Source: Saitoella complicata NRRL Y-17804 (Eukaryota; Ascomycota; Saitoellomycetes; Saitoellales; Saitoellaceae). From it: a DNA stretch of 64,000 bases. Location of the stretch: the NCBI RefSeq assembly GCF_001661265.1, contig NW_017567016.1, positions 115,750 through 179,749 on the forward strand, written 5' to 3'. Both the position numbers and the translations under genes were made by a program. Below the pieces are notes generated by a model. It saw nothing but the letters and a program-made list of their open reading frames with translations, was not told the origin of the DNA and searched no databases. Within the stretch, counting starts at the first letter, position 1; every line of letters begins with the position of its first letter. This document shows, piece by piece, positions 1 to 64,000 of this stretch.

Positions 1-1529
1 GTACCCGCCGCCGGCCTGACATACGGAGGCGAATTCCACTGTGCCGTCGTTCCCACCATAGCCTCCTGCTGCTGCTGCCGTCTGTAGAGTGTGACCGGTA
101 CATGACCAGTCGGCGACGCTAGCACTTGTATCTCACTTCCCTGCTGCATCTGATTCTGCCGAGGCAATTGCTGATGGACCCAATCTGCGACTTGGGCATG
201 TTGAGCATGTTGAGCCTGTTGAGCACGTAAAGAAGCAGTGATTGTCTGTGGCGGCGGATAGCTCCCCAACATTCCCGTCTCCGCTCCCGTCTCCGGCGGT
301 CGAATCACACCCGGCGGAGTCATACTCTCATCGCCTCCTTGGCCTGCTCCTCCTAGGCCTCTTCCTACCCCCGCCAGACCTGCTCCCGCAAGTCCACTTC
401 CCTGGTTCATCCGCATCTGCTGCCACATTCCAACACTCCCCCTCAAGACCTCATTCTCCCCCCTCAACCCCTCCACTTCCTCAACCAACTCCCTCTGCCT
501 CTCATTCATCTTCTCAAACTCCTTACACGCATACTCCACAATATCCCTCTTCCCCATCCGCGGTTGTGGGATTTGTAGGATTTGGCGGAGACGCTCGAAG
601 GAGGATTTGAGGTCCATGCGGCGGCGGTGTTCGGAGACTGCGCGGGCACGTTTGATTTCGGGGGCGATGTCGGTCGGGTTGGTGAAGGTTGGGGTTGGTG
701 AGGGTGCTTCTTCTTCTTGGGGGGAGAGGTCGGCGGTTTCGGAGGAGCGAGCGAGGGGGGAGTCTGGTGATAGGGCGAGGTATGGCGTTGACTTGACTCT
801 TTTCAACCTCCTTGGACTCGGCGTCTCCGGTGTCCGCTCCCCGCTATGCTTCGAGCTAGACGCGAAACTCATCCCCGGAGACTGGAATAGCTCCATTGCG
901 GTCGGTCGTGTAGGTGTCATCGTGAATGGCTGTAGACGCATTTCGGCAGCTTGACTGGAATGACGACCAAGCGATTGGACGGTGTTGGGACCGGAGACGT
1001 ATCGTCGTAGACCGGGACGGGAGAGCGAGTTGTCGGAGGTGTTCCGCAGGTGAGAGGATCCGGACGTCGGGGTCTCCATTTGGTTGACAGCGCTAGCGTC
1101 GAGTGCAGTTGGTTGGTACGCTGCAAAAGAATCCATCGAGACAGGACTCGTCACGCTCCGCATGCGTGTTTGTGTCTGCGGAAAGGTGGTCGTTGCCCAT
1201 GTATACGTCTGCTCCTGCGGAGTTCTCTGAAAAGGATTCTCCATGCCAGCAGGATGTGTAGTTGGACCATCGAACCCGTATCCTAAGCCCTGCGAAGCGA
1301 GACTGGACGATTGGGACGGAACGGCATCAGGCTGGTTGGTAGGTGAGCCATGGTCGTCGGAGTAGCCTTGTAACTGGTGCTGGTGTCGCGGTACAGGTAC
1401 TGGTATTGGGTCTTGCGAGTAATCGGGGTTGGCTTGGCCATGGTTCACCGACTGACGCTGTTGCTGAGAAGGAGTCGTTGAATATGCATATTGCATCGAG
1501 GACCTTGAGCTTGGCGAAGGCTCTTGCAT
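1..1529 (-). CDS. bHLH transcription factor, C-terminus cut by the left edge
   Basis: One reading frame stays open from an ATG at 1529 to the left edge, giving 509 visible residues and no stop. The first 290 residues are rich in Ser, Pro, Gln and Thr, as in activation regions. A basic helix-loop-helix follows at about residues 293-345 (window 500-655): a basic stretch ending in SEHRRRMDLKSSFERLRQ, a loop around a Pro-Gln-Pro, and helix 2 starting at GKRDIVEYACKEF. A Glu/Leu-rich coil then runs to about residue 365, so it is bHLH-zipper-like. The DNA-contacting Glu is E300; the residue four before it, usually His in E-box binders, is Arg. The tail is Gly- and Gln-rich with a short poly-Gln. 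Expected role: nuclear, dimeric DNA-binding regulator; target unknown. The start may be wrong if a 5' intron exists, since a CAG acceptor-like site lies just upstream. Confidence 0.8.
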   Translation of the reverse strand, partial: MQEPSPSSRSSMQYAYSTTPSQQQRQSVNHGQANPDYSQDPIPVPVPRHQHQLQGYSDDHGSPTNQPDAVPSQSSSLASQGLGYGFDGPTTHPAGMENPFQRTPQEQTYTWATTTFPQTQTRMRSVTSPVSMDSFAAYQPTALDASAVNQMETPTSGSSHLRNTSDNSLSRPGLRRYVSGPNTVQSLGRHSSQAAEMRLQPFTMTPTRPTAMELFQSPGMSFASSSKHSGERTPETPSPRRLKRVKSTPYLALSPDSPLARSSETADLSPQEEEAPSPTPTFTNPTDIAPEIKRARAVSEHRRRMDLKSSFERLRQILQIPQPRMGKRDIVEYACKEFEKMNERQRELVEEVEGLRGENEVLRGSVGMWQQMRMNQGSGLAGAGLAGVGRGLGGAGQGGDESMTPPGVIRPPETGAETGMLGSYPPPQTITASLRAQQAQHAQHAQVADWVHQQLPRQNQMQQGSEIQVLASPTGHVPVTLYRRQQQQEAMVGTTAQWNSPPYVRPAAG

Positions 1530-2637
1530 CGCTAACACCTGCTGCCTTTTTGGCCAAAAAAAAGTTGCGAAGTCAAAATATGGGCTGTTTGAGGTTTATG
1601 GTGTGGTGTGACAGTCGATCACCCGTAGTGAACCAGCGATTGTGTGAACCCAATTGCACCAAGGTTCAACTGGAATTGGCGAGTGATGTCTGGCAATTGG
1701 AATTGCAGCTGGTTGACCGGTTCACTTGCAATGGGGGAAGGAGTAAGGTTAGCGAGATATCTCCGGACGTGAACCGCTCCCGTGATATGGCAGCAGGCAG
1801 CTGGCAGCAACGGCAAGCAAGCAAGCAACCAGACTTCCTTACACCGGCACCGGGACTGCTACCCTTTCGAAAGAATGATGGACCAGCTGACAAGCCTTGG
1901 AACCTTGGGAGATCAGCAATCGCCTTCTCCCGTACTTTCGAAGAATGGAAATCTGAGGTATGAGACAACACCGAACCATGGCCCGCTGGCCATCAATCAT
2001 CCATCTAGGTACTCGAGGCAATTTTACCGGCTATCCCACCCCCTTGCCGAGTCTGTCAATATATTAAAGTTTGCCGAGGAGGTTCGATATTGCTGGCATT
2101 CATCCGGTCCCCGCGGTGTAGATTTGAGTGTCACATTTTTCCTCCTGTTTTCCGGCCTTATCAACGACAGCTAACAGCTGCAATATGAGGTACTCGTTCA
2201 CAAGCGTTACACTTGTATCCCTCGAAAAAGCTTCCGGCCTCAGACCCATTTGCAGTTGGTTGGGGATCCGGATATTGCTGGACTATATCGTATATTACCT
2301 CAGTCGCAGTCCGAGTGTTACGGCTCTAGATGAGACACGCCGAGTATCATGATTGTGAAGAACGATGGTACACTCAGCAGAAATCGGAGTGTACCGCAGT
2401 TGACTGTTCTTTGCCAGTACCTTCGGAGAAGAGTTCATGATACCAGCGCGGTCCGGTCAATTCGAACGGCCGGTGAGAAGGGCGGCCGCTTCTGACAGCT
2501 AACGGCCCGTCCGCAGGGGTTTGTCGGATGATTCTTTAGGGAACATACGGCAGATATTCGGATAAATGGTAAGTCAATGATGAGCCGGTTGATTCTGATA
2601 TAATTGACAGTGATGAGTCAAAAACAACGTAAGTTCT
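1530..2637. other. Intergenic stretch upstream of the bHLH gene
   Basis: No convincing gene on either strand. The open frames here on both strands lack family resemblance and mostly overlap the 5' part of the bHLH gene. A short GCAA run lies near 1815-1828. The stretch probably holds the bHLH promoter and the upstream region of the tRNA-Gly gene. Confidence 0.4.
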
Positions 2638-2709
2638 GCGTCATTGGTGTAATGGTTAGCATTGAAGCCTTCCAAGCTTTAGTTCCTGGTTCGATTCCTG
2701 GATGACGCA
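2638..2709 (+). tRNA. tRNA-Gly, anticodon TCC
   Basis: The 72-nt sequence folds as a full cloverleaf. The 7-bp acceptor stem pairs GCGTCAT with ATGACGC and the discriminator is A. The anticodon stem GAAGC/GCTTT (one G-T pair) closes a seven-base loop with TCC in the centre. The T-arm carries the usual GGTTCGATTCC core, which serves as the internal B box. There is no intron and CCA is not encoded. An identical 72-nt copy lies at 7774-7845 on the other strand. Confidence 0.95.
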
Positions 2710-2811
2710 TGTTGTTTTGCTTCGCTCCAGCTTTTCTATGATCTCACGCTCAGACCCCGAGACGTGCACCGACGAGCAGCGGACTGACTCTGACAATTAC
2801 TAGATTGATTC

Positions 2812-3051
2812 ATGTCTCCATCATCACGAGACTTCATTGGTGGTGGCTCCCTACCTCAGCTGTACGCCGCTGAGAATACCGCAATGACCCAGGAGAGAGT
2901 CGGTCGTTTGCAAATCGCAGCACGCCCACCACAGGAACGGCACGATCATGAACACTTTGAATATCTACACGAAACTGCAATGCAAACATATTTCTCCAGG
3001 CAAGCTGCTATACTCCGCTTGAGGATGGTTGCCAGTCATTTAAGGCAGTGA
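2812..3051 (+). CDS. Small ORF, 79 codons, doubtful
   Basis: An ATG-to-stop frame just downstream of the tRNA-Gly gene. The product would be a basic, helix-prone peptide with Arg-, Gln- and His-rich stretches and no signal peptide or membrane segment. I recognise no family. Nothing but length supports it, and it could be chance in the roughly 550-bp space between the tRNA and the 3' end of the SAM carrier gene. Transcript data would settle it. Confidence 0.2.
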   Translation: MSPSSRDFIGGGSLPQLYAAENTAMTQERVGRLQIAARPPQERHDHEHFEYLHETAMQTYFSRQAAILRLRMVASHLRQ

Positions 3052-3255
3052 GACCTGCTACGAACGGGATACGGCGGAGCAAGGTATCGCATTCCCAAGA
3101 AGCATAAAAGGGCGAAGCGGTACTGGCATTGGTTTTCTTTTGCTTCCCATGGGGTTCACATACAGGTTTTTTTCATGCGGAGTTGCGTTACCTGCATCTG
3201 GGGTCGTTCGGGGGTGGATTTAATATGATCGTGTTTGTCTACTATGCTATATAAT

Positions 3256-4168
3256 CTATGCTGTCGAGAGTGCATCCTTTACCGCCTCGTACACGCCCAA
3301 GAAAATAGATCCACCAATACTGATCCAGGTAACTCTCGGTCCGATCCCCTTCAAGAATGCTTTAGGCCCTTCCTCCTTCATGATCTTCCCGGCCATCTCA
3401 AAAATCCCATGCTTCTCTTTCGCCAACATAAGACGTGTCTTAATAACATCAAACGGTGTAGTACACGCCGCCGCAAACCCACCCGCCATACTTCCAATCA
3501 CCGCAGCCTCACCAGGACTGACCTTCTCCCGATTCGTCGCTTTCGCTCTCCATGACTTCGCGGCTTCATATATCGGAAACTGAATAATCGTGAATGGAAT
3601 CTCACGGAACAACGTCGATCCCCATCCTCTGTATAATCCAAACACTCCTTCTGGGCTGGCGAGAACCGCGCGGAGAGCCTCGAGGGAGGAAGCGAATTGC
3701 GATGCTTGTGCACGCTGTTTGATGATCTCTGTTGGGACACGGACGGCGCAAGCTGCTGTCTCGGCGATGGAGGCGGAGATCATGTGTGCGATTGCTGGGT
3801 AGGATGTGAATATTGGTGTAAAAATCTTCTTTGATTCCTCGTATGTGACGAAGAAGAGAGCGGCTGTTCGGGACGAGTCAGATCAAGATCAGAAGAAGTA
3901 GTCATGCCGGATCAAGGATGAGCGTACCAGATGGTGCGCTACCGGCTACGACACTTCCAATGCCCTTGTAGACTCCGCTCCATCCTCCGTTGGCGAAGAA
4001 TCCTCCTTTTGCTTGGAGACGGGTCTTGAGGGTGTCGAGGGGGAAGAGAGAGAGATCGACGGCGGTTCCAGCCGCTGCGCCTGCCTGTAGGTATCAATTA
4101 ACGACCATTGAAAGACAGATAGGTCAAGCTCCACCTACCAGCAGGGATGTAGCGAATGTCGAAGGCAT
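3256..4168 (-). CDS. PET8: Mitochondrial S-adenosylmethionine carrier (Pet8/SLC25A26 type)
   Basis: Mitochondrial inner-membrane carrier expected to import SAM for methylation of mitochondrial RNA and protein and for cofactor synthesis. Three exons joined by frame: 4168-4139, 4084-3928 and 3863-3256, giving 264 residues, close to the family's usual 270-285. The three carrier repeats are visible through FPLDTLKTR in exon 2, VPTEIIKQR early in exon 3 and TPFDVIKTR later. The phrases GTAVDLSLFPLDTLKTRLQ and FREIPFTIIQFPIYE are typical of this subfamily. Introns are 54 and 64 nt. It is divergent from the Ap4A phosphorylase gene, with 237 bp between the two ATGs. The subfamily call rests on recalled sequence resemblance. 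Confidence 0.88.
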
Positions 4169-4405
4169 GCTGAACGGGTTCTGTTTTTGCTTTTCGCAGG
4201 GTTCACGTACGACTCGTACTTTTCGTACGCACGGTTGCGTCGCGTGCATCGTGCTGCATCTCGGGTCGAGGTCGTAAAAAGTTGACGGTGAATGCAAAGA
4301 TATTTCCACATCGTTTACAGAACCTCTCGAACAGCAGCTCCTTCTCTCTATTTAAACTGCCGTCACCCAGTTCCTCACTTGCGATCTCTCAATACTTCAC
4401 AGCCA

Positions 4406-5441
4406 ATGTCTACACTCGAGGATCTTGTTAAGGCCAAGTACGATGAAGCCCTGGGTAAGTTCGGCGTTCAACGGGCCAGGCTCGGACTAATCAATGTGTG
4501 GCAGCTTCTGGAGAGCTCGTCTTCACTGAGTCTAGTGTCGGTGTTGTCGAGGAGAACCGTGTGAAGGTATTGCAAGCGAGTCACGCACGTCGCTCTGACA
4601 ATACTGACATGCTCTGATACAGTACTCCATCCGCTGTGCACCCGGCCTGGCAACGAAGCCAGAAAAGAAGGATATCGACAAGGAGAAGACCGATGGAAAG
4701 CCCTTCAACCCCTTCCTCCCACCAAACCCCGCTCTTTTTGTACAGGAGATGGAACCGAAGCACACCGTTGTCCTCAACAAGTTCTGCATTGTTCCAAGAC
4801 ATTTCCTGTTAATCACCAAAGCATACGAAGACCAAACAAAACCTCTGAACCCCGCTGACCTCGAGGCAATCTGGAAGTGCTTCGAGGGTCTGAGGAGTAA
4901 GCACATGGCGTTCTACAATTGCGGTCCAGCCTCGGGAGCGAGTCAAGGACACAAGCACGTCCAATTCATCCCTCTGCCATCTGCGGATGAGTTCACCCCC
5001 TTCCCGGACGATATCGTGAGGGCGCAGTCTTCGAATGGTCCAGGGCTTGGGCAGCTGTTACAGCATGACGCTATCTCCTTCGAGCACTTCATCCTTCCTA
5101 TCCCACGGAACCCGACACCTGATGATCTTGCAGAGATTTACGTCCACCTCCTCTCGCCGACGATTCAGGCATGTCGCATGGCCGATTGCAAGACTATCTC
5201 CTACAATGTCTGCATGACTCGTGACTGGATGTTCATGGCACCACGGGTAAACGAGGGTTGGGATGGATTAAGTTTTAACTCGACTGCGATGGTTGGTATG
5301 CTGCTCGTCAAGAGCGAGGTGGAGATGGAGAAGGTCAAGAAGGAAGGTCCTAGCAATATTTTGGCAAAGGTTGGTGTTGATAAGGGACAGGGAAATGAGG
5401 ATCAGTCCGCTGCCCCCGATGGCGGGGCGCTCGCGTCTTGA
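4406..5441 (+). CDS. APA2: Diadenosine tetraphosphate phosphorylase / ATP adenylyltransferase
   Basis: Cytosolic enzyme that phosphorolyses Ap4A to ADP and ATP, as in yeast Apa1/Apa2. Exons 4406-4454, 4505-4566 and 4623-5441 join in frame to 309 residues; yeast proteins are about 320. The HIT-like triad motif GHKHVQF gives H147, H149 and Q151. The N-terminal phrases SGELVFTESS and YSIRCAPGLATKP match the family, as does PFNPFLPPNPALFV. Both introns are about 50 nt with GTAAGT and GTATTG donors. The start was taken at the first ATG of the only frame that splices cleanly. No odd features. Confidence 0.92.
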
Positions 5442-5627
5442 AAGAGAAAGACCAGAGACAAAATAGCAGCACATAACTTACACAAAAAACTGGTATAACG
5501 AACGAATCCACGCACACGCACAATAAATAGCTCTATTCCCATGCCATGGCCATGCCCCTGGTTCCCATCTACCTTTTTCACGCACTCTCATCCTCATCCA
5601 TCGTTAATTCTTCCACATAACAGCAGT

Positions 5628-7520
5628 TTATGGTCGAGACAGAACCTCGGCCTGCTCGGAGTCGCTGTACCCAAGCAAATACAAAATCGTCTGCAAGCTC
5701 TTCTCGTTAATCCTCGCCGGCGCCATCTGCTGCACCCTCGGCTTCGCATTAAACGCAACACCCAACCCAGCCTTCGCCAACATCCACAAATCATTCGCAC
5801 CGTCTCCGACAGCGACTGTCTGTTCCAACTCTACGCCCTCGGCCTGCGCGATAACCTCCAACAACTCTGCCTTGCGCTCACCGTTAACGATCGCGCCGAA
5901 TGTTTCACCGGTGAGAGTAAGACCATCGTTTGAGACGGCGAGTTGATTGGCGAAGGCGTAGTCGAGGCCGAGTTCGTGCTTGACGTATTTGGCAAGGGGG
6001 ATGAATCCACCCGAGATGACAGCGAGCTTGAAGCCGAGACGCTTGAGGGCGCGGCAGAGGGCATGAGCACCGGGAGTGAAGGTGATACGTTGGCGGACAG
6101 CCTCGAAGACAGAGACGGGCAAACCCTTGAGGAGGGCGACACGACGCTTCAAGGATTCCGTGAAATCGATCTCACCGTTCATCGCGGACTCGGTGATAGC
6201 AGCGACCTGGTCCATCACACCAGCATAACGGGCGATCTCATCGATGACCTCCTGCTGGATAAGGGTAGAGTCCATATCGAAAACAACGAGACGCTTGTTG
6301 CGGCGGAAAACGTCGTTGACTTGGAGAGCGACATCGGTTGCGTTCTCACGAGAAAGCGCAAAGATTTCTTCGCGGAGAGCGACCACGTCACAGTCTGCGC
6401 TCACGGAGAGCTTGTAGTCGATACAACCGAGGTTCGCCTCAGTAAGTCGGGTCATGTCGTTGATGACAGCGTTGTACTTCCTGAGGAGAGTGGTCCATTG
6501 CTGGAGGAATTTGGGGGTAAGACCTTGGGTGGAGAGGACGGTGGCGGTGAAGTGGATGCGGCTTCCGGAGACAGCCTGGATGTTCTCTTCGGATTGTGCG
6601 GGGACCTCGAAGGAGAGGGAGAGCTTGTTCTTTTCCGCGGCGCTGACGACATCCTTGAAGACGTGGACATCAGTCGAGCGAAGAGCGACGATGGCACCGA
6701 AGGCGACACCCTTGCCAATGCAAGAGAAGGTGAAGTCCCTGATTTCGAGGTCATGCTCGGCGAGGCAGTCGACCACCACCTGAACGGCCTTCAAGTCTGT
6801 GTCACCACGCATCTGCAGGAGAACATCCTGCTTCTTTGCCCGACCACTGAAGAAGCCTTCAGGCAAGCTGTTCTTGAAGGAGGCGGGCTCCACATCGGGA
6901 GAGGATGCGCCATCTCTCATGATCTGATCCGCACCATCGACGTCACCAGACGCCGCGAGCTTGCCAGCAAGTGCCTCCTTCGCCTTCTGAAGTTCTTCGG
7001 ACTTCAAGAAGGACATTGCTGAGCTGCGGTGCAAGTAGACCGGGGAGATGTGCAAACCGGACGCACGATCGTGCTTCTTGAGGATCTTGGCGAGGGCGGT
7101 GTAGTTCAACAACAACAACTCCTCGAGCTTAGTGACCCTTTGCACCAAATCGAAAAGGCTGTCGTCGAGAGGAGCGCTGTCGATTTCGGACTGAATGCTC
7201 TGGATAATGTGACTGAAGTATTCGTTCAGGTGTTTCGCTTCTTCATCAAGCTTGGCGAAGAAGTTGCCGCTCGCATAATCCAACGCCTTCAAGCGCGCAG
7301 AAATCGCTGGAGGGAAAGGATCGGAATCAGGAACGATAGTCCTGATACAGTGCTGCTGAACCTCGCGCTGGATGTAGTCGGTAAGGCCATTGTAATCGAG
7401 GATCGCAAGTTGCTGGTCCTCAGGCAACTCGTTGCGCTTTTCCTCTGCGACACGGTCAGCGAAGACGATCGACGAGACTGAATGTTAAAACTCACGGATC
7501 AGCTTTCCAAAACGAACCAT
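5628..7520 (-). CDS. SER2: SPX-domain / ACT-like / phosphoserine phosphatase fusion
   Basis: Predicted last enzyme of serine biosynthesis, O-phosphoserine to serine plus phosphate, carrying an N-terminal SPX domain. Exon 1 is 7520-7496 and exon 2 is 7444-5628, giving 613 residues. Residues 1-160 are SPX-like: MVRFGKLIQEKRNEL start, LDYNGLTDYI, FFAKLDEEAKHLNEYF, and the Lys-rich helix NYTALAKILKKHDRASG, whose lysines bind inositol pyrophosphates in known SPX domains. Residues about 215-385 look like two ACT-type modules as in some SerB proteins. The HAD phosphatase follows: motif I FDMDST with D398 and D400, VISGGF, and GDGANDLWML. SPX and phosphatase lie in one uninterrupted exon, so the fusion does not depend on splicing. 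Usual Ser2 is about 310 residues with no SPX. The 5' exon was added because it restores the canonical SPX N-terminus. Confidence 0.9.
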
Positions 7521-7773
7521 GGTAATCTGGCCAGGTATACTTTTTTTTTTCTTGGGTTGCACGGACGCTGATCTGGCACACCTGCATAAGCCAACCGCCG
7601 CAGCCTCAGGCAGAAAGACAGAACCTTAATCTGAGCCCCACAGTTGGATGCAGCTGTTGAGGTGGGGGTCCTGGGAGGGATTGAGCAGGTGTATCTTCGA
7701 AGGGTGCGGAGATAACAAATGTGAGTTGAATATGCACAACTACTGGGTGAAAGGGTGCAAAAAGTAAAACGAG

Positions 7774-7845
7774 TGCGTCATCCAGGAATCGAACCAGGAA
7801 CTAAAGCTTGGAAGGCTTCAATGCTAACCATTACACCAATGACGC
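7774..7845 (-). tRNA. tRNA-Gly, anticodon TCC, second copy
   Basis: Identical over 72 nt to the tRNA-Gly at 2638-2709, but on the opposite strand about 5.1 kb away. It shows the same acceptor stem, TCC anticodon loop and GGTTCGATTCC T-arm, without intron or encoded CCA. It lies about 250 bp upstream of the SPX-phosphatase start, on the same strand. Flanking DNA is not obviously shared with the other copy beyond a few bases, so a recent large duplication is unlikely. Confidence 0.95.
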
Positions 7846-8366
7846 AGAAGGTGAGTGTTCCGGGCGCATTCAAAACTGATTCACACTAAGAAAAAAGCTT
7901 CCTAAAATCATCGGGAAGTGAATTGTGCTGCCCACGCCTAGCAACGTTTGGTTTCATGTCGGGCTTGGGAAACTCGAGTGTGGTTTCTCGGTATTGGCGA
8001 CTTCCTTGCACGCGCGTTTGTCACTTTTACACCACCAGAACGGGCACCGCGACGGGAATGATGAACGTGGACGACGTCTTTCAGGTCAGTATTGCTGCCG
8101 TATAATAACTACATAACTGCGGACGTGCTTCAAATGAAGAACATTCAGAGTTTGAATCAACTTGCCTTATGCGGCTTTTTGTTCCCGCGCCTGGGATGAG
8201 CCTGCGTTCCGATAACAGAAGCGTGAGATTGCGTGAGATATCCGTCAAATGATCGATAATAATATGAAGATGGTGTGCACGGGTGAATGAAGTGGAGAAG
8301 CATGATTGAAGTATGTGCACGCCGCATTACAGTGGGGTTCAAGAATGAAAAACGTAAAAAAAGCAA
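7846..8366. other. Intergenic stretch between two tRNA genes
   Basis: No protein gene recognised. Short overlapping frames on both strands have no family resemblance. The stretch carries the upstream region of tRNA-Gly(7774) and the 3' flank of tRNA-Pro. Confidence 0.4.
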
Positions 8367-8438
8367 GGCGACGAGCCAGGATTGAACTGACGACCACCTG
8401 CACCCAAAGCAGGTATGATACCACTACACCATCGTCGC
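8367..8438 (-). tRNA. tRNA-Pro, anticodon TGG
   Basis: A 72-nt cloverleaf on the minus strand. Acceptor GCGACGA pairs with TCGTCGC, and the discriminator is C. The anticodon stem CCTGC/GCAGG encloses a seven-base loop TTTGGGT with anticodon TGG. The T-stem GTCAG/CTGGC holds the loop TTCAATC. No intron. The sequence around the anticodon (GCTTTGGGTGC) is the usual eukaryotic tRNA-Pro pattern. A run of A on the plus strand just past the 3' end (8350-8361) reads as T-rich in the tRNA sense and would serve as a Pol III terminator. Confidence 0.93.
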
Positions 8439-9086
8439 CGGTGCTGAAAGGGGTATGGCACAATTGTAATATGTACCCGTTTTCCTGAACAATGTCAACG
8501 ATATCTTCTGTCACACGGTAAAGAAGCTCAATGCTTCACTAAGCAACCACAAGTATACTGTCGTCCAATATTTTGCCCAAACTGACACCGGCACTGACCG
8601 GCCAAGGTACTGAACGTCTCTTGTTTACAATTCGACAAACTGGGTCCGTCATGAATCTCAAGCTCGAGCTCATATGATCATGATGAGCGTCCATTGCTGT
8701 GACATTGTGCAGCGGAACTTCAAATGGCCTTCAATACCGCCCCGGCCAAATTTCACAGGCTATTCGTGTTGTAGAGGTGTATGGTACAGTTTTGTTTTTC
8801 ACCTTAAACAGTTCAGAAGGACATCGGCCGACATCGGTGCCGCAGCGACGACACACACCAGCTGCTTGTAGGGGTGAAACCTTCGAAGTTCATGGCGAAA
8901 ACTGCTTGATTTGGAGTTATAGCTCTGTAAATTCGTAATATGAAACGATGAACACAGCCCATCCATCACAGCAAATGCTTTTATCCGTTTGCCCTTAATA
9001 TCGCTGCAAGCCTATCACTCCATGGCCACCGCACTCAACCTCCGCGGATACGCGCATACATCCCGTACACCACCAATACAATATCG
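8439..9086. other. Intergenic stretch before the otubain gene
   Basis: Nothing recognisable in about 650 bp. It should contain the otubain promoter and 5' leader. An upstream ATG at 9021 opens a short frame that overlaps the otubain start in another frame and could act as a uORF. Confidence 0.35.
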
Positions 9087-10043
9087 ATGGACGACCTTAC
9101 CGACGAGCAGATCCTGGCTTTGACGCAAGACATCGTTGACAAGGAAGGCGAAAATGTTCCTCTTGTTGGACAGAAGAAACATATCTCGGCGCTGGCCGAT
9201 GAGTTTGAGTGTGCAAGCCTGATATACCAATTGAAAGTCGAGGTGCGTAGGAGTGCCCTATCTCCAACTGGCAGTTGCTGAACTGAACCTGTGTAGGCGC
9301 TATCGCAGAAATATAGCAGCTACCGCAAGACTCGTGGGGATGGAAACTGCTTTTACCGCGGTAAGCATACATCCTACATAGGCCACGGGACGTCATTAAC
9401 AAGTCATAGCATTCGCCATGGCTTACTTCGAGTCCATACTCACTCGGCCATCTCATAACGAACTCTCACGTATCGAATCAATCACCAAATCTACTCTCGA
9501 CCCAGCTGGTTTCGAGCCCATCGCCTACGAGGATTTCGCCGATGTGACCTACGAGATCTTAGAAAGTCTCCCACACGCCGTGGAAGAAGATCTAGAACGA
9601 CGTATGGCTACGCCGGAGGAGAGTAACGCTGTTGTAGTCCACCTCAGATTTCTTGCAAGTGCGTTCATGAAATTGCATCCGGAGGATTATGAAGCTTTCT
9701 TGGAAGAACCACTCCGAACTTTCTGTGAGAAGTATGTGGAGGCTGTTGGGAGGGAAGCCGACCATATCATGTACGTTTTGCCGCATTGTCTACTTGAGTG
9801 ATGCTAACAAAGTGAAGGATTGCCGCTCTTGTCCGCGTGCTGGGTGTTGGCGTTGATGTTGTGTATCTGGATCAAGGAGAGGGACTCGAACCCTTCGTGC
9901 ATGAGTTCCGTCCAGAAGGCAACGACGGTTCCGGTGTGGTGGTGAGGTTGCTCTACAGGTATATTCTCCTTCGGTTTGAAAGGCAAATCGTGATACTGAC
10001 GGTATCTAGACCCGGACATTACGATATTCTATACACAGAATAA
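9087..10043 (+). CDS. OTUB1: Otubain-type deubiquitinase (OTUB1 homolog)
   Basis: Cysteine protease of the OTU family that cleaves ubiquitin chains; human OTUB1 prefers Lys48 links and also restrains E2 enzymes. Five exons join in frame: 9087-9242, 9297-9360, 9410-9770, 9818-9958 and 10010-10043, for 251 residues (OTUB1 is about 270). The catalytic set is visible: D67 and C70 in RGDGNCFYR, and H244 in RPGHYDILY near the C-terminus. The phrases YRKTRGDGNCFYRAF and LLYRPGHYDILY are almost those of animal OTUB1. The junction at 9770/9818 was chosen because it restores DHIMIAALVRVLGV in place of an early stop. Introns are about 47-54 nt. Confidence 0.93.
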
Positions 10044-10312
10044 GACGACACACTCCGCATCCACCCCGCGTGACTTCTATCGCACAACCTATCAGCAGTT
10101 GTCCTTACCGCTTCCATACGCCCATATCATGCGCCAGTTGAATGCACCCCTTGATCGCAATCCTTTTTGTCGCCCCTTCTTCCTCGTCCTTCTTATTTGC
10201 CACTTTAAACTTTGTTTAATGCACGTGCGCGTCCCCACAGAAAACTCCCGCATCTCAAATAAGTGAACGACAGCGCCGCTCATCCTAGCCAACAAGAAAT
10301 CAATAAGTCAAA

Positions 10313-11105
10313 ATGGTACGGAGATTCCCTGATGAGGTTGTTGTCGTCGTCAGGAGCTGTTTCTCTGTCTGCTCGGTGTGCTCGGAGTTAGGCATCAGAA
10401 TGGATGAATCGATGATTTGGTGTGCGGGTGGCGACTGCATGCACACCGGACGGGCGATGGGACAGTGTTGACGGACGACGACGAGCAACCCAGAGTTTCG
10501 AAAGATTTAAATAATTGACATTGTGCTTCAGGTTCTCGCTATCGACCTTCTTAACCCCTCCCCCGCCCACGAGGCCAAGCAGCACAAGCTCAAGCAGCTT
10601 GTCCAGGGCCCCCGCTCCTTCTTCATGGACGTCAAGTGCCCCGGATGCTTCAACATCACCACTGTACGTATTCCCTTTATTCGTTGAGGTTTGGAGGTTT
10701 CGGTGTGGATATGCGGTGTTGCGGAGGTGGAGGTTCGGACGAGTTGATGGGCATGGTTGGGCATGGATTCATTGGTTTGAGGAAAGCCACTACGAGGATG
10801 TTATTAGTGTAGTCTGCGAAAGCGGACGATGACCACTGCGTGCGCAGCTGTTATGGGAGGTGATACTCCCTAAGCCGCCCAGCTTGTGTCCATCCACTCG
10901 TCCAACTCCCACCCCGTTGCGCTTGCTGTCTACATCGAGCTGCCCGCTCATGGATTCGGTTCGCAACGATACTAATCCAATCCTTTAGGTCTTCTCCCAC
11001 GCCCAGACCGTTGTCCTTTGCGGTTCGTGCGCCACTGTTCTCTGCCAGCCCACTGGTGGTAAGTGCCGCTTGACCGAGGGCTGCTCTTTCCGTCGCAAGC
11101 AGTAA
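10313..11105 (+). CDS. RPS27: 40S ribosomal protein eS27
   Basis: Small-subunit ribosomal protein with a C4 zinc finger. Exon 1 is the ATG alone (10313-10315); exon 2 is 10532-10663 and exon 3 is 10989-11105, giving 83 residues against 82 in yeast. The zinc ligands are the CPGC pair in exon 2 and the CGSC pair in exon 3. The family end GCSFRRKQ is intact. Both introns are long for this window (216 and 325 nt), as often seen in fungal ribosomal-protein genes. I saw no clear snoRNA boxes in them. Strong codon bias (CTC, CGC, ACC) fits high expression. Confidence 0.96.
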
Positions 11106-11669
11106 ATGTTTCCTTAATTGGGAACGTTTACCTGGCTAGGTGTGGTTGAGATGCAGTGTCAGTCATAACTGTCCGGTGTGGCAGGGTGGTTTTCTGTTTG
11201 TTGATGGGACTTGAGTGTGCTTCCGCATGGCGCTGACTACGCATGTGTCGAGGTCTCTTGTCTTTGGTTAGGATCAATCTTGGTGGTGATGTTTGATTTC
11301 TTATTTAGTTTTCAGCAAATGGATAAATCCTGTCGCCCGGAAATCTGCTCCGTCCCTATCCTGTCCAATCTCATCCTTTCTGCTCGTATGTGTGATGGAA
11401 GCCAACAGCTATCACGAATAGCTCACCCTCCATCTCTCCGTGTTCCGTATATTTGTTTCGTTGCCCGGGGTCCATCGACAGCAGGCCGTCCGTCCGGGGT
11501 TCCCCACACCGCGGTGGTGCTACGGCGGTGTGCCAATCGCAACTGCCGCAGCGTACGACGTCAGGGCTCCCCCAGGCCTCCTCCTCCAGCGTCATCCAAC
11601 CAACAACATCCCTTATATACTCTCCGTCTACCAACTCCTGTAGTCCGGCTACCATCATCGAAGTATAAC
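11106..11669. other. Intergenic stretch between eS27 and NIPSNAP genes
   Basis: About 560 bp holding the eS27 3' end and the NIPSNAP promoter. The long frame beginning at 11211 simply runs through the leader into NIPSNAP exon 1; its upstream part has no family resemblance. Confidence 0.4.
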
Positions 11670-12669
11670 ATGACAACATCCAGATCAATCAGCAGACTTG
11701 CAACCGCTCTCCCTCGCTTGACGCCAGCTTCTTTCGCTGTACGACCATTCACCTCAAAGACCGCCGACCTCTTCCCGAAGCGCAAAGCCTCTCTTCCGAA
11801 CTTAGGGAATTTCCTCCCATGGACGAAGAACAAGTCGGATGATCCATCCAACCCAGGCGAGAAAGGCTCGGGAATCGTCTCGAGCTTGCTCTATGGGACG
11901 CCAGAGGCGCACGAGGACGCGAAAGTCTTGGAGCAAGGGTTCAGCAAGAAGTTAGGGAGAGGGAAGTACGTTCATGAGATTATTGAACATAAGGTGAAAC
12001 CTGATAGAGTCGAGGAGTACCTTGAGTTGATGTGCGTGTCGAGTCCTCTCCCGTGATGAACAAGAACAAGTACTGACAACGACATGAAGTGAGAAGACCT
12101 ATCCTAAACTTGCGGCCAACCCAGCCAATAATGCGCACCATGTCGGCTCATGGCGAACTGTTATCGGAGAACTCGACTCGTTCATCCATATCTGGGAATA
12201 CAAGGGATACTCTGGCTATCATGAGACAATCCGCCGGTTGAATGAAGACCCAATGTACAGCGACTATCTCGAGACCATTCCCGCTTACATCAGCTCGCGC
12301 CACAATGACTTTATGCAAGAATTCGCGTTCTGGCCAACCTCGTCTCCTCGCACCATGGGCGGTGTCTTTGAACTTCGCACGTACGATCTTCGCCCGGGTA
12401 ACCTCCTGCAGTGGGAAACCGCCTGGCGTCGAGGGTTGGAGTGCAGGAAGCAGGTCATGCAGCCTGTTGGTGCTTGGTTTACTCAGATGGGAAGGTTGAA
12501 TCGCGTACACCATTTGTGGCAGTTTGAGAATTTGCAAACAAGGAAGAAGCAGAGGGAGGAGTGTTGGCAAATGGAGGGATGGGCTGAAACTGTACATGAA
12601 ACGGTGCCGTTGATGGACAAGATGGAAAGTCGCATTTTAGTGCCATTGGACTTCTCGCCGTTGAAGTAG
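11670..12669 (+). CDS. NIPSNAP family mitochondrial protein
   Basis: Two exons, 11670-12031 and 12090-12669, give 313 residues. The first 30 residues are rich in Arg and Ser with no acids, typical of a mitochondrial presequence. Two NIPSNAP repeats follow: one spanning the intron (HEIIEHKVKPDRVEEYLELI, then SWRTVIGELDSFIHIWEY) and one starting at VFELRTYDLRPGNLLQWE. These are dimeric alpha-beta barrel folds; in animals the proteins sit in mitochondria and can mark damaged ones for mitophagy. The role in fungi is unclear. The start was taken at the ATG that opens the targeting peptide, in preference to the upstream in-frame ATG at 11211. Confidence 0.9.
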
Positions 12670-12766
12670 GCAAACTCGGAAGGCGGGTGTGTGGTGTATC
12701 ATAACGTAGTTGGGACCCGTCTAACTCTTAGCGACCCAATGTATCAAAAATACCAGTTATATCACG

Positions 12767-14111
12767 TCAAGGTCCATTCGTGTCCCTCAATGACGTAAGA
12801 ACCGCAAGTGTATCTTGGGTATCCCTGCTCAAGACGTTTGCCGCAACGGTCTCCTTGTCACCACAAAACTCCAACGTCATTATTGCCTTTGCCTCGACCT
12901 CCTCCATGATCCGCTTCAAACTGTCCTTCACAACTGAAGCATCAGCTTCCCCTTCAGAAATACCATCCATATACAGCTTGAGGCGCCTCAGTTCGGGTGT
13001 TCCCGGTGCCAACTGCGTGGGAGAAATGCGTGACAGCCGCAGAGCTACCAAGACTCGGAAAGACGGCCCATGCTGCGATATTGTGTAGTCACCGAAATAG
13101 CCCTCACGATCCAACCAATCCTTCTGTTCTTTTCCCAGCAAGGCAAGAACTTCGTCATCTATGCGCACTTCGTTGTACGGGTTGCCAGGTACTGCAAATC
13201 CATACTCCACTTGCAAAAAGCTATTCGGATGTTGGCCGTAACTCAAAAACACCTGCTCTCCAGGCTGATATGATCGTGTACTAATGACTTGAAAAGACGA
13301 CGGCGTCAATTTGATCTCGACGTGGGGCTCAAGTGAATGGTTCAGGAAGTCCACCACTGGGGCTAGAGTCATGTTGTCTGCTTCGCTTGTGTTGGAAACC
13401 TTTGCGTATAGACAGCGTGTGTTCACACATAGCCACCAATAGACGAGATTCGTTCGTGATGGTGGCAGGCAGACATCAGGGTATGCTTCCAGGAAGGACT
13501 GTATGGCCGAGTAATCCTTCTCGAAATTCTGCAGTTGCTTATCCGACAACACTATAGCAGACGGTTAGGAAGATAAGCAGAGCTGTCTTTAAGAGAATGC
13601 TTACTTTGCGCAGCGCTCGACAAGTATTTTCGCCATTCTTCTTCCCAGCATAGCGGTGCTCCGGCAAAGTCCTCTACGAGAGGTAATGCATTAATGTAAG
13701 GCCTCAAAGTACTTTCGGGTCCCATCGAGTGTTCGACATAAAGATGCAAGGCCAAGAGCTGGTGCGCGGTCAAAGAGTGCTGCTTCAGGTGCTGGCCATA
13801 TCGGGATTGCAGTGTTCGAATGTTGAGCAGTAAAGATGAAGGTAGACTAATCAGGACTTCACGCGGCTACTTGAAGGGGTGAGAAAGAGTGGATAATATC
13901 TCGAATTTGGTTGACGGACCTTTATTGGCTCTGTAGCCACCATTCCTCGGCCAGTATCTGCATACACTCGTCAGTCACGGTCAGACGACTCGAGATGGCA
14001 CAACAGACCTTCAAACTCCCATGGAGCAATCTTATTGATCTTGCCACCATTCCTTGCCACCCATTCGAGTAAGTGCTCCGTCTTGGGGTCATTCACTATT
14101 GGTGCGGTCAT
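12767..14111 (-). CDS. SET-domain lysine methyltransferase (Rubisco LSMT/SETD-like)
   Basis: Predicted SAM-dependent protein lysine methyltransferase of the split-SET class, whose fungal members modify ribosomal proteins, elongation factors or cytochrome c. Four exons: 14111-14009, 13957-13920, 13866-13605 and 13551-12767, giving 395 residues. The N-flank GRGMVATEPIKPREVLISLP, the catalytic-site motif PVVDFLNHS, and GEQVFLSYGQHPN with Y are typical SET parts. The C-terminal half is helical, as in the substrate-binding domain. Exon 2 is only 38 nt and was placed by frame. The substrate cannot be read from sequence. It is divergent from the lipB gene with 158 bp between ATGs. Confidence 0.85.
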
Positions 14112-14269
14112 CTGTTGTTGGTGTTTCTAAAAATAGAAATTTGGGAAGACTACGTTACAACGAACACGCCGCACAGCGTCTACTCATACAGCAAAACCGC
14201 CCCGCCGAACAATCAACTCAGCTCACCCATACACTTGAACACAGAGACACACCCACATTATCTTCTTCA

Positions 14270-15209
14270 ATGCGACTAACGCTTCGCCTACCCGTGCCCT
14301 TAACATTCAAACGTTTTAACAGCACCACGGCTGCAAGAAAAGTGTTTCACATATCTTTTCCGGGGCAGATATCGTATCTCAAGGCCGGCGCGGCTCAGGA
14401 CCTGATTGTCAGGCGGTTGTTAGATTACAAGGCTTCTCCATCAGCATTCGTCTTTGCAAATGGCCTCAATACAGCACCAACCGTGCCGTCAATAGTGATG
14501 ACGATGCAGATGGAGCCTACGTACACCTGTGGTCGCAGGGAGAGAGGGACCGTCAGTGAAGAGCAGCGCATAGAGCTAGAGAATGGCGGTGTATTGGGCC
14601 AGGCGAAGTTTGTTGAAGCACAACGAGGAGGCCAGACCACATTTCATGGTCCTGGACAAATGGTTGCCTACCCTATCATTGACCTCAAGTCATTCAATGT
14701 ACGTCGTTTCCACTCCACTTTATTCTCTGTTTCTGATGACACCGCAGATCACACCAAGATGCTACGTTTCAATGTTGGAAAAGGTATTAATATCTCTTTT
14801 CAATTCTTATTCTATCTCCGCACAAACAACAGAAAACACTGGGGTTTGGACAGATGAGGATCATAAGATTGCTGCCATTGGTATTCATGTCCGAAGGAAT
14901 ATTACGTCGCACGGAATTGCTCTGAATATTGACACGAACCTAGACTGGTTCAGGCGGATTGTAGCATGCGGTTTACCGGACAAGCAAACCACAACGATGA
15001 AAGAACAACTCGGAAGAGAAGTCTCTTTTCGCGATGTGGAGGGTGGCTTTGTCAAGGAGCTCGCACGGAAGCTGCATTGCAACATCAAGGACATAGTCAC
15101 AGTGCCAATTGAGGAACTCGATGCTGGTATGGATGAGACTGCGTTCACCCTTGCAGTTCGGGAACTTCTGGAAACCAGAGGTGTGTTACCTACGAAGTCG
15201 CACACGTGA
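14270..15209 (+). CDS. LIP2: Octanoyl-[acyl-carrier protein]:protein transferase (LipB)
   Basis: Mitochondrial enzyme that moves octanoate from ACP to lipoyl domains, the first step of lipoate synthesis. Exons 14270-14698 and 14748-15209 give 296 residues. An Arg-rich presequence (RLTLRLPVPLTFKRF) precedes the domain. The signature RGGQTTFHGPGQ is perfect. Further on, the Lys of DEDHKIAAIGIHVRR, the SHGIALN motif and the acyl-binding Cys of IVACGLP are all present. A GT at 14783 looks like a donor, but reading straight through gives the family's LEKVLI helix, so no second intron is called. The 3' end is 75 bp from the stop of the convergent ketopantoate reductase gene. Confidence 0.92.
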
Positions 15210-15283
15210 TAGACAGAAACGGCATCACTACGGAACAATGAGGGCAACCACATAATATTAGACTTAGCCGTTCGTGGTATCTC

Positions 15284-16561
15284 CTAGACTCCGGATGGCA
15301 GTGACTTCTGCAACTCTCCATATGCCTCTCGCAACGCCGCATGTGCCTTCTGCAACTCTGCGTATTCCTTCTGCCAATCCGTGTCCCCCGACTCTTCTAG
15401 CGGGGGTCTATCCTTCCCCTGCAACATTTCATCCTGCAACCGTGCCTCTTCTGCCAAGATTTCTCTTTCAGAAAGATCCCTGCTGGTTTTCAGTCTAAAC
15501 CGCGCTTTCACTAAATTCACCATCAAGTCGTTCACAGGTGTAGCTACGCCTGCGGCTTGTCCAAGGCGGACAATGTAACCGTTGATATAATCAATTTCTG
15601 TATCGCGCGAACGGTCGATATCTTGAAGCATCGATGACCTATTAAAGGCGGTAGACCTAGCAATGCTTTTGACCTTTGAATACACTCGGTCAGGATCAAA
15701 CCGGTCACGAGAAGCTAGTTCTCTGAGACGGGGTGTTGACATGATGCAAGTAATCGCTTCGGTGACAATTGTCCGTATGATTGCCGACAACGGCCTGTTG
15801 ACTAGAAGCTCACCATTCAAGCAATTAAAAAGTGCCGTGAGAGGATTGATACAGGCGTTCACGATCAGTTTCTCAAGCTGACTGTTCTGGGCGACATCCC
15901 ATGCCTCCAAGTGGCACCCCAATATTGACGCTTGCTGAAGGGACGCAATCGTCCATGCCAGAGATTGCGTCCTGGGATTTTGTTTGAGGTCCGTAATTGA
16001 AGGGATTTGACCTTTTCCACGCCACTCTATGAATGGCGAAGGCACGATACCAAGGGACACCTTGCCCAATCCAGCATGGTTGATATGAAAGTGATCCTCT
16101 CCAGTCTTGACTGCGTGAGTAGTTGTACCAACTACGAAATTTGGCCTTCGCTGCGCATCTGGCCAGAATGACTGTATCACTTCGTCCAGTACACCCATGC
16201 CATTCTGTAGCAATACTACAGTACTTGATGGTGATAGTCGGGGAGCGACAAGTTCGACTGCTTCCAATGCGTGTATAGCTTTTGTCGTGACGATCAAGCT
16301 TTTGATATGAGGCCGTCTTGGTCCAGAGCGCAGGACTTTCGGATTATTCACCTCGACGTCAAGCCCGTTCCCCAGAATCGCTTCAGCATGCGAGTCCACC
16401 TTTATACCGCCGAGCCGCTGAAGGGCATCCGCCATCTTCTGTTTCCGAAGCAATAGCGTAACATTGGGTGGCGGCGGATGAGGTGGTAACCGTGGTACTC
16501 TCAAACAATGAGCTACTAGGCAGCCAATATTTCCTGCTCCAAGAATATGGATTTTATTCAT
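15284..16561 (-). CDS. PAN5: 2-dehydropantoate 2-reductase (ketopantoate reductase)
   Basis: NADPH-dependent reduction of ketopantoate to pantoate for vitamin B5/CoA synthesis. Single exon, 425 residues. The Rossmann start IHILGAGNIGC has GxGxxG. The catalytic Lys region EKLIVNACINPLTA and the C-domain phrase TEIDYINGYIVRLGQ are family hallmarks. The Pro-rich insert after the first helix (PRLPPHPPPPN) is unusual. The last 65 residues form an acidic, coiled-coil-like tail (ALREAYGELQ repeats of the Leu/Ala type) absent from bacterial PanE. A start codon overlapping a very short upstream ATG frame (ATGGAATGA) may reduce translation. Confidence 0.88.
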   Translation of the reverse strand: MNKIHILGAGNIGCLVAHCLRVPRLPPHPPPPNVTLLLRKQKMADALQRLGGIKVDSHAEAILGNGLDVEVNNPKVLRSGPRRPHIKSLIVTTKAIHALEAVELVAPRLSPSSTVVLLQNGMGVLDEVIQSFWPDAQRRPNFVVGTTTHAVKTGEDHFHINHAGLGKVSLGIVPSPFIEWRGKGQIPSITDLKQNPRTQSLAWTIASLQQASILGCHLEAWDVAQNSQLEKLIVNACINPLTALFNCLNGELLVNRPLSAIIRTIVTEAITCIMSTPRLRELASRDRFDPDRVYSKVKSIARSTAFNRSSMLQDIDRSRDTEIDYINGYIVRLGQAAGVATPVNDLMVNLVKARFRLKTSRDLSEREILAEEARLQDEMLQGKDRPPLEESGDTDWQKEYAELQKAHAALREAYGELQKSLPSGV

Positions 16562-16920
16562 TCCATGCGTGTCGCAGTTGCAGACGGGCCTATACTCGCA
16601 TTCCCCGATCGATCGTACAGGTCTCGCGGCTATGAATTATCGTCCAGCAACGAGTTCGATGCCGTAGATTGTGTAAAGAGTGCGAAAATGCCGATGCACC
16701 GAGATGTATTGCTCAGTTCAGCAGCGGAAAAGAGGCCCGGAGGTGGCGAGGATGGCCGGGGAATGTCGTCTACTTAACCGCTTCAACGACGATACCCGGG
16801 ACTTTTCGAAGTCGACCCTCGGCGCAGCGTGCAGGCGGAGGCAGGGGTGATCCCTAGCCACTCGAAATTACTGTATGGGAAGACAAAGTCAAAAATATCG
16901 AAACTTATAAGACGTTCGCA
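16562..16920. other. Divergent promoter region, PAN5 / LRP1
   Basis: 359 bp between two divergent starts. No gene seen. It includes a purine-rich stretch near 16730-16770 and the LRP1 leader. Confidence 0.4.
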
Positions 16921-17639
16921 ATGGCCGATACAGATGTCACTCCCCTCTTGAACAATCTTGTTGCCCAGATCGCCAACCTCGAAGCAACTCTGGCACCTCT
17001 GACAGGACATGCTGCCTCTTCCCCGGCCACTGCGTTACTCGAGACAACATCCAAGCTTCCCTTGTTAGACCGAGGGAAGTTATATGTGACTTTGACCTAT
17101 GCAATTGATTCAATCATATTCTGTCAGTTGAACCCTAGTGTATCGCACGAAGCCTCCTGCTAACCGTGTAAACAGCATATCTCAAGACAAGAGGGACCGC
17201 AACGAAAGGTCACCCTATCGTGACTGAGCTCCAGCGCGCAAAACTATACATTCAAAAGCTCAAGGACGCAGAAAACCCGCCAGCACAGCGAAGTAACCCA
17301 TTAGATAAGGATGCAGCGAACCGGTTCATCGCACATGGTCTCGCGGGGAATAACAGATACGATGCTCAGCGTGCCGAGTTGAGGGATAAGGAGCGCGCAA
17401 GTGCGAAACAACGTCTGCAAGCCCTTAATGAGAAGGGCAAGAGTTCGGATGCGAGTGGCACACATACGAAGTTCGAGGAGAGAGGAGTGGTGAAGCCGAA
17501 GGAGGACGAGGAGATGAAGGATGCATCAACGCCAACGTCGGATGATGGTGCTGCCAAGAAGACGAAGAAGCGGAAGAAGACGGCCGAGTCGGCGAACGGA
17601 GATAAGAAGAAGAGAGGCAAAGGTGCGAAGAAGGCATAA
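16921..17639 (+). CDS. LRP1: Exosome cofactor Lrp1/Rrp47 (C1D family)
   Basis: Nuclear partner of the Rrp6 exonuclease, needed for 3' processing of rRNA, snRNA and snoRNA. Exons 16921-17122 and 17176-17639 give 221 residues. The Sas10/C1D domain spans residues 1-110 with KLYVTLTYAIDSIIFSYLKT and HPIVTELQRAKLYIQKLKD, the classic core. The tail from residue 145 is Lys-rich with KKTKKRKK and KKKRGKGAKK, serving as nuclear/nucleolar signal and RNA contact. The intron is 53 nt and restores S-Y-L-K across the junction. Confidence 0.9.
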
Positions 17640-18094
17640 ACCTATGAGGGTACGGCAGATGGAAAGGCTTCGGCACGTGAAGGAGAGGGTTGGAGACGGA
17701 ATCATAGCATGGCACATGGGATCACTCGGCGTTAAGGATTTTGTTTGGGTTTCATCGGTCTCAGGAGAAGAAGCAACATTGATCTGTTCCCCGTTCTTAC
17801 GACAGTGCACATGAGCCAGCTGATATTACACGCCCCCATCGCCTTGGCCAAAGGCAGTAAAAACATTGCATTACCAACCTTTCTCCAAAGGGTTTCCTTC
17901 CCTTCATCATCTCTCGATTTATGACAGCGGACGTCTTCCCCCGCAGGTCCGAGCTGCCTGAGCCTGCATGGCGCAGTTTTGACCGACCGACCTCATCGTT
18001 CCCGCAAGACAGCAACCCGTCACACATATCAAAGGTAACCAACGAACGACTCACTGGCTCTCGACAGTACCGTACTGATCAGATCCAACAGACT
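17640..18094. other. Intergenic stretch between LRP1 and ATP18
   Basis: 455 bp with no recognised gene; carries the LRP1 3' end and the ATP18 promoter/leader. The leader holds short upstream ATGs. Confidence 0.4.
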
Positions 18095-18497
18095 ATGTTC
18101 GGCTACAAGAAGTACCCTACCCCCATCCTCCGCCCTCTGTGGCCTTTCTTCGCTGGAGGTACGATCTTCCCCTACAATTCAAATTCAGCATTGATGTGAT
18201 TGCGATCTATCGCTTTCAATGCTGTTTTTTTTTGACTCACACCATTGTTGAATGCGGTCCTAATTTGACTCATAGGTGCCATCGTTGTCTTTGGTGTTAA
18301 CTCTATCGCCGACGCCATGATGAAGTGTACGTACCCTTTTCAACCGTCCCCTCGAGTCGAGATTCTCAGTAAACCACTGGGATACACGATTAAACGGGAA
18401 TTAGAGATCAATTGACTGATACCCTTTACTAGCTGACCAATACAAGGACGACCCCCGCAACCCCTACTTGAAGCGCGCTCAGAAGGAGGCCCACTAA
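18095..18497 (+). CDS. ATP18: Mitochondrial F1Fo-ATP synthase subunit j (Atp18)
   Basis: A 59-residue membrane subunit of the ATP synthase dimer interface, too short to be found by a simple ORF search. Exons 18095-18158, 18276-18326 and 18433-18497. The N-terminus YKKYPTPILRPLWPFFAGG matches the yeast subunit's PTPIL..WPFF motif. One membrane helix follows (AIVVFGVNSIADAMM), and the C-terminus has DDPRNPYLK, matching the yeast DPRNP. Yeast Atp18 is also 59 residues. Introns are 117 and 106 nt. The two splice phases are fixed by the single frame that keeps the family motif. Confidence 0.9.
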
Positions 18498-18751
18498 GCG
18501 CTCGTTTTGCGAGGATTTTGGAAGTGTGGGAGTTGATGCTGTGTAGGATTTCAAGTGGTATAGAGGTTGTGTAAGGAGAATGAAAAATATCGATACCATG
18601 ACCACCTATGCGGACGCGAGACGTGAATTCAATAAGTGAAGAATGTGCTGCTTCCTCCAGTATTGGCGTACTTTTTGTGTTGACCATGTGTTGACTGCTA
18701 AGATATACAGTTATTCATATGGTGTGACGACAGATAAACTACAAGTCTGTC

Positions 18752-20072
18752 TTACTCCTCCAGACTAAAGTCGACAGACCCGGTCTGCACTCTGACCACA
18801 ACATCCCCCCTCCCTTGCCTCTGTCTCCTACCACCCCATATCTTCCTCCCAACCCATCCCATACTGTCATCCCCATCGATTTCGACACCCCGTGCGATTG
18901 CGTTCCCAACCCTTGAGCTCACATCAAAGGATCCCTGCCAGTCACGAGGATAGCTCAAAGCATAAGATCCAGCGCTCGCACCATGGAAAGCATGGACGTC
19001 GCGTGCAGAACCGCGGACGCGGATATCACCTGAACCAGCGGAGGTGAAGGTCTTGAGATCCGCCGAGTAATTGTAGTGAGATGAGGGTGGGAGGACGGTG
19101 ATGTCCACGTCGATACTGCCTGCGTCGGACCTCAGATCTAGTGCAGAGCCCAATGCGAAATGTCCCGAGATTGATCCAGCATTTGCTCGAATTGATCCAG
19201 TAGTCATGAGGACTTTGGGAGGGACTCCGGCTCGTGAGCCATGTACTGAGCCTGCGGAGTTGTGCACCTCGACTTCGGCGATACTGATTTCTGCCGCTGA
19301 ATCGAGATAGATGGACTGCACTGGGAAATCCAGCATCACATAAGGAAGGATGACCGACGGGGGAAGAGCAACCGTCGCCGAGATCTTCAAACGGTTACGG
19401 GAGTAACTTTCGCCCCAGCAACGGTTATCTTGCGGATGAGATGTCTTCAACACGACCTCCTCGGTGTTCGCTTCAATCCAGATCCTATCGACAAGGTCCG
19501 CTTCGGACATCTTCACCTCCCAATCGACGAGCATGGGATCGCCCTCGGCACCAGCAACGATCTCTACTTTGCCAAAGATGTGGCCGCAGAAGTTTCCGTA
19601 GTTCACGTTCCGGACCGTGAGACGAGATGAGGGTGAGAATGTTGTTTGAACGTGCTTTCCAGTCCATTCAAACGGAAGTTCATTGTTGTCTGAGCGATCA
19701 GGATTGGGACGATATGCGGATTCAGTATCCTGTGGACGCTCACTTGAGCTTGGCCGATCGGGGGAATGGTGAATGCCCTGTAACGCACCTGTGTTAGCAT
19801 CCGACCGTCGAACACGACCAATACAGACGCGTTACCTGAGACCATTTAGGAATATAAGAAGCCATGTGAAAGAATAGCAACAGTCCGAAGACGACAGCAA
19901 CGAGATAGAAGCGCACCGCACGGCGTGAGCTGGATGGATCGGAGCGGAAAGGATGATGAGCCCTGGGAAGAATGCGTTCTTCCGAAGCAGCTGTGTCTTT
20001 GTTCATCATCAAGTGATCTTGGGAGAGCAATGGTGAGTTGCCAAGACGAGTGCTCTTATAAGTCAGCGGCAT
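18752..20072 (-). CDS. Single-pass membrane protein with beta-solenoid-like (DUF4097-like) domain
   Basis: Exons 20072-19836 and 19777-18752 join in phase 0 to 420 residues. A basic N-terminal tail of about 55 residues leads to one membrane helix (VRFYLVAVVFGLLLFFHM), so a type II topology with the C-terminal domain outside or in the lumen is likely. The C-terminal 250 residues alternate short strands around recurring Asp/Ser-Ala-Gly-Ser phrases (NSAGSVHG, RANAGSISG, RSDAGSIDVD, TSAGSGDIRV, QTGSVDF). This is the pattern of right-handed parallel beta folds such as the bacterial DUF4097 adhesin-like domain. Function is unknown. GTG codons sit where a naive caller would start; the first ATG of the spliced frame is used. 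Confidence 0.65.
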
Positions 20073-20369
20073 AGCGACGGGTCGGGGCAGGATGTACTGA
20101 TCCCCCACCCAGCAGGGTCCGCTGACGTGCGGTCACCAGACGGTCAACACGGTGCCGGCCCGCTTCTTGATCATGGCCCAGTCCAAGATGGCAGGTTGCT
20201 CCCCCAAATTGGAATTCATAGATGGTTTATCGTCTTGGACGGCTGGCAGTTGGTAGAATCCATTACGAGTCGTAACAGTCTCTTATCGATAAATGCAGAA
20301 CACCCGACGGCGGTACATACAATGCTACGTCGTCACCGACTGAACAGTACGCAATAAACAATTGACAAG

Positions 20370-21263
20370 ATGATGACTCGTCTTCTTCACAGGCAGAACC
20401 CCCCACCAGACTTACACAAAGCAGAACGGGATGCTGCACGCGCCGAGTTCATCTGGCTCCTCGAATCCATCCTCCCGCATACAACGAACACCCTCATCTC
20501 CGGCCTCCAAGAATGCGTCGCAATTCTCTCTTCCGAATCCTCAATCACCCTCGCTCTCTCATCCGCCCGCAGCGAGCAGCTCAAGGGATTCGTTGTACGG
20601 CGTGGAGACGAAATCGTCAAAACCGATATCCGGCTGAAGATGCCTACGTTTAATTCGGGGAGGGGGTATAAGCTTACGTTGACGCCGAGAGGAATTGGGC
20701 ATAGGGAGGTTGAGAGCGAGCCACATCCGATTCCGCTTCCGCAGTATTCTGCCGCGAAGAGGATGATTTCGAGGGCTTTGGAGTTGGCTTCTTCGCCTGA
20801 TTTTCTCTCGCCAGAGAAAGCATCATCGAACCTCTCGACGCTCGCAGAGCTACTGCATACGACACTTACGACTTTACGCTCACCAGACGCCCACACCCTC
20901 TTCCCCTATGCCGCCCTCTCAACGGACCTCCTGCCCTCCTCCCTCTCCCTCGACATCTTCCTGGCCGACGGCGCCGTCACCCTCGACCTCCGCTCCCTCC
21001 GCCTCTCTCCCAACCCATCCGATTTCACACACAAACAGCACTGGGCAATGGGATTCGGAAAAGTGAAGCATGAACCGCAGGGGGAGGTGTATCGGTATGC
21101 GGAGCAGTATGCGAAGGTTTTGGAGAGGGTTAGGGTTGAGAGTCAGGATCCGGGGTTGATGGCTGTTATGGTTAAGGTGAGTGTTTTGGAGGGGGCGGCG
21201 AGGCAGGCGAGGGAGAAGGTGGAGATTGCTGGGTGGGTTATGAGGGAGGGAAATGCTGAGTGA
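20370..21263 (+). CDS. RAV2: RAVE complex subunit 2 / Rogdi-like protein
   Basis: Single exon, 297 residues (a second ATG directly follows the first). The N-terminal EFIWLLESILPHT helix, the LKGFVVRRGDEIVKTDI strand, and the later LLPSSLSLDIFLADGAVTLDLRSL resemble the Rogdi/Rav2 family. Rav2 with Rav1 and Skp1 forms the RAVE complex that reassembles the V-ATPase V1 and Vo sectors. The call rests on recalled similarity and the length (Rav2/Rogdi are about 290-350). The codon usage changes visibly inside the gene, with G-rich wobble in two blocks and C-rich in others, but the frame is continuous. Its start faces the membrane-protein gene, 297 bp away. Confidence 0.72.
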   Translation: MMTRLLHRQNPPPDLHKAERDAARAEFIWLLESILPHTTNTLISGLQECVAILSSESSITLALSSARSEQLKGFVVRRGDEIVKTDIRLKMPTFNSGRGYKLTLTPRGIGHREVESEPHPIPLPQYSAAKRMISRALELASSPDFLSPEKASSNLSTLAELLHTTLTTLRSPDAHTLFPYAALSTDLLPSSLSLDIFLADGAVTLDLRSLRLSPNPSDFTHKQHWAMGFGKVKHEPQGEVYRYAEQYAKVLERVRVESQDPGLMAVMVKVSVLEGAARQAREKVEIAGWVMREGNAE

Positions 21264-21613
21264 AAAACGCGTGACGACGCTTTACGCGTTATATGCCCAA
21301 GAATCCGGAGAACTAACCCCACTCGTCTGCGACCAAGGCGATGTCACATCGCTGGTATGTGATCGTCGATATGCATCGACTCAGAGCAAAGGTTGCTCCA
21401 AGAGTCGAGCCGGAAACGACTCCAGGATTGGGAGCACCTGCTGGAGGATTCAAAGCTGGCCTCCTCCGTGGCTTGAGACTCCCGACCGGTATACAAGATT
21501 GCACAAGGCGGGCAGCCTGCAACCCCATATCATGTCAAGTAAATATTATAATGAAATAGAAAACCCAAACTCCTAAACCTTTGAACCCAGTACTGATAAT
21601 AACACGCACACCT
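21264..21613. other. Convergent 3' region between RAV2 and SPC19
   Basis: 350 bp between two stops. No gene recognised. It probably contains both polyadenylation regions. Confidence 0.4.
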
Positions 21614-22231
21614 TCAAGCCAAAGACTGCCCATGATTCTGCAAACCAAAGCCCATACTCATCCGCACCTGTCTCTCTTTTCTCTCCTGCTCAAGCTCGAG
21701 TCTTTCCACACTATATGCCAAGCGCTCTTTCCTGGCTTTCAACGTCCTCATCCTATCCTCCAACTCTCTTGATGCCGTTGCGGAAGTTCTTACAGGTCGA
21801 ACAGGCGCTCTCGGCTTCACAGGCGGCTTCTGTTGTAGTCGTACCTCCTGTAGATCCATCTTTGATCTCAGTGCATACTCGCGTCGTTCAAGCCTATTTA
21901 CCGACCCTTCAGCTCGGCGGAGGAGTTCCTGGACTTGTGGCCCGACTTCGGTTTCGAGGCTTTGGAGGGCAGCGGTGACTTCGCGTTCGGGGAGGAGCTC
22001 AAAGTGTCTGGCTGAGGAAAGGAGGTGTGCAATGCGAGGGAAGTCGTGGATTCCTGTGTCGAGTGTCGAGATTGATACGGAGAGGAGGTCGACGGAGGAG
22101 CGGAGGGAGGATATGCAGGATTCCAGAGAAGCGGAAGTGGAGTTTGCAGAGGAGCCCAATGTCGAAGGGCGAGAGTAACGGTGGTGGTCCATGGCCGAGT
22201 GATTGCTGGATGAATGCTCTTTCTTGTCCAT
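21614..22231 (-). CDS. SPC19: DASH/Dam1 kinetochore complex subunit Spc19
   Basis: Part of the fungal-specific ring complex that couples kinetochores to microtubule ends. 205 residues from the ATG at 22231; a second in-frame ATG at 22192 is an alternative. The conserved block is clear: SLESCISSLRSSVDLLSVSI, LDTGIHDFPRI, and RHFELLPEREVTAAL, followed by a coiled coil (RAEGSVNRLERREYALRSK) and a second coiled segment near the C-terminus. No intron seen. The gene starts 144 bp from the divergent RSM22. Confidence 0.85.
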   Translation of the reverse strand: MDKKEHSSSNHSAMDHHRYSRPSTLGSSANSTSASLESCISSLRSSVDLLSVSISTLDTGIHDFPRIAHLLSSARHFELLPEREVTAALQSLETEVGPQVQELLRRAEGSVNRLERREYALRSKMDLQEVRLQQKPPVKPRAPVRPVRTSATASRELEDRMRTLKARKERLAYSVERLELEQERKERQVRMSMGFGLQNHGQSLA

Positions 22232-22375
22232 TCGCGGTGTATGCTCTCGAGTAAACAATCGCGCGGGGTGTCGTGGGTAGGTTGCAGCATCAGCCACTCG
22301 TACACTGTGAGGCTGGGCGACGAATCTTGTCCCAGGCAAACACGCTGACCAGAGAAAACAGTCAACGTTACCGTA

Positions 22376-24172
22376 ATGCTTGCTTCGAGGATTTGCTTGC
22401 GTTCAACGAGTCGGAAGGGTCTCTTGGCCAACGTCGCTCAAGCGCGGGCCGCTTCGACTGCTCCGGAGGCGAGTTTGGAGCAGCTTTTCAGGGATATCAG
22501 CGATGCTGTGGATAATCCTCTGGTTGAAGCGGGGTCCGCTGAGGAACAGGTCTTTATTCCGCGACGTACGCATCCCATCACACTGTTCGCGCGCTCTCGA
22601 ATTGGACGAGTTGACCTTCCGGAGGATGTGATGGAGAAAGTGAACTCCATTATCAAGGATTCGGGTGTGAGCGGTCCAGAGATTCGTACCGCTGCCACAA
22701 ACTTGTATGCGGAACTCAGAGAATCAGATGCGCCAGACACGACTGAATTCACCGATGCGCAAGCCGCCGCTTATCTGGCTGGGTTGATGCCTCATGTGTA
22801 TGCCGCGACGTACACAGTGTTGACCGATCTGCGAAAACGGATGGGATCGGATTGGCGGCCTCAGAGTGTGTTGGATCTCGGAGTTGGCCCCGGAACAGCT
22901 GGACTTGTTTTTCGTGATGTGTTTGAGGGGATTGGAAGGGCTGAGGTTCATTACAGCGACATGGAGGATCACGACGCAGCAACACCACAAACCGAGCAAC
23001 TGGAAGACCTGGCTAAGCTTATGGTCGTCGAGGGCAATCCGAAACTGCACAATCATGCGCGTACCCTTCATCAGGCTCAAATGTCGGGCTCGAAGAAGAG
23101 CACCACCGTTATTCCGCGATTGCCTGTGTCGACTATGGACTGGTATGACCTCGTGCTCGCCCCGCACATGATCCTTTCAAGTGCATTGGACGCCCGCGAA
23201 CGGGATGACTTGGTCCGAGACCTGTGGAACAGGCGTGTCGCACCCGGCGGCATGATGGTCGTGTTGGAACGTGGTACACCCCAAGGTTTCGAGGCGGTCG
23301 CGCGTGCACGACAAGTCATCCTTCGCACAATCGAGAATAATGACGAAAAGGGTTACGTCGTTGCCCCATGTCCCCACGATAAGGAATGTCCTATGTTCGC
23401 GGGTGGACCGGATGAGCACAGAAGGGAGTGGTGTTCCTTTTCCCAAAGATTGTTTTCGCCGCCGTACTTGCAGAAGACGAAGCATGCACGGGATAATAAC
23501 GAGGACGCAAAGTATTCGTACGTTGTTATCAGGAAGGGTGTTGAGCGGCCTGGAAACCCGGACCCGAAGGTGATTACGGTGGAGGACGCTGGTCCGGAGG
23601 CGACGGGGCTTTGGGCTGAGGAGACGTTGCGGGAAGCTGCAAACCACTGGCCACGTATCATCGTACCCCCGTTGAAGAAGCATGGGCACATCATCATGGA
23701 TTCCTGTGCACCAACTGGTCGTCTGACCCGACTTATTGTCCCAAAGAGTCAAGGTAAGCAGGCATACCGCGATGCTCGCAAAGCCATGTGGGGTGACCTC
23801 TGGGCACTGGGCACGAAGAATAAGGGAGTGGCGAGGGATCTCAGACTATCACGCAGATCTCGCCTAAACCAGGGTAAGGAAGAGGACGTACCTAAGGATG
23901 AACAAGAGTCACCCGAGGATGAGGAGGAGCTGGCGGCTGCGATGGAAACGTTGAATAAGATGGATGAGGAGGAGCGGACGGGCAAGAAGAGCAGAGACGA
24001 GACTTCTGAAAAGGGAGGACTCAGAGACCTACGTGGTGACAGTAGGGACAACAAGAAGAGACGAGAATGGGTCAGGAAGACGATTGCTAAGGAGGCGAAG
24101 AAGGCGAAGAAGTCTGGGGCTCAGTTTGGAGTGAATTTGGGACGCAGAGATGCGACTGAGGAAGACAAGTAA
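22376..24172 (+). CDS. RSM22: Mitochondrial ribosome assembly protein Rsm22 (METTL17-like)
   Basis: Methyltransferase-like factor acting on the mitochondrial small ribosomal subunit. Single exon, 598 residues, with an Arg/Ser-rich presequence. The SAM-binding-like motif VLDLGVGPGTAGLVF is at about residue 165. The Cys cluster CPHDKECPMF followed by EWCSFSQR matches the iron-sulfur site described in METTL17/Rsm22. The C-terminal 120 residues are a highly charged Lys/Glu tail. The yeast protein is 628 residues. No break or missing motif seen. Confidence 0.9.
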   Translation: MLASRICLRSTSRKGLLANVAQARAASTAPEASLEQLFRDISDAVDNPLVEAGSAEEQVFIPRRTHPITLFARSRIGRVDLPEDVMEKVNSIIKDSGVSGPEIRTAATNLYAELRESDAPDTTEFTDAQAAAYLAGLMPHVYAATYTVLTDLRKRMGSDWRPQSVLDLGVGPGTAGLVFRDVFEGIGRAEVHYSDMEDHDAATPQTEQLEDLAKLMVVEGNPKLHNHARTLHQAQMSGSKKSTTVIPRLPVSTMDWYDLVLAPHMILSSALDARERDDLVRDLWNRRVAPGGMMVVLERGTPQGFEAVARARQVILRTIENNDEKGYVVAPCPHDKECPMFAGGPDEHRREWCSFSQRLFSPPYLQKTKHARDNNEDAKYSYVVIRKGVERPGNPDPKVITVEDAGPEATGLWAEETLREAANHWPRIIVPPLKKHGHIIMDSCAPTGRLTRLIVPKSQGKQAYRDARKAMWGDLWALGTKNKGVARDLRLSRRSRLNQGKEEDVPKDEQESPEDEEELAAAMETLNKMDEEERTGKKSRDETSEKGGLRDLRGDSRDNKKRREWVRKTIAKEAKKAKKSGAQFGVNLGRRDATEEDK

Positions 24173-24379
24173 TCTTGGAAAGTGATTTGGCATAGGTTTA
24201 CCTGGAGTTCTTTGCATAATTGATACACACTCGATTCTCACTCAATTTAACCTAGCATAAGCATGCTCAAGTGTGTCTGGTCTGCGGCAACTACTCTCAT
24301 CTAACTGCCGTGGACCCTCGAGCCTTGCAATCTCGACCCAGTCGATCACAATACGAAACTACGGTTGATCCAACTCGTC

Positions 24380-25282
24380 ATGTCTGGGAAACCACGGCAT
24401 AACCTGCTACCTGTGCCTCTACTCGAGCTTCAGCTTTCGACAATCGACCTGCTTCTGTCCATGTTCTGTCTGCCAGGCGAAATCGAACAATCCGAATTTA
24501 TTACTACAGCGATAGAAGATCTCCGATTTTACGTCGAAGATCCTGCTTCGACCTCGCGGCCACATTCCCAGTCGATTGACTTTGGGTTGAATGTGACTGT
24601 GGATCCAGATCATATCTTGGAGTTATTGATCAAGATTCCACTTACAGCAGAAGGAGCGAACTTGAACGACGGAGATGAACCACCGCTACCACTAATTTCA
24701 CTGCGCTGTCCATCGTGGATGAATCGGAAGATGCATGCGGATCTGGTACAAAAAATGCCTGTTGACAGCCCAGATAGTGTCATGTTGGTTGTGGAATACC
24801 TGAAAGAGGCTGCTTCCGAATTTCTCGCCACAGAGGCGATTGCACCAGAGGGACGTCGTGGCGAGGTGAACCATGATGAAGGCGAGCTTGTACGCGCTTG
24901 GTTTTACTTGCAGTCACTGAGTACTCGAGAGAAGCGTAATGATATGGTAAATTGGGCGCCGGGCTATGGTCTGACAGGATTTGTTCTTGCTGGAAAGCCG
25001 GGAATTCTTTGTCTTGAAGGAACATCTGCAAATATTTCAGCATACATGTCTGAAATCAAGACCAAGTCTTGGTCTGATGTGCCATCGCATCAGAAGAAAG
25101 TATCGGAGAGGTATAGGGAACAGGGTCTGGGTGTGACCCGCGTTTTCCAAAGCATGACGGAGGTAACTGATGAGATTTCAAAGGGAGGGTTCAGAGGCAA
25201 TCGAGGAGATATGACAGAAATTCGAGAGATGTTTGCAAAGGTTGGTCTGGAAGATATCTTTGCGGAGGTTGTCGGACTGTGA
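24380..25282 (+). CDS. RWD domain protein with C-terminal DUF1115 (RWDD2-like)
   Basis: Single exon, 300 residues from the ATG at 24380. The N-terminal RWD domain (about residues 10-135) has the ELQLSTIDLLLSMF helix and the strand pair ending in PPLPLISLRCPSW. The C-terminal half holds REKRNDMVNWAPGYGLTGFV and GKPGILCLEGTSANISAYMS, typical of DUF1115 in RWDD2A/B. No enzymatic role is known for the family; RWD domains bind E2 enzymes or kinases. Confidence is good on architecture and low on function. Confidence 0.82.
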   Translation: MSGKPRHNLLPVPLLELQLSTIDLLLSMFCLPGEIEQSEFITTAIEDLRFYVEDPASTSRPHSQSIDFGLNVTVDPDHILELLIKIPLTAEGANLNDGDEPPLPLISLRCPSWMNRKMHADLVQKMPVDSPDSVMLVVEYLKEAASEFLATEAIAPEGRRGEVNHDEGELVRAWFYLQSLSTREKRNDMVNWAPGYGLTGFVLAGKPGILCLEGTSANISAYMSEIKTKSWSDVPSHQKKVSERYREQGLGVTRVFQSMTEVTDEISKGGFRGNRGDMTEIREMFAKVGLEDIFAEVVGL

Positions 25283-25456
25283 AATGCATGCGACCTACGA
25301 GGTATGAAGAGGTTATACGCGACATTGAATTCATAGAAACGTGGTGTCGATTACGATCACCATAATGTTATAATCCATATTTTCCCCCGACATCCAAACA
25401 TCCTCAAAGCAATCTTGCCTCCCATGTACACGAATCCGACCGGCGGATCAGACTTC

Positions 25457-28400
25457 CTAATCCAAGCTCTTCAAAGTAGCCCGAGAGAACCTAGAACTCA
25501 TTGCAGTCCCGATGCTGCCCCGATCTTTCCTCTGTCCAGTACCAGTAGTCTCCTCCCAATGCGCCCTGAGCTGATCCAACTCGCTCGCCAGAGAGTTTAG
25601 CATACCACTGGTGCGGTCCTTGTAAGAATCGCGATCCACCGTAGCCGCGTCAAGAGTCTGCGTCGACACAACACTTTGACGGTATGTATCAATGGAGTGC
25701 TCCATCCTATCCAGGAGTAGAGCAATCTTATCTTCGGCTTCTGAGGCACGGGCGTCCAAAGCAGTGTTCTCTGATTGGAGATTTGCGATGACAGCACGGG
25801 CCTCATGAAGCTCCTGTGTAGTGGCGGAATCATTGCCGCTGTCGGCAGCCCGGCCAAGACGCTCGTGCAGAGCATCACGTTCCTCATGCAAAGAAGCCAA
25901 CTGCTCTCTCAGACTCTCGAGTTGACGCGTCACGCCTTCCATCTCAGAAGTATGGGCCTCCCTCAGGGCTTGCATTTGAACACTGTGGTCGTCTCTTAAA
26001 GCGGTAAGTTCAGCCTCAACCCGCTGTGACTGCTCATCTCTGACAACACCAATCGCAGACCTTTCCTTCAACCGTTCCACCTCATTTTGCAACCTTGTAT
26101 TTGCCTGTTTGTACTTGGCCAATTCATCTTTCATTCGCCGCAACATTTTCTCCGTTCCCTTGACGTAATGCACAGCTGACTGATAATCGCTTTCCAACTG
26201 GCTCAGTCGCTCTCTATAACTTTGCGTACTCTCAGCCAACTCGGCCTCGGCTTCCGTAGCCCGTGTCTGCGCCCGCGCAAGACGTTCTTCCACCTCCATA
26301 TTGGAGACATTCGAGTAATTGCTCTCCGTGCGTTGATGGCGGGATGCGGCAGCAGCTTGAGCCTCAAGTTCACGCTGGAACCTCAGGCTCTCCTCTAGCT
26401 TTGCTTCGAGCTCGCGCATGCGTTCAGAATGATCAGTGCTGGACGCATCGGGTCTTGGACTTGTCGGAGTCTGACCACGAGATCTGCGCTTGTCAAAACT
26501 GTTCGTCCTGTCGTGGCCTGACGCAGAAGGTCGCTCAGTGATGATCTCGCCCATAGCTTGGTTTTTGGCCTTGAGGGCCTCGAGTTCACGCTGTGATTCA
26601 GCCAACGTAGCGTTTAGGTCCGCGTGCTCCGTTTTGAGCGTCTGAAGCTCCTTCAAAGCCTGAGAAAGTCGAGACTTAGTGGCAACGCTATCGCTGCCAG
26701 CTCTGATACGCTGACTCTCAAGGGCGGAAACCCTCTCCAAGGCAGCAACAAGTTCTTGCGAAGCTTTATCCGCCATGAGCCGAACGTTCTCGTGGGAGAC
26801 CTTGGTTTCGTCCAGCTGGCGCTGAAGGGCCTGGTGCATCCCAACTGACACGGACTCAGAAGCTGCATTGCCGCTGTCTTCTCGGGATCTTGACATCGAT
26901 CGGCTAAGGCTCTGCAGAGCTTCGGCCCTTAATGCATTCGCTTCAGCCCTAGCAGCCTCCAACGACTTACGTAAATCTTCAGCCTGGGTGGTACCGCGCT
27001 CACTTTCGACCTTAACTTCTTCAAGCTCCGCCTTCAAGCGTGTGAACTCTGTTCTCAACTCGCTCTTGGATCGACGTTCCTCTTCGACAGCCCTTTCGGC
27101 CTCCTCTGCTCTGTTAGTGATCGTCAGGACGGCGGTGTTGATTGCTGCTATGGCAGATTCTTGTTCAGCGGCGCGATTGGTAGTCTCTTCTGCACGCTTG
27201 GAGATACTGTCAGCTTCGAGCCTCAAGCGATCTCGCTCAGACTCTGCGTCGATTCTGCGAGACACCTCTGTATGAGCTTCTTGCTCGGCCGAAACACACC
27301 TCTGCCTCCAGCTTTCCGACTCTGTCTTCAGCCGGTTATAACTCTCCTCGCCCCTTTCAACAACCTCTTTCGTGCTCTCCCAGGAGTTTTCAACCGCATT
27401 CCTAGCTTCCTTCTCGCTCTTCAGCTCATCACTGACCCTCTCTAGCTTCTCTTCGGCTGCTCGCTGCTCCTTAAAGGCAGCCGCAAGCTTCTTTCCCATC
27501 TCTGCCGCACGTTCGGCCTCAATGCGGTTGAATCCTTCCTGGTCATTGTTCAGAGCAGCCTCCCTTGCCGCACGGGCATACGCAGCCTCACTGAGCGCAG
27601 CCTCCTTAGCCCGCTCCGCATCCATAATCTTCCGCGCAGCGAGGGCCTTCTCTGCCTCCATAACTTTCTGAGCGTGCATCAGTTCTTCGCGTAGCGCAAG
27701 GAGAGATTGGGTAACCGATTGTTCCTGCTCTGCGGGTACCTTTTGTTCGGCACGAGCAGCCTGAACTTCAACAGTCAACCATGCATTCCGTCGCTTGAGC
27801 TCAACGAATTCCTGTTGGTTCCCGCCTGTAGCCGGTCGACTATTCATTACAGATCCAGGCTCAGATGCAGTACGATCTCTCCGCTCTTTCTGAACTCCAT
27901 TCTGCATCTGTGCGAGTCTGGAATGTGTTCGTGGTTGAGCTTGCGACGACGGTGCCCGGGCAGGTGCCGCACCAACTACTGGCGACGATGGTCCAGGCGA
28001 CTGCGTCGAGGGACGACCATTCTCCTTCGCGTTCTCTCCAAAGCTCGCTGCGCGGCCAAGCCGCTCCCTCTCGTTCATGGTCATCCTGAAGTGTTCGCTT
28101 GTGGGACTCAAGGTTGCGCCCTCGGCTTCTCTTAGGGAATCCAAACTCAACTTACGACCTTGTGCAGCCAATGACATCGTCATGGGTTCCATCGTTTGAA
28201 TGCTCGGATTTCCAACGACAGGGGCGGACACTTTACGGTTAGTTGGCTGCTGCTGATGACCTATGGGAGGAGAGCGATATCCTGGCTGGGGAACTCCCGT
28301 TCTCGAAGTTGATCTTGGCTGAGGAAGACGCGATAACCGCGGCCCGCCAGACGGTGAGGCAGCGCTTCCCTCCTGATATTTCATCGTCGGGCTAGCTGCT

Positions 28401-29731
28401 CCAACACCGGCAGCCATCTGTCTTCCTTGTGCTAAGCCTAGACTCCCACTTCGCTGTCCGTCTGAAGGAGCTGCAGGGTATTTGATCTTCCCAGTGTCCA
28501 GGACATAGAGCCTTTCGGCCTCCCTTGCCGTCTCTGCATCTCCGGTGCCATCCAATACGCCCCGTTCACCACCAAGGACGGCTATTAAACTTCCAACAGC
28601 GGTAAGGGAATGTCCTGAACGCCCCTTTGGTTCTTCGCCCATATCCCGGAATGCGTACCATCGTCCTCTCATCGGGCCTTCCAGCTGAAGCGCGGCAAGA
28701 CCTGGAACGTCTGCACCATCTTGACCACGTCCACCAAAGGTGTAAGCAACGCCTGCAACAACAGTTGTGCTGTGACCCTCTCGTGGGGTGGGCAGGTATC
28801 CAGTCGTGGTTAATTGCGTCCATTCCGTTGTGCGCGGATCGTAAACCCATGTATCGTTGTACCAAACGGTACCGTCGGTACCTCCGCCAATGTACAACTT
28901 ATCATTGTGAACGACGGAAGAATGGTTCGTGCGAGCTGGAGGAATAGCTGTTCCGGGTGCGGTTGGTGCAAGTTCCCATCTCGATTTAGGGGTGTTGAGC
29001 TCATTAAGATCAAACGAAACCAAATCATTGAAGAAATACCCGTCGACCTGACCTCCAAACACGTACAGTCTACTTCCAAGAAGTGAGAGTGTATGCCCGT
29101 ACCTTCCTGCTGGTCTAGCACCTGCCGGCGATAAATGCGCTTTGGACCAGGTCTTTGTTGTAGTGTTGAGCAAATGCAGATCTGTATCATGAGGAGTGGG
29201 GTCCACTTCGTCTTCTGCACCATCCAAAGTAACTTTGGTGTCACCTCCAAACACTATGAAAGCATTGCCGACCAGTGCAGCAGCGTGGCCGACACGACGA
29301 CCCGGCGGCTCACCGAAGGTCTGCACAATGCGGACATCCCAGCCTAGCTTGGGATCCGATGGATGTGGTTTGAGAACCCATAAATCGTTGCGTGGTTTTG
29401 ATCGGACGAGGCCTCCGAAGACGTGAACTTCGCCATTCGGCCCAGAAGTCGCTGGAGATGCATGCCCATATCGAGGGAAAGGGTGGGGAGTAGGCAAGGT
29501 GTAACTACTCCATGGGAAAGATGGGGTGCGTTGTGCTGGAACAACACTTGGTAAACGCTGTTTCGGCAGTTGTTGCGGTTGTTCGTCACGGTCCGCAGCT
29601 AAAGGAGCTTGAGCCTGAGGTGCGAATGCCGTGTTACCAGACGAGATTGGCGATGATGGAGTGTTGTGCGCAGCTATCAACGGAGAGGCTGAATGCTTGT
29701 CCTTGTGCTTGAACTTCGAGAATAATGACAT
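25457..29731 (-). CDS. Kelch-repeat coiled-coil polarity protein (Tea1/Kel1-like)
   Basis: Single exon of 4.3 kb, 1,424 residues. A Ser/Pro-rich N-terminus leads to six or so Kelch repeats at about residues 85-410, seen as GRRVGHAAALVGN, GRYGHTLSLLGSRLYVFGG, HNDKLYIGGG and GRSGHSLTAVGSLIAVLGG. A disordered Ser/Pro/Gln stretch (about 440-640) follows, then roughly 750 residues of almost unbroken coiled coil rich in Glu, Ala, Arg and Leu. The C-terminus is Ser/Thr-rich with RGSIGTAMSSRFSR. This is the layout of S. pombe Tea1/Tea3 and yeast Kel1, which ride microtubule ends and mark cell tips. No intron was needed over the full length. Confidence 0.9.
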   Translation of the reverse strand: MSLFSKFKHKDKHSASPLIAAHNTPSSPISSGNTAFAPQAQAPLAADRDEQPQQLPKQRLPSVVPAQRTPSFPWSSYTLPTPHPFPRYGHASPATSGPNGEVHVFGGLVRSKPRNDLWVLKPHPSDPKLGWDVRIVQTFGEPPGRRVGHAAALVGNAFIVFGGDTKVTLDGAEDEVDPTPHDTDLHLLNTTTKTWSKAHLSPAGARPAGRYGHTLSLLGSRLYVFGGQVDGYFFNDLVSFDLNELNTPKSRWELAPTAPGTAIPPARTNHSSVVHNDKLYIGGGTDGTVWYNDTWVYDPRTTEWTQLTTTGYLPTPREGHSTTVVAGVAYTFGGRGQDGADVPGLAALQLEGPMRGRWYAFRDMGEEPKGRSGHSLTAVGSLIAVLGGERGVLDGTGDAETAREAERLYVLDTGKIKYPAAPSDGQRSGSLGLAQGRQMAAGVGAASPTMKYQEGSAASPSGGPRLSRLPQPRSTSRTGVPQPGYRSPPIGHQQQPTNRKVSAPVVGNPSIQTMEPMTMSLAAQGRKLSLDSLREAEGATLSPTSEHFRMTMNERERLGRAASFGENAKENGRPSTQSPGPSSPVVGAAPARAPSSQAQPRTHSRLAQMQNGVQKERRDRTASEPGSVMNSRPATGGNQQEFVELKRRNAWLTVEVQAARAEQKVPAEQEQSVTQSLLALREELMHAQKVMEAEKALAARKIMDAERAKEAALSEAAYARAAREAALNNDQEGFNRIEAERAAEMGKKLAAAFKEQRAAEEKLERVSDELKSEKEARNAVENSWESTKEVVERGEESYNRLKTESESWRQRCVSAEQEAHTEVSRRIDAESERDRLRLEADSISKRAEETTNRAAEQESAIAAINTAVLTITNRAEEAERAVEEERRSKSELRTEFTRLKAELEEVKVESERGTTQAEDLRKSLEAARAEANALRAEALQSLSRSMSRSREDSGNAASESVSVGMHQALQRQLDETKVSHENVRLMADKASQELVAALERVSALESQRIRAGSDSVATKSRLSQALKELQTLKTEHADLNATLAESQRELEALKAKNQAMGEIITERPSASGHDRTNSFDKRRSRGQTPTSPRPDASSTDHSERMRELEAKLEESLRFQRELEAQAAAASRHQRTESNYSNVSNMEVEERLARAQTRATEAEAELAESTQSYRERLSQLESDYQSAVHYVKGTEKMLRRMKDELAKYKQANTRLQNEVERLKERSAIGVVRDEQSQRVEAELTALRDDHSVQMQALREAHTSEMEGVTRQLESLREQLASLHEERDALHERLGRAADSGNDSATTQELHEARAVIANLQSENTALDARASEAEDKIALLLDRMEHSIDTYRQSVVSTQTLDAATVDRDSYKDRTSGMLNSLASELDQLRAHWEETTGTGQRKDRGSIGTAMSSRFSRATLKSLD

Positions 29732-30151
29732 TGCGACTGTTTCGCAATCTAGGACATCCCCTCCCTTCGAAGGTCAGATGGTTTTTCTCGGTGTTGACCT
29801 TTCTCAATTGAGACGCTCGGTTGACAGCGGACGTGTATGAACACTTGCCTGGAGCTGCCTCCTGCGCATGCGGCTATAGCTACGGGCTCGGTACTGCGCC
29901 AGCGGCCGCCTGCTGTAGGAACACGTACTTTACGCTGGCTGGATCTCTTGTTTTACAGCTACACTGCTACGGTAGACAGCAAAGCCTTGGACGTCTACGA
30001 GCTGCTTCGTGTGGTATGGCCGTTGCACTTGGGCTCTGGAGACCGCTGCCCTGCGGCTCCGGATTCGATGCACTCCTCGACGTCGCGCTTCACTGGGCGC
30101 AACGACGAATTGTACAAAACCACCCATGTTTGTATGTTGAAAGATTCCAAT
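29732..30151. other. Intergenic stretch between Kelch and primase genes
   Basis: 420 bp upstream of the Kelch gene and downstream of PRI1. Overlapping frames on the plus strand have no family resemblance. Nothing else seen. Confidence 0.4.
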
Positions 30152-31489
30152 TTAAAATTCAACCTTGACTGTACTGTCTTCTTCTCTTGCTCGCTTCTTC
30201 AGCTGAACCTCCTCCTTCATGAGCCCTGACACGAAATCCCGGAAAAACTCTACATATGGCTTCAAGCTCGTTTTCTCCCAATCATCAATCTTCTCCGCAT
30301 CCTCCTTGCCCTTCGTTTTCCACTCATCGATCTCTTTCAGCAACTGGGTGACAGTCGGCACACTTTCAGGGTCAAATTCTTCAGGTCTTCTGCTGTCAAT
30401 CGGAACACAAACGCGTCCAGTCTTTGGGTGTACACAGAATGGCGACTTCAACAAGTGGTTCGTGTGCTTCGAGACTTCAGCGTCAAGCCTTGGGTAGGTG
30501 TACTCGAGCACGATATCCTGTTTTGCGTTCATCAATGCCTTGGTGTCCAAGGTTTTGGATGCTCCACTTGATGCTACGGCGTCAATATCCGCCCATTTGT
30601 TGATTGAAGGTCTCCCGGTATGCGCATTCCACTTCTTTCTCAGCGCGTCGCACAACTCCCTATCCGGCAAGAGACGCAACAGCTTCTCCGCTCCTTCCTC
30701 CTCTCGCCATGGGTCCTGTCCCTCTAATACTTGTCCGCGGAAATCATCCTTGAGGATGTCGAGACTGCGCTGTACCGAAGGATGTAATGGACGCTTCAGG
30801 TCGACTTTCTTTCCTGATTGCGATCCTCCCTTGATGACCTCCAAGAATGTCGCAATCGCGCGTCGCTTTGCATCATCCATATTTCGAGCTCTTTCATCAC
30901 AGACCCAAGCATGTGCTCCTCTTCGACCAGAGTAAACCCATAGGATCTGTTCAAACCCAAAGTCATCGCGCAATGCTACATCAATCGTCTTGATAGCCAT
31001 TGTAATAAAGCCCCAGCACTTTTTACACATCTCTGCGCCCGAACAACATGTGCGAATTTCGTCGTAATCAGTCATATCGATGTCAACGACAAACTCCTTT
31101 TCAATCGGACGAAATGCGGCTTTCCGTAGGGTTTTGCGGTCGCGAGGGTTGGCAGTGTAAACAGGACCAATCTCGAAACGTGATGGGTTGAGTTTCAGGA
31201 CGTCCTTCTTCAAAGCAGCAGCATCGCTGAAAGCGAGGTATCGAAGGTATGCGTCGTTTTGCAGCGTGAATGCAAACTCTCTATGCGTAAAAGATTTCGT
31301 AGGTGATGGCGAGTGGTTCAGCCATTGAAAAAGGTAGCGGTAGGGAAACAAGCGGGAGTAGAAAGCAAGCATAACCTCTGGGTCCGAGTAAGAAGCTTGC
31401 AGCGGTAAAGGTTGCTGTGATATTTCTTCGGCCATGATATCGTCATCATCATCGAAGAGGTTCTCCAGTTCAGCTGTTGGGTCTGCCAT
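30152..31489 (-). CDS. PRI1: DNA primase catalytic small subunit
   Basis: Catalytic RNA-primer-making subunit of the polymerase alpha-primase complex. Single exon, 445 residues from the ATG at 31489 (an upstream GTG frame extension is not used). The metal-binding pair is in FVVDIDMTDYDE. The zinc-binding region shows the CCSGAEMCKKCW cysteines. The nucleotide-binding SGRRGAHAWVCDERAR is near identical across eukaryotes. The N-terminal YRYLFQWLNHS and HREFAFTL also match. Yeast Pri1 is 409 residues. The C-terminus is a Lys/Glu-rich tail. Confidence 0.95.
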   Translation of the reverse strand: MADPTAELENLFDDDDDIMAEEISQQPLPLQASYSDPEVMLAFYSRLFPYRYLFQWLNHSPSPTKSFTHREFAFTLQNDAYLRYLAFSDAAALKKDVLKLNPSRFEIGPVYTANPRDRKTLRKAAFRPIEKEFVVDIDMTDYDEIRTCCSGAEMCKKCWGFITMAIKTIDVALRDDFGFEQILWVYSGRRGAHAWVCDERARNMDDAKRRAIATFLEVIKGGSQSGKKVDLKRPLHPSVQRSLDILKDDFRGQVLEGQDPWREEEGAEKLLRLLPDRELCDALRKKWNAHTGRPSINKWADIDAVASSGASKTLDTKALMNAKQDIVLEYTYPRLDAEVSKHTNHLLKSPFCVHPKTGRVCVPIDSRRPEEFDPESVPTVTQLLKEIDEWKTKGKEDAEKIDDWEKTSLKPYVEFFRDFVSGLMKEEVQLKKRAREEDSTVKVEF

Positions 31490-31610
31490 GTCTGTTGCGT
31501 GCGGCACTGATTGTTGGTGTTGTCTTTCTCAATCGACGCGATTTGGGGAACGCGTCGCACAAATGCAATTGACGTGCAGGACGACGCCGTAGGATCGCAC
31601 AACGAGAATC

Positions 31611-31692
31611 GAGCGTGGAGCCGTACGAGAGGTAGTCGTACGATGGGGCCGAGCGTAGAGCTGTGCGACGGGAGTAGTCGTACAATGGAGTC
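31611..31692 (+). repeat. Two imperfect 40-bp tandem repeats upstream of PRI1
   Basis: Unit 1 (31611-31650) and unit 2 (31651-31692) share GAGCGT.GAGC, then GTAGTCGTAC.ATGG, differing by a handful of bases and 2 nt in length. They lie about 120 bp upstream of the PRI1 start, in the likely promoter. Confidence 0.6.
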
Positions 31693-31867
31693 GAAGAGTT
31701 GTCGGAAAAGACCTCGGATTCGAGCTCGGTCTGAGCAGCTGCAGCCCGGTTAGTTAACGTTCTATGTTCAATCAGAGCGCGTTCTAGTATGGAGGTTATT
31801 GTTCAGGATAGCGAACAAGTTATGGCTAAAGCTGTTAATACATTCATTCGCTATGTTCCATTTTTAG

Positions 31868-33140
31868 CTATGACCTCCCACGTCTTCCCAATTTCCTTAC
31901 CATATCCGCCTTGTTCATCGGCTTCCCATTCTTAGTATAAGTAGCTCCAAGTAACCTTAGACCCTTCTGGATTATGTTGGTGTTCTTTTGCTTGAGCTCA
32001 CGGAGGGGGTAGTCCTTAAAGATTTTTGGAGGGTGTGCGGGGACTTGAACGGGTTCTCCGCTCTCTTCACCCTCGCCTTCTCTGCCCTCTCTGCTCTCTC
32101 CAGCCACAACTTCACATTTGGTATCTTATTCCTGCTGCTCAAGTGTAACGCTGACATCCGAAATGATTTGCCTTCGTCGCGGGTGTTGGCCATTCCGTCC
32201 ATACTGTCTTGTTTGCCTCTTCATGAGGGCAGTGCAGATGGAGATCAGGAAGGTTGATCTTCCAAAGACATATCACTTGTGCCTGGCAAAGGTCACTGCA
32301 AGGTGGTCCGGCTGCCTGCCCCGCCCTGAGCATACGAACTCAGCGGCATCACTATGCTTCTTCAGGTATTCAGGCGTGAGAAGTGGTGTCTTACAATTGT
32401 AGACCCAGGCCTTTGCAAGCTTCTTCTTCAGCATACTCAGCTCTTGCACGAGTTCTCTTCCTGCATGTTCAGTCTCCAAGTACGTATTGCATGACTGTAG
32501 GACCTTCTTGCAAAGCTCCTTTCTGCTCATATTAGCCGACAACAACTCAACTGCCAGGTCTGCGATCTTCAAGCTGATGATGCTGACAGGTGATAATTTT
32601 CTTAAATCTGACAGGAGAATAATCAAATCTGTGGCGCTGTGGAGGAAAGAAAGGAACCACAAGAAGTGCCATGTCCGCTGATGCTTCGCTGACGTCGCCA
32701 GCAATCCATCTCTGGTTATAGAAGGCGAGAAACGGAACACCAATCTTGCTGGTGAACCTTTTTTCTGCAATCCCATAACCGTGAAGGAAGTTAGCTGCTG
32801 CCATAGACAAAACCAAATGACCCTAAGTCACAATCACAACTGGTTTGTTAAGACCAAGATACTGGGCTGCAAACTTCATACAAGCATCAACTCTTCCTTC
32901 ACTGCCTGTGGAAACAGGTCATAGAAGGGAAACAGATGACCGGCAAAGGGATTCCTGTTCTCGTCTCCAGTTCCCCTCCCATGCCTGCATCCTCCATAGC
33001 GACCCCTGTGCAAGACGCCCGGCGTGTGCATGACCGGAGAAGAAGACTTTGCGCAATTCAAATCCTTCCTGTGTCAGATCTTTGCCTAAAGACAGGAGAA
33101 CTTTCGAATATGGAGGGGTTGCCTGCTTGATCACTATCTA
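31868..33140 (-). pseudogene. Broken ORF of unknown family
   Basis: Minus-strand coding texture is spread over three frames with stops. From 5' to 3' the blocks are: an Arg/Gly-rich start near 33130; a block ending FPFYDLFPQAVKEELML near 32880; KFAAQYLGLNKPVVIVT then a stop, then LSMAAANFLHGYGI and IGVPFLAFYNQRWIAGD; a block with SRKELCKKVLQSCNTYLE around 32500; and a basic C-terminus with GATYTKNGKPMNKADMVRKL ending at 31868. Together they look like one protein of about 400 residues disabled by frameshifts. I do not recognise the family. Its place beside a broken transposase suggests it belonged to, or was carried by, mobile DNA; that is inference. Confidence 0.45.
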
Positions 33141-33430
33141 TAATACCTTTTCATTCCATAATAGGTTCCCAAGAGCGGAAGACGTCAATGATAGCGAATT
33201 AGTATTGGGGAATCTGGGAAATCTTCAGAAAAACCGTGTCTTCTGCTTTGCATACAGTTGAAGGTTCTTTTCATCTGGTAAATTACCACAATAAGCGCCT
33301 CTGCCTTGTCGGTTCAAAAGATACTTCAGGCCAAATGTCAGGGATGGGTGTCGTGACTCCGGAAAGAATAACAACATTCGTTGACGTGACTGAAACGTAT
33401 ACCGAAGTGCTGACACGAGTCGGGCAGAGT

Positions 33431-33920
33431 CTATCCTTCTCCCGCATCTTCCTCAAGCTCAAGCCTCGCAAGCTGCTCTTCAATGGGGACCTCTTCACCT
33501 TCCTGAAAATCAAGCTCTGGCTGCTCAGCATCATACTCGTTTTCTCTCACTTCTTCAAGCTCCTCCTGCGTAGCATCAATCCCTGCCTCTTGCCCAGCCT
33601 TGAAATACGCCAAAAAAGCATGCAGCACCCCATTCTTCCTCTGTTGCATATCCTCAGCCGGTCTCGTCCAAGCAGTTTTGTTCTTCCAACCCTTACCAAT
33701 GTACCTCAGCAAAATCCCCGACTCAGCTGTAAGGTGCGGCCTCGATTTAAGGTACTGCCTCCAAAGGACGGACTCTGTAAAGCTCTTCTCAGCAGCATCC
33801 TAAGCATCCAGGATAACCCTGAGTGTACCAACAGACAGTCTGAATGATCTTACATACAGCTCAGTGCAGTATTCTTGACAAATGCGCGTTTCATCTGCCC
33901 TGCGCAGGGTTGTCACCTCA
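33431..33920 (-). pseudogene. Broken ORF, acidic C-terminal part
   Basis: A minus-strand frame, open apart from one TAG near 33798, ends at a stop at 33431. It reads TESVLWRQYLKSRPHLTAES, RYIGKGWKNKTAWTRPAED and then a very acidic tail (EELEEVRENEYDAEQPELD). The character is that of a real C-terminus, with basic then acidic blocks, and not of chance. No family was recognised. It may be a second gene of the same decayed element as 31868-33140. Confidence 0.35.
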
Positions 33921-34893
33921 ACACCAGATCAGGGTAGCTAAAGGTCCTAGACCGTAAAGTGAAGTTGGCTATGGACAGTTCAGACTCCCAGCAGTTGATT
34001 GGTGTCCTCAAATCATCCGTAGCATCACTCTTCCTGCCGTTGTGACATCATCAGGTCTTTCGGTGGCGATGCGGATACTGCATACCCGTGCACCGCCGTG
34101 CATGTCTGTGCATACAACATCATCATGTTGAAGCTCATGCTGTTGAAGCTTATAGAAAGCCAAGGAAGCGAACACCATAGAACGCATTTGCAGTACATGT
34201 AATTCTGAGCTCCCTCTATTATATGGCACCCCACGCACTGCCATTGGTAGCTTATGGAGGGGCCTCAATCACAGCAAGCTGAACCTTCCCCCAACATGAG
34301 TATACACAATGGAGGTCTTAAAAGTGAAATGTGGGGACACTGCATCGTCTGTGTTGTTTGAAGGATCTTTGTGATTCCAAGTTTTGCTATTCGCGCACAC
34401 TTGCATTTCGCGTAAAGAATTTTGCACATAGCATTAGAAGAACTGATGAGTTGCCTTATCAGCCAGTGAGTCTACATCCACTTTGTCGAGGTTGAAGAGT
34501 TGGAGCATGTCTACGTCTGTCAACTCCAAAGGATTCTCCAACAACTTCTTGTACAACTGTTTCTCATGGGACTGGAGTGCAAAGTTGAAAGCGTCCTTCG
34601 AGAACCCAGGGGTTGCAATATTATTGAAGGCCAATCTCTCTTGAATAGTGTCAAAGACGTCCTGATTGGCGCGAGAGCGTGCACTGGTTGTTCAGGACGT
34701 CTTGTATCCTTGTAGCTTGTCTGAAGGCCCACTCAGGCAGCGCTTGGAAGCGGCCGACGACGTGGCAGGGAGCACGAGCAACGAAGACGCGAAACCTAAG
34801 CCATAAAAGAAGAAAACGTGCACGCTAACTATGTATACCTATATACAGTACGTATCTACATCTATTTACATACGTGTCTCCTCTTATGTCCTC
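33921..34893. other. Gene-poor stretch inside the decayed island
   Basis: No supported gene. One minus-strand frame at 34434-34634 (66 codons, ending in KATHQFF) has a protein-like look, with charged helices such as HEKQLYKKLLENPLELTDVD, and could be the tail of another decayed ORF. Nothing else was found. Confidence 0.35.
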
Positions 34894-36660
34894 TCAATGG
34901 CCGTACCAATCGGGATGTGAAGAGTAACCATGATACATCCCAGGTAGTGTGCTGGGCACAGTAGGTGGAGGTCCACCTGCTGGAGCGTAAGGCCCAGGGT
35001 ATTGTGCCGGCCCACTGATATATCCAGTCGGTGGACCAAAGCCAAGTGGTTAAGAAAATGGGTGTGGCAAGACCATCAGGGGAGCGACGGGGATAGTCCT
35101 TGGCGCAATGGAGTATGGTGCAAAGCGGTTTGTCGGGTGGAGAGCTTGACCTTGGGCTGGTTGCAATGGACGATGGATAGCCTGACTTTGCGAAGTTGTT
35201 TGTGGGACAGGTATCTGCGATTGAGATGACGTGATGAGCAGGGGGCATGTCGTTCGACTGTGACCCTCCTTACGACATACACCGCTTCTCCTTTCACTGG
35301 CCTATACCCTGAACTGAACACGTTCGTGAGCACCCGGTATCCTCTGAGATCAGCTTTGCGACGCCGATCCCCTCAAACTTGCTCTCGTAGGGGGTTCTCA
35401 TATGAGCTCCCCAGCAACAGCCTCAGGTACAGGTACAGCTTCAGACGCCCCGGGAATAGTAATGCCCAAGTCGAGCCACCAGGGCCGGTGTACATCTTCC
35501 ATAGTGAGTACTCCTCCTTCATCCAGAATGCGTGAGATGGTATGAGCACAAAGCAAGCCAAAGACCACCTTTGTGAATGATCGACAAGGTGGCAGTGAAA
35601 CCCCGGTGTTAAGGGCTTGTGTCGCATAGGTGTATTGCTTTTTAATCTTGAGTAGCGCAAAAGCAGTCACTTTGTGATTGATAGCTGCAAAGAACACGTT
35701 GCATGACAGTGATGTAAGAACACTTCGTTTCTCTTGGGCAATTTGTGTGAGAATTGCATGATGTTGATTCCCCAAATATGTGCAGATGCGATCCCACAAC
35801 ATTACCAATGTATCCCTTCAGAGTGCTGTGACCACCTTCAAGCCCGAGAAGTCACTGCTGTTCCAAAATGAGTTACAACATCAACCCAGGGCGCGGCGAA
35901 GTACTCTTTGTAAGGGAGGAGGGTTCGTATGTAAGAGGCCATTCCCCGAGTCTCTTGTATTTACGATTCAGGTCTGCCAAGTTGTTGTCAAACTCTTCCT
36001 CGGTTGGAGAGTACATCAGTTGCCGGAATGCCGCATTGAAGGTGACCCAATCCTCAGTTGCGGGGAGAATAGGCCTGCGATTGGTGAGAACATTTTTCTC
36101 AATGTGCCAACGGCAAAGTAATTTCTTTGCAGCAGGGAATACTCGCTCAGTTGCTTTCATGAGACCAAGATCACAATCTGTAACCACCACATCTGGGGTG
36201 TAACTATTGACCATCTCGGAGTATATCTGAAGTGCCCACGGGTAGTCTGCTGCAGTCTCATGAGAGAGAAAACACAAGGCGGATGTGAACGTAGTGTTGC
36301 AACATGTCATCCCAACAATATAGAAGAGTGGCATCTGAAATCTGTTGGTCTTATACGTGCTATCCATGACAGAAACATTCCGAAAGTGCTGTGTGAAGGT
36401 GATGAACTGAGGGTGTGCAAAGATAAGCCCAGTAACATGATTGTCGTTGTCCAACTTCATTCTGAAGGGTAATCCTCGCTTCAGAAGCTCCTCCAGCAGA
36501 ACTGCAATAGGGGTACGACCTGCCCTGAAGTCCTCTCCAATTTTGCGATTCGCATTGTAGACGTTGCGGAGGGTAAGTCTTTGTTTCCCCCTCCTTGTTG
36601 TTTGATCGTGGTCGCAACAGCTACAGCTGCAATTTGCTCGGGCGCGGTGGAAAGAACGGA
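34894..36660 (-). pseudogene. MULE (Mutator-like) transposase, frameshifted
   Basis: DDE-type transposase relic. The best block, 36460-35873 plus about 110 nt upstream in the same frame, contains GRTPIAVLLEELL, a first catalytic Asp in VMDSTYKTNRFQMP, the second in VVVTDCDLGLMKA, and the CRWHIEKN motif. The frame then shifts near 35950 (LLPYKEYF, VDVVTHFGTAVTSRA), again near 35850 (LEGGHSTLKGYI), and again at 35808. The last frame holds the CAHTISRIL and MEDVHRPWWLDL end of the domain. A zinc-knuckle-like GVCRKEGHSRTTCP, with one expected Cys read as Ser, and a Pro-rich tail with an in-frame TAA end at 34894. At least three frameshifts and one stop mean it is inactive. Confidence 0.85.
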
Positions 36661-36674
36661 ATTCGCGGCGGCAA

Positions 36675-37146
36675 TTTCAATCGGGGTCCTGATCATTCCA
36701 CACCCCTAAATCTTCATTTCACACCCCCGCGCACTCACAATTTCAAAGATATCTCAACAGCCGTTGAACTTGGGAATACGGTAAGAGCGTAGAGAGATAG
36801 AGAGTAACTTTGTGAATATCCTGATACCTTTAACTCGCAGATTTCACTCCACCAGCTGCTGTACTCTGCCAAATACTGCTGAGATGTGATGTGCAGATTT
36901 AGGCATATATGCGCTGTGCCACACCAGCCGCGCTGAGAGGTGAGAAACAGTTGGTATCTTCTCCCAGGAACCTTCAAATCCGAATTTGAAGGTGGGAACG
37001 GATTCAGAGGACTTTTATCAATCTATATACTCTCTACCCTCCGAGATCCGATTTGTGGTTGGCGAGATATCCTGATTTTTTTTTGTTGGCGCGGGGGTGT
37101 GTTACGAAGAAAATGGGGTGTGCCAGGATCAGGACCCTTTCAATCG
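36675..37146. mobile_element. MITE of MULE type with 9-bp target-site duplication
   Basis: A 454-bp element (36684-37137) bounded by imperfect terminal inverted repeats of about 75 bp: left arm 36684-36758, right arm 37063-37137. The outer 11 bases (GGGTCCTGATC) are identical and the ACACCCCCGCGC core matches. Identity is about 70% overall with one 2-nt gap. The element is flanked by a perfect 9-bp direct repeat, TTTCAATCG, at 36675-36683 and 37138-37146. Nine-base duplications are the MULE hallmark. It carries no coding capacity. An inner 9-bp-arm palindrome (CCTTCAAAT/ATTTGAAGG) lies at 36971-36992. It sits just upstream of the MULE transposase relic. Confidence 0.85.
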
Positions 37147-37432
37147 CCCGTGGTAGGGAGTACGATGCACGCGAATGCATGGGTTGCCGCCGCAACCAAG
37201 TACTGTAACGTGAGCTTATCACAAAGTATAAACTGAGGATCAAATATTGTCTTTATCCTAAAGGTCTGCGGCTTTCGGTTCTACGTGCCTCACAGGTTTG
37301 TTGTAATTTATGCTACTACGTCAGCTGCCCCGTACAACGACGTACGCGTACGTAGAACGTACCAGTCGACAGCCCCGGCAGAAGTAGACATCGACCCTTT
37401 ACTTCCTCCATCGACACAATCCGCCATTAAAC

Positions 37433-38842
37433 ATGTCTGACGGCACTCTGCGTAAGGCAGATAAAGATTACTCCAAGATCTTGGATGAGCAATTGCCCGA
37501 AATCGAGGCCCAAGCTGCGGTTCGGCCGTTCCCATAACCTATTGCTGGATGTATGCTGACCAATTGATAGTCCAATGTTCAAAGCTCCCTCGAGCGCCTA
37601 CTTTCCTTAGAGAAACAGACTCGTCAGGCGTCCGACGCACCATCAGTAACGAGACTGCTCCTATGCATCGCCCGTACCCTCCACGCACATGCACCATGGG
37701 AGACTTTGATCGATAATATCCTTCTCTTGACGAAGAAGCATGGCCAGCTTAAAGCGTCAATTACGGCTCTTGTACAAGAGTCCATGAAATACATCACCGG
37801 CTCCGCGCCTTACAACGACAAAGACATGAAGATGATCGATACCTTGCTCGGCGTAACCGAAGGCAAGATTTTTGTGGAGGTGGAGCGTGCTCGTCTTACC
37901 TTGATGAAGTCGAAGCACTCTGAAGCAAATGGCGACATCGAGAAGGCTGCCTCAGTATTATTGGACTTGCAGGTCGAGTCCTTCGGCTCTATGCCCCCGC
38001 GTGAAAAGCTTGAATTCATCCTTGAGCAAGTCCGTCTCTGTCTTGCAAGAGGTGATTACGACTTGGCCGCGATCACTGCTCGCAAAATTTCTACTAAACA
38101 GCTCGAAACTACTGAAACGACCGACCTTCGTCTCCGGTACTACGAGCTCGTCATCCGCATTGGATTGCATAATGACGCCTACCTCGATATCGCAAAACAC
38201 TATCGTTCTGTTTCCCTGACAGACGCATTACCAGCTCAGCACGTTCTTGAGACGCTCCAGAGCGCAATCATGTTCTTGATTCTCGCTCCGTGGGACACCG
38301 AGTCCTCATCCCTCCTTGCCTCCGTTCTTGACACGACTGACATCGAGCGCCGCGCTCCTCTTTACGCTGAGCTGGGCCGTTGTTTCCTTCGCGGCGAGGT
38401 TATGCGCTGGCCATTGATTGAGCAGGCTTACGGACCTACTCTCCGGGAGACTGCAGTCTTCGGAGCCGCTCCGGATGGTAAGGGTGATGCGCGCTGGGAT
38501 GTTCTGCGTGAACGTGTGACGGAGCATAACATCCGTACTCTCGCGAAGTACTATACTCGCTTGAGTCTGCCCCGCCTGTCTACTCTTCTTGATCTCCCTC
38601 CCGCAGCGGCCCTCGATGCGCTTTCTCGTACGGTCACTAGTGCTTCAAGTCCGGTATATGCCAGAGTCGACCGACCGGCCGGCATCGTTACTTTCGAGAA
38701 GAAGAAGGGCGGAAATGAAGTTCTAAACGAATGGAGTGCGAATGTCAAGTCTTTATTGTCTACAATTGGACGGGTGGGGGAGTTGATTGGAAAGGAAGAA
38801 GCGCTGGCGAGTGTGAGGAAGGCGAAGGCTGCGAATGCTTAA
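37433..38842 (+). CDS. RPN5: 26S proteasome lid subunit Rpn5
   Basis: PCI-domain scaffold subunit of the 19S regulatory particle. Exons 37433-37519 and 37571-38842 give 452 residues (yeast 445). The N-terminus MSDGTLRKADKDYSKILDE and helices such as RVTEHNIRTLAKYYTRL, the PCI entry with SLPRLSTLLDL, and the winged-helix end are in place. The single intron uses an unusual GTTCGG donor; the phase-0 join with SNVQSSLERLL fits the family and no other GT nearby does. The 3' end faces RFC4, 178 bp apart. Confidence 0.92.
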
Positions 38843-39020
38843 TTCCAAATCATCAAGTGCAATACCAGGCAAACATAGTGTGGTTTGCAATATACCAGAA
38901 AAGAAATTTCTTGCAGTTGCCCTCTATCTGTCCAGCAGACCGATCACAATCTCGAGGGTATCCCTGTGTTTGCTACCCGCTTCCTTGCAGTACATCGTTG
39001 CCATTACGAGATTTTCTCCG

Positions 39021-40175
39021 CTAGTCCTTGAACAGCGCTGGATTCAACCTCAGCTTTGTCAACTTTGCCAACAACCCAGCCAACTGCAATAGCGTTCCAA
39101 CACCTTCCAAAATTTTCATGTGCACCAGCCCAATTTCCTTGATGAACTCCAGCTTCTCGTATTCCGCCATTTGATCCATGTTCTTCGCCACCCTAAACAT
39201 AGTAGTCACAATGTCTACCGCGGAATAACCTTTATCCCACAACTCCCGCAGAGTCTCCAGCGCTGGATCGATTTGACCCCGATGACAGGCGAGGAGAAGA
39301 GATTGCACGGCAATGGGATGAGGCTGATCGCAAACTTTGAAGACATTGTCGGCAGAAACGAATCCGAATCCAGCAACCGTAGATTGCAAGTTATTGACTG
39401 CTTGTCGCATATCACCCTCCGCCGAGAAAATCAATGCTGCCAGGCCGTCTTCGGAGTATTTAACATCTTCACTCTCACAGATTTGCTTGATTCGCCGCAG
39501 AAGCTGTCCTTCTGCTAGTCTTGAATATCTGAGGATTGCACATCTTGACTGAATAGGCTCGATAATCTTGTTGCTTTGGTTGCAGGCTAGGGCGAATCGT
39601 GTTGTTGAAGAGTAGATTTCCATCGTCCGACGGAGAGCTTGCTGAGCGCCAGCAGTCATCGAGTCGGCTTCATCGAGAATAATAATCTTGTGACGTCCAC
39701 GCGGCAGGTTGACCTTCTTCTGAGCAAAAGTTTTGATGCGGTTGCGGACAACGTCGATTCCTCTAAGGTACTAATCAGTATCATGCTCACTGATGGCCGT
39801 ATGGAGCCTACCTCTCGTCAGACGCATTCAATTCCAGAACACCTTCCTTGTACACCGGGCCGAGGAGCGCATGTGCCAAACACAGGATGGATGTCGTCTT
39901 TCCAATTCCAGGCATACCGGAGATGATGATATGAGGCATGTTTCCATCTTTCGCGATCACCTTGAGTCTCTCGATCGTTTCCTCGTTCCCGACAACATCA
40001 TCCAGAGTTTGAGGCCGGTACTTTTCCACCCTGCGAACATGGAAACGCGGTCAGTGGATGACGAGTGGGGAAAGGAGTGTAATACCAACCATGGAAGTTC
40101 ATATGGTTGAGCGGATAGGCTTGCACTCTGCTTTCCTATCGAAGATTCGCCGTTTGAATGGGCTGCGACGGACAT
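39021..40175 (-). CDS. RFC4: Replication factor C small subunit (yeast Rfc4, human RFC2)
   Basis: AAA+ subunit of the clamp loader that puts PCNA on DNA. Exons 40175-40090, 40030-39812 and 39762-39021 give 348 residues (yeast Rfc4 323). Walker A is [10 protein letters not shown], Walker B is ILDEADSMT, and the arginine-finger SRC motif is [10 protein letters not shown]. The phrases [40 protein letters not shown] and [17 protein letters not shown] identify the Rfc4/RFC2 branch. Intron 1 has a GTTGGT donor, fixed by the W codon split across it. Divergent from the complex I gene. Confidence 0.96.
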
Positions 40176-40470
40176 TACGCCAATTGTCGAATGCTAATGC
40201 TCCAGGTATCTCCCCGAGACCGAGGAGGACGCGACCGCGTACAGCACAACACGTGACTTTACAAACGTTTTTGAAGACGTTCTCGTAAGATGTTTTATCA
40301 TGTCTTCAGTAAGTATCCAAACCAAAAGACACCTCTGGAATTTCCAGACCGTCCAACCACTCGACCGGCCAACCACCGTCCACCAAATCTGGTCGTGCAG
40401 CAACTCGCAGTGCAAGTGCTTACTACGCAGGCGACCAGGATCAACCTCTTCGAACGCAATCATCGCCGCA

Positions 40471-41269
40471 ATGTCTCTCCTTCGTTCGATCCGGACGGCG
40501 TCTCGCTCATACAGGAACTTTTCTTCCTCCGCTGTATCACAGTCTGATGCGCTCTTCGTGCACCGCAACACTGCCCACAACAACCCTTCGATCAAGTTCG
40601 AGTTCAACGCAGACAACTTGAAGAAAGCTGAGGTCATCATCTCGAGGTATCCGAAACAATACAAGAAGGCCGCTATCATCCCTCTCCTTGACTTGGGACA
40701 GAGACAACTGGGATGGACGAGCTTGAGTGTAATGGATGAGGTTGCGAGAATCGTGGGAGTACCAAAAATGCGTGTATACGGTATAGTCTCATCTCCTCTT
40801 CCAACTACCTTGCATCTGACTGGTATCGGAACGTACAGAGGTTGCCACCTTCTACACTATGTTCAATCGCGAGCCTCTCGGCAAGCACTTCGTCCAAGTC
40901 TGCACCACAACCCCCTGCCAGCTCGGTGGCTGCGGCTCAGATGCTATCGTCAACGCCCTGAAATCCCACCTCAAGCTCTCATCCATTCCCGCTACCACCC
41001 CCGATAACCTCTTCACTGTCGTCGAGGTGGAATGCGCCGGAGCGTGTGTGAACGCTCCCGTCGTTGCGATCGGTGATGACTACTACGAGGATTTGACGCC
41101 GAAGACTATGATTGATGTGATTGAGGCTTACAAAAAGGGTGAGAAGCCAAAGGCTGGCCCGCAGGGTGGAGAGGTCCCACTTAGGGAGAGCTGTGAGCCC
41201 TATGGCAACAAGACTACGTTGACGGAGAAGCCTTATGGTCCTGGTGACTTTGTGAGGGCAGATCTGTAG
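40471..41269 (+). CDS. NUO-24: NADH:ubiquinone oxidoreductase 24-kDa subunit (NDUFV2)
   Basis: Peripheral-arm subunit of mitochondrial complex I holding the N1a [2Fe-2S] cluster. Exons 40471-40780 and 40839-41269 give 246 residues. An Arg/Ser presequence comes first. The four cluster cysteines are in [10 protein letters not shown] and [11 protein letters not shown]. The phrase [16 protein letters not shown] spans the splice junction. The C-terminus has [16 protein letters not shown]. An in-frame ATG upstream at 40300 would add 57 residues without family resemblance, so 40471 is chosen. Its presence shows the fungus has complex I, unlike Saccharomyces or fission yeast. Confidence 0.94.
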
Positions 41270-41886
41270 AGGGCTGTGCATGGATGAAGGAGTGCGGTTA
41301 CGATATATGGGAACGAAAAGTTTAAACGTGGATGTTAATAGCGTGAAAAGACATTCAACTTCACGAAGTCAATAATGCAATGATACCATGCGGCATATGC
41401 ACCGGCGGTAGCTTCAGTTTGTGTACTGGCGCCAACGATTTCACTTCTCCGCTTCAGTCCTGTACCTGGTATAGGCAACGACTGTATATCTCGAAACCGT
41501 GTTGCGCCGCGTGAGGATGGCTTTAATATAGGTGGACTTTTAATTCAGTGTAAGCTCGCGCGGCAAGCGATGAGTTCCCGATTGCCGTGGAAAGTGCTGG
41601 TAATATTAATGATACCAAAGTTTGTGTATTCATCGATCCGATATTCTAACCGCGACTATAGCTACCCTACGAGCCCCCCGAATTCGACTGTCACGAATAC
41701 TTCATTCGTGATTGCACAAATATGGAATAACATATTCCACTTCCAGCAAAGGCACTCAAATAAATCATTCAACTGTATGAAAAACACGAATAAAGTGGGG
41801 AAGTATTCAAGTAGAGTAGAATTCCAATTCATGGAACACGAATACCTTATTTAACGGTTTGGATCGTGAGGTCGGCTAAATTTCAT

Positions 41887-42036
41887 GGGTCTTTGAGGGT
41901 CTTTGAGGGTCTTTGAGGTTCTTTGAGGTTCTTTGAGGGAGGAGGGTCTTTGAGGGTTGAGAGTCTTCGCGGATCAAGGGTGGAGGGTCTTTGATGGATT
42001 GACGAGGATCAATGGTCTTTGGTGGCGGTTCTTTGG
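41887..42036 (+). repeat. Minisatellite of a 10-bp unit GGGTCTTTGA
   Basis: Three exact units (41887-41916), two units with one change (GGTTCTTTGA, 41917-41936) and then spaced degenerate copies to about 42036. No coding role is apparent. Confidence 0.85.
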
Positions 42037-42180
42037 CCTGCGCCTCATGAGAGTGACATGTGAGCACTGCTGATGCGCTGGCAAATTTCACCAAGTCCTC
42101 AGCACTAACCAGGAACCCACCACCATCAACGTCTCAATCTCCCTGGGTGTCTCACGACTGACTGACGAAAGAATCGAATC

Positions 42181-42275
42181 CTACACCTCCCTGGTCCTCT
42201 CCCATCGATATACGAGTCCCTGGCTCTCTCCCATCGAGATCACCAACTTCTACACCTCCCTGGTCCTCTCCCATC
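42181..42275. repeat. 69-nt-spaced direct repeat
   Basis: A 26-nt sequence beginning CTACACCTCCCTGG occurs at 42181-42206 and again at 42250-42275. A diverged third version (CCCTGGCTCTCTCCCATCGA) lies between them. The period is a multiple of three and a minus-strand frame reads it as repeated GEDQGGV, but no larger gene supports coding. Confidence 0.6.
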
Positions 42276-44118
42276 TGTTCTCCCGATGCTATGGTTTGTA
42301 TCGTCTCAACCCAAACTGGGCACATGATTGCTGTTGCTGAAAGGTTAACATAATGGTTGTTTAATCTCAACACTCTTGCTTGATGTCTCCTCTTATTCGG
42401 GTGAGTCCCGCACTTTGTTGACAGCAACAGTAAAACGACTTTTCATCAGTTTTTACTAACCCGCCCTGACCCAATGGCAATGAAGATTTGTGGTAGGAAA
42501 CATCCCAAAAAGAAGACCTTGCGCACTTCAGGAGCATCAAATCGATATACGTCCAATCGCAGTTTCCAAAATGATCCGGAGTTTGACGTTGACGATGATG
42601 ATGACGATGACAATGATGAACTTGTTTCGGCTGAGTGGACAAAGGAGAAATGAGAGGAAGCGTCATGGTATGCATATGTGCGTTGACAGTGGGAATTGAG
42701 GCAAGGTTGGGCTTCTGAAATTTTCGGGTCTTATTCAAGTTTCAACAATATCAATGGGCCTAGATTGATAACCTGTGATAGATGGGACCAATGAACGTCA
42801 CGTCTGTGCAGTGTACAGTCATGAGATAGAACAGTATAACAGTGTAGTGGTGGTAAATCGTATAAAAAATCATACTTTCAAAACGAATTGTAAATCCAGA
42901 TTGTGCCCAGAATATCCCACGAACTTGAATAAATCTACTCGTGGTACTGGATAATTTTATTCGTGTTTTATAATCGTGTTTGGTAGAATTTGGGGGTCTC
43001 GTTGGGTAAGGTTTTATTGCCTTCATCATGAAGATAGCATATAACAAGAATAATACAATTCTCTTTCCTCATATCTCCTCGCCTTTTGCTTCAAGGATAC
43101 TGTGCATTTTGCTCCATGATTTCTACCTTTTCCCACATCTTTTCTGTAATTTTGCACGATGGGTTTGATATATTTTCTGGAGTTTTCCCTGACAAAACAT
43201 GGAATTAAGAACAACTTCATCAAAGGTTGAACCTGGTTTTGCCAGGCAAAACAGTCTTATGCCCTGGCCTACGTATCTGAGGATCATAGAGAAAGTCAGA
43301 ATAATGCCATATATTATTACTGCGTTGTGAGTATTCTGAATAGGCATGGGAGCAGTACTTTTGGTCCTGTAATCAAGCATGTTAGGACAAGCTTAAATGG
43401 TCATGGTAGGAAGTCTCTTCCATACCCGGCCTGGCCCTACGAAGGTAAAAGTTATGGATTACTAGGTCGGGTTTAATCCATCATCGTATTTTGGATAATA
43501 ATACCCTTGGAAACCATGACGTGGATTGGCTTGATTCTGGATGAGTCCAGGCATAATCCATGATCATCCAGGATATGATTCTGAATGATGCACGATGAGA
43601 TTGGGCTTAATCGCAAGTTTTATCAAGGAATATCCTAGAAATAATGATGGAAAATGGTTAGAAGGATGAAAGAAATTCAGAGTATTATTCGTCCAAAAGA
43701 GCTAGATTATCAGGTAAAAGAGACTTACTTTGAGTATCCCCGTTATATTTCCCTTCGTAGAGACATTGCATAAGGATAAAGAATATAGCTTTCTCATAGC
43801 CCTCATACATTCGCAGAAATCATAACTACAAAATCCCGTTCAATCCATGATTCGAAATCATGAAAATCCGCAATCGTGTTCTGGAAACTGTGGCCCAAAA
43901 ACGTCGGCGACGACGAGCGTAGAAATTCTAACTCGCCAAAATTGAAGGAGATAGACCAAGAGGAACTCAATGGGATATAAAAGGCGATGTTTTAAACTAC
44001 TCTACTTACTCTCGGCCTGTTCTGACTTGATCTGAGTACTTGGTGATGTCATATCTGGGAATAATGTTATCTGCGGCACAGCTGCAGAGCACCGTGTTCT
44101 CAAACCCCCACACCCAAC

Positions 44119-45263
44119 ATGCCAGATCCCAACATAGAAGACATCCCATACAGCGAGCTTTCGCATGAAGAGAGAACATATCATCGTGCTCAGATTGTGG
44201 CGCTCACAAAAGCCGAAATCCCAAAGGAGAAGATCGAGGAGCAGTATCTTGTCAAGAGAAGGACACTGGACGATATCACTAACCGTTGGTGGAAGACAGC
44301 CTCCTACCGCGACAGCCCTCGTTCTGGACGCCCTCAGATCCTTTCCAATCGCGATAAGGACGAGCTCACCCGCAGTGTTCGCACTGGGAAGTACAACAAC
44401 AACGCTGTGGAAGCTGCTGCTGCCTTCAATTATGGTCACCAAAGGGATGTTTCAACAGAGACGGTACACTTGTTACTGCTCAAAAGCGGAGCGAAGTGTG
44501 TTACATAGAAGAGGAAACCGTTTCTGTCGGTTGCGGCTCGGGAAAGGCGTTACCAATGGGCAAAGGAGCACTTGCACTGGAGGACGGAGGACTGGATGCG
44601 GATCATCTACACCGACGAATCGAAATACCGGCGTTCTGGGCCAGGACATGTTGCAAAATAGGGAGAATGAATTCATTCCTCGGATGCATTCTGGTGGTGG
44701 GAGTATCTTCGTGTTTGGTGGAATGTGCTGGTGGGGGGCCATAAAACTCGTTCGTTCGCAGGTCCCAACGGTCGGCAAGTTCGTGATGCGTGACTTCGTT
44801 GAAGAATTTCTACTTCTCAAGCTTCAGGAGTTCAGAGAATCCCACATCAAGCTCACAATCCAACATGACAACAATGCCAAGTTTCACGTGCCCAACTGCA
44901 AAGAATCCTACGAAAGGGAGGGATACAGAGTCCTACCCTGGCCGGCATACTCACCTGATATGAACCTCATTGAGGACTTTTGAGGACTTGTGGTGCCTGA
45001 TCTCCAGACGCCTGGAAAAGCGAGCTGCGGTTGCAAATGACCTCGATGAACTATGGGAGTGGACATTGGAGGAATGGGAAAAGATTCCACTTGAATACCT
45101 CCGGAAGCTCATTGAATCGATGCCCCCAGAGGGTGAAGGACCTGTACGATGTAAAGGGGGGTCATACAAGAGGCATTCAGGTTTACTTGTGAGACTGGGG
45201 AGGGAGGTGTTGGATGGAGCCGGTGGGGCACTCAGGAATGACCCCCGCGAATACTATAGTTAG
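44119..45263 (+). pseudogene. Tc1/mariner-like transposase, broken
   Basis: Starts at ATG 44119 with a helix-turn-helix region (VKRRTLDDITNRWW; DSPRSGRPQILSNRDKDEL) and reaches a TAG at 44506. Past the stop the same frame continues with the first catalytic Asp region IIYTDESKYR. The frame then changes near 44650, giving GGGSIFVFGGMCWWGAIK, the second Asp in IQHDNNAKFH and VLPWPAYSPDMNLIED. A 10-bp tandem duplication at 44971-44990 shifts the frame again before DLWCLISRRLEKR and the C-terminus, which stops at 45263. The DDE order and the WPAYSPDMN.IE motif are those of Tc1-type elements. No clear terminal inverted repeats were found. Confidence 0.85.
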
Positions 45264-46697
45264 GCAGTTCTCCTCTTAAAGATGTGTTTATTTTGCTTTA
45301 AATCAGACGTTTTTTCAAATTGTTTCAGCGAATTTTCAACTTCTAACTTTACCGGCTTCCTCGCTGGCCCTCACGGCCGACTTTTCTGGTCTACGGTAAT
45401 TGCAATAAAGTCCATGCCGGTAGCGTTCTTGGTTTGTTCATCCCTGAAGGGTTGTGAATCGTAATCCAGGGGACCTCTGTCGGGCTTAATCCATGGTTCT
45501 GTTTGGGATTGCTGCGTGGATCGTAATTCATGACAGCTTGTGTACAAATCCCTGTCAAAACCAATCGTGGACAAGAAAAGTGAAATTAATCATTGTTTTT
45601 TGGCATGGATTATGCCTGATTTTCTCAGGCTTTCGCGCACCGATTGCTTGATTTAATCAAGCATAATCCATGATTTTCTTGGGTTTAATCTATGATCCTA
45701 TCATGTGAGATTCTTGAAAAATCAGGAAAATTGCTACAAATTGGAGGCAAAAATGCGAGAAAATCAAGTGTATTATGACTATCCTAATGACCGCGGTAGC
45801 ACTATCATAGGTCTGTGACTGAACATATTAGCATAAGCTCACCCAAAAAGAAGTATCGTCTATCATACCTGACTTTGATTTTGTTTGTGGTGACTTAGAA
45901 GATTTTCCAAAAATTCCCAAGTGGTGGGGGGGCTACGGTTTATATGTTCGCATTTCTGCACAACCACATACAGTCACCCACTAAACCAATAGGAAAGCCG
46001 TGAAGTCATCATGCTGTCATGTATGCTAATCAAGTCTATGTGTGATGCCATAAACTGCGGAATTTCTTTCCAGGCCGTAATTCATGATAACGTCAAGGAC
46101 TATGATCCATGTTTCCGTCGTGGTCTTTGCTTAGATGTAAACCACGCTAACTTCCGTTATCCATGTGTAATCCTTGCCTGGTCCATGATTTTCACATGGA
46201 TTACACATTTTCTTAGGACTGAATGGGTTTAATCCTTGACAACTCGCATCATAGGGAATTCACGACAAATCCTAGACAAATCCACCAGAGCATCATGGAT
46301 AATGCGCTTGCATAAGTTTGAGGGATTTGGGTTTAATCTACGATTTAGACATTCAAAGAGTATCATGAGGCCCAACTTCGAGCTCACGTCAATCGGATAA
46401 GCACTAGCTATAGGTAATATAATATGTATATAAACAGGTACATGTGGTCTGAAGCCGAGTAATTAATATTGTACATGTATTCCACCCGCGCCGTGTACAA
46501 GTGCGCGCCGGCTAATATTGTGCTAGTCCAAGGGTGCCCACACACGTAAGTTTCATCTGTAGATGGGTCGCATTTAAACGAAAGCCTCTTTCGATTAATC
46601 AACGTATAATCGGTATCTGACTACCCTTTTAGAAATGGGCTACCAGCTGGTTTTGCCAAGTGTAAAGGCCAGTTATGTATGGCCCAGCTCGGCCCGC
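45264..46697. other. AT-rich gene-poor island, right part
   Basis: About 1.4 kb with no supported gene. Motifs of the type GGGTTTAATC.ATGAT recur at about 45484, 45663, 45691, 46226 and 46329, matching those left of the transposase. It extends to the 3' end of the JmjC gene. Confidence 0.5.
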
Positions 46698-47855
46698 CTA
46701 TTTCCAGCCATAGCCTCCCTTCGCTGCCAGCACAATGGCCTTCATGAAATTGAACTGCGCGTACAATGGTTGTGAGTAGCACATGTCATACCACCAATTG
46801 ACAGCTATAACCTTTCCTTCCTCATCACTCCGCTGTCCAACATGGTGGAACCATAATGCGGGGAGGTATAGCACCTCACCTGGTTGTAAGTCCACTCGTA
46901 ACGGCCGACAAAACTCGGAAAACGTGGGACTCTGCTCCGGTGCCGTGGGGTCAACACATAACCACGGAATGGACAGGGGCGGCGAATCTGGCACAACAGC
47001 AAGCTTATCGTTGGCTACAGGCTGATACGTGGCTGTCGGTAGCAGCCGTTCATCAAGGCAATAAAATTCCCAGGGTGGAATCAGTGTAAATGTCTTGACG
47101 CCGGCAATTTGACAGTAAAGGTTCTCATAGGGATCTAATGCCAGTAGAATCAGCGAATTGTAGCAGCGGCACAAAAGTGGGCTCTGTAATTACCTTTGTG
47201 TAAGCTTGTGACACTTTCGGAATTGCCGATCCAAATGTTGGCTGCGTCTGCTGCTGAACCGAACACCTCCTTTGCCCAGTCGAATTCCAACACATCATGC
47301 TGAAGCGTCGAGAACTCCGTCGCCAGATTACCATTCTAGGCCGAGTTAGTCCATTCAATGCTGACACGAGATTACATACATACTTGAGTTTGGACGTACT
47401 TCACATTGCCCTCACGACTTCCCTTATGGCGGCTTTCCAGCCAGTCGAAGACACTGTTCAGAGGTTGAACGCTAACATACGGCTGCACGAAATGATCGCC
47501 GACTACGGAGTCAGCATTACTACAGCATGTTTAGTACACAATATGACTGGCGAAGTTCCTCGTATACCCAGATGGTGTTTCTGCAACATCTACCATGGTG
47601 TGGCCAACTTTTTGACGAAGGTTGGACAGTGACCAGTTCCGTCTTGCAGGCCACTCCTCTAATACACCAGTAATGACGACCGGCCGGTTTCGAGAGACGA
47701 TCTTAGCAAATTCTGTTGCGCTTGGGTGGTGTACACGTTCTATAGTAAAGCCATTGAGGTCCATAATGCTCTATCAATATACGCTCTACAGGGCTGGTTC
47801 AAGAGGTCGTGATACCTTGGTATTCTCTGATCATATCCTGTACTATCTGCTCCAT
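46698..47855 (-). CDS. JmjC-domain oxygenase, JMJD7-like
   Basis: Fe(II)/2-oxoglutarate oxygenase; animal JMJD7 hydroxylates a lysine in DRG GTPases. Five exons: 47855-47816, 47739-47568, 47519-47384, 47335-47194 and 47134-46698, giving 308 residues (human 316). Metal ligands are H162 and D164 in SLHKDPYENLYC and a His of LWFHHVG (260/261). K177 in GVKTF is placed to bind 2-oxoglutarate. NRPVVITGVLEEWPA and the C-terminal NWWYDMCYS also match. The 40-nt first exon was inferred because it supplies the family's N-terminal helix (MEQIVQDMIREY); otherwise an ATG at 47764 could start the protein. Divergent from the RhoGAP gene, 210 bp between ATGs. Confidence 0.87.
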
Positions 47856-48065
47856 TGTACTGAGGTATGCTCTGGTAAAGGTCTGAAAAGTGAACGTCTT
47901 GCAGGTAGCGGTGGTCGTTTTGGAGGTCAAGAATTCTCGGTGAATGGGTCGACGGCCAGGGGCAGCTGCGATACATCATCACGCAGGAAACACCGACCAC
48001 CCATAACAGTCTGGAAACAGCCGAGCGATTCTTCCAGTTTCTATTGCGCATACAACGACACCTTG

Positions 48066-50003
48066 ATGAACGATCCAAACCAACCAGATGGCTTCATTCC
48101 ACCTGGCAAACCGGTGGATGAGGCACCATCTTTGAGCGCCAGCGCTGATGACGGGTGGGGTAACATTCTTCTGTCCGATGTTCGTTTCAGTTATAGATGC
48201 CAAGTGTGTGCCAGGAGCTCACACAGTATGATTAGGCCGGTCTCGATATCCTGCTACAGCGAGCGAAGCAGAGTGTAGCTTCAGGCAAGGAACTCGCGAG
48301 TTTCCTTAGGAAGCGAGCACAACTTGAGGAAGAGCATGCCCGAGGTATTTATCGTACCCCTACTCGCAGATCGCATGTCTAATAATGTACAGGCCTGCAA
48401 CGGCTATACCGGCAAACCCAGGAGAACCTTCGGAAACCTGAAGTCAAGCAGCAATCATTCTCAAGACAGATCATTTCCGCATTACAGGTTCATGACAAGC
48501 TCGTCGAGAATAGTTTGTCTTTCGTTAACCAGCTGCATGAAATGGTAGACGAGATCGATAAGATGGCCAAAACGACACATGCAACTCGCAAGCAGTTGAA
48601 GGAGACGGGTTTGAGGAGTGAGCGCAATGTGGTGGATGCGGACAAAGAAGCGGAAAAATCTAAAGCAAAGTATGAGTCTATCTGCGAGGAATACGACCGT
48701 ACACTGGCCCTTAAAGCCAACGACGTAGCTGCAAAGAAGTCCAACAAGACATTTGGCTTCAAGTCATCTAAATCTGGATCTCAGCTAGTGAAGCACGAAG
48801 AAGAAACTCGTTCGCGAGCAGAGAGCGCAGATCGCGAGTACAAGGAAAAAGTCAGAATCGCTCACGATATGCGCGAGGAGCTCTTACATCAACTTCGACC
48901 ACGCCTTGCCCGGCAATTTCAGGACCTTATTTCCGAAAGCGACTCAACAATGTCCTTCCAATTACAGAAATATGGATTTTTGCAAGAAGCGCTCCTACTT
49001 AACCATGGTGTCTCAATTTCCCCAGCCGAGCCGCGTCAGAATGGCGAAGGACTCCGGAACATACTCGCAGACATTCAGGACGAAGAAGATTTTGGTATTG
49101 TATGCTATTAAAGAGTGCTGTTCACCTTCGCTGACCTCTTTCAGTTGAATACGTCACCGGATTCTCCTCCAAAGCCAGTGTACCACAGCGATCAGAGGTA
49201 CATTATGAGGCACATGCTGTGAGTACAATTGCAAACTCCATGGTTGAAGCTGAACATGCTAACATTCATCGATCAAGTCATTGCACCCACCAGCTACCCC
49301 TGAGAATCCAACATTTGGAGTTCACCTGCGCCAGCTCACACAATCTGAAGGAACGGCTGTTCCGCATGTTGTCATTCAGTGCTGTACGGCTGTGGATAAG
49401 TTTGGTTTGGATGTTCAGGGAATCTATCGTCTAAGCGGTACGGCGTCACAAATACAGAAGATCAAAAACATGTTCGACGAAGGTTTGTCGATACTCTTAG
49501 CGTATTACTCACTCTGTTGCTAACTGGCTTAGCAGATGCCGAGAACGTCGTGTTGAACTCGCCAGATGATTTCTTTGGCGACATCAATGGCGTGACAGGC
49601 GCCTTGAAGTCGTTCTTCCGTGAACTGCCCGACCCACTTTCCACAAACACGCTTTACCCCGAATTCATCCAGGCCGCGAAGATCGACGATGACGTTCAGA
49701 GGAGGGATGCTTTGCATGCCGTAGTGGTGAGTGCTACACGAGCCTGCGGTAGGAACACGCCAGTTAACCACGACGTAGAACAAACTCCCAGATCCGAACT
49801 ACGGTATCTTGAGATATCTATGTTTCCACCTGCATCGCGTCCAGCAAAACGAAGCCGCCAACAAGATGCCAATTACCAATCTTGCCATTGTCTTCGGACC
49901 TACGTTGATGGGCAGTGGTGGAGCAGTTGCAGATATGGGATGGCAATGCAGAGTTGTGGAGACGATCTTGTCCTATTGTTACGACATATTCGAAAGCGAG
50001 TAA
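48066..50003 (+). CDS. RGD1: F-BAR / RhoGAP protein (Rgd1-like)
   Basis: Membrane-curving GTPase-activating protein for Rho GTPases in polarity and wall integrity. Seven exons: 48066-48179, 48236-48344, 48393-49094, 49145-49218, 49278-49482, 49536-49726 and 49779-50003; 539 residues. The F-BAR domain starts at GLDILLQRAKQSVASGKEL and is helical to about residue 270. The RhoGAP domain begins at FGVHLRQLTQ and carries the arginine finger in GIYRLSG, with LLKSFFRELP-like ALKSFFRELPDPL, and ANKMPITNLAIVFGPTL near the end. Intron 1 has a GTTCGT donor. Exon joins all restore F-BAR/RhoGAP motifs. A Rac GTPase gene lies 10 kb away in this window. Confidence 0.9.
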
Positions 50004-50063
50004 GGACCGATATGCGTGAGAGATTTCGGGTGTGACTTCAGTTGAATACTGGACACCGGTCTT

Positions 50064-51126
50064 CTAGGTGGAACGATATGCGGCAAAGACCGCCATAGTC
50101 GTTAGGCTGGTCAGAACACTTGACGCCAGATTCACCTAAGGCACGTTAGTGGATGACAATGTCAAAACCGCTGGGACATACCTGGTTGTTGTCTAGATAG
50201 TTACCCCAGGCCGCGCCGATGGTGGTGGCAGTCTTGCCATCCACCTTCGCATGCTTGCCTCCATGAGCTTCGATGACTTTCTTACTTTCCTTATCCAAAG
50301 CCGTTGCCTGTAGAGTAGCTCCCAGCAATGAGTCAAGAAGACTTCCTCCAAGTCCCGAGAAAACACCGACGATGACCAATTCCGCTCTGTTAGTAGAGGC
50401 GCAGACAGGGAACGTCAACATAGCCAGTACGCCCATGATAAGGCCACCCATTAATGCGCCAAACAGACCTAACGCCGACACACCGCCGTTGAAGCCCCGG
50501 GGCACGGGCTGCAAGTTGAGGATCGACACTGGAGGCGTAGTTGACAAAATCCCCAACTCGGAAGAATATGTATCAGCCGTTGCGCAGGCATAATGACTGA
50601 TTGAGGTTGTGAGCATACGCTTCTTTCCAGCATACATCTCTTTCAACTTACGCCAAAACACCCACAAGCAACACATCGTTCCACAAACTAAGCGTGCTAG
50701 CTCCGAAGCAGAGGGAAGGATCATACACATAAATCTGATGGATCAATCCCAGAGTCACGGCAGTCATCGAGTTTGCGAGGACCTGTACCCAGGTACGAGC
50801 CGGGCCCTTCTTTCCCTTCTCAGACAATGACGTGTGAGAAACATCCGCGAGAACCGTGGTTTCCTTAACGGATTGCTTGTATCGGGTCAAGGCAGTACCC
50901 TAAAACCCCAAATATGATGAGCTCGAGTAGAAGAATTAACAGCCGGCTCAATGCATACCGTCAAGTAGAATATCGTGAGGAGCCAAGCATTCGCCGAGTA
51001 CGGATGAGAAACGGTAACCAAGCCAACGATTGCTGCAGCTATTGATCCCGAGACAGAGAGTGAGCCCTTGGCATATGCTCTACCAGCCAATGTCAAAACA
51101 ATGGCCGGGCCGACGACTGAACCCAT
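50064..51126 (-). CDS. TMEM19/DUF92 integral membrane protein
   Basis: Four exons: 51126-50959, 50899-50652, 50596-50182 and 50135-50064; 300 residues. About six hydrophobic helices are visible, starting with VVGPAIVLTLAG and SIAAAIVGLVTVSHPY. The family motif is ATADTYSSELGIL, and FNGGVSALGLFGALMGG and GGSLLDSLLGATLQAT follow. The last exon (NLASSVLTSLTTMAVF) is needed to complete the final helix; reading through the intron gives a shorter, less hydrophobic end. Plant and cyanobacterial relatives (VTE6) act as phytyl-phosphate kinases; the fungal role is unknown. Confidence 0.85.
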
Positions 51127-51207
51127 GGCGAATTTGGTGGTTGTGTGTGCCGTCCACGTATCGTCCGCGTACCTGGCCCGCTGGTGCCTTGCGCTGCTTT
51201 GTCGTCA

Positions 51208-51273
51208 TCTATAAACGAGGACCAGCCAGGATACACTCATACACGGCAAACTCTCTATAAACGAGGACCAGCC
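51208..51273 (+). repeat. 20-bp direct repeat in the homeodomain gene promoter
   Basis: The sequence TCTATAAACGAGGACCAGCC occurs exactly at 51208-51227 and at 51254-51273, 46 bp apart. It lies 39-104 bp upstream of the homeodomain ATG at 51312. Each copy contains TATAAA. Confidence 0.85.
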
Positions 51274-51311
51274 TCCGTGTCTGTTACAGGCTACACTTCG
51301 CAAGATACACG

Positions 51312-51998
51312 ATGATGCTGTCGCCAGCTCCGCCAGCCCAGCCCACGCGGGCCATGCATCTGACCGCCCTTGTCGCCAATATGCTCGCCATTCGCGATAC
51401 GCTCCTGTTGCAAAACACAACATCCGGAGATATCGTGAGCTCATCGAATCAATTGATCAATACATTGCAGTCGTTCAAATCCATTATCGCGGAGCAACCG
51501 CTTGACGAATCGGAACGGACATTCGAAGATGCTTTGCACTCTCTTGCTCAACAAGTCCGCGACATATGCGTACTTAGTGCAAAGTTTGAGGATGCCATAC
51601 GCCGTGCGACGCCCGATGAGCTGGACTCATATGTCGCATCGAGTGAATGCGAATGCAACTACCCCAAGCCCTCCAAGAAGGTCATGAACGATCCGGCATA
51701 CATCCGATCGCTATCTGCTTCTCCTGAACCGGATAGCGTCGACGAATATCAGCAAGAGGACCGAACGGAGCCCTTGAAGAGCTGGTTTGTGCAGCACGTG
51801 ACGGACCCATATCCCACGAGCAAGGAGAAGGAGGAGCTTTGTCTACAAACGGGAATGAAGCGCACGCAACTCAATATGTGGTTCACGAATGCGCGCAGGA
51901 GATCAGAATGCGGAGCGAAGTTCTTGGACGATATCATCGAACCGCGCTTGAAAGAACTTGATGCGTTGGACTGGGTACCGGAGGCTGATGTGGACTAG
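51312..51998 (+). CDS. TALE homeodomain transcription factor, candidate mating-type gene (Pi/alpha2-like)
   Basis: Single exon, 228 residues. The N-terminal 120 residues are helical and may dimerise. The homeodomain is at about residues 143-200. It has the three-residue TALE insertion (DPYPTSKEKEEL), a GMKRTQLNMWFTNARRR recognition helix with W190, F191, N193 and R195-R197, and Thr where most TALE proteins have Ile at homeodomain position 50. The length, isolated homeodomain and lack of other domains fit mating-type proteins such as S. pombe Pi and yeast alpha2. The next gene downstream encodes an HMG/alpha-box protein, which supports a MAT locus. A general TALE regulator remains possible. 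Confidence 0.82.
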   Translation: MMLSPAPPAQPTRAMHLTALVANMLAIRDTLLLQNTTSGDIVSSSNQLINTLQSFKSIIAEQPLDESERTFEDALHSLAQQVRDICVLSAKFEDAIRRATPDELDSYVASSECECNYPKPSKKVMNDPAYIRSLSASPEPDSVDEYQQEDRTEPLKSWFVQHVTDPYPTSKEKEELCLQTGMKRTQLNMWFTNARRRSECGAKFLDDIIEPRLKELDALDWVPEADVD

Positions 51999-52465
51999 GG
52001 GCATTTGTCTTGATGTTGGAAGGCAACATGAGTACACCAACACAAGAAAGACAATATCTTATTCATAGCTATCGATAAGGTGATTTTTATGCTTTTGATC
52101 TAACACACGTAGCAATATATTTAGGTAACAATGTCATTACGGCGCAGCTGGACTGGACGCTTAACTTCGAATGGTTCAAAGTATAGCTACCTCACCTACA
52201 TACAGGTACGATGTGTGTGTAGGTATAACCGATTGAGCAGTAGCTGCTACTGCTACTAGGACATGTATCGCAGCCGCCCCTAGCTGCGCTACTTACACGT
52301 GCACACACCCGCCATTGCCTTTAGCACGGTGTTTAAATCAGGCGTACCTGCACAGCACAACTCTTTGTGCTTCCTTTGTCCACTGACGTTTAGCAAGCTG
52401 GATAGACGTACCATTCGGACGAAGATGTAGGCTGTATACGAACACTGTTACTCGCCGAAGTACCT
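51999..52465. other. Spacer between the homeodomain and HMG/alpha-box genes
   Basis: 467 bp without a gene. It includes a region rich in TAC/TAG trinucleotides (52235-52265) and probably the promoter of the downstream gene. Confidence 0.4.
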
Positions 52466-53434
52466 ATGGCGGCTGCACGATCACGAAAAAACAAGCAACG
52501 TCGGTATACCGCTGGCTGCTCCAAGTGGTCTATTAAGGACACGCCGATTGCACGTTCAGCGACGCCGCCATCAGACGTTCCGGGAGTCGTGCAGAACGGG
52601 CAGCATCCTAATATACATTTCATTCAATGTGTTGATGGAAATGCTAGGCATGAAGTCCTCCTTGTTGAAGGTGACGCTTCTTCTTCAGTGCCACGCGCTT
52701 CTAGCTTGGAGAAACCGGCACAGAGTCGATATGCGACGTCGAACTCATTCTTTCTCTTCAGACAAGCCATGGCGCCGCTTAACTCACATCTCGGCCATCA
52801 GACTGCTATCTCGAAAGCTCTGAGTCGAGATTGGGACAAACTGAGCAAGAAGGAGAAAGACATCTGGCATCAGCTCTACGTGAAGCTGCACGATGATAAC
52901 AAGATTGAAAAGCTGCTGCAAGATAGGCGACGTTTTGCTCCGCCAAGTCCTCACCCGGCCGGCAGGAGCACACATACAAGAACTGAAGATCCGGCGACGG
53001 AGGAAGATGGAGATGGCATCAGTATGTGTCAGCCCAACTCCATGCCGGTGAACAGTATTTACGGTGATGCGCACGGTGATCTGTGCCATGTTTGGGATCA
53101 TTCTGCGCAGTTTCGTCAACCGATTCCATCTATATATACAGCAACATACCTGCTTGTCGACGGTGATGTTGCATCGACGGAAGTCGCAAGCCCATACCTG
53201 AGCTATGATGAATATAACGTCTCAGCCCAGAGCTTCGACATGCCAATAAGCGGCTTTATCGATTATCAGCCTTGCCAGTCGGCATTCCTAAAGCCCTACG
53301 TGATGCCGCTTTCCGGCAGTGGGACAGAGGAGCTCGTCCCTCATATCATGCCGGTTTACGCCACGTCTTCCGCACAGGGTGGGGCAGGTTTTGATTATTC
53401 TCTCTATACATCATCACCGGATCTAATCTGGTAA
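52466..53434 (+). CDS. HMG-superfamily protein, candidate mating-type gene (alpha-box or MATA-HMG type)
   Basis: Single exon, 322 residues. A basic N-terminus (ARSRKNKQRR) is followed by the DNA-binding box at about residues 88-150: SNSFFLFRQAMAPLNSHLG, then ISKALSRDWDKLSKKEKDIW. The N-S-F-x-x-F-R start and the second Trp at the place where MATA-HMG proteins have Tyr favour the alpha-box (MATalpha_HMG) version. ISKALS..W..LSKKEK looks like ordinary HMG. No RPPNAF motif is present. The rest is low complexity and aromatic/Pro-rich, as in activation regions. The neighbour is a TALE homeodomain gene and the locus adjoins SNX3 and APC5. Subtype is unsure; a role in mating is inferred from content and neighbours. 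Confidence 0.75.
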   Translation: MAAARSRKNKQRRYTAGCSKWSIKDTPIARSATPPSDVPGVVQNGQHPNIHFIQCVDGNARHEVLLVEGDASSSVPRASSLEKPAQSRYATSNSFFLFRQAMAPLNSHLGHQTAISKALSRDWDKLSKKEKDIWHQLYVKLHDDNKIEKLLQDRRRFAPPSPHPAGRSTHTRTEDPATEEDGDGISMCQPNSMPVNSIYGDAHGDLCHVWDHSAQFRQPIPSIYTATYLLVDGDVASTEVASPYLSYDEYNVSAQSFDMPISGFIDYQPCQSAFLKPYVMPLSGSGTEELVPHIMPVYATSSAQGGAGFDYSLYTSSPDLIW

Positions 53435-53541
53435 TATGCATACGTCTGGTCAGGGTATAGTCAAATCAGTAAGGGTATACCAAAGAACATTCAATTCATA
53501 AACATGACTCCGATCGCTAAAATTCACTGCAATGAGCCCAA

Positions 53542-54266
53542 TCAATTCCATTGGTTCTGCACACTCGTTAGGAAGTCGAAACGGAATCAGTGGAATCACT
53601 TACATGATCCCAGTGTGGGTCCTGAATAAAAGCACACAACACCTTAGAACCTGTCTGCAACAACGGATGACCTGCGACACTTCAGACGTTGTTAGCGATT
53701 ATGAAAATACAAGATTTTGATTTCATACATTTGAAGAAACCTCTCTAGTCCATCTCGTCGGTGCTCAATCACTTCATCGGAAAACCTGTTCGTGAACACT
53801 TTCCCGGGCAAAGAAGGAACGGAAACCCTTGACGATTCCCGCTCTAGAATCTCGCGGAAATGCTCGAAATCGCTGTATCTGCGACGGACGTTTGACTGCC
53901 TGAGTTTGAATGCGGGTATGTTCGTCTAAGGGGGTTTCGTTATCATCCGATCCACGCCCGTCGAGGAGTGCTTCATGACTTACCTTGCAAATGATCTCAT
54001 AGTCCGTGTACATCTTTCTGCCAATACCATGAGTTTGGGGATTCCGAACCTTTCATGCGCATTTAGCCCCTTCCATCCCATTTCCGAGTTCTGCAAGCAC
54101 CAAACATACCTCTATCTCCAGGAAGTTCTCTGGGACCCCATATCTGATGAACTGATCAGCTAGAAGAACATAAACCCGGAATAAATGCGCCACACAGTTC
54201 GTCCATTGGCATCTGACGCATTTGCGGACGGGAGTTCTCGTCGAATCCACGCGGAAGAGGCTGCAT
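53542..54266 (-). CDS. SNX3: Sorting nexin 3 (PX domain, retromer partner)
   Basis: PI3P-binding protein that helps retromer return cargo from endosomes to the Golgi (yeast Snx3/Grd19). Six exons: 54266-54196, 54143-54110, 54049-53984, 53925-53729, 53679-53604 and 53556-53542; 152 residues, human 162. The PX domain covers nearly all of it: [27 protein letters not shown], the PI3P site Arg-Tyr in [11 protein letters not shown], the [20 protein letters not shown] phrase and [14 protein letters not shown]. The last exon is only 15 nt and encodes NQWN-stop, matching the family's NQW end. None of these exons is long enough to stand out alone. Confidence 0.93.
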
Positions 54267-54510
54267 GATGGGCGAGGGTGTATCGTGAGAGGGATGCTAT
54301 TGCAGAGAGACTGGAGGCAGTAGTTCAATCTGATGTCTGATGGGTCGTTTGCGAGCGTTACCGATGGTTTGGATGACGTTTCCCATTGTATGCGGCCCTT
54401 GCGCAACCGTGCGTGTACTGTAGGTATCGATAAGCGACACCTGCCCCGTCGCTGGCACTGGAACATTCGAACGGCCTTGCGCGACCATCCAGCCTGAAGC
54501 CACGACTGAC

Positions 54511-56527
54511 ATGATACGGAAGAGCTTTGATGATCACCATTACCCGGTCCTCACTCCCCATGCTATCGCAAGTGCGGCCATCGTCGACATATACTGCTCC
54601 ATGCTGCTCCCTTCGTCTTGCACAATCGGCGTGCTGGCAGTAGTCATGGAGTCCGTGAAGCCGAATCACCATGATAGCGGAGACCTTTCTGCTCTACTAT
54701 CTAGGCTTACGCGTTACCAGAGTACGCTTCCTAGTAAGAATGTTGCTGATCTCCTCCTTGAAAGAGTTGGTCAACCTATCGACAATTACCACTTCCTAGC
54801 ACGGCTGACATCGGCATAGTTACGCGATCTTTCTACATTCGACTCGTTCAACGATTATGTTAGTAATCTCGGTACGCTTGTGGTTCGGCGTGAGCCAGAA
54901 GCGATTCCAGAGGCTCGAATGCTGCGTCTGAGTAGAACCTCTGTTCTCGGTCTTTTCATTCGACAATGCGCTCTCGCATACAACCGGATGTCTTTCGCAT
55001 CGGTTACACGTCTGTGGACTTCCTTCCTGGCCTTTAGTCACAATGCAATGACGAGAAGTATGAATGCATTTGAAGCGCCGGATCATCCTGCTTCGAAGCA
55101 TGATCAGACGGATGGTGCCAGCTCCTCCATGGATATCGACAGCCTGATACTTTTTCAGACGTCCTACATGCAGAGTACGTTTCTCTACTCTCAGGTGGTA
55201 TCATACTTGACTTACCTTCCGCAGCATACATCTCTGAGCTGCCCGTATCCATGCGTACCGCAATCCGAAGAATCTTCTCGGCGGACTCTGTGACGGCTCC
55301 GTCCAACGCGTACCTGAGGTATGAATACTTTCTGTCTCATAAATACTCACCTCTCATCTGTCTGGAGCAGGTTTCTGGATGCCTGGAGGAAAGGCGATGG
55401 CCATGCCTCGCTGGAGAACCTGAGACGCTATTTTGACTATTCAAACGGAGTTCAGGACGTGTACGTCTATGCGTACATGCGCCTATTTGCCCTTGCTGAC
55501 AAGATCTTAGGAGGCTTCATCGATATGCGCTACTCACCTTAGCGATACTATCGGCTGAGCTTCAATGCCCGCGCGAAGCCTCATCGGTGAGGAGCATCAG
55601 ATGATTGCGGAGGTACGATCAACTAACACCATTCCCATCTTAGGCAATATCAGAGGCTATCAATACGGCACGGGGAAGCAGAGACCATGCATTTCTGGCC
55701 TTTGCACTCGCTCTTCAGAACAGATTCCGTCTGAGTTGGCCAGGTGAAGATTCAGGAAATATGGCTCAGGTGAGTCTTTGACCGTATGTGTTGGAGGATG
55801 CTCACAATGTATTGCATCTCGCAGGTATCACACCCAGCAACAGCTCTGGAAGATTTCTACACCGCTAGTTATGTAAAAGCACGCCCTGAGAATTATAAGG
55901 TGGCACTGGAGGAAGGGTCATTGAGCGCCGAGATCTGGAACAATTTGGGTATGTCAGGGTTTCCGAACATTGAAAACTCTGCTCAAGTCACGGTTTTGAT
56001 AGGAGAGAGTTATCTATCAAGACTTTATAGGGATGTTTCCCTCTTAGTGCCAGTTGATGCGCCAATACAGGTATCTACGGGTTGTCAGGTCTTGCCGTTT
56101 TCAGTTGCGTTGCTAATCCATATCCCTTGAAGGATTATGAACCTCGCATGTCAGTTTCAATACCTCCACCGCCAAGCGTCTTGGTGTCGCATCTGTCGTC
56201 TATCTGGCATGACAGGAAAAGGAGTTCTCCAAGTGCCATCAATAAGCACAGGTCTTTACTGCGTGAAGGCCGCCTGTCAAAGGTGGGTGAAATGAACGCT
56301 CCTCTTCTTAGGTTACACTGACAATTTAGGCTTACGATGTGTTATCCCACGTTGCGAGAATAAGCGATTCCCAAGATCCGGCCCTACGTCGAGAGCTGCA
56401 GAATCCAATATCTCATCTTCAAAAGGCAGGTAGTGTATCGATGGATGCCCTCATCGGCTAACAGCAATTTTTAGAACAACGCGTCAGCCGAAGGCTTTGG
56501 AGACATGATGCTGCTCAACAGCATTGA
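54511..56527 (+). CDS. APC5: Anaphase-promoting complex subunit 5
   Basis: TPR scaffold subunit of the APC/C ubiquitin ligase. Ten exons by frame: 54511-54765, 54820-55174, 55225-55318, 55371-55460, 55511-55586, 55644-55769, 55825-55948, 56071-56282, 56330-56429 and 56475-56527; 494 residues, shorter than the usual 700. Family features: the N-terminal LTPHAIASAAIVDIYC, DLLLER then LRDLSTFDSFN, RFLDAWRKGDGHASLENL, RRYFDY, and the TPR blocks YALLTLAILSAELQCPREAS and AISEAINTARGSRDHAF. Intron 1 uses GTTGGT. Exon 8 was chosen over an alternative ending at 56070 because it continues the frame into the last two exons. The N-terminus may miss an exon. Confidence 0.82.
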
Positions 56528-56676
56528 TCGTTAGGTACAGCAACACTGAGATTCGCACGCTCATTGAGAGGACATCACACTTGCGGTCGAGAAAGTAAAC
56601 ATGACTTTTATAATCGAGGACGCCTGTATGCCAAACCAGAGAAGAGAAAAGTTCAAACCGCACCACATCTGAAGTC

Positions 56677-57805
56677 TCACGATACTAGACTAAGGAATAG
56701 CTCGTAGGAGCCGAACATGATTGCCGCGTTCGGCACGACTCTCATCATATGCGCCGTCAGACCACCATATAGAGCCGCCACACCCTCTTCCTTCAGTACT
56801 ATTCTAAAACACTGCACCAAACCGGTGTATTTTTGCTTTCCATTCTCCATCGGCGCTTGTCGCAGACGCGTCCGAATGACTTCATGAGGATATGCGATAC
56901 CAGCCGCAAATACCTTCGCTATACCGGCAGATCCCGATTTGCCCGCCCACTCAATGAATACGTCCATACTCGTCGGTTCAGGATCGATCAACCGCCGTCT
57001 AGCACTTCGTTCCGCTATCCTTCTCTTCAACTCCTCGTACACTACCCACTGTAGAGAACTTTCTGCGACACCAAGATAAGATGCACTCAGACCACGATAT
57101 AAACCCCGCACACCTTCGTTCCGGACGGTTTGCATGAAACAATCCAAGCTGTTCTTGTACTGGCGACTTGCAGCGCCATCTGTTGAAGCCTTTTGTTTGT
57201 CCAGTTGCAGCCTAGTTTTGATGAGCCAGATAGGGTTCGTGCATGTCGAGGTGGTTATCCCTGCTGTAATTGCTGCAGTGACATGTACCCACGCAGCTTC
57301 TTTGCCGCCATTCAGGTTATCGGCGATGATGCGCTTTCCGTTGCCGTACATGAAGAAGTTTATAGCTCTTGCGGGAATGACACCAACAAGGTTAGGACCC
57401 AGTCCCTTGAATAGCGCTTTTGGACCCTCAATTCGGTAGATGTTGGTGAGAATATGAAAGGTATCCGCAAAGTGGGCGAAGCCACTTTTCACTATTCCCA
57501 TCTTAACGGTTCCATGTGCCGCTCGTCGTTCCAGAAGCTGCTTTTTGTAGAAGTCGCTTTGCAGGCGGGTTTTGACAACGTCGAGCGGTGAGGTTGCTAA
57601 TGCTCCAGACATACCGGCAAGTCTAAAGCGGGATCAGTCTCCATGGGTCAAGCACGTAGGATGCAACGACATACCCTCCAGCTGCAAAATGCGCCCAGGC
57701 GGCGGGAGCCTGCTTCTGCACGACCTGAGCATCGTTAGCTATTGGAGGTGCGGCCGGTGAGGTTGGCCGGGCGGAAATATTGGCGAGGTCTGCCGTATTA
57801 GACAT
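56677..57805 (-). CDS. RIM2: Mitochondrial pyrimidine nucleotide carrier (Rim2/SLC25A33-36 type)
   Basis: Inner-membrane carrier for pyrimidine (deoxy)nucleotides, needed for mitochondrial DNA and RNA. Exons 57805-57675 and 57622-56677 give 358 residues (yeast 377). The three carrier motifs are TSPLDVVKTRLQ, TNPIWLIKTRLQ and AYPHEVIRTRLRQ; the Trp in the second motif is typical of this subfamily and of flavin/folate carriers. The long insert in repeat 1, AHFADTFHILTNIYR and SLQWVVYEELKRR favour Rim2. The 52-nt intron splits the GGLAGMSGALATSP glycine run. Convergent with APC5. Confidence 0.9.
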
Positions 57806-58487
57806 ATAGAAGCTGAGAATAAAAGTGACGTCGCCAGGTGCAAAAATGAGTGGATCTAATCCTCAGCGACGGAGATGATAGAAGTGGAAGGCGGTAGACG
57901 GTCTTTGCAGTCGGTAGTATTTCGGGGACTTTACTTACTCTACTTCTCTTTCTCGTGCGACGTCGTCGTACCCTTAAACTTTTGTTAATCGACGGCGACC
58001 CCGTGCAGGGGTACATCCACCCACACGTGACCCCGCCGCAGCTGTCAAACCCGGACGGGGCAGAAGAGGAGGAGGAGGGAGGTGCAGCCAGTTGATCCGC
58101 GTTATAGTTGGGCTTGATCTGATCTCTTGCTCCGTTATGGGTTGCAGCTGACGTCGTCCAAGTGTGACAGGAAGGGATTCAAAGTTGCGCAGCACATGAG
58201 ACGGGAAAAGTCACGACAACTGGGACAATGTTTTGTAGATGCACTGTCAATTACCGAAAGCAAACCAGAGCAGGACACCTATCGCTCCCATTCACCCTTG
58301 CGTAATCCACAGGCAACAACTCCATCGACGCACCTCCGCTCCTTCGACCTATGCCTGCCACCTTCCAACGATGTTTTCCGCCAGACAGCTGTGATCCGAC
58401 AATATCCTGCATGAACGAGAAACGATACCCAAGAATAACATAACAAAAAACCAAACTCCAGATGAACCCGCAAAATTGGCGATTCGC
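57806..58487. other. Intergenic stretch between RIM2 and RPL21
   Basis: 682 bp containing the RIM2 upstream region and the RPL21 3' end. No gene recognised. A CT-rich tract on the minus strand lies near 58055-58085. Confidence 0.4.
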
Positions 58488-59046
58488 TTAGATGAAGGTC
58501 TCGTAGGGCTGGGCGTAGATAGTCTCGGGGGCGTTCTCAGCGGTCTTGACGAGGCGGGCCTCACGGGGCTGAGCAGGGAGACGCTTGAGCTGAACGAACT
58601 CGCCGTTGGCGGTCTTCTTCTTCTCAGCGTTCAACTTGACACGCTTGATGAAGTCCTCGCGGGAACGGGAGTGCTTGACGTGCTCAACGCGGATGTTGAC
58701 ACGCTTCTCCATGTAGCGGTTGCCGACAACCTTGTAGCAGATAACACCGACGGAGGACTTGGTGACGTTGTAGACGATACCAGTCTTACCGTGGTAGTAC
58801 TTGTGGGGCATACCCTTCTGGACGGCACCGTTCACGACAATGTCAACGATGTCTCCGACCTTGTAGGTCTTCATGTAGGTCGACAAGCGGATCTGTCCAT
58901 GCTGGCGGAATCCACGCTGGAAGAGGTACCTATGAGAAAGAACCGTGTGTCAGTCCCCAGAGCTCGGGAAAAAGCCGCAGAAACGCAGAGCGAGAGAACG
59001 GAGCGAAATACCTGGTGCGGGCGCGGTAACCGAAGGAGTGAGGCAT
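58488..59046 (-). CDS. RPL21: 60S ribosomal protein eL21
   Basis: Large-subunit ribosomal protein. Exons 59046-59012 and 58929-58488 give 158 residues (yeast 160). The N-terminus MPHSFGYRARTRYLFQRGF and the body KTYKVGDIVDIVVNG, GKTGIVYNVT and RVEHVKHSRSR are near-universal. Codons show the high-expression bias. A long antisense frame over exon 2 is a by-product of that bias. It is divergent from uS4 with 292 bp between the ATGs, a pairing also seen for RPS9/RPL21 genes in yeast. Confidence 0.96.
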
Positions 59047-59338
59047 ACTGTCTTTGTCGCTTGGTGTTTTCGCCGGCTCACTGGAATCGTCGTCCCTCCC
59101 TGTCCCTCGATGCACCGGGGCGAATTTCTCTGTGGCTGCTGCCTGAAGGGTTTGTGGGCGGGAACCCTACGGCACCTGCACCCCCGCGCAAAAAATAATT
59201 ACCAAGTACGAATCGCGGTCGCTGGAACGAAGCCTCGTCTCGACTCGTCCAGCACCCGTATCGACAACTGACCAGGTAAGTTCACGCGATTGCCCTGTTG
59301 TCGCGTCGTTTTCGATCTCTAATTCCCGTTCTACAGCC

Positions 59339-60041
59339 ATGCCCCGTGCTCCCAGGAACTGCTCCAAGACCACTAAGGTCCCCCGTCGTCCTTTCGAGTC
59401 CGCTCGGTATGCCACTTTCCTTTCCTTGCGTGAGGATACGCTGCCTTGAGCTTTTTTGCTAACCACTCTATGTGGATAGTCTCGACGCCGAGCTTAAGCT
59501 CGCCGGTGAATACGGTCTCCGCAACAAGCGTGAAATCTGGCGTGTCATGCTCACCCTCTCCAAGATCCGTCGTGCTGCTCGTGAGCTCTTGACCTTGGAT
59601 GCCAAGGACCCCAAGCGTCTCTTCGAGGGTAACGCCTTGATTCGCCGTTTGGTCCGCATCGGTGTCTTGGACGAGTCTCGCATGAAGCTCGATTACGTCC
59701 TTGCCTTGAAGGTTGAGGACTTCATGGAGCGTCGTCTCCAGACCCAGGTCTTCAAGCTCGGTTTGGCCAAGTCCATCCACCACGCTCGTGTCCTCATCCG
59801 TCAGCGCCACATCCGCGTCGGCAAGCAGATTGTCAACGTTCCTTCCTTCGTTGTCCGTCTCGACTCCCAGAAGCACATCGACTTCGCCTTGACCTCCCCC
59901 TACGGTGGTGGTCGCCCTGGCCGTGTCAGGCGCAAGCGGTAAGACTACCTGTGTTTATTGTTTTTGATCATATGCTTACAACTGTTTAGTGCTGCCGCTG
60001 CCGCTGGCGGTGACGCCGAGGAGGCCGAGGACGAGGAGTAA
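59339..60041 (+). CDS. RPS9: 40S ribosomal protein uS4
   Basis: Small-subunit decoding-site protein. Exons 59339-59406, 59480-59938 and 59990-60041 give 192 residues (yeast 195-197). It starts [20 protein letters not shown], includes the S4 RNA-binding motif ([20 protein letters not shown]) and ends [15 protein letters not shown] plus an Ala/Gly and acidic tail (AEEAEDEE) encoded by exon 3. If the last intron is kept, the frame reads CGG then TAA at the splice donor itself, ending the protein right after the RRKR. Confidence 0.96.
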
Positions 60042-60532
60042 ACAAAAACTCCCATGGCTGGTTTCCCTGCATATAGTAGGGTTTAAGATATCAATAATAT
60101 GTTTCTTGGGCTCGCTACACCATTGTTCCAAGTCGGTTGTCATTCCCATACATGATCTGCTGGCACCCATGCCCATGTCCATGTCTCCTTCCGTCGCCAG
60201 TCGCAATTGCGCGATGACATCCTGACCGTAGGACCAATGCGATCGTCATTGTCAATAACAGCCGTTCCACTCATTCAATTGCAACCCTTGAATCCCGTAC
60301 CGCCTAGGAGCACATACAACATTGCCTCGCGTCTCTGGCCCTGACTTGTGTGGGGCCGACACCTCCAAAGCATCATTGACAAGGAGCGCATTCAACCACA
60401 AACAACGAACCCTACTCCAGCTCATTCATTCCAGCATACATCCCGCTTGAGAGACGTTATCGAGCTTCACCAATTGGGATCCACGCTCTAGAATCTCACA
60501 ACGTAACTCACAAACGCCGTGCCTCGGAAGCA
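60042..60532. other. Intergenic stretch between RPS9 and RAC1
   Basis: 491 bp carrying the RPS9 3' region and the RAC1 promoter/leader. Nothing else seen. Confidence 0.4.
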
Positions 60533-61383
<851 letters not shown>

Positions 61384-61505
61384 AGGGCATGGATTGCGCA
61401 AGGAGAAATAACTGGTGCCGTCTAATCATTGAAATTCATGCTTGTTTTTGCCACAGTCGTATACCACTGTTCTTGGGAATATATATTTCGTTCGTTCAAT
61501 GAAAA

Positions 61506-62228
61506 CTACCTTCGTCCTTGCTGCTGCATCATCCTCAGCCGCTCCGGGTTGATACCACTTCCATCGTTGACAACAGCCTTCCTCTGACCTGCCACCTCGT
61601 TCTCCTCCTTGATCCTCTCCCTACGCTCCTCAGTCAAAGCATCGTTCTTTTCTCGCAACTTCTTCGTACGCGCCTCTGATTTTCCTCCACCTCCCGCAGT
61701 GAGCTCGATGTTGATTTTCCGCCCGTCCAAGAATGTGTGGTGGAGTTTGAGAGCTTTCTTCAGCACGGATGGGTTGGTGAATTCGACGAATGCGAATCCT
61801 TTTGGCTTGTGGGGTGGTTCCTTGGCTGTAGGGAGGCGTATGGACGAGGGTTCACCGACACCGGCGAAGTGTGCTTTCACTTTCTCGAGAGTTGCCGAAT
61901 AGGGCAAATTTCCAACGAAGAGAATGAAGCGATGTTGCGTGGGCTTGTCGCCCTTGGCCTTCTTCGGAGCAGACGCCGCAGTCTTCTCGCCTTGTTCAGC
62001 GGCATCACCAGTCTCCGCAGCCTCTTCCTGATCACGCTTCCTCTTCTTGTCCTTCGGCTTCTTGTCCTCCTTCTTCTCCCCTTCCTGCTTGGCTGAAGTC
62101 GAAGGAGCAGCTGGCTTCTCTTTCTCCTCGGTGATCCGCTTCTCCTTCTCTGCCTTCTTGACCTTGAGCTTTCCGGTACGGAAGTCGAGGGCCTTCTGCT
62201 TCTTCTTTGACAGTTTCTCCTCTGCCAT
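61506..62228 (-). CDS. NOP6: RRM-domain nucleolar protein (Nop6-like)
   Basis: Single exon, 240 residues. The first 95 residues are almost all Lys, Glu, Ala and Asp (nucleolar-type basic/acidic stretch). One RRM spans about residues 100-180, with RNP2 ILFVGNLPYSA and RNP1 KPKGFAFVEFT. The C-terminus is basic with helical KLREKNDALTEERRERIKEE. Yeast Nop6 has this layout and takes part in early 40S ribosome assembly. The ortholog call is tentative; a generic RRM ribosome-assembly protein is equally consistent. Confidence 0.78.
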   Translation of the reverse strand: MAEEKLSKKKQKALDFRTGKLKVKKAEKEKRITEEKEKPAAPSTSAKQEGEKKEDKKPKDKKRKRDQEEAAETGDAAEQGEKTAASAPKKAKGDKPTQHRFILFVGNLPYSATLEKVKAHFAGVGEPSSIRLPTAKEPPHKPKGFAFVEFTNPSVLKKALKLHHTFLDGRKINIELTAGGGGKSEARTKKLREKNDALTEERRERIKEENEVAGQRKAVVNDGSGINPERLRMMQQQGRR

Positions 62229-62416
62229 GATACGTGAGAGTGTCGAGGAATTTTTGTTGATACGAGGTGTAACGTTGAACCTTTACGAAACTAAATTTGG
62301 GTGCGGCACTTGGCCCCCATGTGGAGGTGCCTGAATCAGCAGCTGCACCCGTTTCTCAGGTTAAGCTTGATGAGGACGATATGGACAAGAGATGGGAATC
62401 ATCGATATTGGATTAT

Positions 62417-63396
62417 CTAGAAGAACACAATCTTGGTCTTGCCCTCCTTCAAGCGCTCCAGAATCTCGGTGTGACAGATAATCGAGACAACATCCTTCCA
62501 GCACTCTTGCATGTCCCAGATCGAACGCTGCTTCGCATCCTTCCAGGAGGCATCGATGAATATCCGTTGCACATGGTCAACCTTCAGTGCGTCTGTAGTT
62601 ACACTTGTAAGCAAACCAATGTCAATATGTAAGCTGAGATGGCATACCTTGCTGGATCAGAGCCAGCACACGATTTGGAGTACCGACACCGAAACCAATA
62701 CGGTTTTCTGAGACGAACTTGACGTGCTCGCCAAGTTTCATATGTTTTGCGAAGAGCTTGGCGACTCCAGAGGTGGGCGTCTTGTAGACTCTCAGAGCGC
62801 GGGTAAGATCAGCAACACGCAGTGCTGCAGAGCCGAGGAAGATTGTATGAGGGGAGCCATTGTTCTCAGAAGACTCGCTAAGCTTTGCTTTTGGTACCGA
62901 GACTGCGGATTCATAAGTCAGCAGGTGTAAAGACAATTTCAAAGGAACGAAACATGCATTTCTGCACGAAGGTATGCAAGGTCTCCAATGACCGCTTCTC
63001 ACCCCATAACACCGTATCAACAAAGGCCTTCGCGGAGATCATCTTCTCGTCAAGCTCAATGCTCGACAAGGTAGGGTATGCCGCCTTGATCTTCTTCGAC
63101 ACGAAATCGGCCTGCAATTGTGGGTCGAGTACCCCTACCGACGGCTGTCCCGCCTCAGCATCCTCAGCGAGCCTCATTCTCTTCTTGACTGCTCGCTTTT
63201 CCTTATCCCTCTTCCTCTTGAGCTTCTTTGCATCGTCCGCGTCTGGCGTCTCCGAAGCCTCGACATCATCACCGTCGTCCTCACCCGTGGCCAAAGCGTC
63301 GGCCGCATCGAACTCATCGTCAACAGCATACTCCAGTCCATCATCCAGATCATCTCCCCCAGGACTGACAGGTCGTTGACGCTTACTGGTGGACAT
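62417..63396 (-). CDS. CMS1: Cms1-like small-subunit processome protein
   Basis: Three exons: exon 1 from 63396 to about 62940, exon 2 from about 62890 to 62648, and exon 3 62592-62417. Exon 1 encodes an acidic start and a basic nuclear stretch (KKLKRKRDKEKRAVKKRMR), then ISAKAFVDTVLWGEKRSLET. Exon 2 has PHTIFLGSAALRVADLTRAL, VAKLFAKHMKL and RIGFGVGTPNRVLALIQ, and exon 3 has VQRIFIDASWKDAKQRSI. These match Cms1, a DEAD-box-fold relative that lacks helicase function and associates with 90S pre-ribosomes. The exact exon 1/exon 2 join is not settled; several short introns between 62880 and 62950 fit. Confidence 0.78.
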
Positions 63397-63591
63397 GGTT
63401 GTGTTATGACCGAGAAAAGTGCCGAGTCTTCGTTACATGGCTTCGGTATGAATTCTAAAGTTCTCCACCTCATCACCAGCCACACCCCAACCTTAAGTAC
63501 TGCTGGTTGCAAAATGCTTGTCGCAGGGCCTAAATCACCCCTGCGCGTCTGACATCGACACTCCAACAAAACGCGTCATAACTCCATCAAT

Positions 63592-64000
63592 ATGCCTCCT
63601 AGGAAGCTGAGAGGAGCAGCCAAACAATCACTTCAGCTCAGGGCTTCAAGCCGCACCCCCAAACCCCCGCCTAGGCTCGAGGATGATTTGCAGTCAAGCC
63701 CCCCATCAAAACCACCCGCCAGGGTTAAACGTACCAAAACAGTCATTGATCTCGAAATCGAAGACCCAGCTCCTGAACTTGTGAGTCAATACGATGATTT
63801 CATGGTTCAGGTTATCGTTACTAGGGAGCCGAAATTTAGGTATGCCCAAGGACCCTTCATGGTCAACCCCCTGAAAGAATGGGACTTTGTTCAACCACTA
63901 TTGCTCGATCTCGCCCTCGAGGAGTTGCGTCACAACCCTGTGGTCAAAGAGGGCATCAACATTCACTCCCTTACTCCCTACATTCAATGGAAAGTTGTAC
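63592..64000 (+). CDS. Unknown protein, C-terminus cut by the right edge
   Basis: Open from the ATG at 63592 to the window end, 136 codons. The N-terminal 65 residues are basic and Pro/Ser-rich (KLRGAAKQSLQLRASSRTPK), suggesting a nuclear or chromatin protein. A folded part follows with FMVQVIVTREPKF and EWDFVQPLLLDLALEELRHN. A GTGAGT sequence at 63781 could be a splice donor, but the frame also reads through it. No family recognised. Divergent from CMS1 with 195 bp between starts. Confidence 0.5.
   Translation, partial: MPPRKLRGAAKQSLQLRASSRTPKPPPRLEDDLQSSPPSKPPARVKRTKTVIDLEIEDPAPELVSQYDDFMVQVIVTREPKFRYAQGPFMVNPLKEWDFVQPLLLDLALEELRHNPVVKEGINIHSLTPYIQWKVV

What the first reader, a model, noticed from the sequence alone, without database searches (positions are those of the whole stretch)
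51208..56527. Candidate mating-type (MAT) locus: TALE homeodomain gene beside an HMG/alpha-box gene, next to SNX3 and APC5
Seen: two adjacent same-strand single-exon genes, one a short TALE homeodomain protein and one with a diverged HMG-superfamily box of mating-type style, followed by SNX3 and APC5, with an F-BAR-RhoGAP gene 1.3 kb upstream. Known: S. pombe mat1-P encodes a homeodomain protein (Pi) plus an alpha-box protein (Pc), and yeast MATalpha pairs alpha2 (TALE) with alpha1 (alpha-box). From memory, APC5 lies near MAT in several filamentous ascomycetes and a GTPase-activating protein gene (GAP1) flanks MAT in Cochliobolus. Inference: this is the P/alpha-type idiomorph. If the box is instead a true MATA-HMG (Mc-like), one locus would hold genes of both types, implying primary homothallism.
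Basis: partly seen in the sequence, partly recalled or inferred. Interest (0 to 1): 0.88.

Follow-up and report, generated by a model that had tools for sequence, protein, structure and literature searches.

The report
Fungal mating-type locus candidate, homeodomain plus HMG
Two small neighbouring regulator genes in an unidentified fungus, one with a homeodomain and one with an HMG box, look like part of the region that decides which cells can mate, but the mating role is inferred from gene order and family and has not been shown.

Summary
An intronless TALE homeodomain gene (51312-51998, +) is followed 467 bp later by an intronless HMG-box gene (52466-53434, +), then SNX3 (-) and APC5 (+). 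The box is a diverged HMG box (Pfam 22 bits, E 2e-4, just under the curated cut-off). No alpha-box family was matched, so the 'P/alpha idiomorph' reading is not supported. The RPL21-RPS9 pair downstream marks a fungus; its phylum could not be settled. Closest described arrangement: the Wallemia MAT locus (one HD1-type gene, an HMG gene and STE3, no HD2). Pneumocystis (matPi plus matMc, intronless) is the other precedent. APC5 is a proposed ancestral MAT neighbour in ascomycetes. My motif and membrane-segment scans found no HD2, STE3 or pheromone gene in the window, which ends 12 kb downstream. Two ACAAAG cores sit 11 bp apart in the HMG promoter, one more upstream of the homeodomain gene. Best reading: the transcription-factor part of one MAT haplotype, probably bipolar and Wallemia-like, probability about 0.5. 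Chance neighbours and a primary-homothallic locus remain possible. No strain comparison was possible.

The parts
48236..50003 (+). F-BAR RhoGAP gene (left flank)
   Evidence: FCH E 5.4e-10; RhoGAP E 7.9e-12; the scripted model starts only at 48336, so the start is approximate
50146..51126 (-).
   Evidence: PF01940 E 5.5e-41; spliced model
51197..51202 (-). single ACAAAG core upstream of the homeodomain gene
51208..51227 (+). 20-nt direct repeat, copy 1, homeodomain gene promoter
51254..51273 (+). 20-nt direct repeat, copy 2 (100% identical)
51312..51998 (+). TALE homeodomain gene, intronless, 228 aa; helical N-terminal part, homeodomain, short tail
51783..51902 (+). homeodomain segment matched by Pfam Homeobox_KN (residues 158-197)
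52236..52254 (.). 19-nt palindrome between the two genes, significance unknown
52363..52379 (-). two ACAAAG cores 11 bp apart in the HMG gene promoter; one extends to ACAAAGGAA, 8 of 9 to the recalled pheromone response element
52466..53434 (+). HMG-box gene, intronless, 322 aa
52742..52888 (+). HMG box segment matched by Pfam (residues 93-141)
53583..54135 (-). SNX3-like (PX domain) gene, several introns, approximate limits read by eye
   Evidence: PX E 3.3e-18; three-frame reading
54511..56535 (+). APC5 gene, several introns, approximate limits read by eye
   Evidence: Apc5_N E 2.4e-6 on 54820-55290; three-frame reading
56677..57805 (-). mitochondrial carrier gene
   Evidence: Mito_carr E 4.3e-67; model
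58488..58949 (-). RPL21 (eL21) gene, main exon
59547..60038 (+). RPS9 (uS4) gene, main exon (to 59942) and a last exon read by eye; upstream exon(s) not modelled

Best explanation
This is the transcription-factor part of one mating-type (MAT) haplotype of a fungus. The 228-aa TALE protein is an HD1-class mating homeodomain protein (SXI1 / alpha2 / Pi type). The 322-aa protein is a sequence-specific HMG-box regulator. Proposed working (inferred): the HMG protein switches on pheromone-response and mating genes through ACAAAG sites, including sites in its own promoter. The HD1 protein, through its helical N-terminal part, pairs with a non-TALE homeodomain partner supplied by the other mating type, or with itself, and so controls what happens after cell fusion. 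As in Wallemia, the HD2 gene is missing from this haplotype, and STE3 with a pheromone gene is predicted to lie beyond the right end of the window. Shown: both genes, the homeodomain, a probable HMG box, their order, the promoter sites, and no HD2 or STE3 detected in the window by the scans made. Inferred: mating function, dimerisation, bipolar system and position of STE3.
For: The TALE homeodomain aligns without gaps through the PYP loop to PKNOX1 and MEIS in the five alignments shown (E 1.8e-10 for PKNOX1), and yeast MATalpha2 is in the list at 1.1e-5. The model puts the homeodomain helices on PKNOX1 and MATalpha2 at 0.7 A over 47-50 residues, with helices before it. HMG box. One HD gene and one HMG gene side by side is unlikely by chance: with the W. 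ichthyophaga counts (4884 genes, five HD genes, three putative mating-related HMG genes) the chance rate is about 0.1-0.6% (hand calculation). Wallemia MAT loci hold SXI1, an HMG gene and STE3 with only one HD gene, SXI1 and STE3 being about 20 kb apart in W. sebi. APC5 was proposed as an ancestral MAT partner in ascomycetes and is reported as a MAT flank in Eurotiomycetes; here it is the second gene after the HMG gene. ACAAAG cores: 31 in 64 kb, 3 of them in the 652 bp upstream of the two genes, 0.32 expected.
Against: No mating function, expression or strain polymorphism was tested. The HMG match is under Pfam's cut-off, the box model was poor (pLDDT 59) and its fold search gave nothing below E 2.2. 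PDB sequence search with the box ranked clathrin light chains and a Cux-2 chain above UBF and LEF1, none significant. No mating-specific profile matched the HD protein. No STE3, HD2 or pheromone gene was found in the window, though a STE3 profile was not run. BAP31 and CAF1, the Wallemia flank genes named in the passages I read, were not noticed, though not every ORF was scanned. Phylum unsettled. The promoter-motif test was made after seeing the sites.
Confidence: 0.5

Rival explanations
1. Primary homothallism: the locus joins a P/alpha-type gene (Pi-like TALE homeodomain) and an M/a-type gene (Mc-like HMG) in one haplotype, as in Pneumocystis, so that a single strain is self-fertile. This needs the organism to be an early ascomycete (Taphrinomycotina or similar).
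For: Pneumocystis matPi and matMc are in one locus, intronless, and of similar size (660 and 753 bp in P. jirovecii by their coordinates). APC5 next door is an ascomycete MAT feature. HMG rather than alpha box.
Against: In Pneumocystis end4 (the SLA2 gene, recalled) lies between the MAT genes and matMi is present; here the two genes are adjacent and no SLA2 was noticed. Remembered sequence features point more to Basidiomycota. A Rac-type gene, present here, is recalled to be absent from fission yeast.
Confidence: 0.2
2. Chance neighbours: an ordinary TALE regulator and an ordinary diverged HMG factor happen to be adjacent, and the MAT loci lie elsewhere.
For: No P/R gene or second homeodomain found in 64 kb. 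The HMG box is weak. W. ichthyophaga has five HD genes of which only one resembles mating HD genes.
Against: Adjacency of the two families plus APC5 is improbable by chance (0.1-0.6% for the pair alone, hand calculation). ACAAAG sites are concentrated in the two promoters.
Confidence: 0.2
3. P/alpha-type ascomycete idiomorph: alpha2/Pi-like homeodomain plus an alpha-box (Pc/alpha1-like) protein.
For: Homeodomain protein of alpha2-like length and layout (alpha2 length recalled); APC5 flank.
Against: The box matches HMG_box, and weakly HMG_box_2, with no alpha-box family listed up to E 10 (that Pfam holds PF04769 is recalled). The two conserved aromatic residues are 11 apart, as in the recalled HMG consensus, against 9-10 in recalled alpha boxes; this is weak.
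Confidence: 0.05
4. Decaying MAT remnant in an asexual or recently homothallic lineage: the genes persist but mating is no longer controlled here.
For: Short HD protein, no partner gene found, diverged HMG box, weak codon bias in the first 90 codons of the HMG gene.
Against: Both frames are intact and each ORF as a whole keeps coding bias; the homeodomain keeps its recognition-helix residues WFTNARRR.
Confidence: 0.05

Closest known systems
Wallemia MAT locus (W. mellicola/sebi, W. ichthyophaga)
   Same: One HD1-type homeodomain gene and an HMG-box gene in one haplotype, only one HD gene (passages read)
   Different: STE3 and a pheromone gene lie in the Wallemia locus but were not found in this window; the flank genes named there (BAP31, CAF1) were not noticed here; window G+C 50.6% against 40-45% in Wallemia
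Pneumocystis MAT locus (matPi, matMc, matMi)
   Same: Intronless homeodomain and HMG genes at one locus (passages read)
   Different: end4 between the MAT genes and a matMi gene; here adjacent genes with SNX3 and APC5 beside them
Pezizomycotina MAT1 locus
   Same: APC5 as neighbour
   Different: Pezizomycotina MAT1 has no TALE homeodomain gene (recalled); APN2, SLA2 and COX13 were not noticed here, by eye only
Saccharomyces MATalpha (alpha1 plus alpha2)
   Same: TALE homeodomain of the alpha2 kind (28 bits), protein of similar length (recalled)
   Different: Second gene is an HMG box, not an alpha box; several neighbouring genes here carry introns

Membership tests
TALE (Homeobox_KN) homeodomain proteins | Three-residue loop extension and Homeobox_KN profile match above cut-off | tested here: met
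   63 bits against cut-off 24; ungapped alignment with PKNOX1 and MEIS through PYP
Fungal HD1 mating proteins (SXI1 / bE / alpha2 / Pi) | Helical N-terminal dimerisation part before the homeodomain | tested here: inconclusive
   Predicted helices 13-32, 38-59, 66-98, 101-109 at block pLDDT 54-72; no mating-specific profile matched
Fungal HD1 mating proteins (SXI1 / bE / alpha2 / Pi) | Tree position with known mating HD1 proteins | not testable with these tools
   No fungal protein collection on hand beyond PDB chains
HMG-box transcription factors | HMG_box profile match | tested here: inconclusive
   22.0 bits, E 2.2e-4, under the curated cut-off 25.4; PDB sequence and fold searches not significant
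MATalpha (alpha-box) proteins | Match to the alpha-box profile | tested here: not met
   Not among matches up to E 10; presence of PF04769 in the library is recalled
Wallemia-type MAT | HD1-type gene and HMG gene together, no HD2 near | tested here: inconclusive
   HD and HMG genes adjacent; one WFxNxR motif in six unspliced frames of the window, so an HD2 whose motif is split by an intron could be missed
Wallemia-type MAT | STE3 and pheromone gene in the same locus | tested here: inconclusive
   None found in the window by motif and membrane-segment scans; only 12.0 kb to the right of the HD gene is visible, and SXI1-STE3 distance in W. sebi is about 20 kb
Ascomycete MAT locus | APN2 and SLA2 flanks | tested here: inconclusive
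   Not noticed in the ORF and coding-segment lists, read by eye; only APC5 was found
MAT locus (any fungus) | Two or more divergent alleles or idiomorphs segregating with mating type | not testable with these tools
   Single sequence; no genome held for the window

The most novel reading that the evidence does not exclude
A basidiomycete whose MAT locus still sits beside APC5 and the RPL21-RPS9 pair, the kind of neighbourhood known from ascomycete MAT. An HD-plus-HMG locus at this position would then be the ancestral arrangement of ascomycetes and basidiomycetes together, with Wallemia and Pneumocystis as surviving relatives rather than oddities.
Probability: 0.15. Interest if true: 0.8.

Novelty: new member of a known kind. 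Interest (0 to 1): 0.42.

Why it matters
If confirmed, it adds another lineage to the very short list (from the papers seen here) of fungi whose mating locus pairs one HD1-class gene with an HMG gene and has no HD2. It also puts that pair next to APC5, a gene proposed as an ancestral MAT partner in ascomycetes. That would let the origin of the dikaryan mating locus be tested by gene order.

Tried and rejected
Alpha-box reading of the second gene: not supported by Pfam. HD2, STE3 or pheromone in the window: one HD motif in six unspliced frames, and nine CAAX-type ORFs of 18-120 aa, one of which is the tail of the Rac-type gene and none pheromone-like to my eye. The first membrane-segment scan did not pick up the DUF92/TMEM19 gene, used afterwards as positive control. 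A looser scan recovered it among 21 clusters. I read four stretches, covering three of the other 20 clusters and part of a fourth, in three frames of one strand and saw nothing of the STE3 kind; the other 16 clusters were not read again. No STE3 profile was run over the window.

Relatives: scans of viral contigs with the HMG protein, the HD protein and RPS9 found none. The genome-contig scan with RPS9 gave 2 loci, one with 85% identity in an Ignavibacteria bin (taken as eukaryotic contamination) and one archaeal, neither useful. No whole genome is held.

Phylum: uS4 and eL21 against PDB were not diagnostic, nor was Rpn5 or Rsm22. In NDUFV2, of the 5 alignments shown (27 chains matched), the window has I-P and G-W at two sites where the 3 ascomycete chains have M-P and G-F/Y, an insect chain I-P and G-W, and a mammal chain L-P and G-W; yet the two best scores are ascomycete chains, 106 and 105 bits against 95 for the insect (species of the chains recalled). 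This is weak evidence against Pezizomycotina and Saccharomycotina. Remembered features of the kelch protein, the Rac-type gene, NDUFV2 and DUF7330 favour Basidiomycota but come from no call.

Inverted repeat 47955/52263: the local alignment is limited to 22 nt; its left arm lies beside or in the cupin gene, so I treated it as chance. Structure models: the HMG segment did not fold confidently. A viral structure search of the HD model gave no significant match (best E 0.33, a giant-virus homeobox protein).

Pfam was run on 39 stretches, several of them short exons; the window has 398 open stretches of 70 aa or more, most of which were not scanned. APC5 near MAT with L21e and S4-9 in Onygenales is recalled; a search for it found no paper and no paper listed held L21e.
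Full report
The window is fungal. It carries the RPL21-RPS9 neighbour pair (58488-60038; [quoted passage not shown] Several of its genes have short introns, others are long single open frames. No whole genome is held for it, so nothing outside the 64 kb could be examined.

Anatomy. From left to right: F-BAR RhoGAP (+, ending at 50003), DUF92/TMEM19 (-, 50146-51126), the homeodomain gene (+, 51312-51998), the HMG gene (+, 52466-53434), SNX3 (-), APC5 (+, to about 56535), a mitochondrial carrier (-), RPL21 (-), RPS9 (+) and a Rac-type GTPase (pieces at 60749-61299, ending in a CAAX box). Names such as SNX3 and Rac are by eye on top of the Pfam domain. The two regulators have no introns while several of their neighbours do.

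Homeodomain gene. Homeobox_KN 63 bits. PDB sequences: PKNOX1 E 1.8e-10, MEIS about 4e-10, yeast MATalpha2 1.1e-5; the five alignments shown, PKNOX1 and MEIS, run ungapped through the PYP loop that defines TALE proteins. The model, built from the single sequence, has mean pLDDT 59. It puts helices at 13-32, 38-59, 66-98 and 101-109 before the homeodomain, and its homeodomain part lies on PKNOX1 and MATalpha2 at 0.7 A over 47-50 residues, although the best Foldseek E-value is only 0.09. It is the only WFxNxR motif in six unspliced frames of the window. A helical part ahead of the homeodomain is what an HD1 mating protein needs for pairing, but no mating-specific profile matched, so HD1 membership is likely rather than shown.

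HMG gene. HMG_box 22.0 bits, E 2.2e-4, and HMG_box_2 E 0.13; no alpha-box family up to E 10. The 101-aa stretch found no significant PDB chain; UBF and LEF1 appear at E 0.5-1.1, below clathrin light chains (best 0.11) and a Cux-2 chain (0.19). The single-sequence model was poor and Foldseek gave no match below E 2.2; 9 of its 34 rows, the top row among them, were HMG boxes, but superposed badly (rmsd 7.8-17 A). I take it as a real but diverged HMG box. Both reading frames as a whole keep codon bias when the region is left out of training and the other frames are strongly negative; the first 90 codons of the HMG gene are an exception, with only +2.6 against -1.0. An APC5 piece scored just +2.2 in the same test, so a low score does not exclude coding.

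Promoters. The core ACAAAG occurs 31 times in 64 kb on both strands. Three lie in the 652 bp upstream of the two genes (51197; 52363 and 52374), where 0.32 are expected; the Poisson chance of three or more is about 0.4% (hand calculation). Only two consecutive pairs within 25 bp exist in the window, and one is this one. Four sites in the window come within one base of the recalled element ACAAAGGGA, one of them here. The motif was chosen from recalled knowledge of HMG-box targets after I had seen the sites, so this is suggestive only. The homeodomain promoter holds an exact 20-nt direct repeat 46 bp apart.

Precedents. In Wallemia the MAT locus has SXI1, an HMG gene and STE3; in W. ichthyophaga the other version lacks the homeodomain gene and has a truncated HMG gene (PMC6738226, passages). 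Two versions of the locus split 25 W. mellicola strains into 12 and 13 (PMC6628117, passages). In W. sebi, SXI1 and STE3 are about 20 kb apart with a pheromone and the HMG gene between (PMC3849046, passages). PMC6730849 and PMC12510652 (passages) treat Wallemia as a case with a single HD gene. Self-pairing of a basidiomycete HD protein has a precedent in the Hd2 of Cystofilobasidium capitatum (PMC8545103, passages). In Pneumocystis, matPi, matMc and matMi form one intronless set thought to give primary homothallism (PMC5821091, passages); another Taphrinomycotina yeast, Novakomyces, yielded no clear mat genes (PMC7912804, passages). APC5 was proposed as an ancestral partner of ascomycete MAT, with doubts raised in the same paper (PMC10745113, passages), and is given as a conserved MAT flank in Eurotiomycetes (PMC8900376, passages). 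I found no description of this particular gene order in the ten searches made, but none was aimed at the exact order, most hits were seen as listings only, and most subscription papers are not in the library.

Phylum. Not settled. At two NDUFV2 sites the window differs from the three ascomycete chains shown and agrees with an insect chain, although the ascomycete chains score best overall; this argues weakly against Pezizomycotina and Saccharomycotina. Remembered features of the kelch protein, the Rac-type gene and DUF7330 favour Basidiomycota. My rough weights, which are judgement only, are Basidiomycota 0.6, Taphrinomycotina 0.25, other 0.15.

Judgement. Using W. ichthyophaga counts of five HD and three putative mating-related HMG genes among 4884, an HD gene with an HMG gene as immediate neighbour is expected by chance at about 0.1% (one mating-type HD gene) to 0.6% (all five) per genome. 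APC5 as second neighbour adds weight if the organism is an ascomycete, and would be new if it is a basidiomycete. Against this stand the missing P/R genes, the weak HMG score and the lack of any strain or functional data. I therefore hold a MAT locus of some kind at about 0.8 in total: 0.5 for one haplotype of a Wallemia-like locus, 0.2 for primary homothallism, and 0.1 for the alpha-type and remnant readings. Chance neighbourhood has 0.2.

Noticed in passing
window 5631-7484 (-): A SerB-type phosphoserine phosphatase (TIGR00338, 272.7 bits) with a long N-terminal part that includes a weak SPX match (20.4 bits, below cut-off 27.8). A possible SPX-SerB fusion, which would link serine synthesis to phosphate sensing.
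   Followed up: partly
window 16858-17636 (+): Sas10/Utp3/C1D family gene (two sub-threshold pieces). A C1D gene is recalled to flank the b mating locus in Ustilago; here it lies 34 kb from the homeodomain gene.
   Followed up: no
window 44138-44980 (+) and 35876-36676 (-): Transposase remnants: DDE_3 superfamily (E 2.2e-4, below cut-off) and MULE (E 1.1e-22); G+C falls to 42% at 42-44 kb.
   Followed up: no
window 18755-19831 (-): Sub-threshold DUF7330 match (24 bits), a family I recall mainly from mushrooms.
   Followed up: no
window 2637-2710, 7773-7845, 8366-8439: Three tRNA genes, Gly-TCC twice and Pro-TGG.
   Followed up: no
window 52236-52254: 19-nt palindrome between the homeodomain and HMG genes.
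   Followed up: no
L001 4390-4653: RPS9 of eukaryotic type (85% identity) on a contig binned as an Ignavibacteria genome: probably contamination in the public bin.
   Followed up: no
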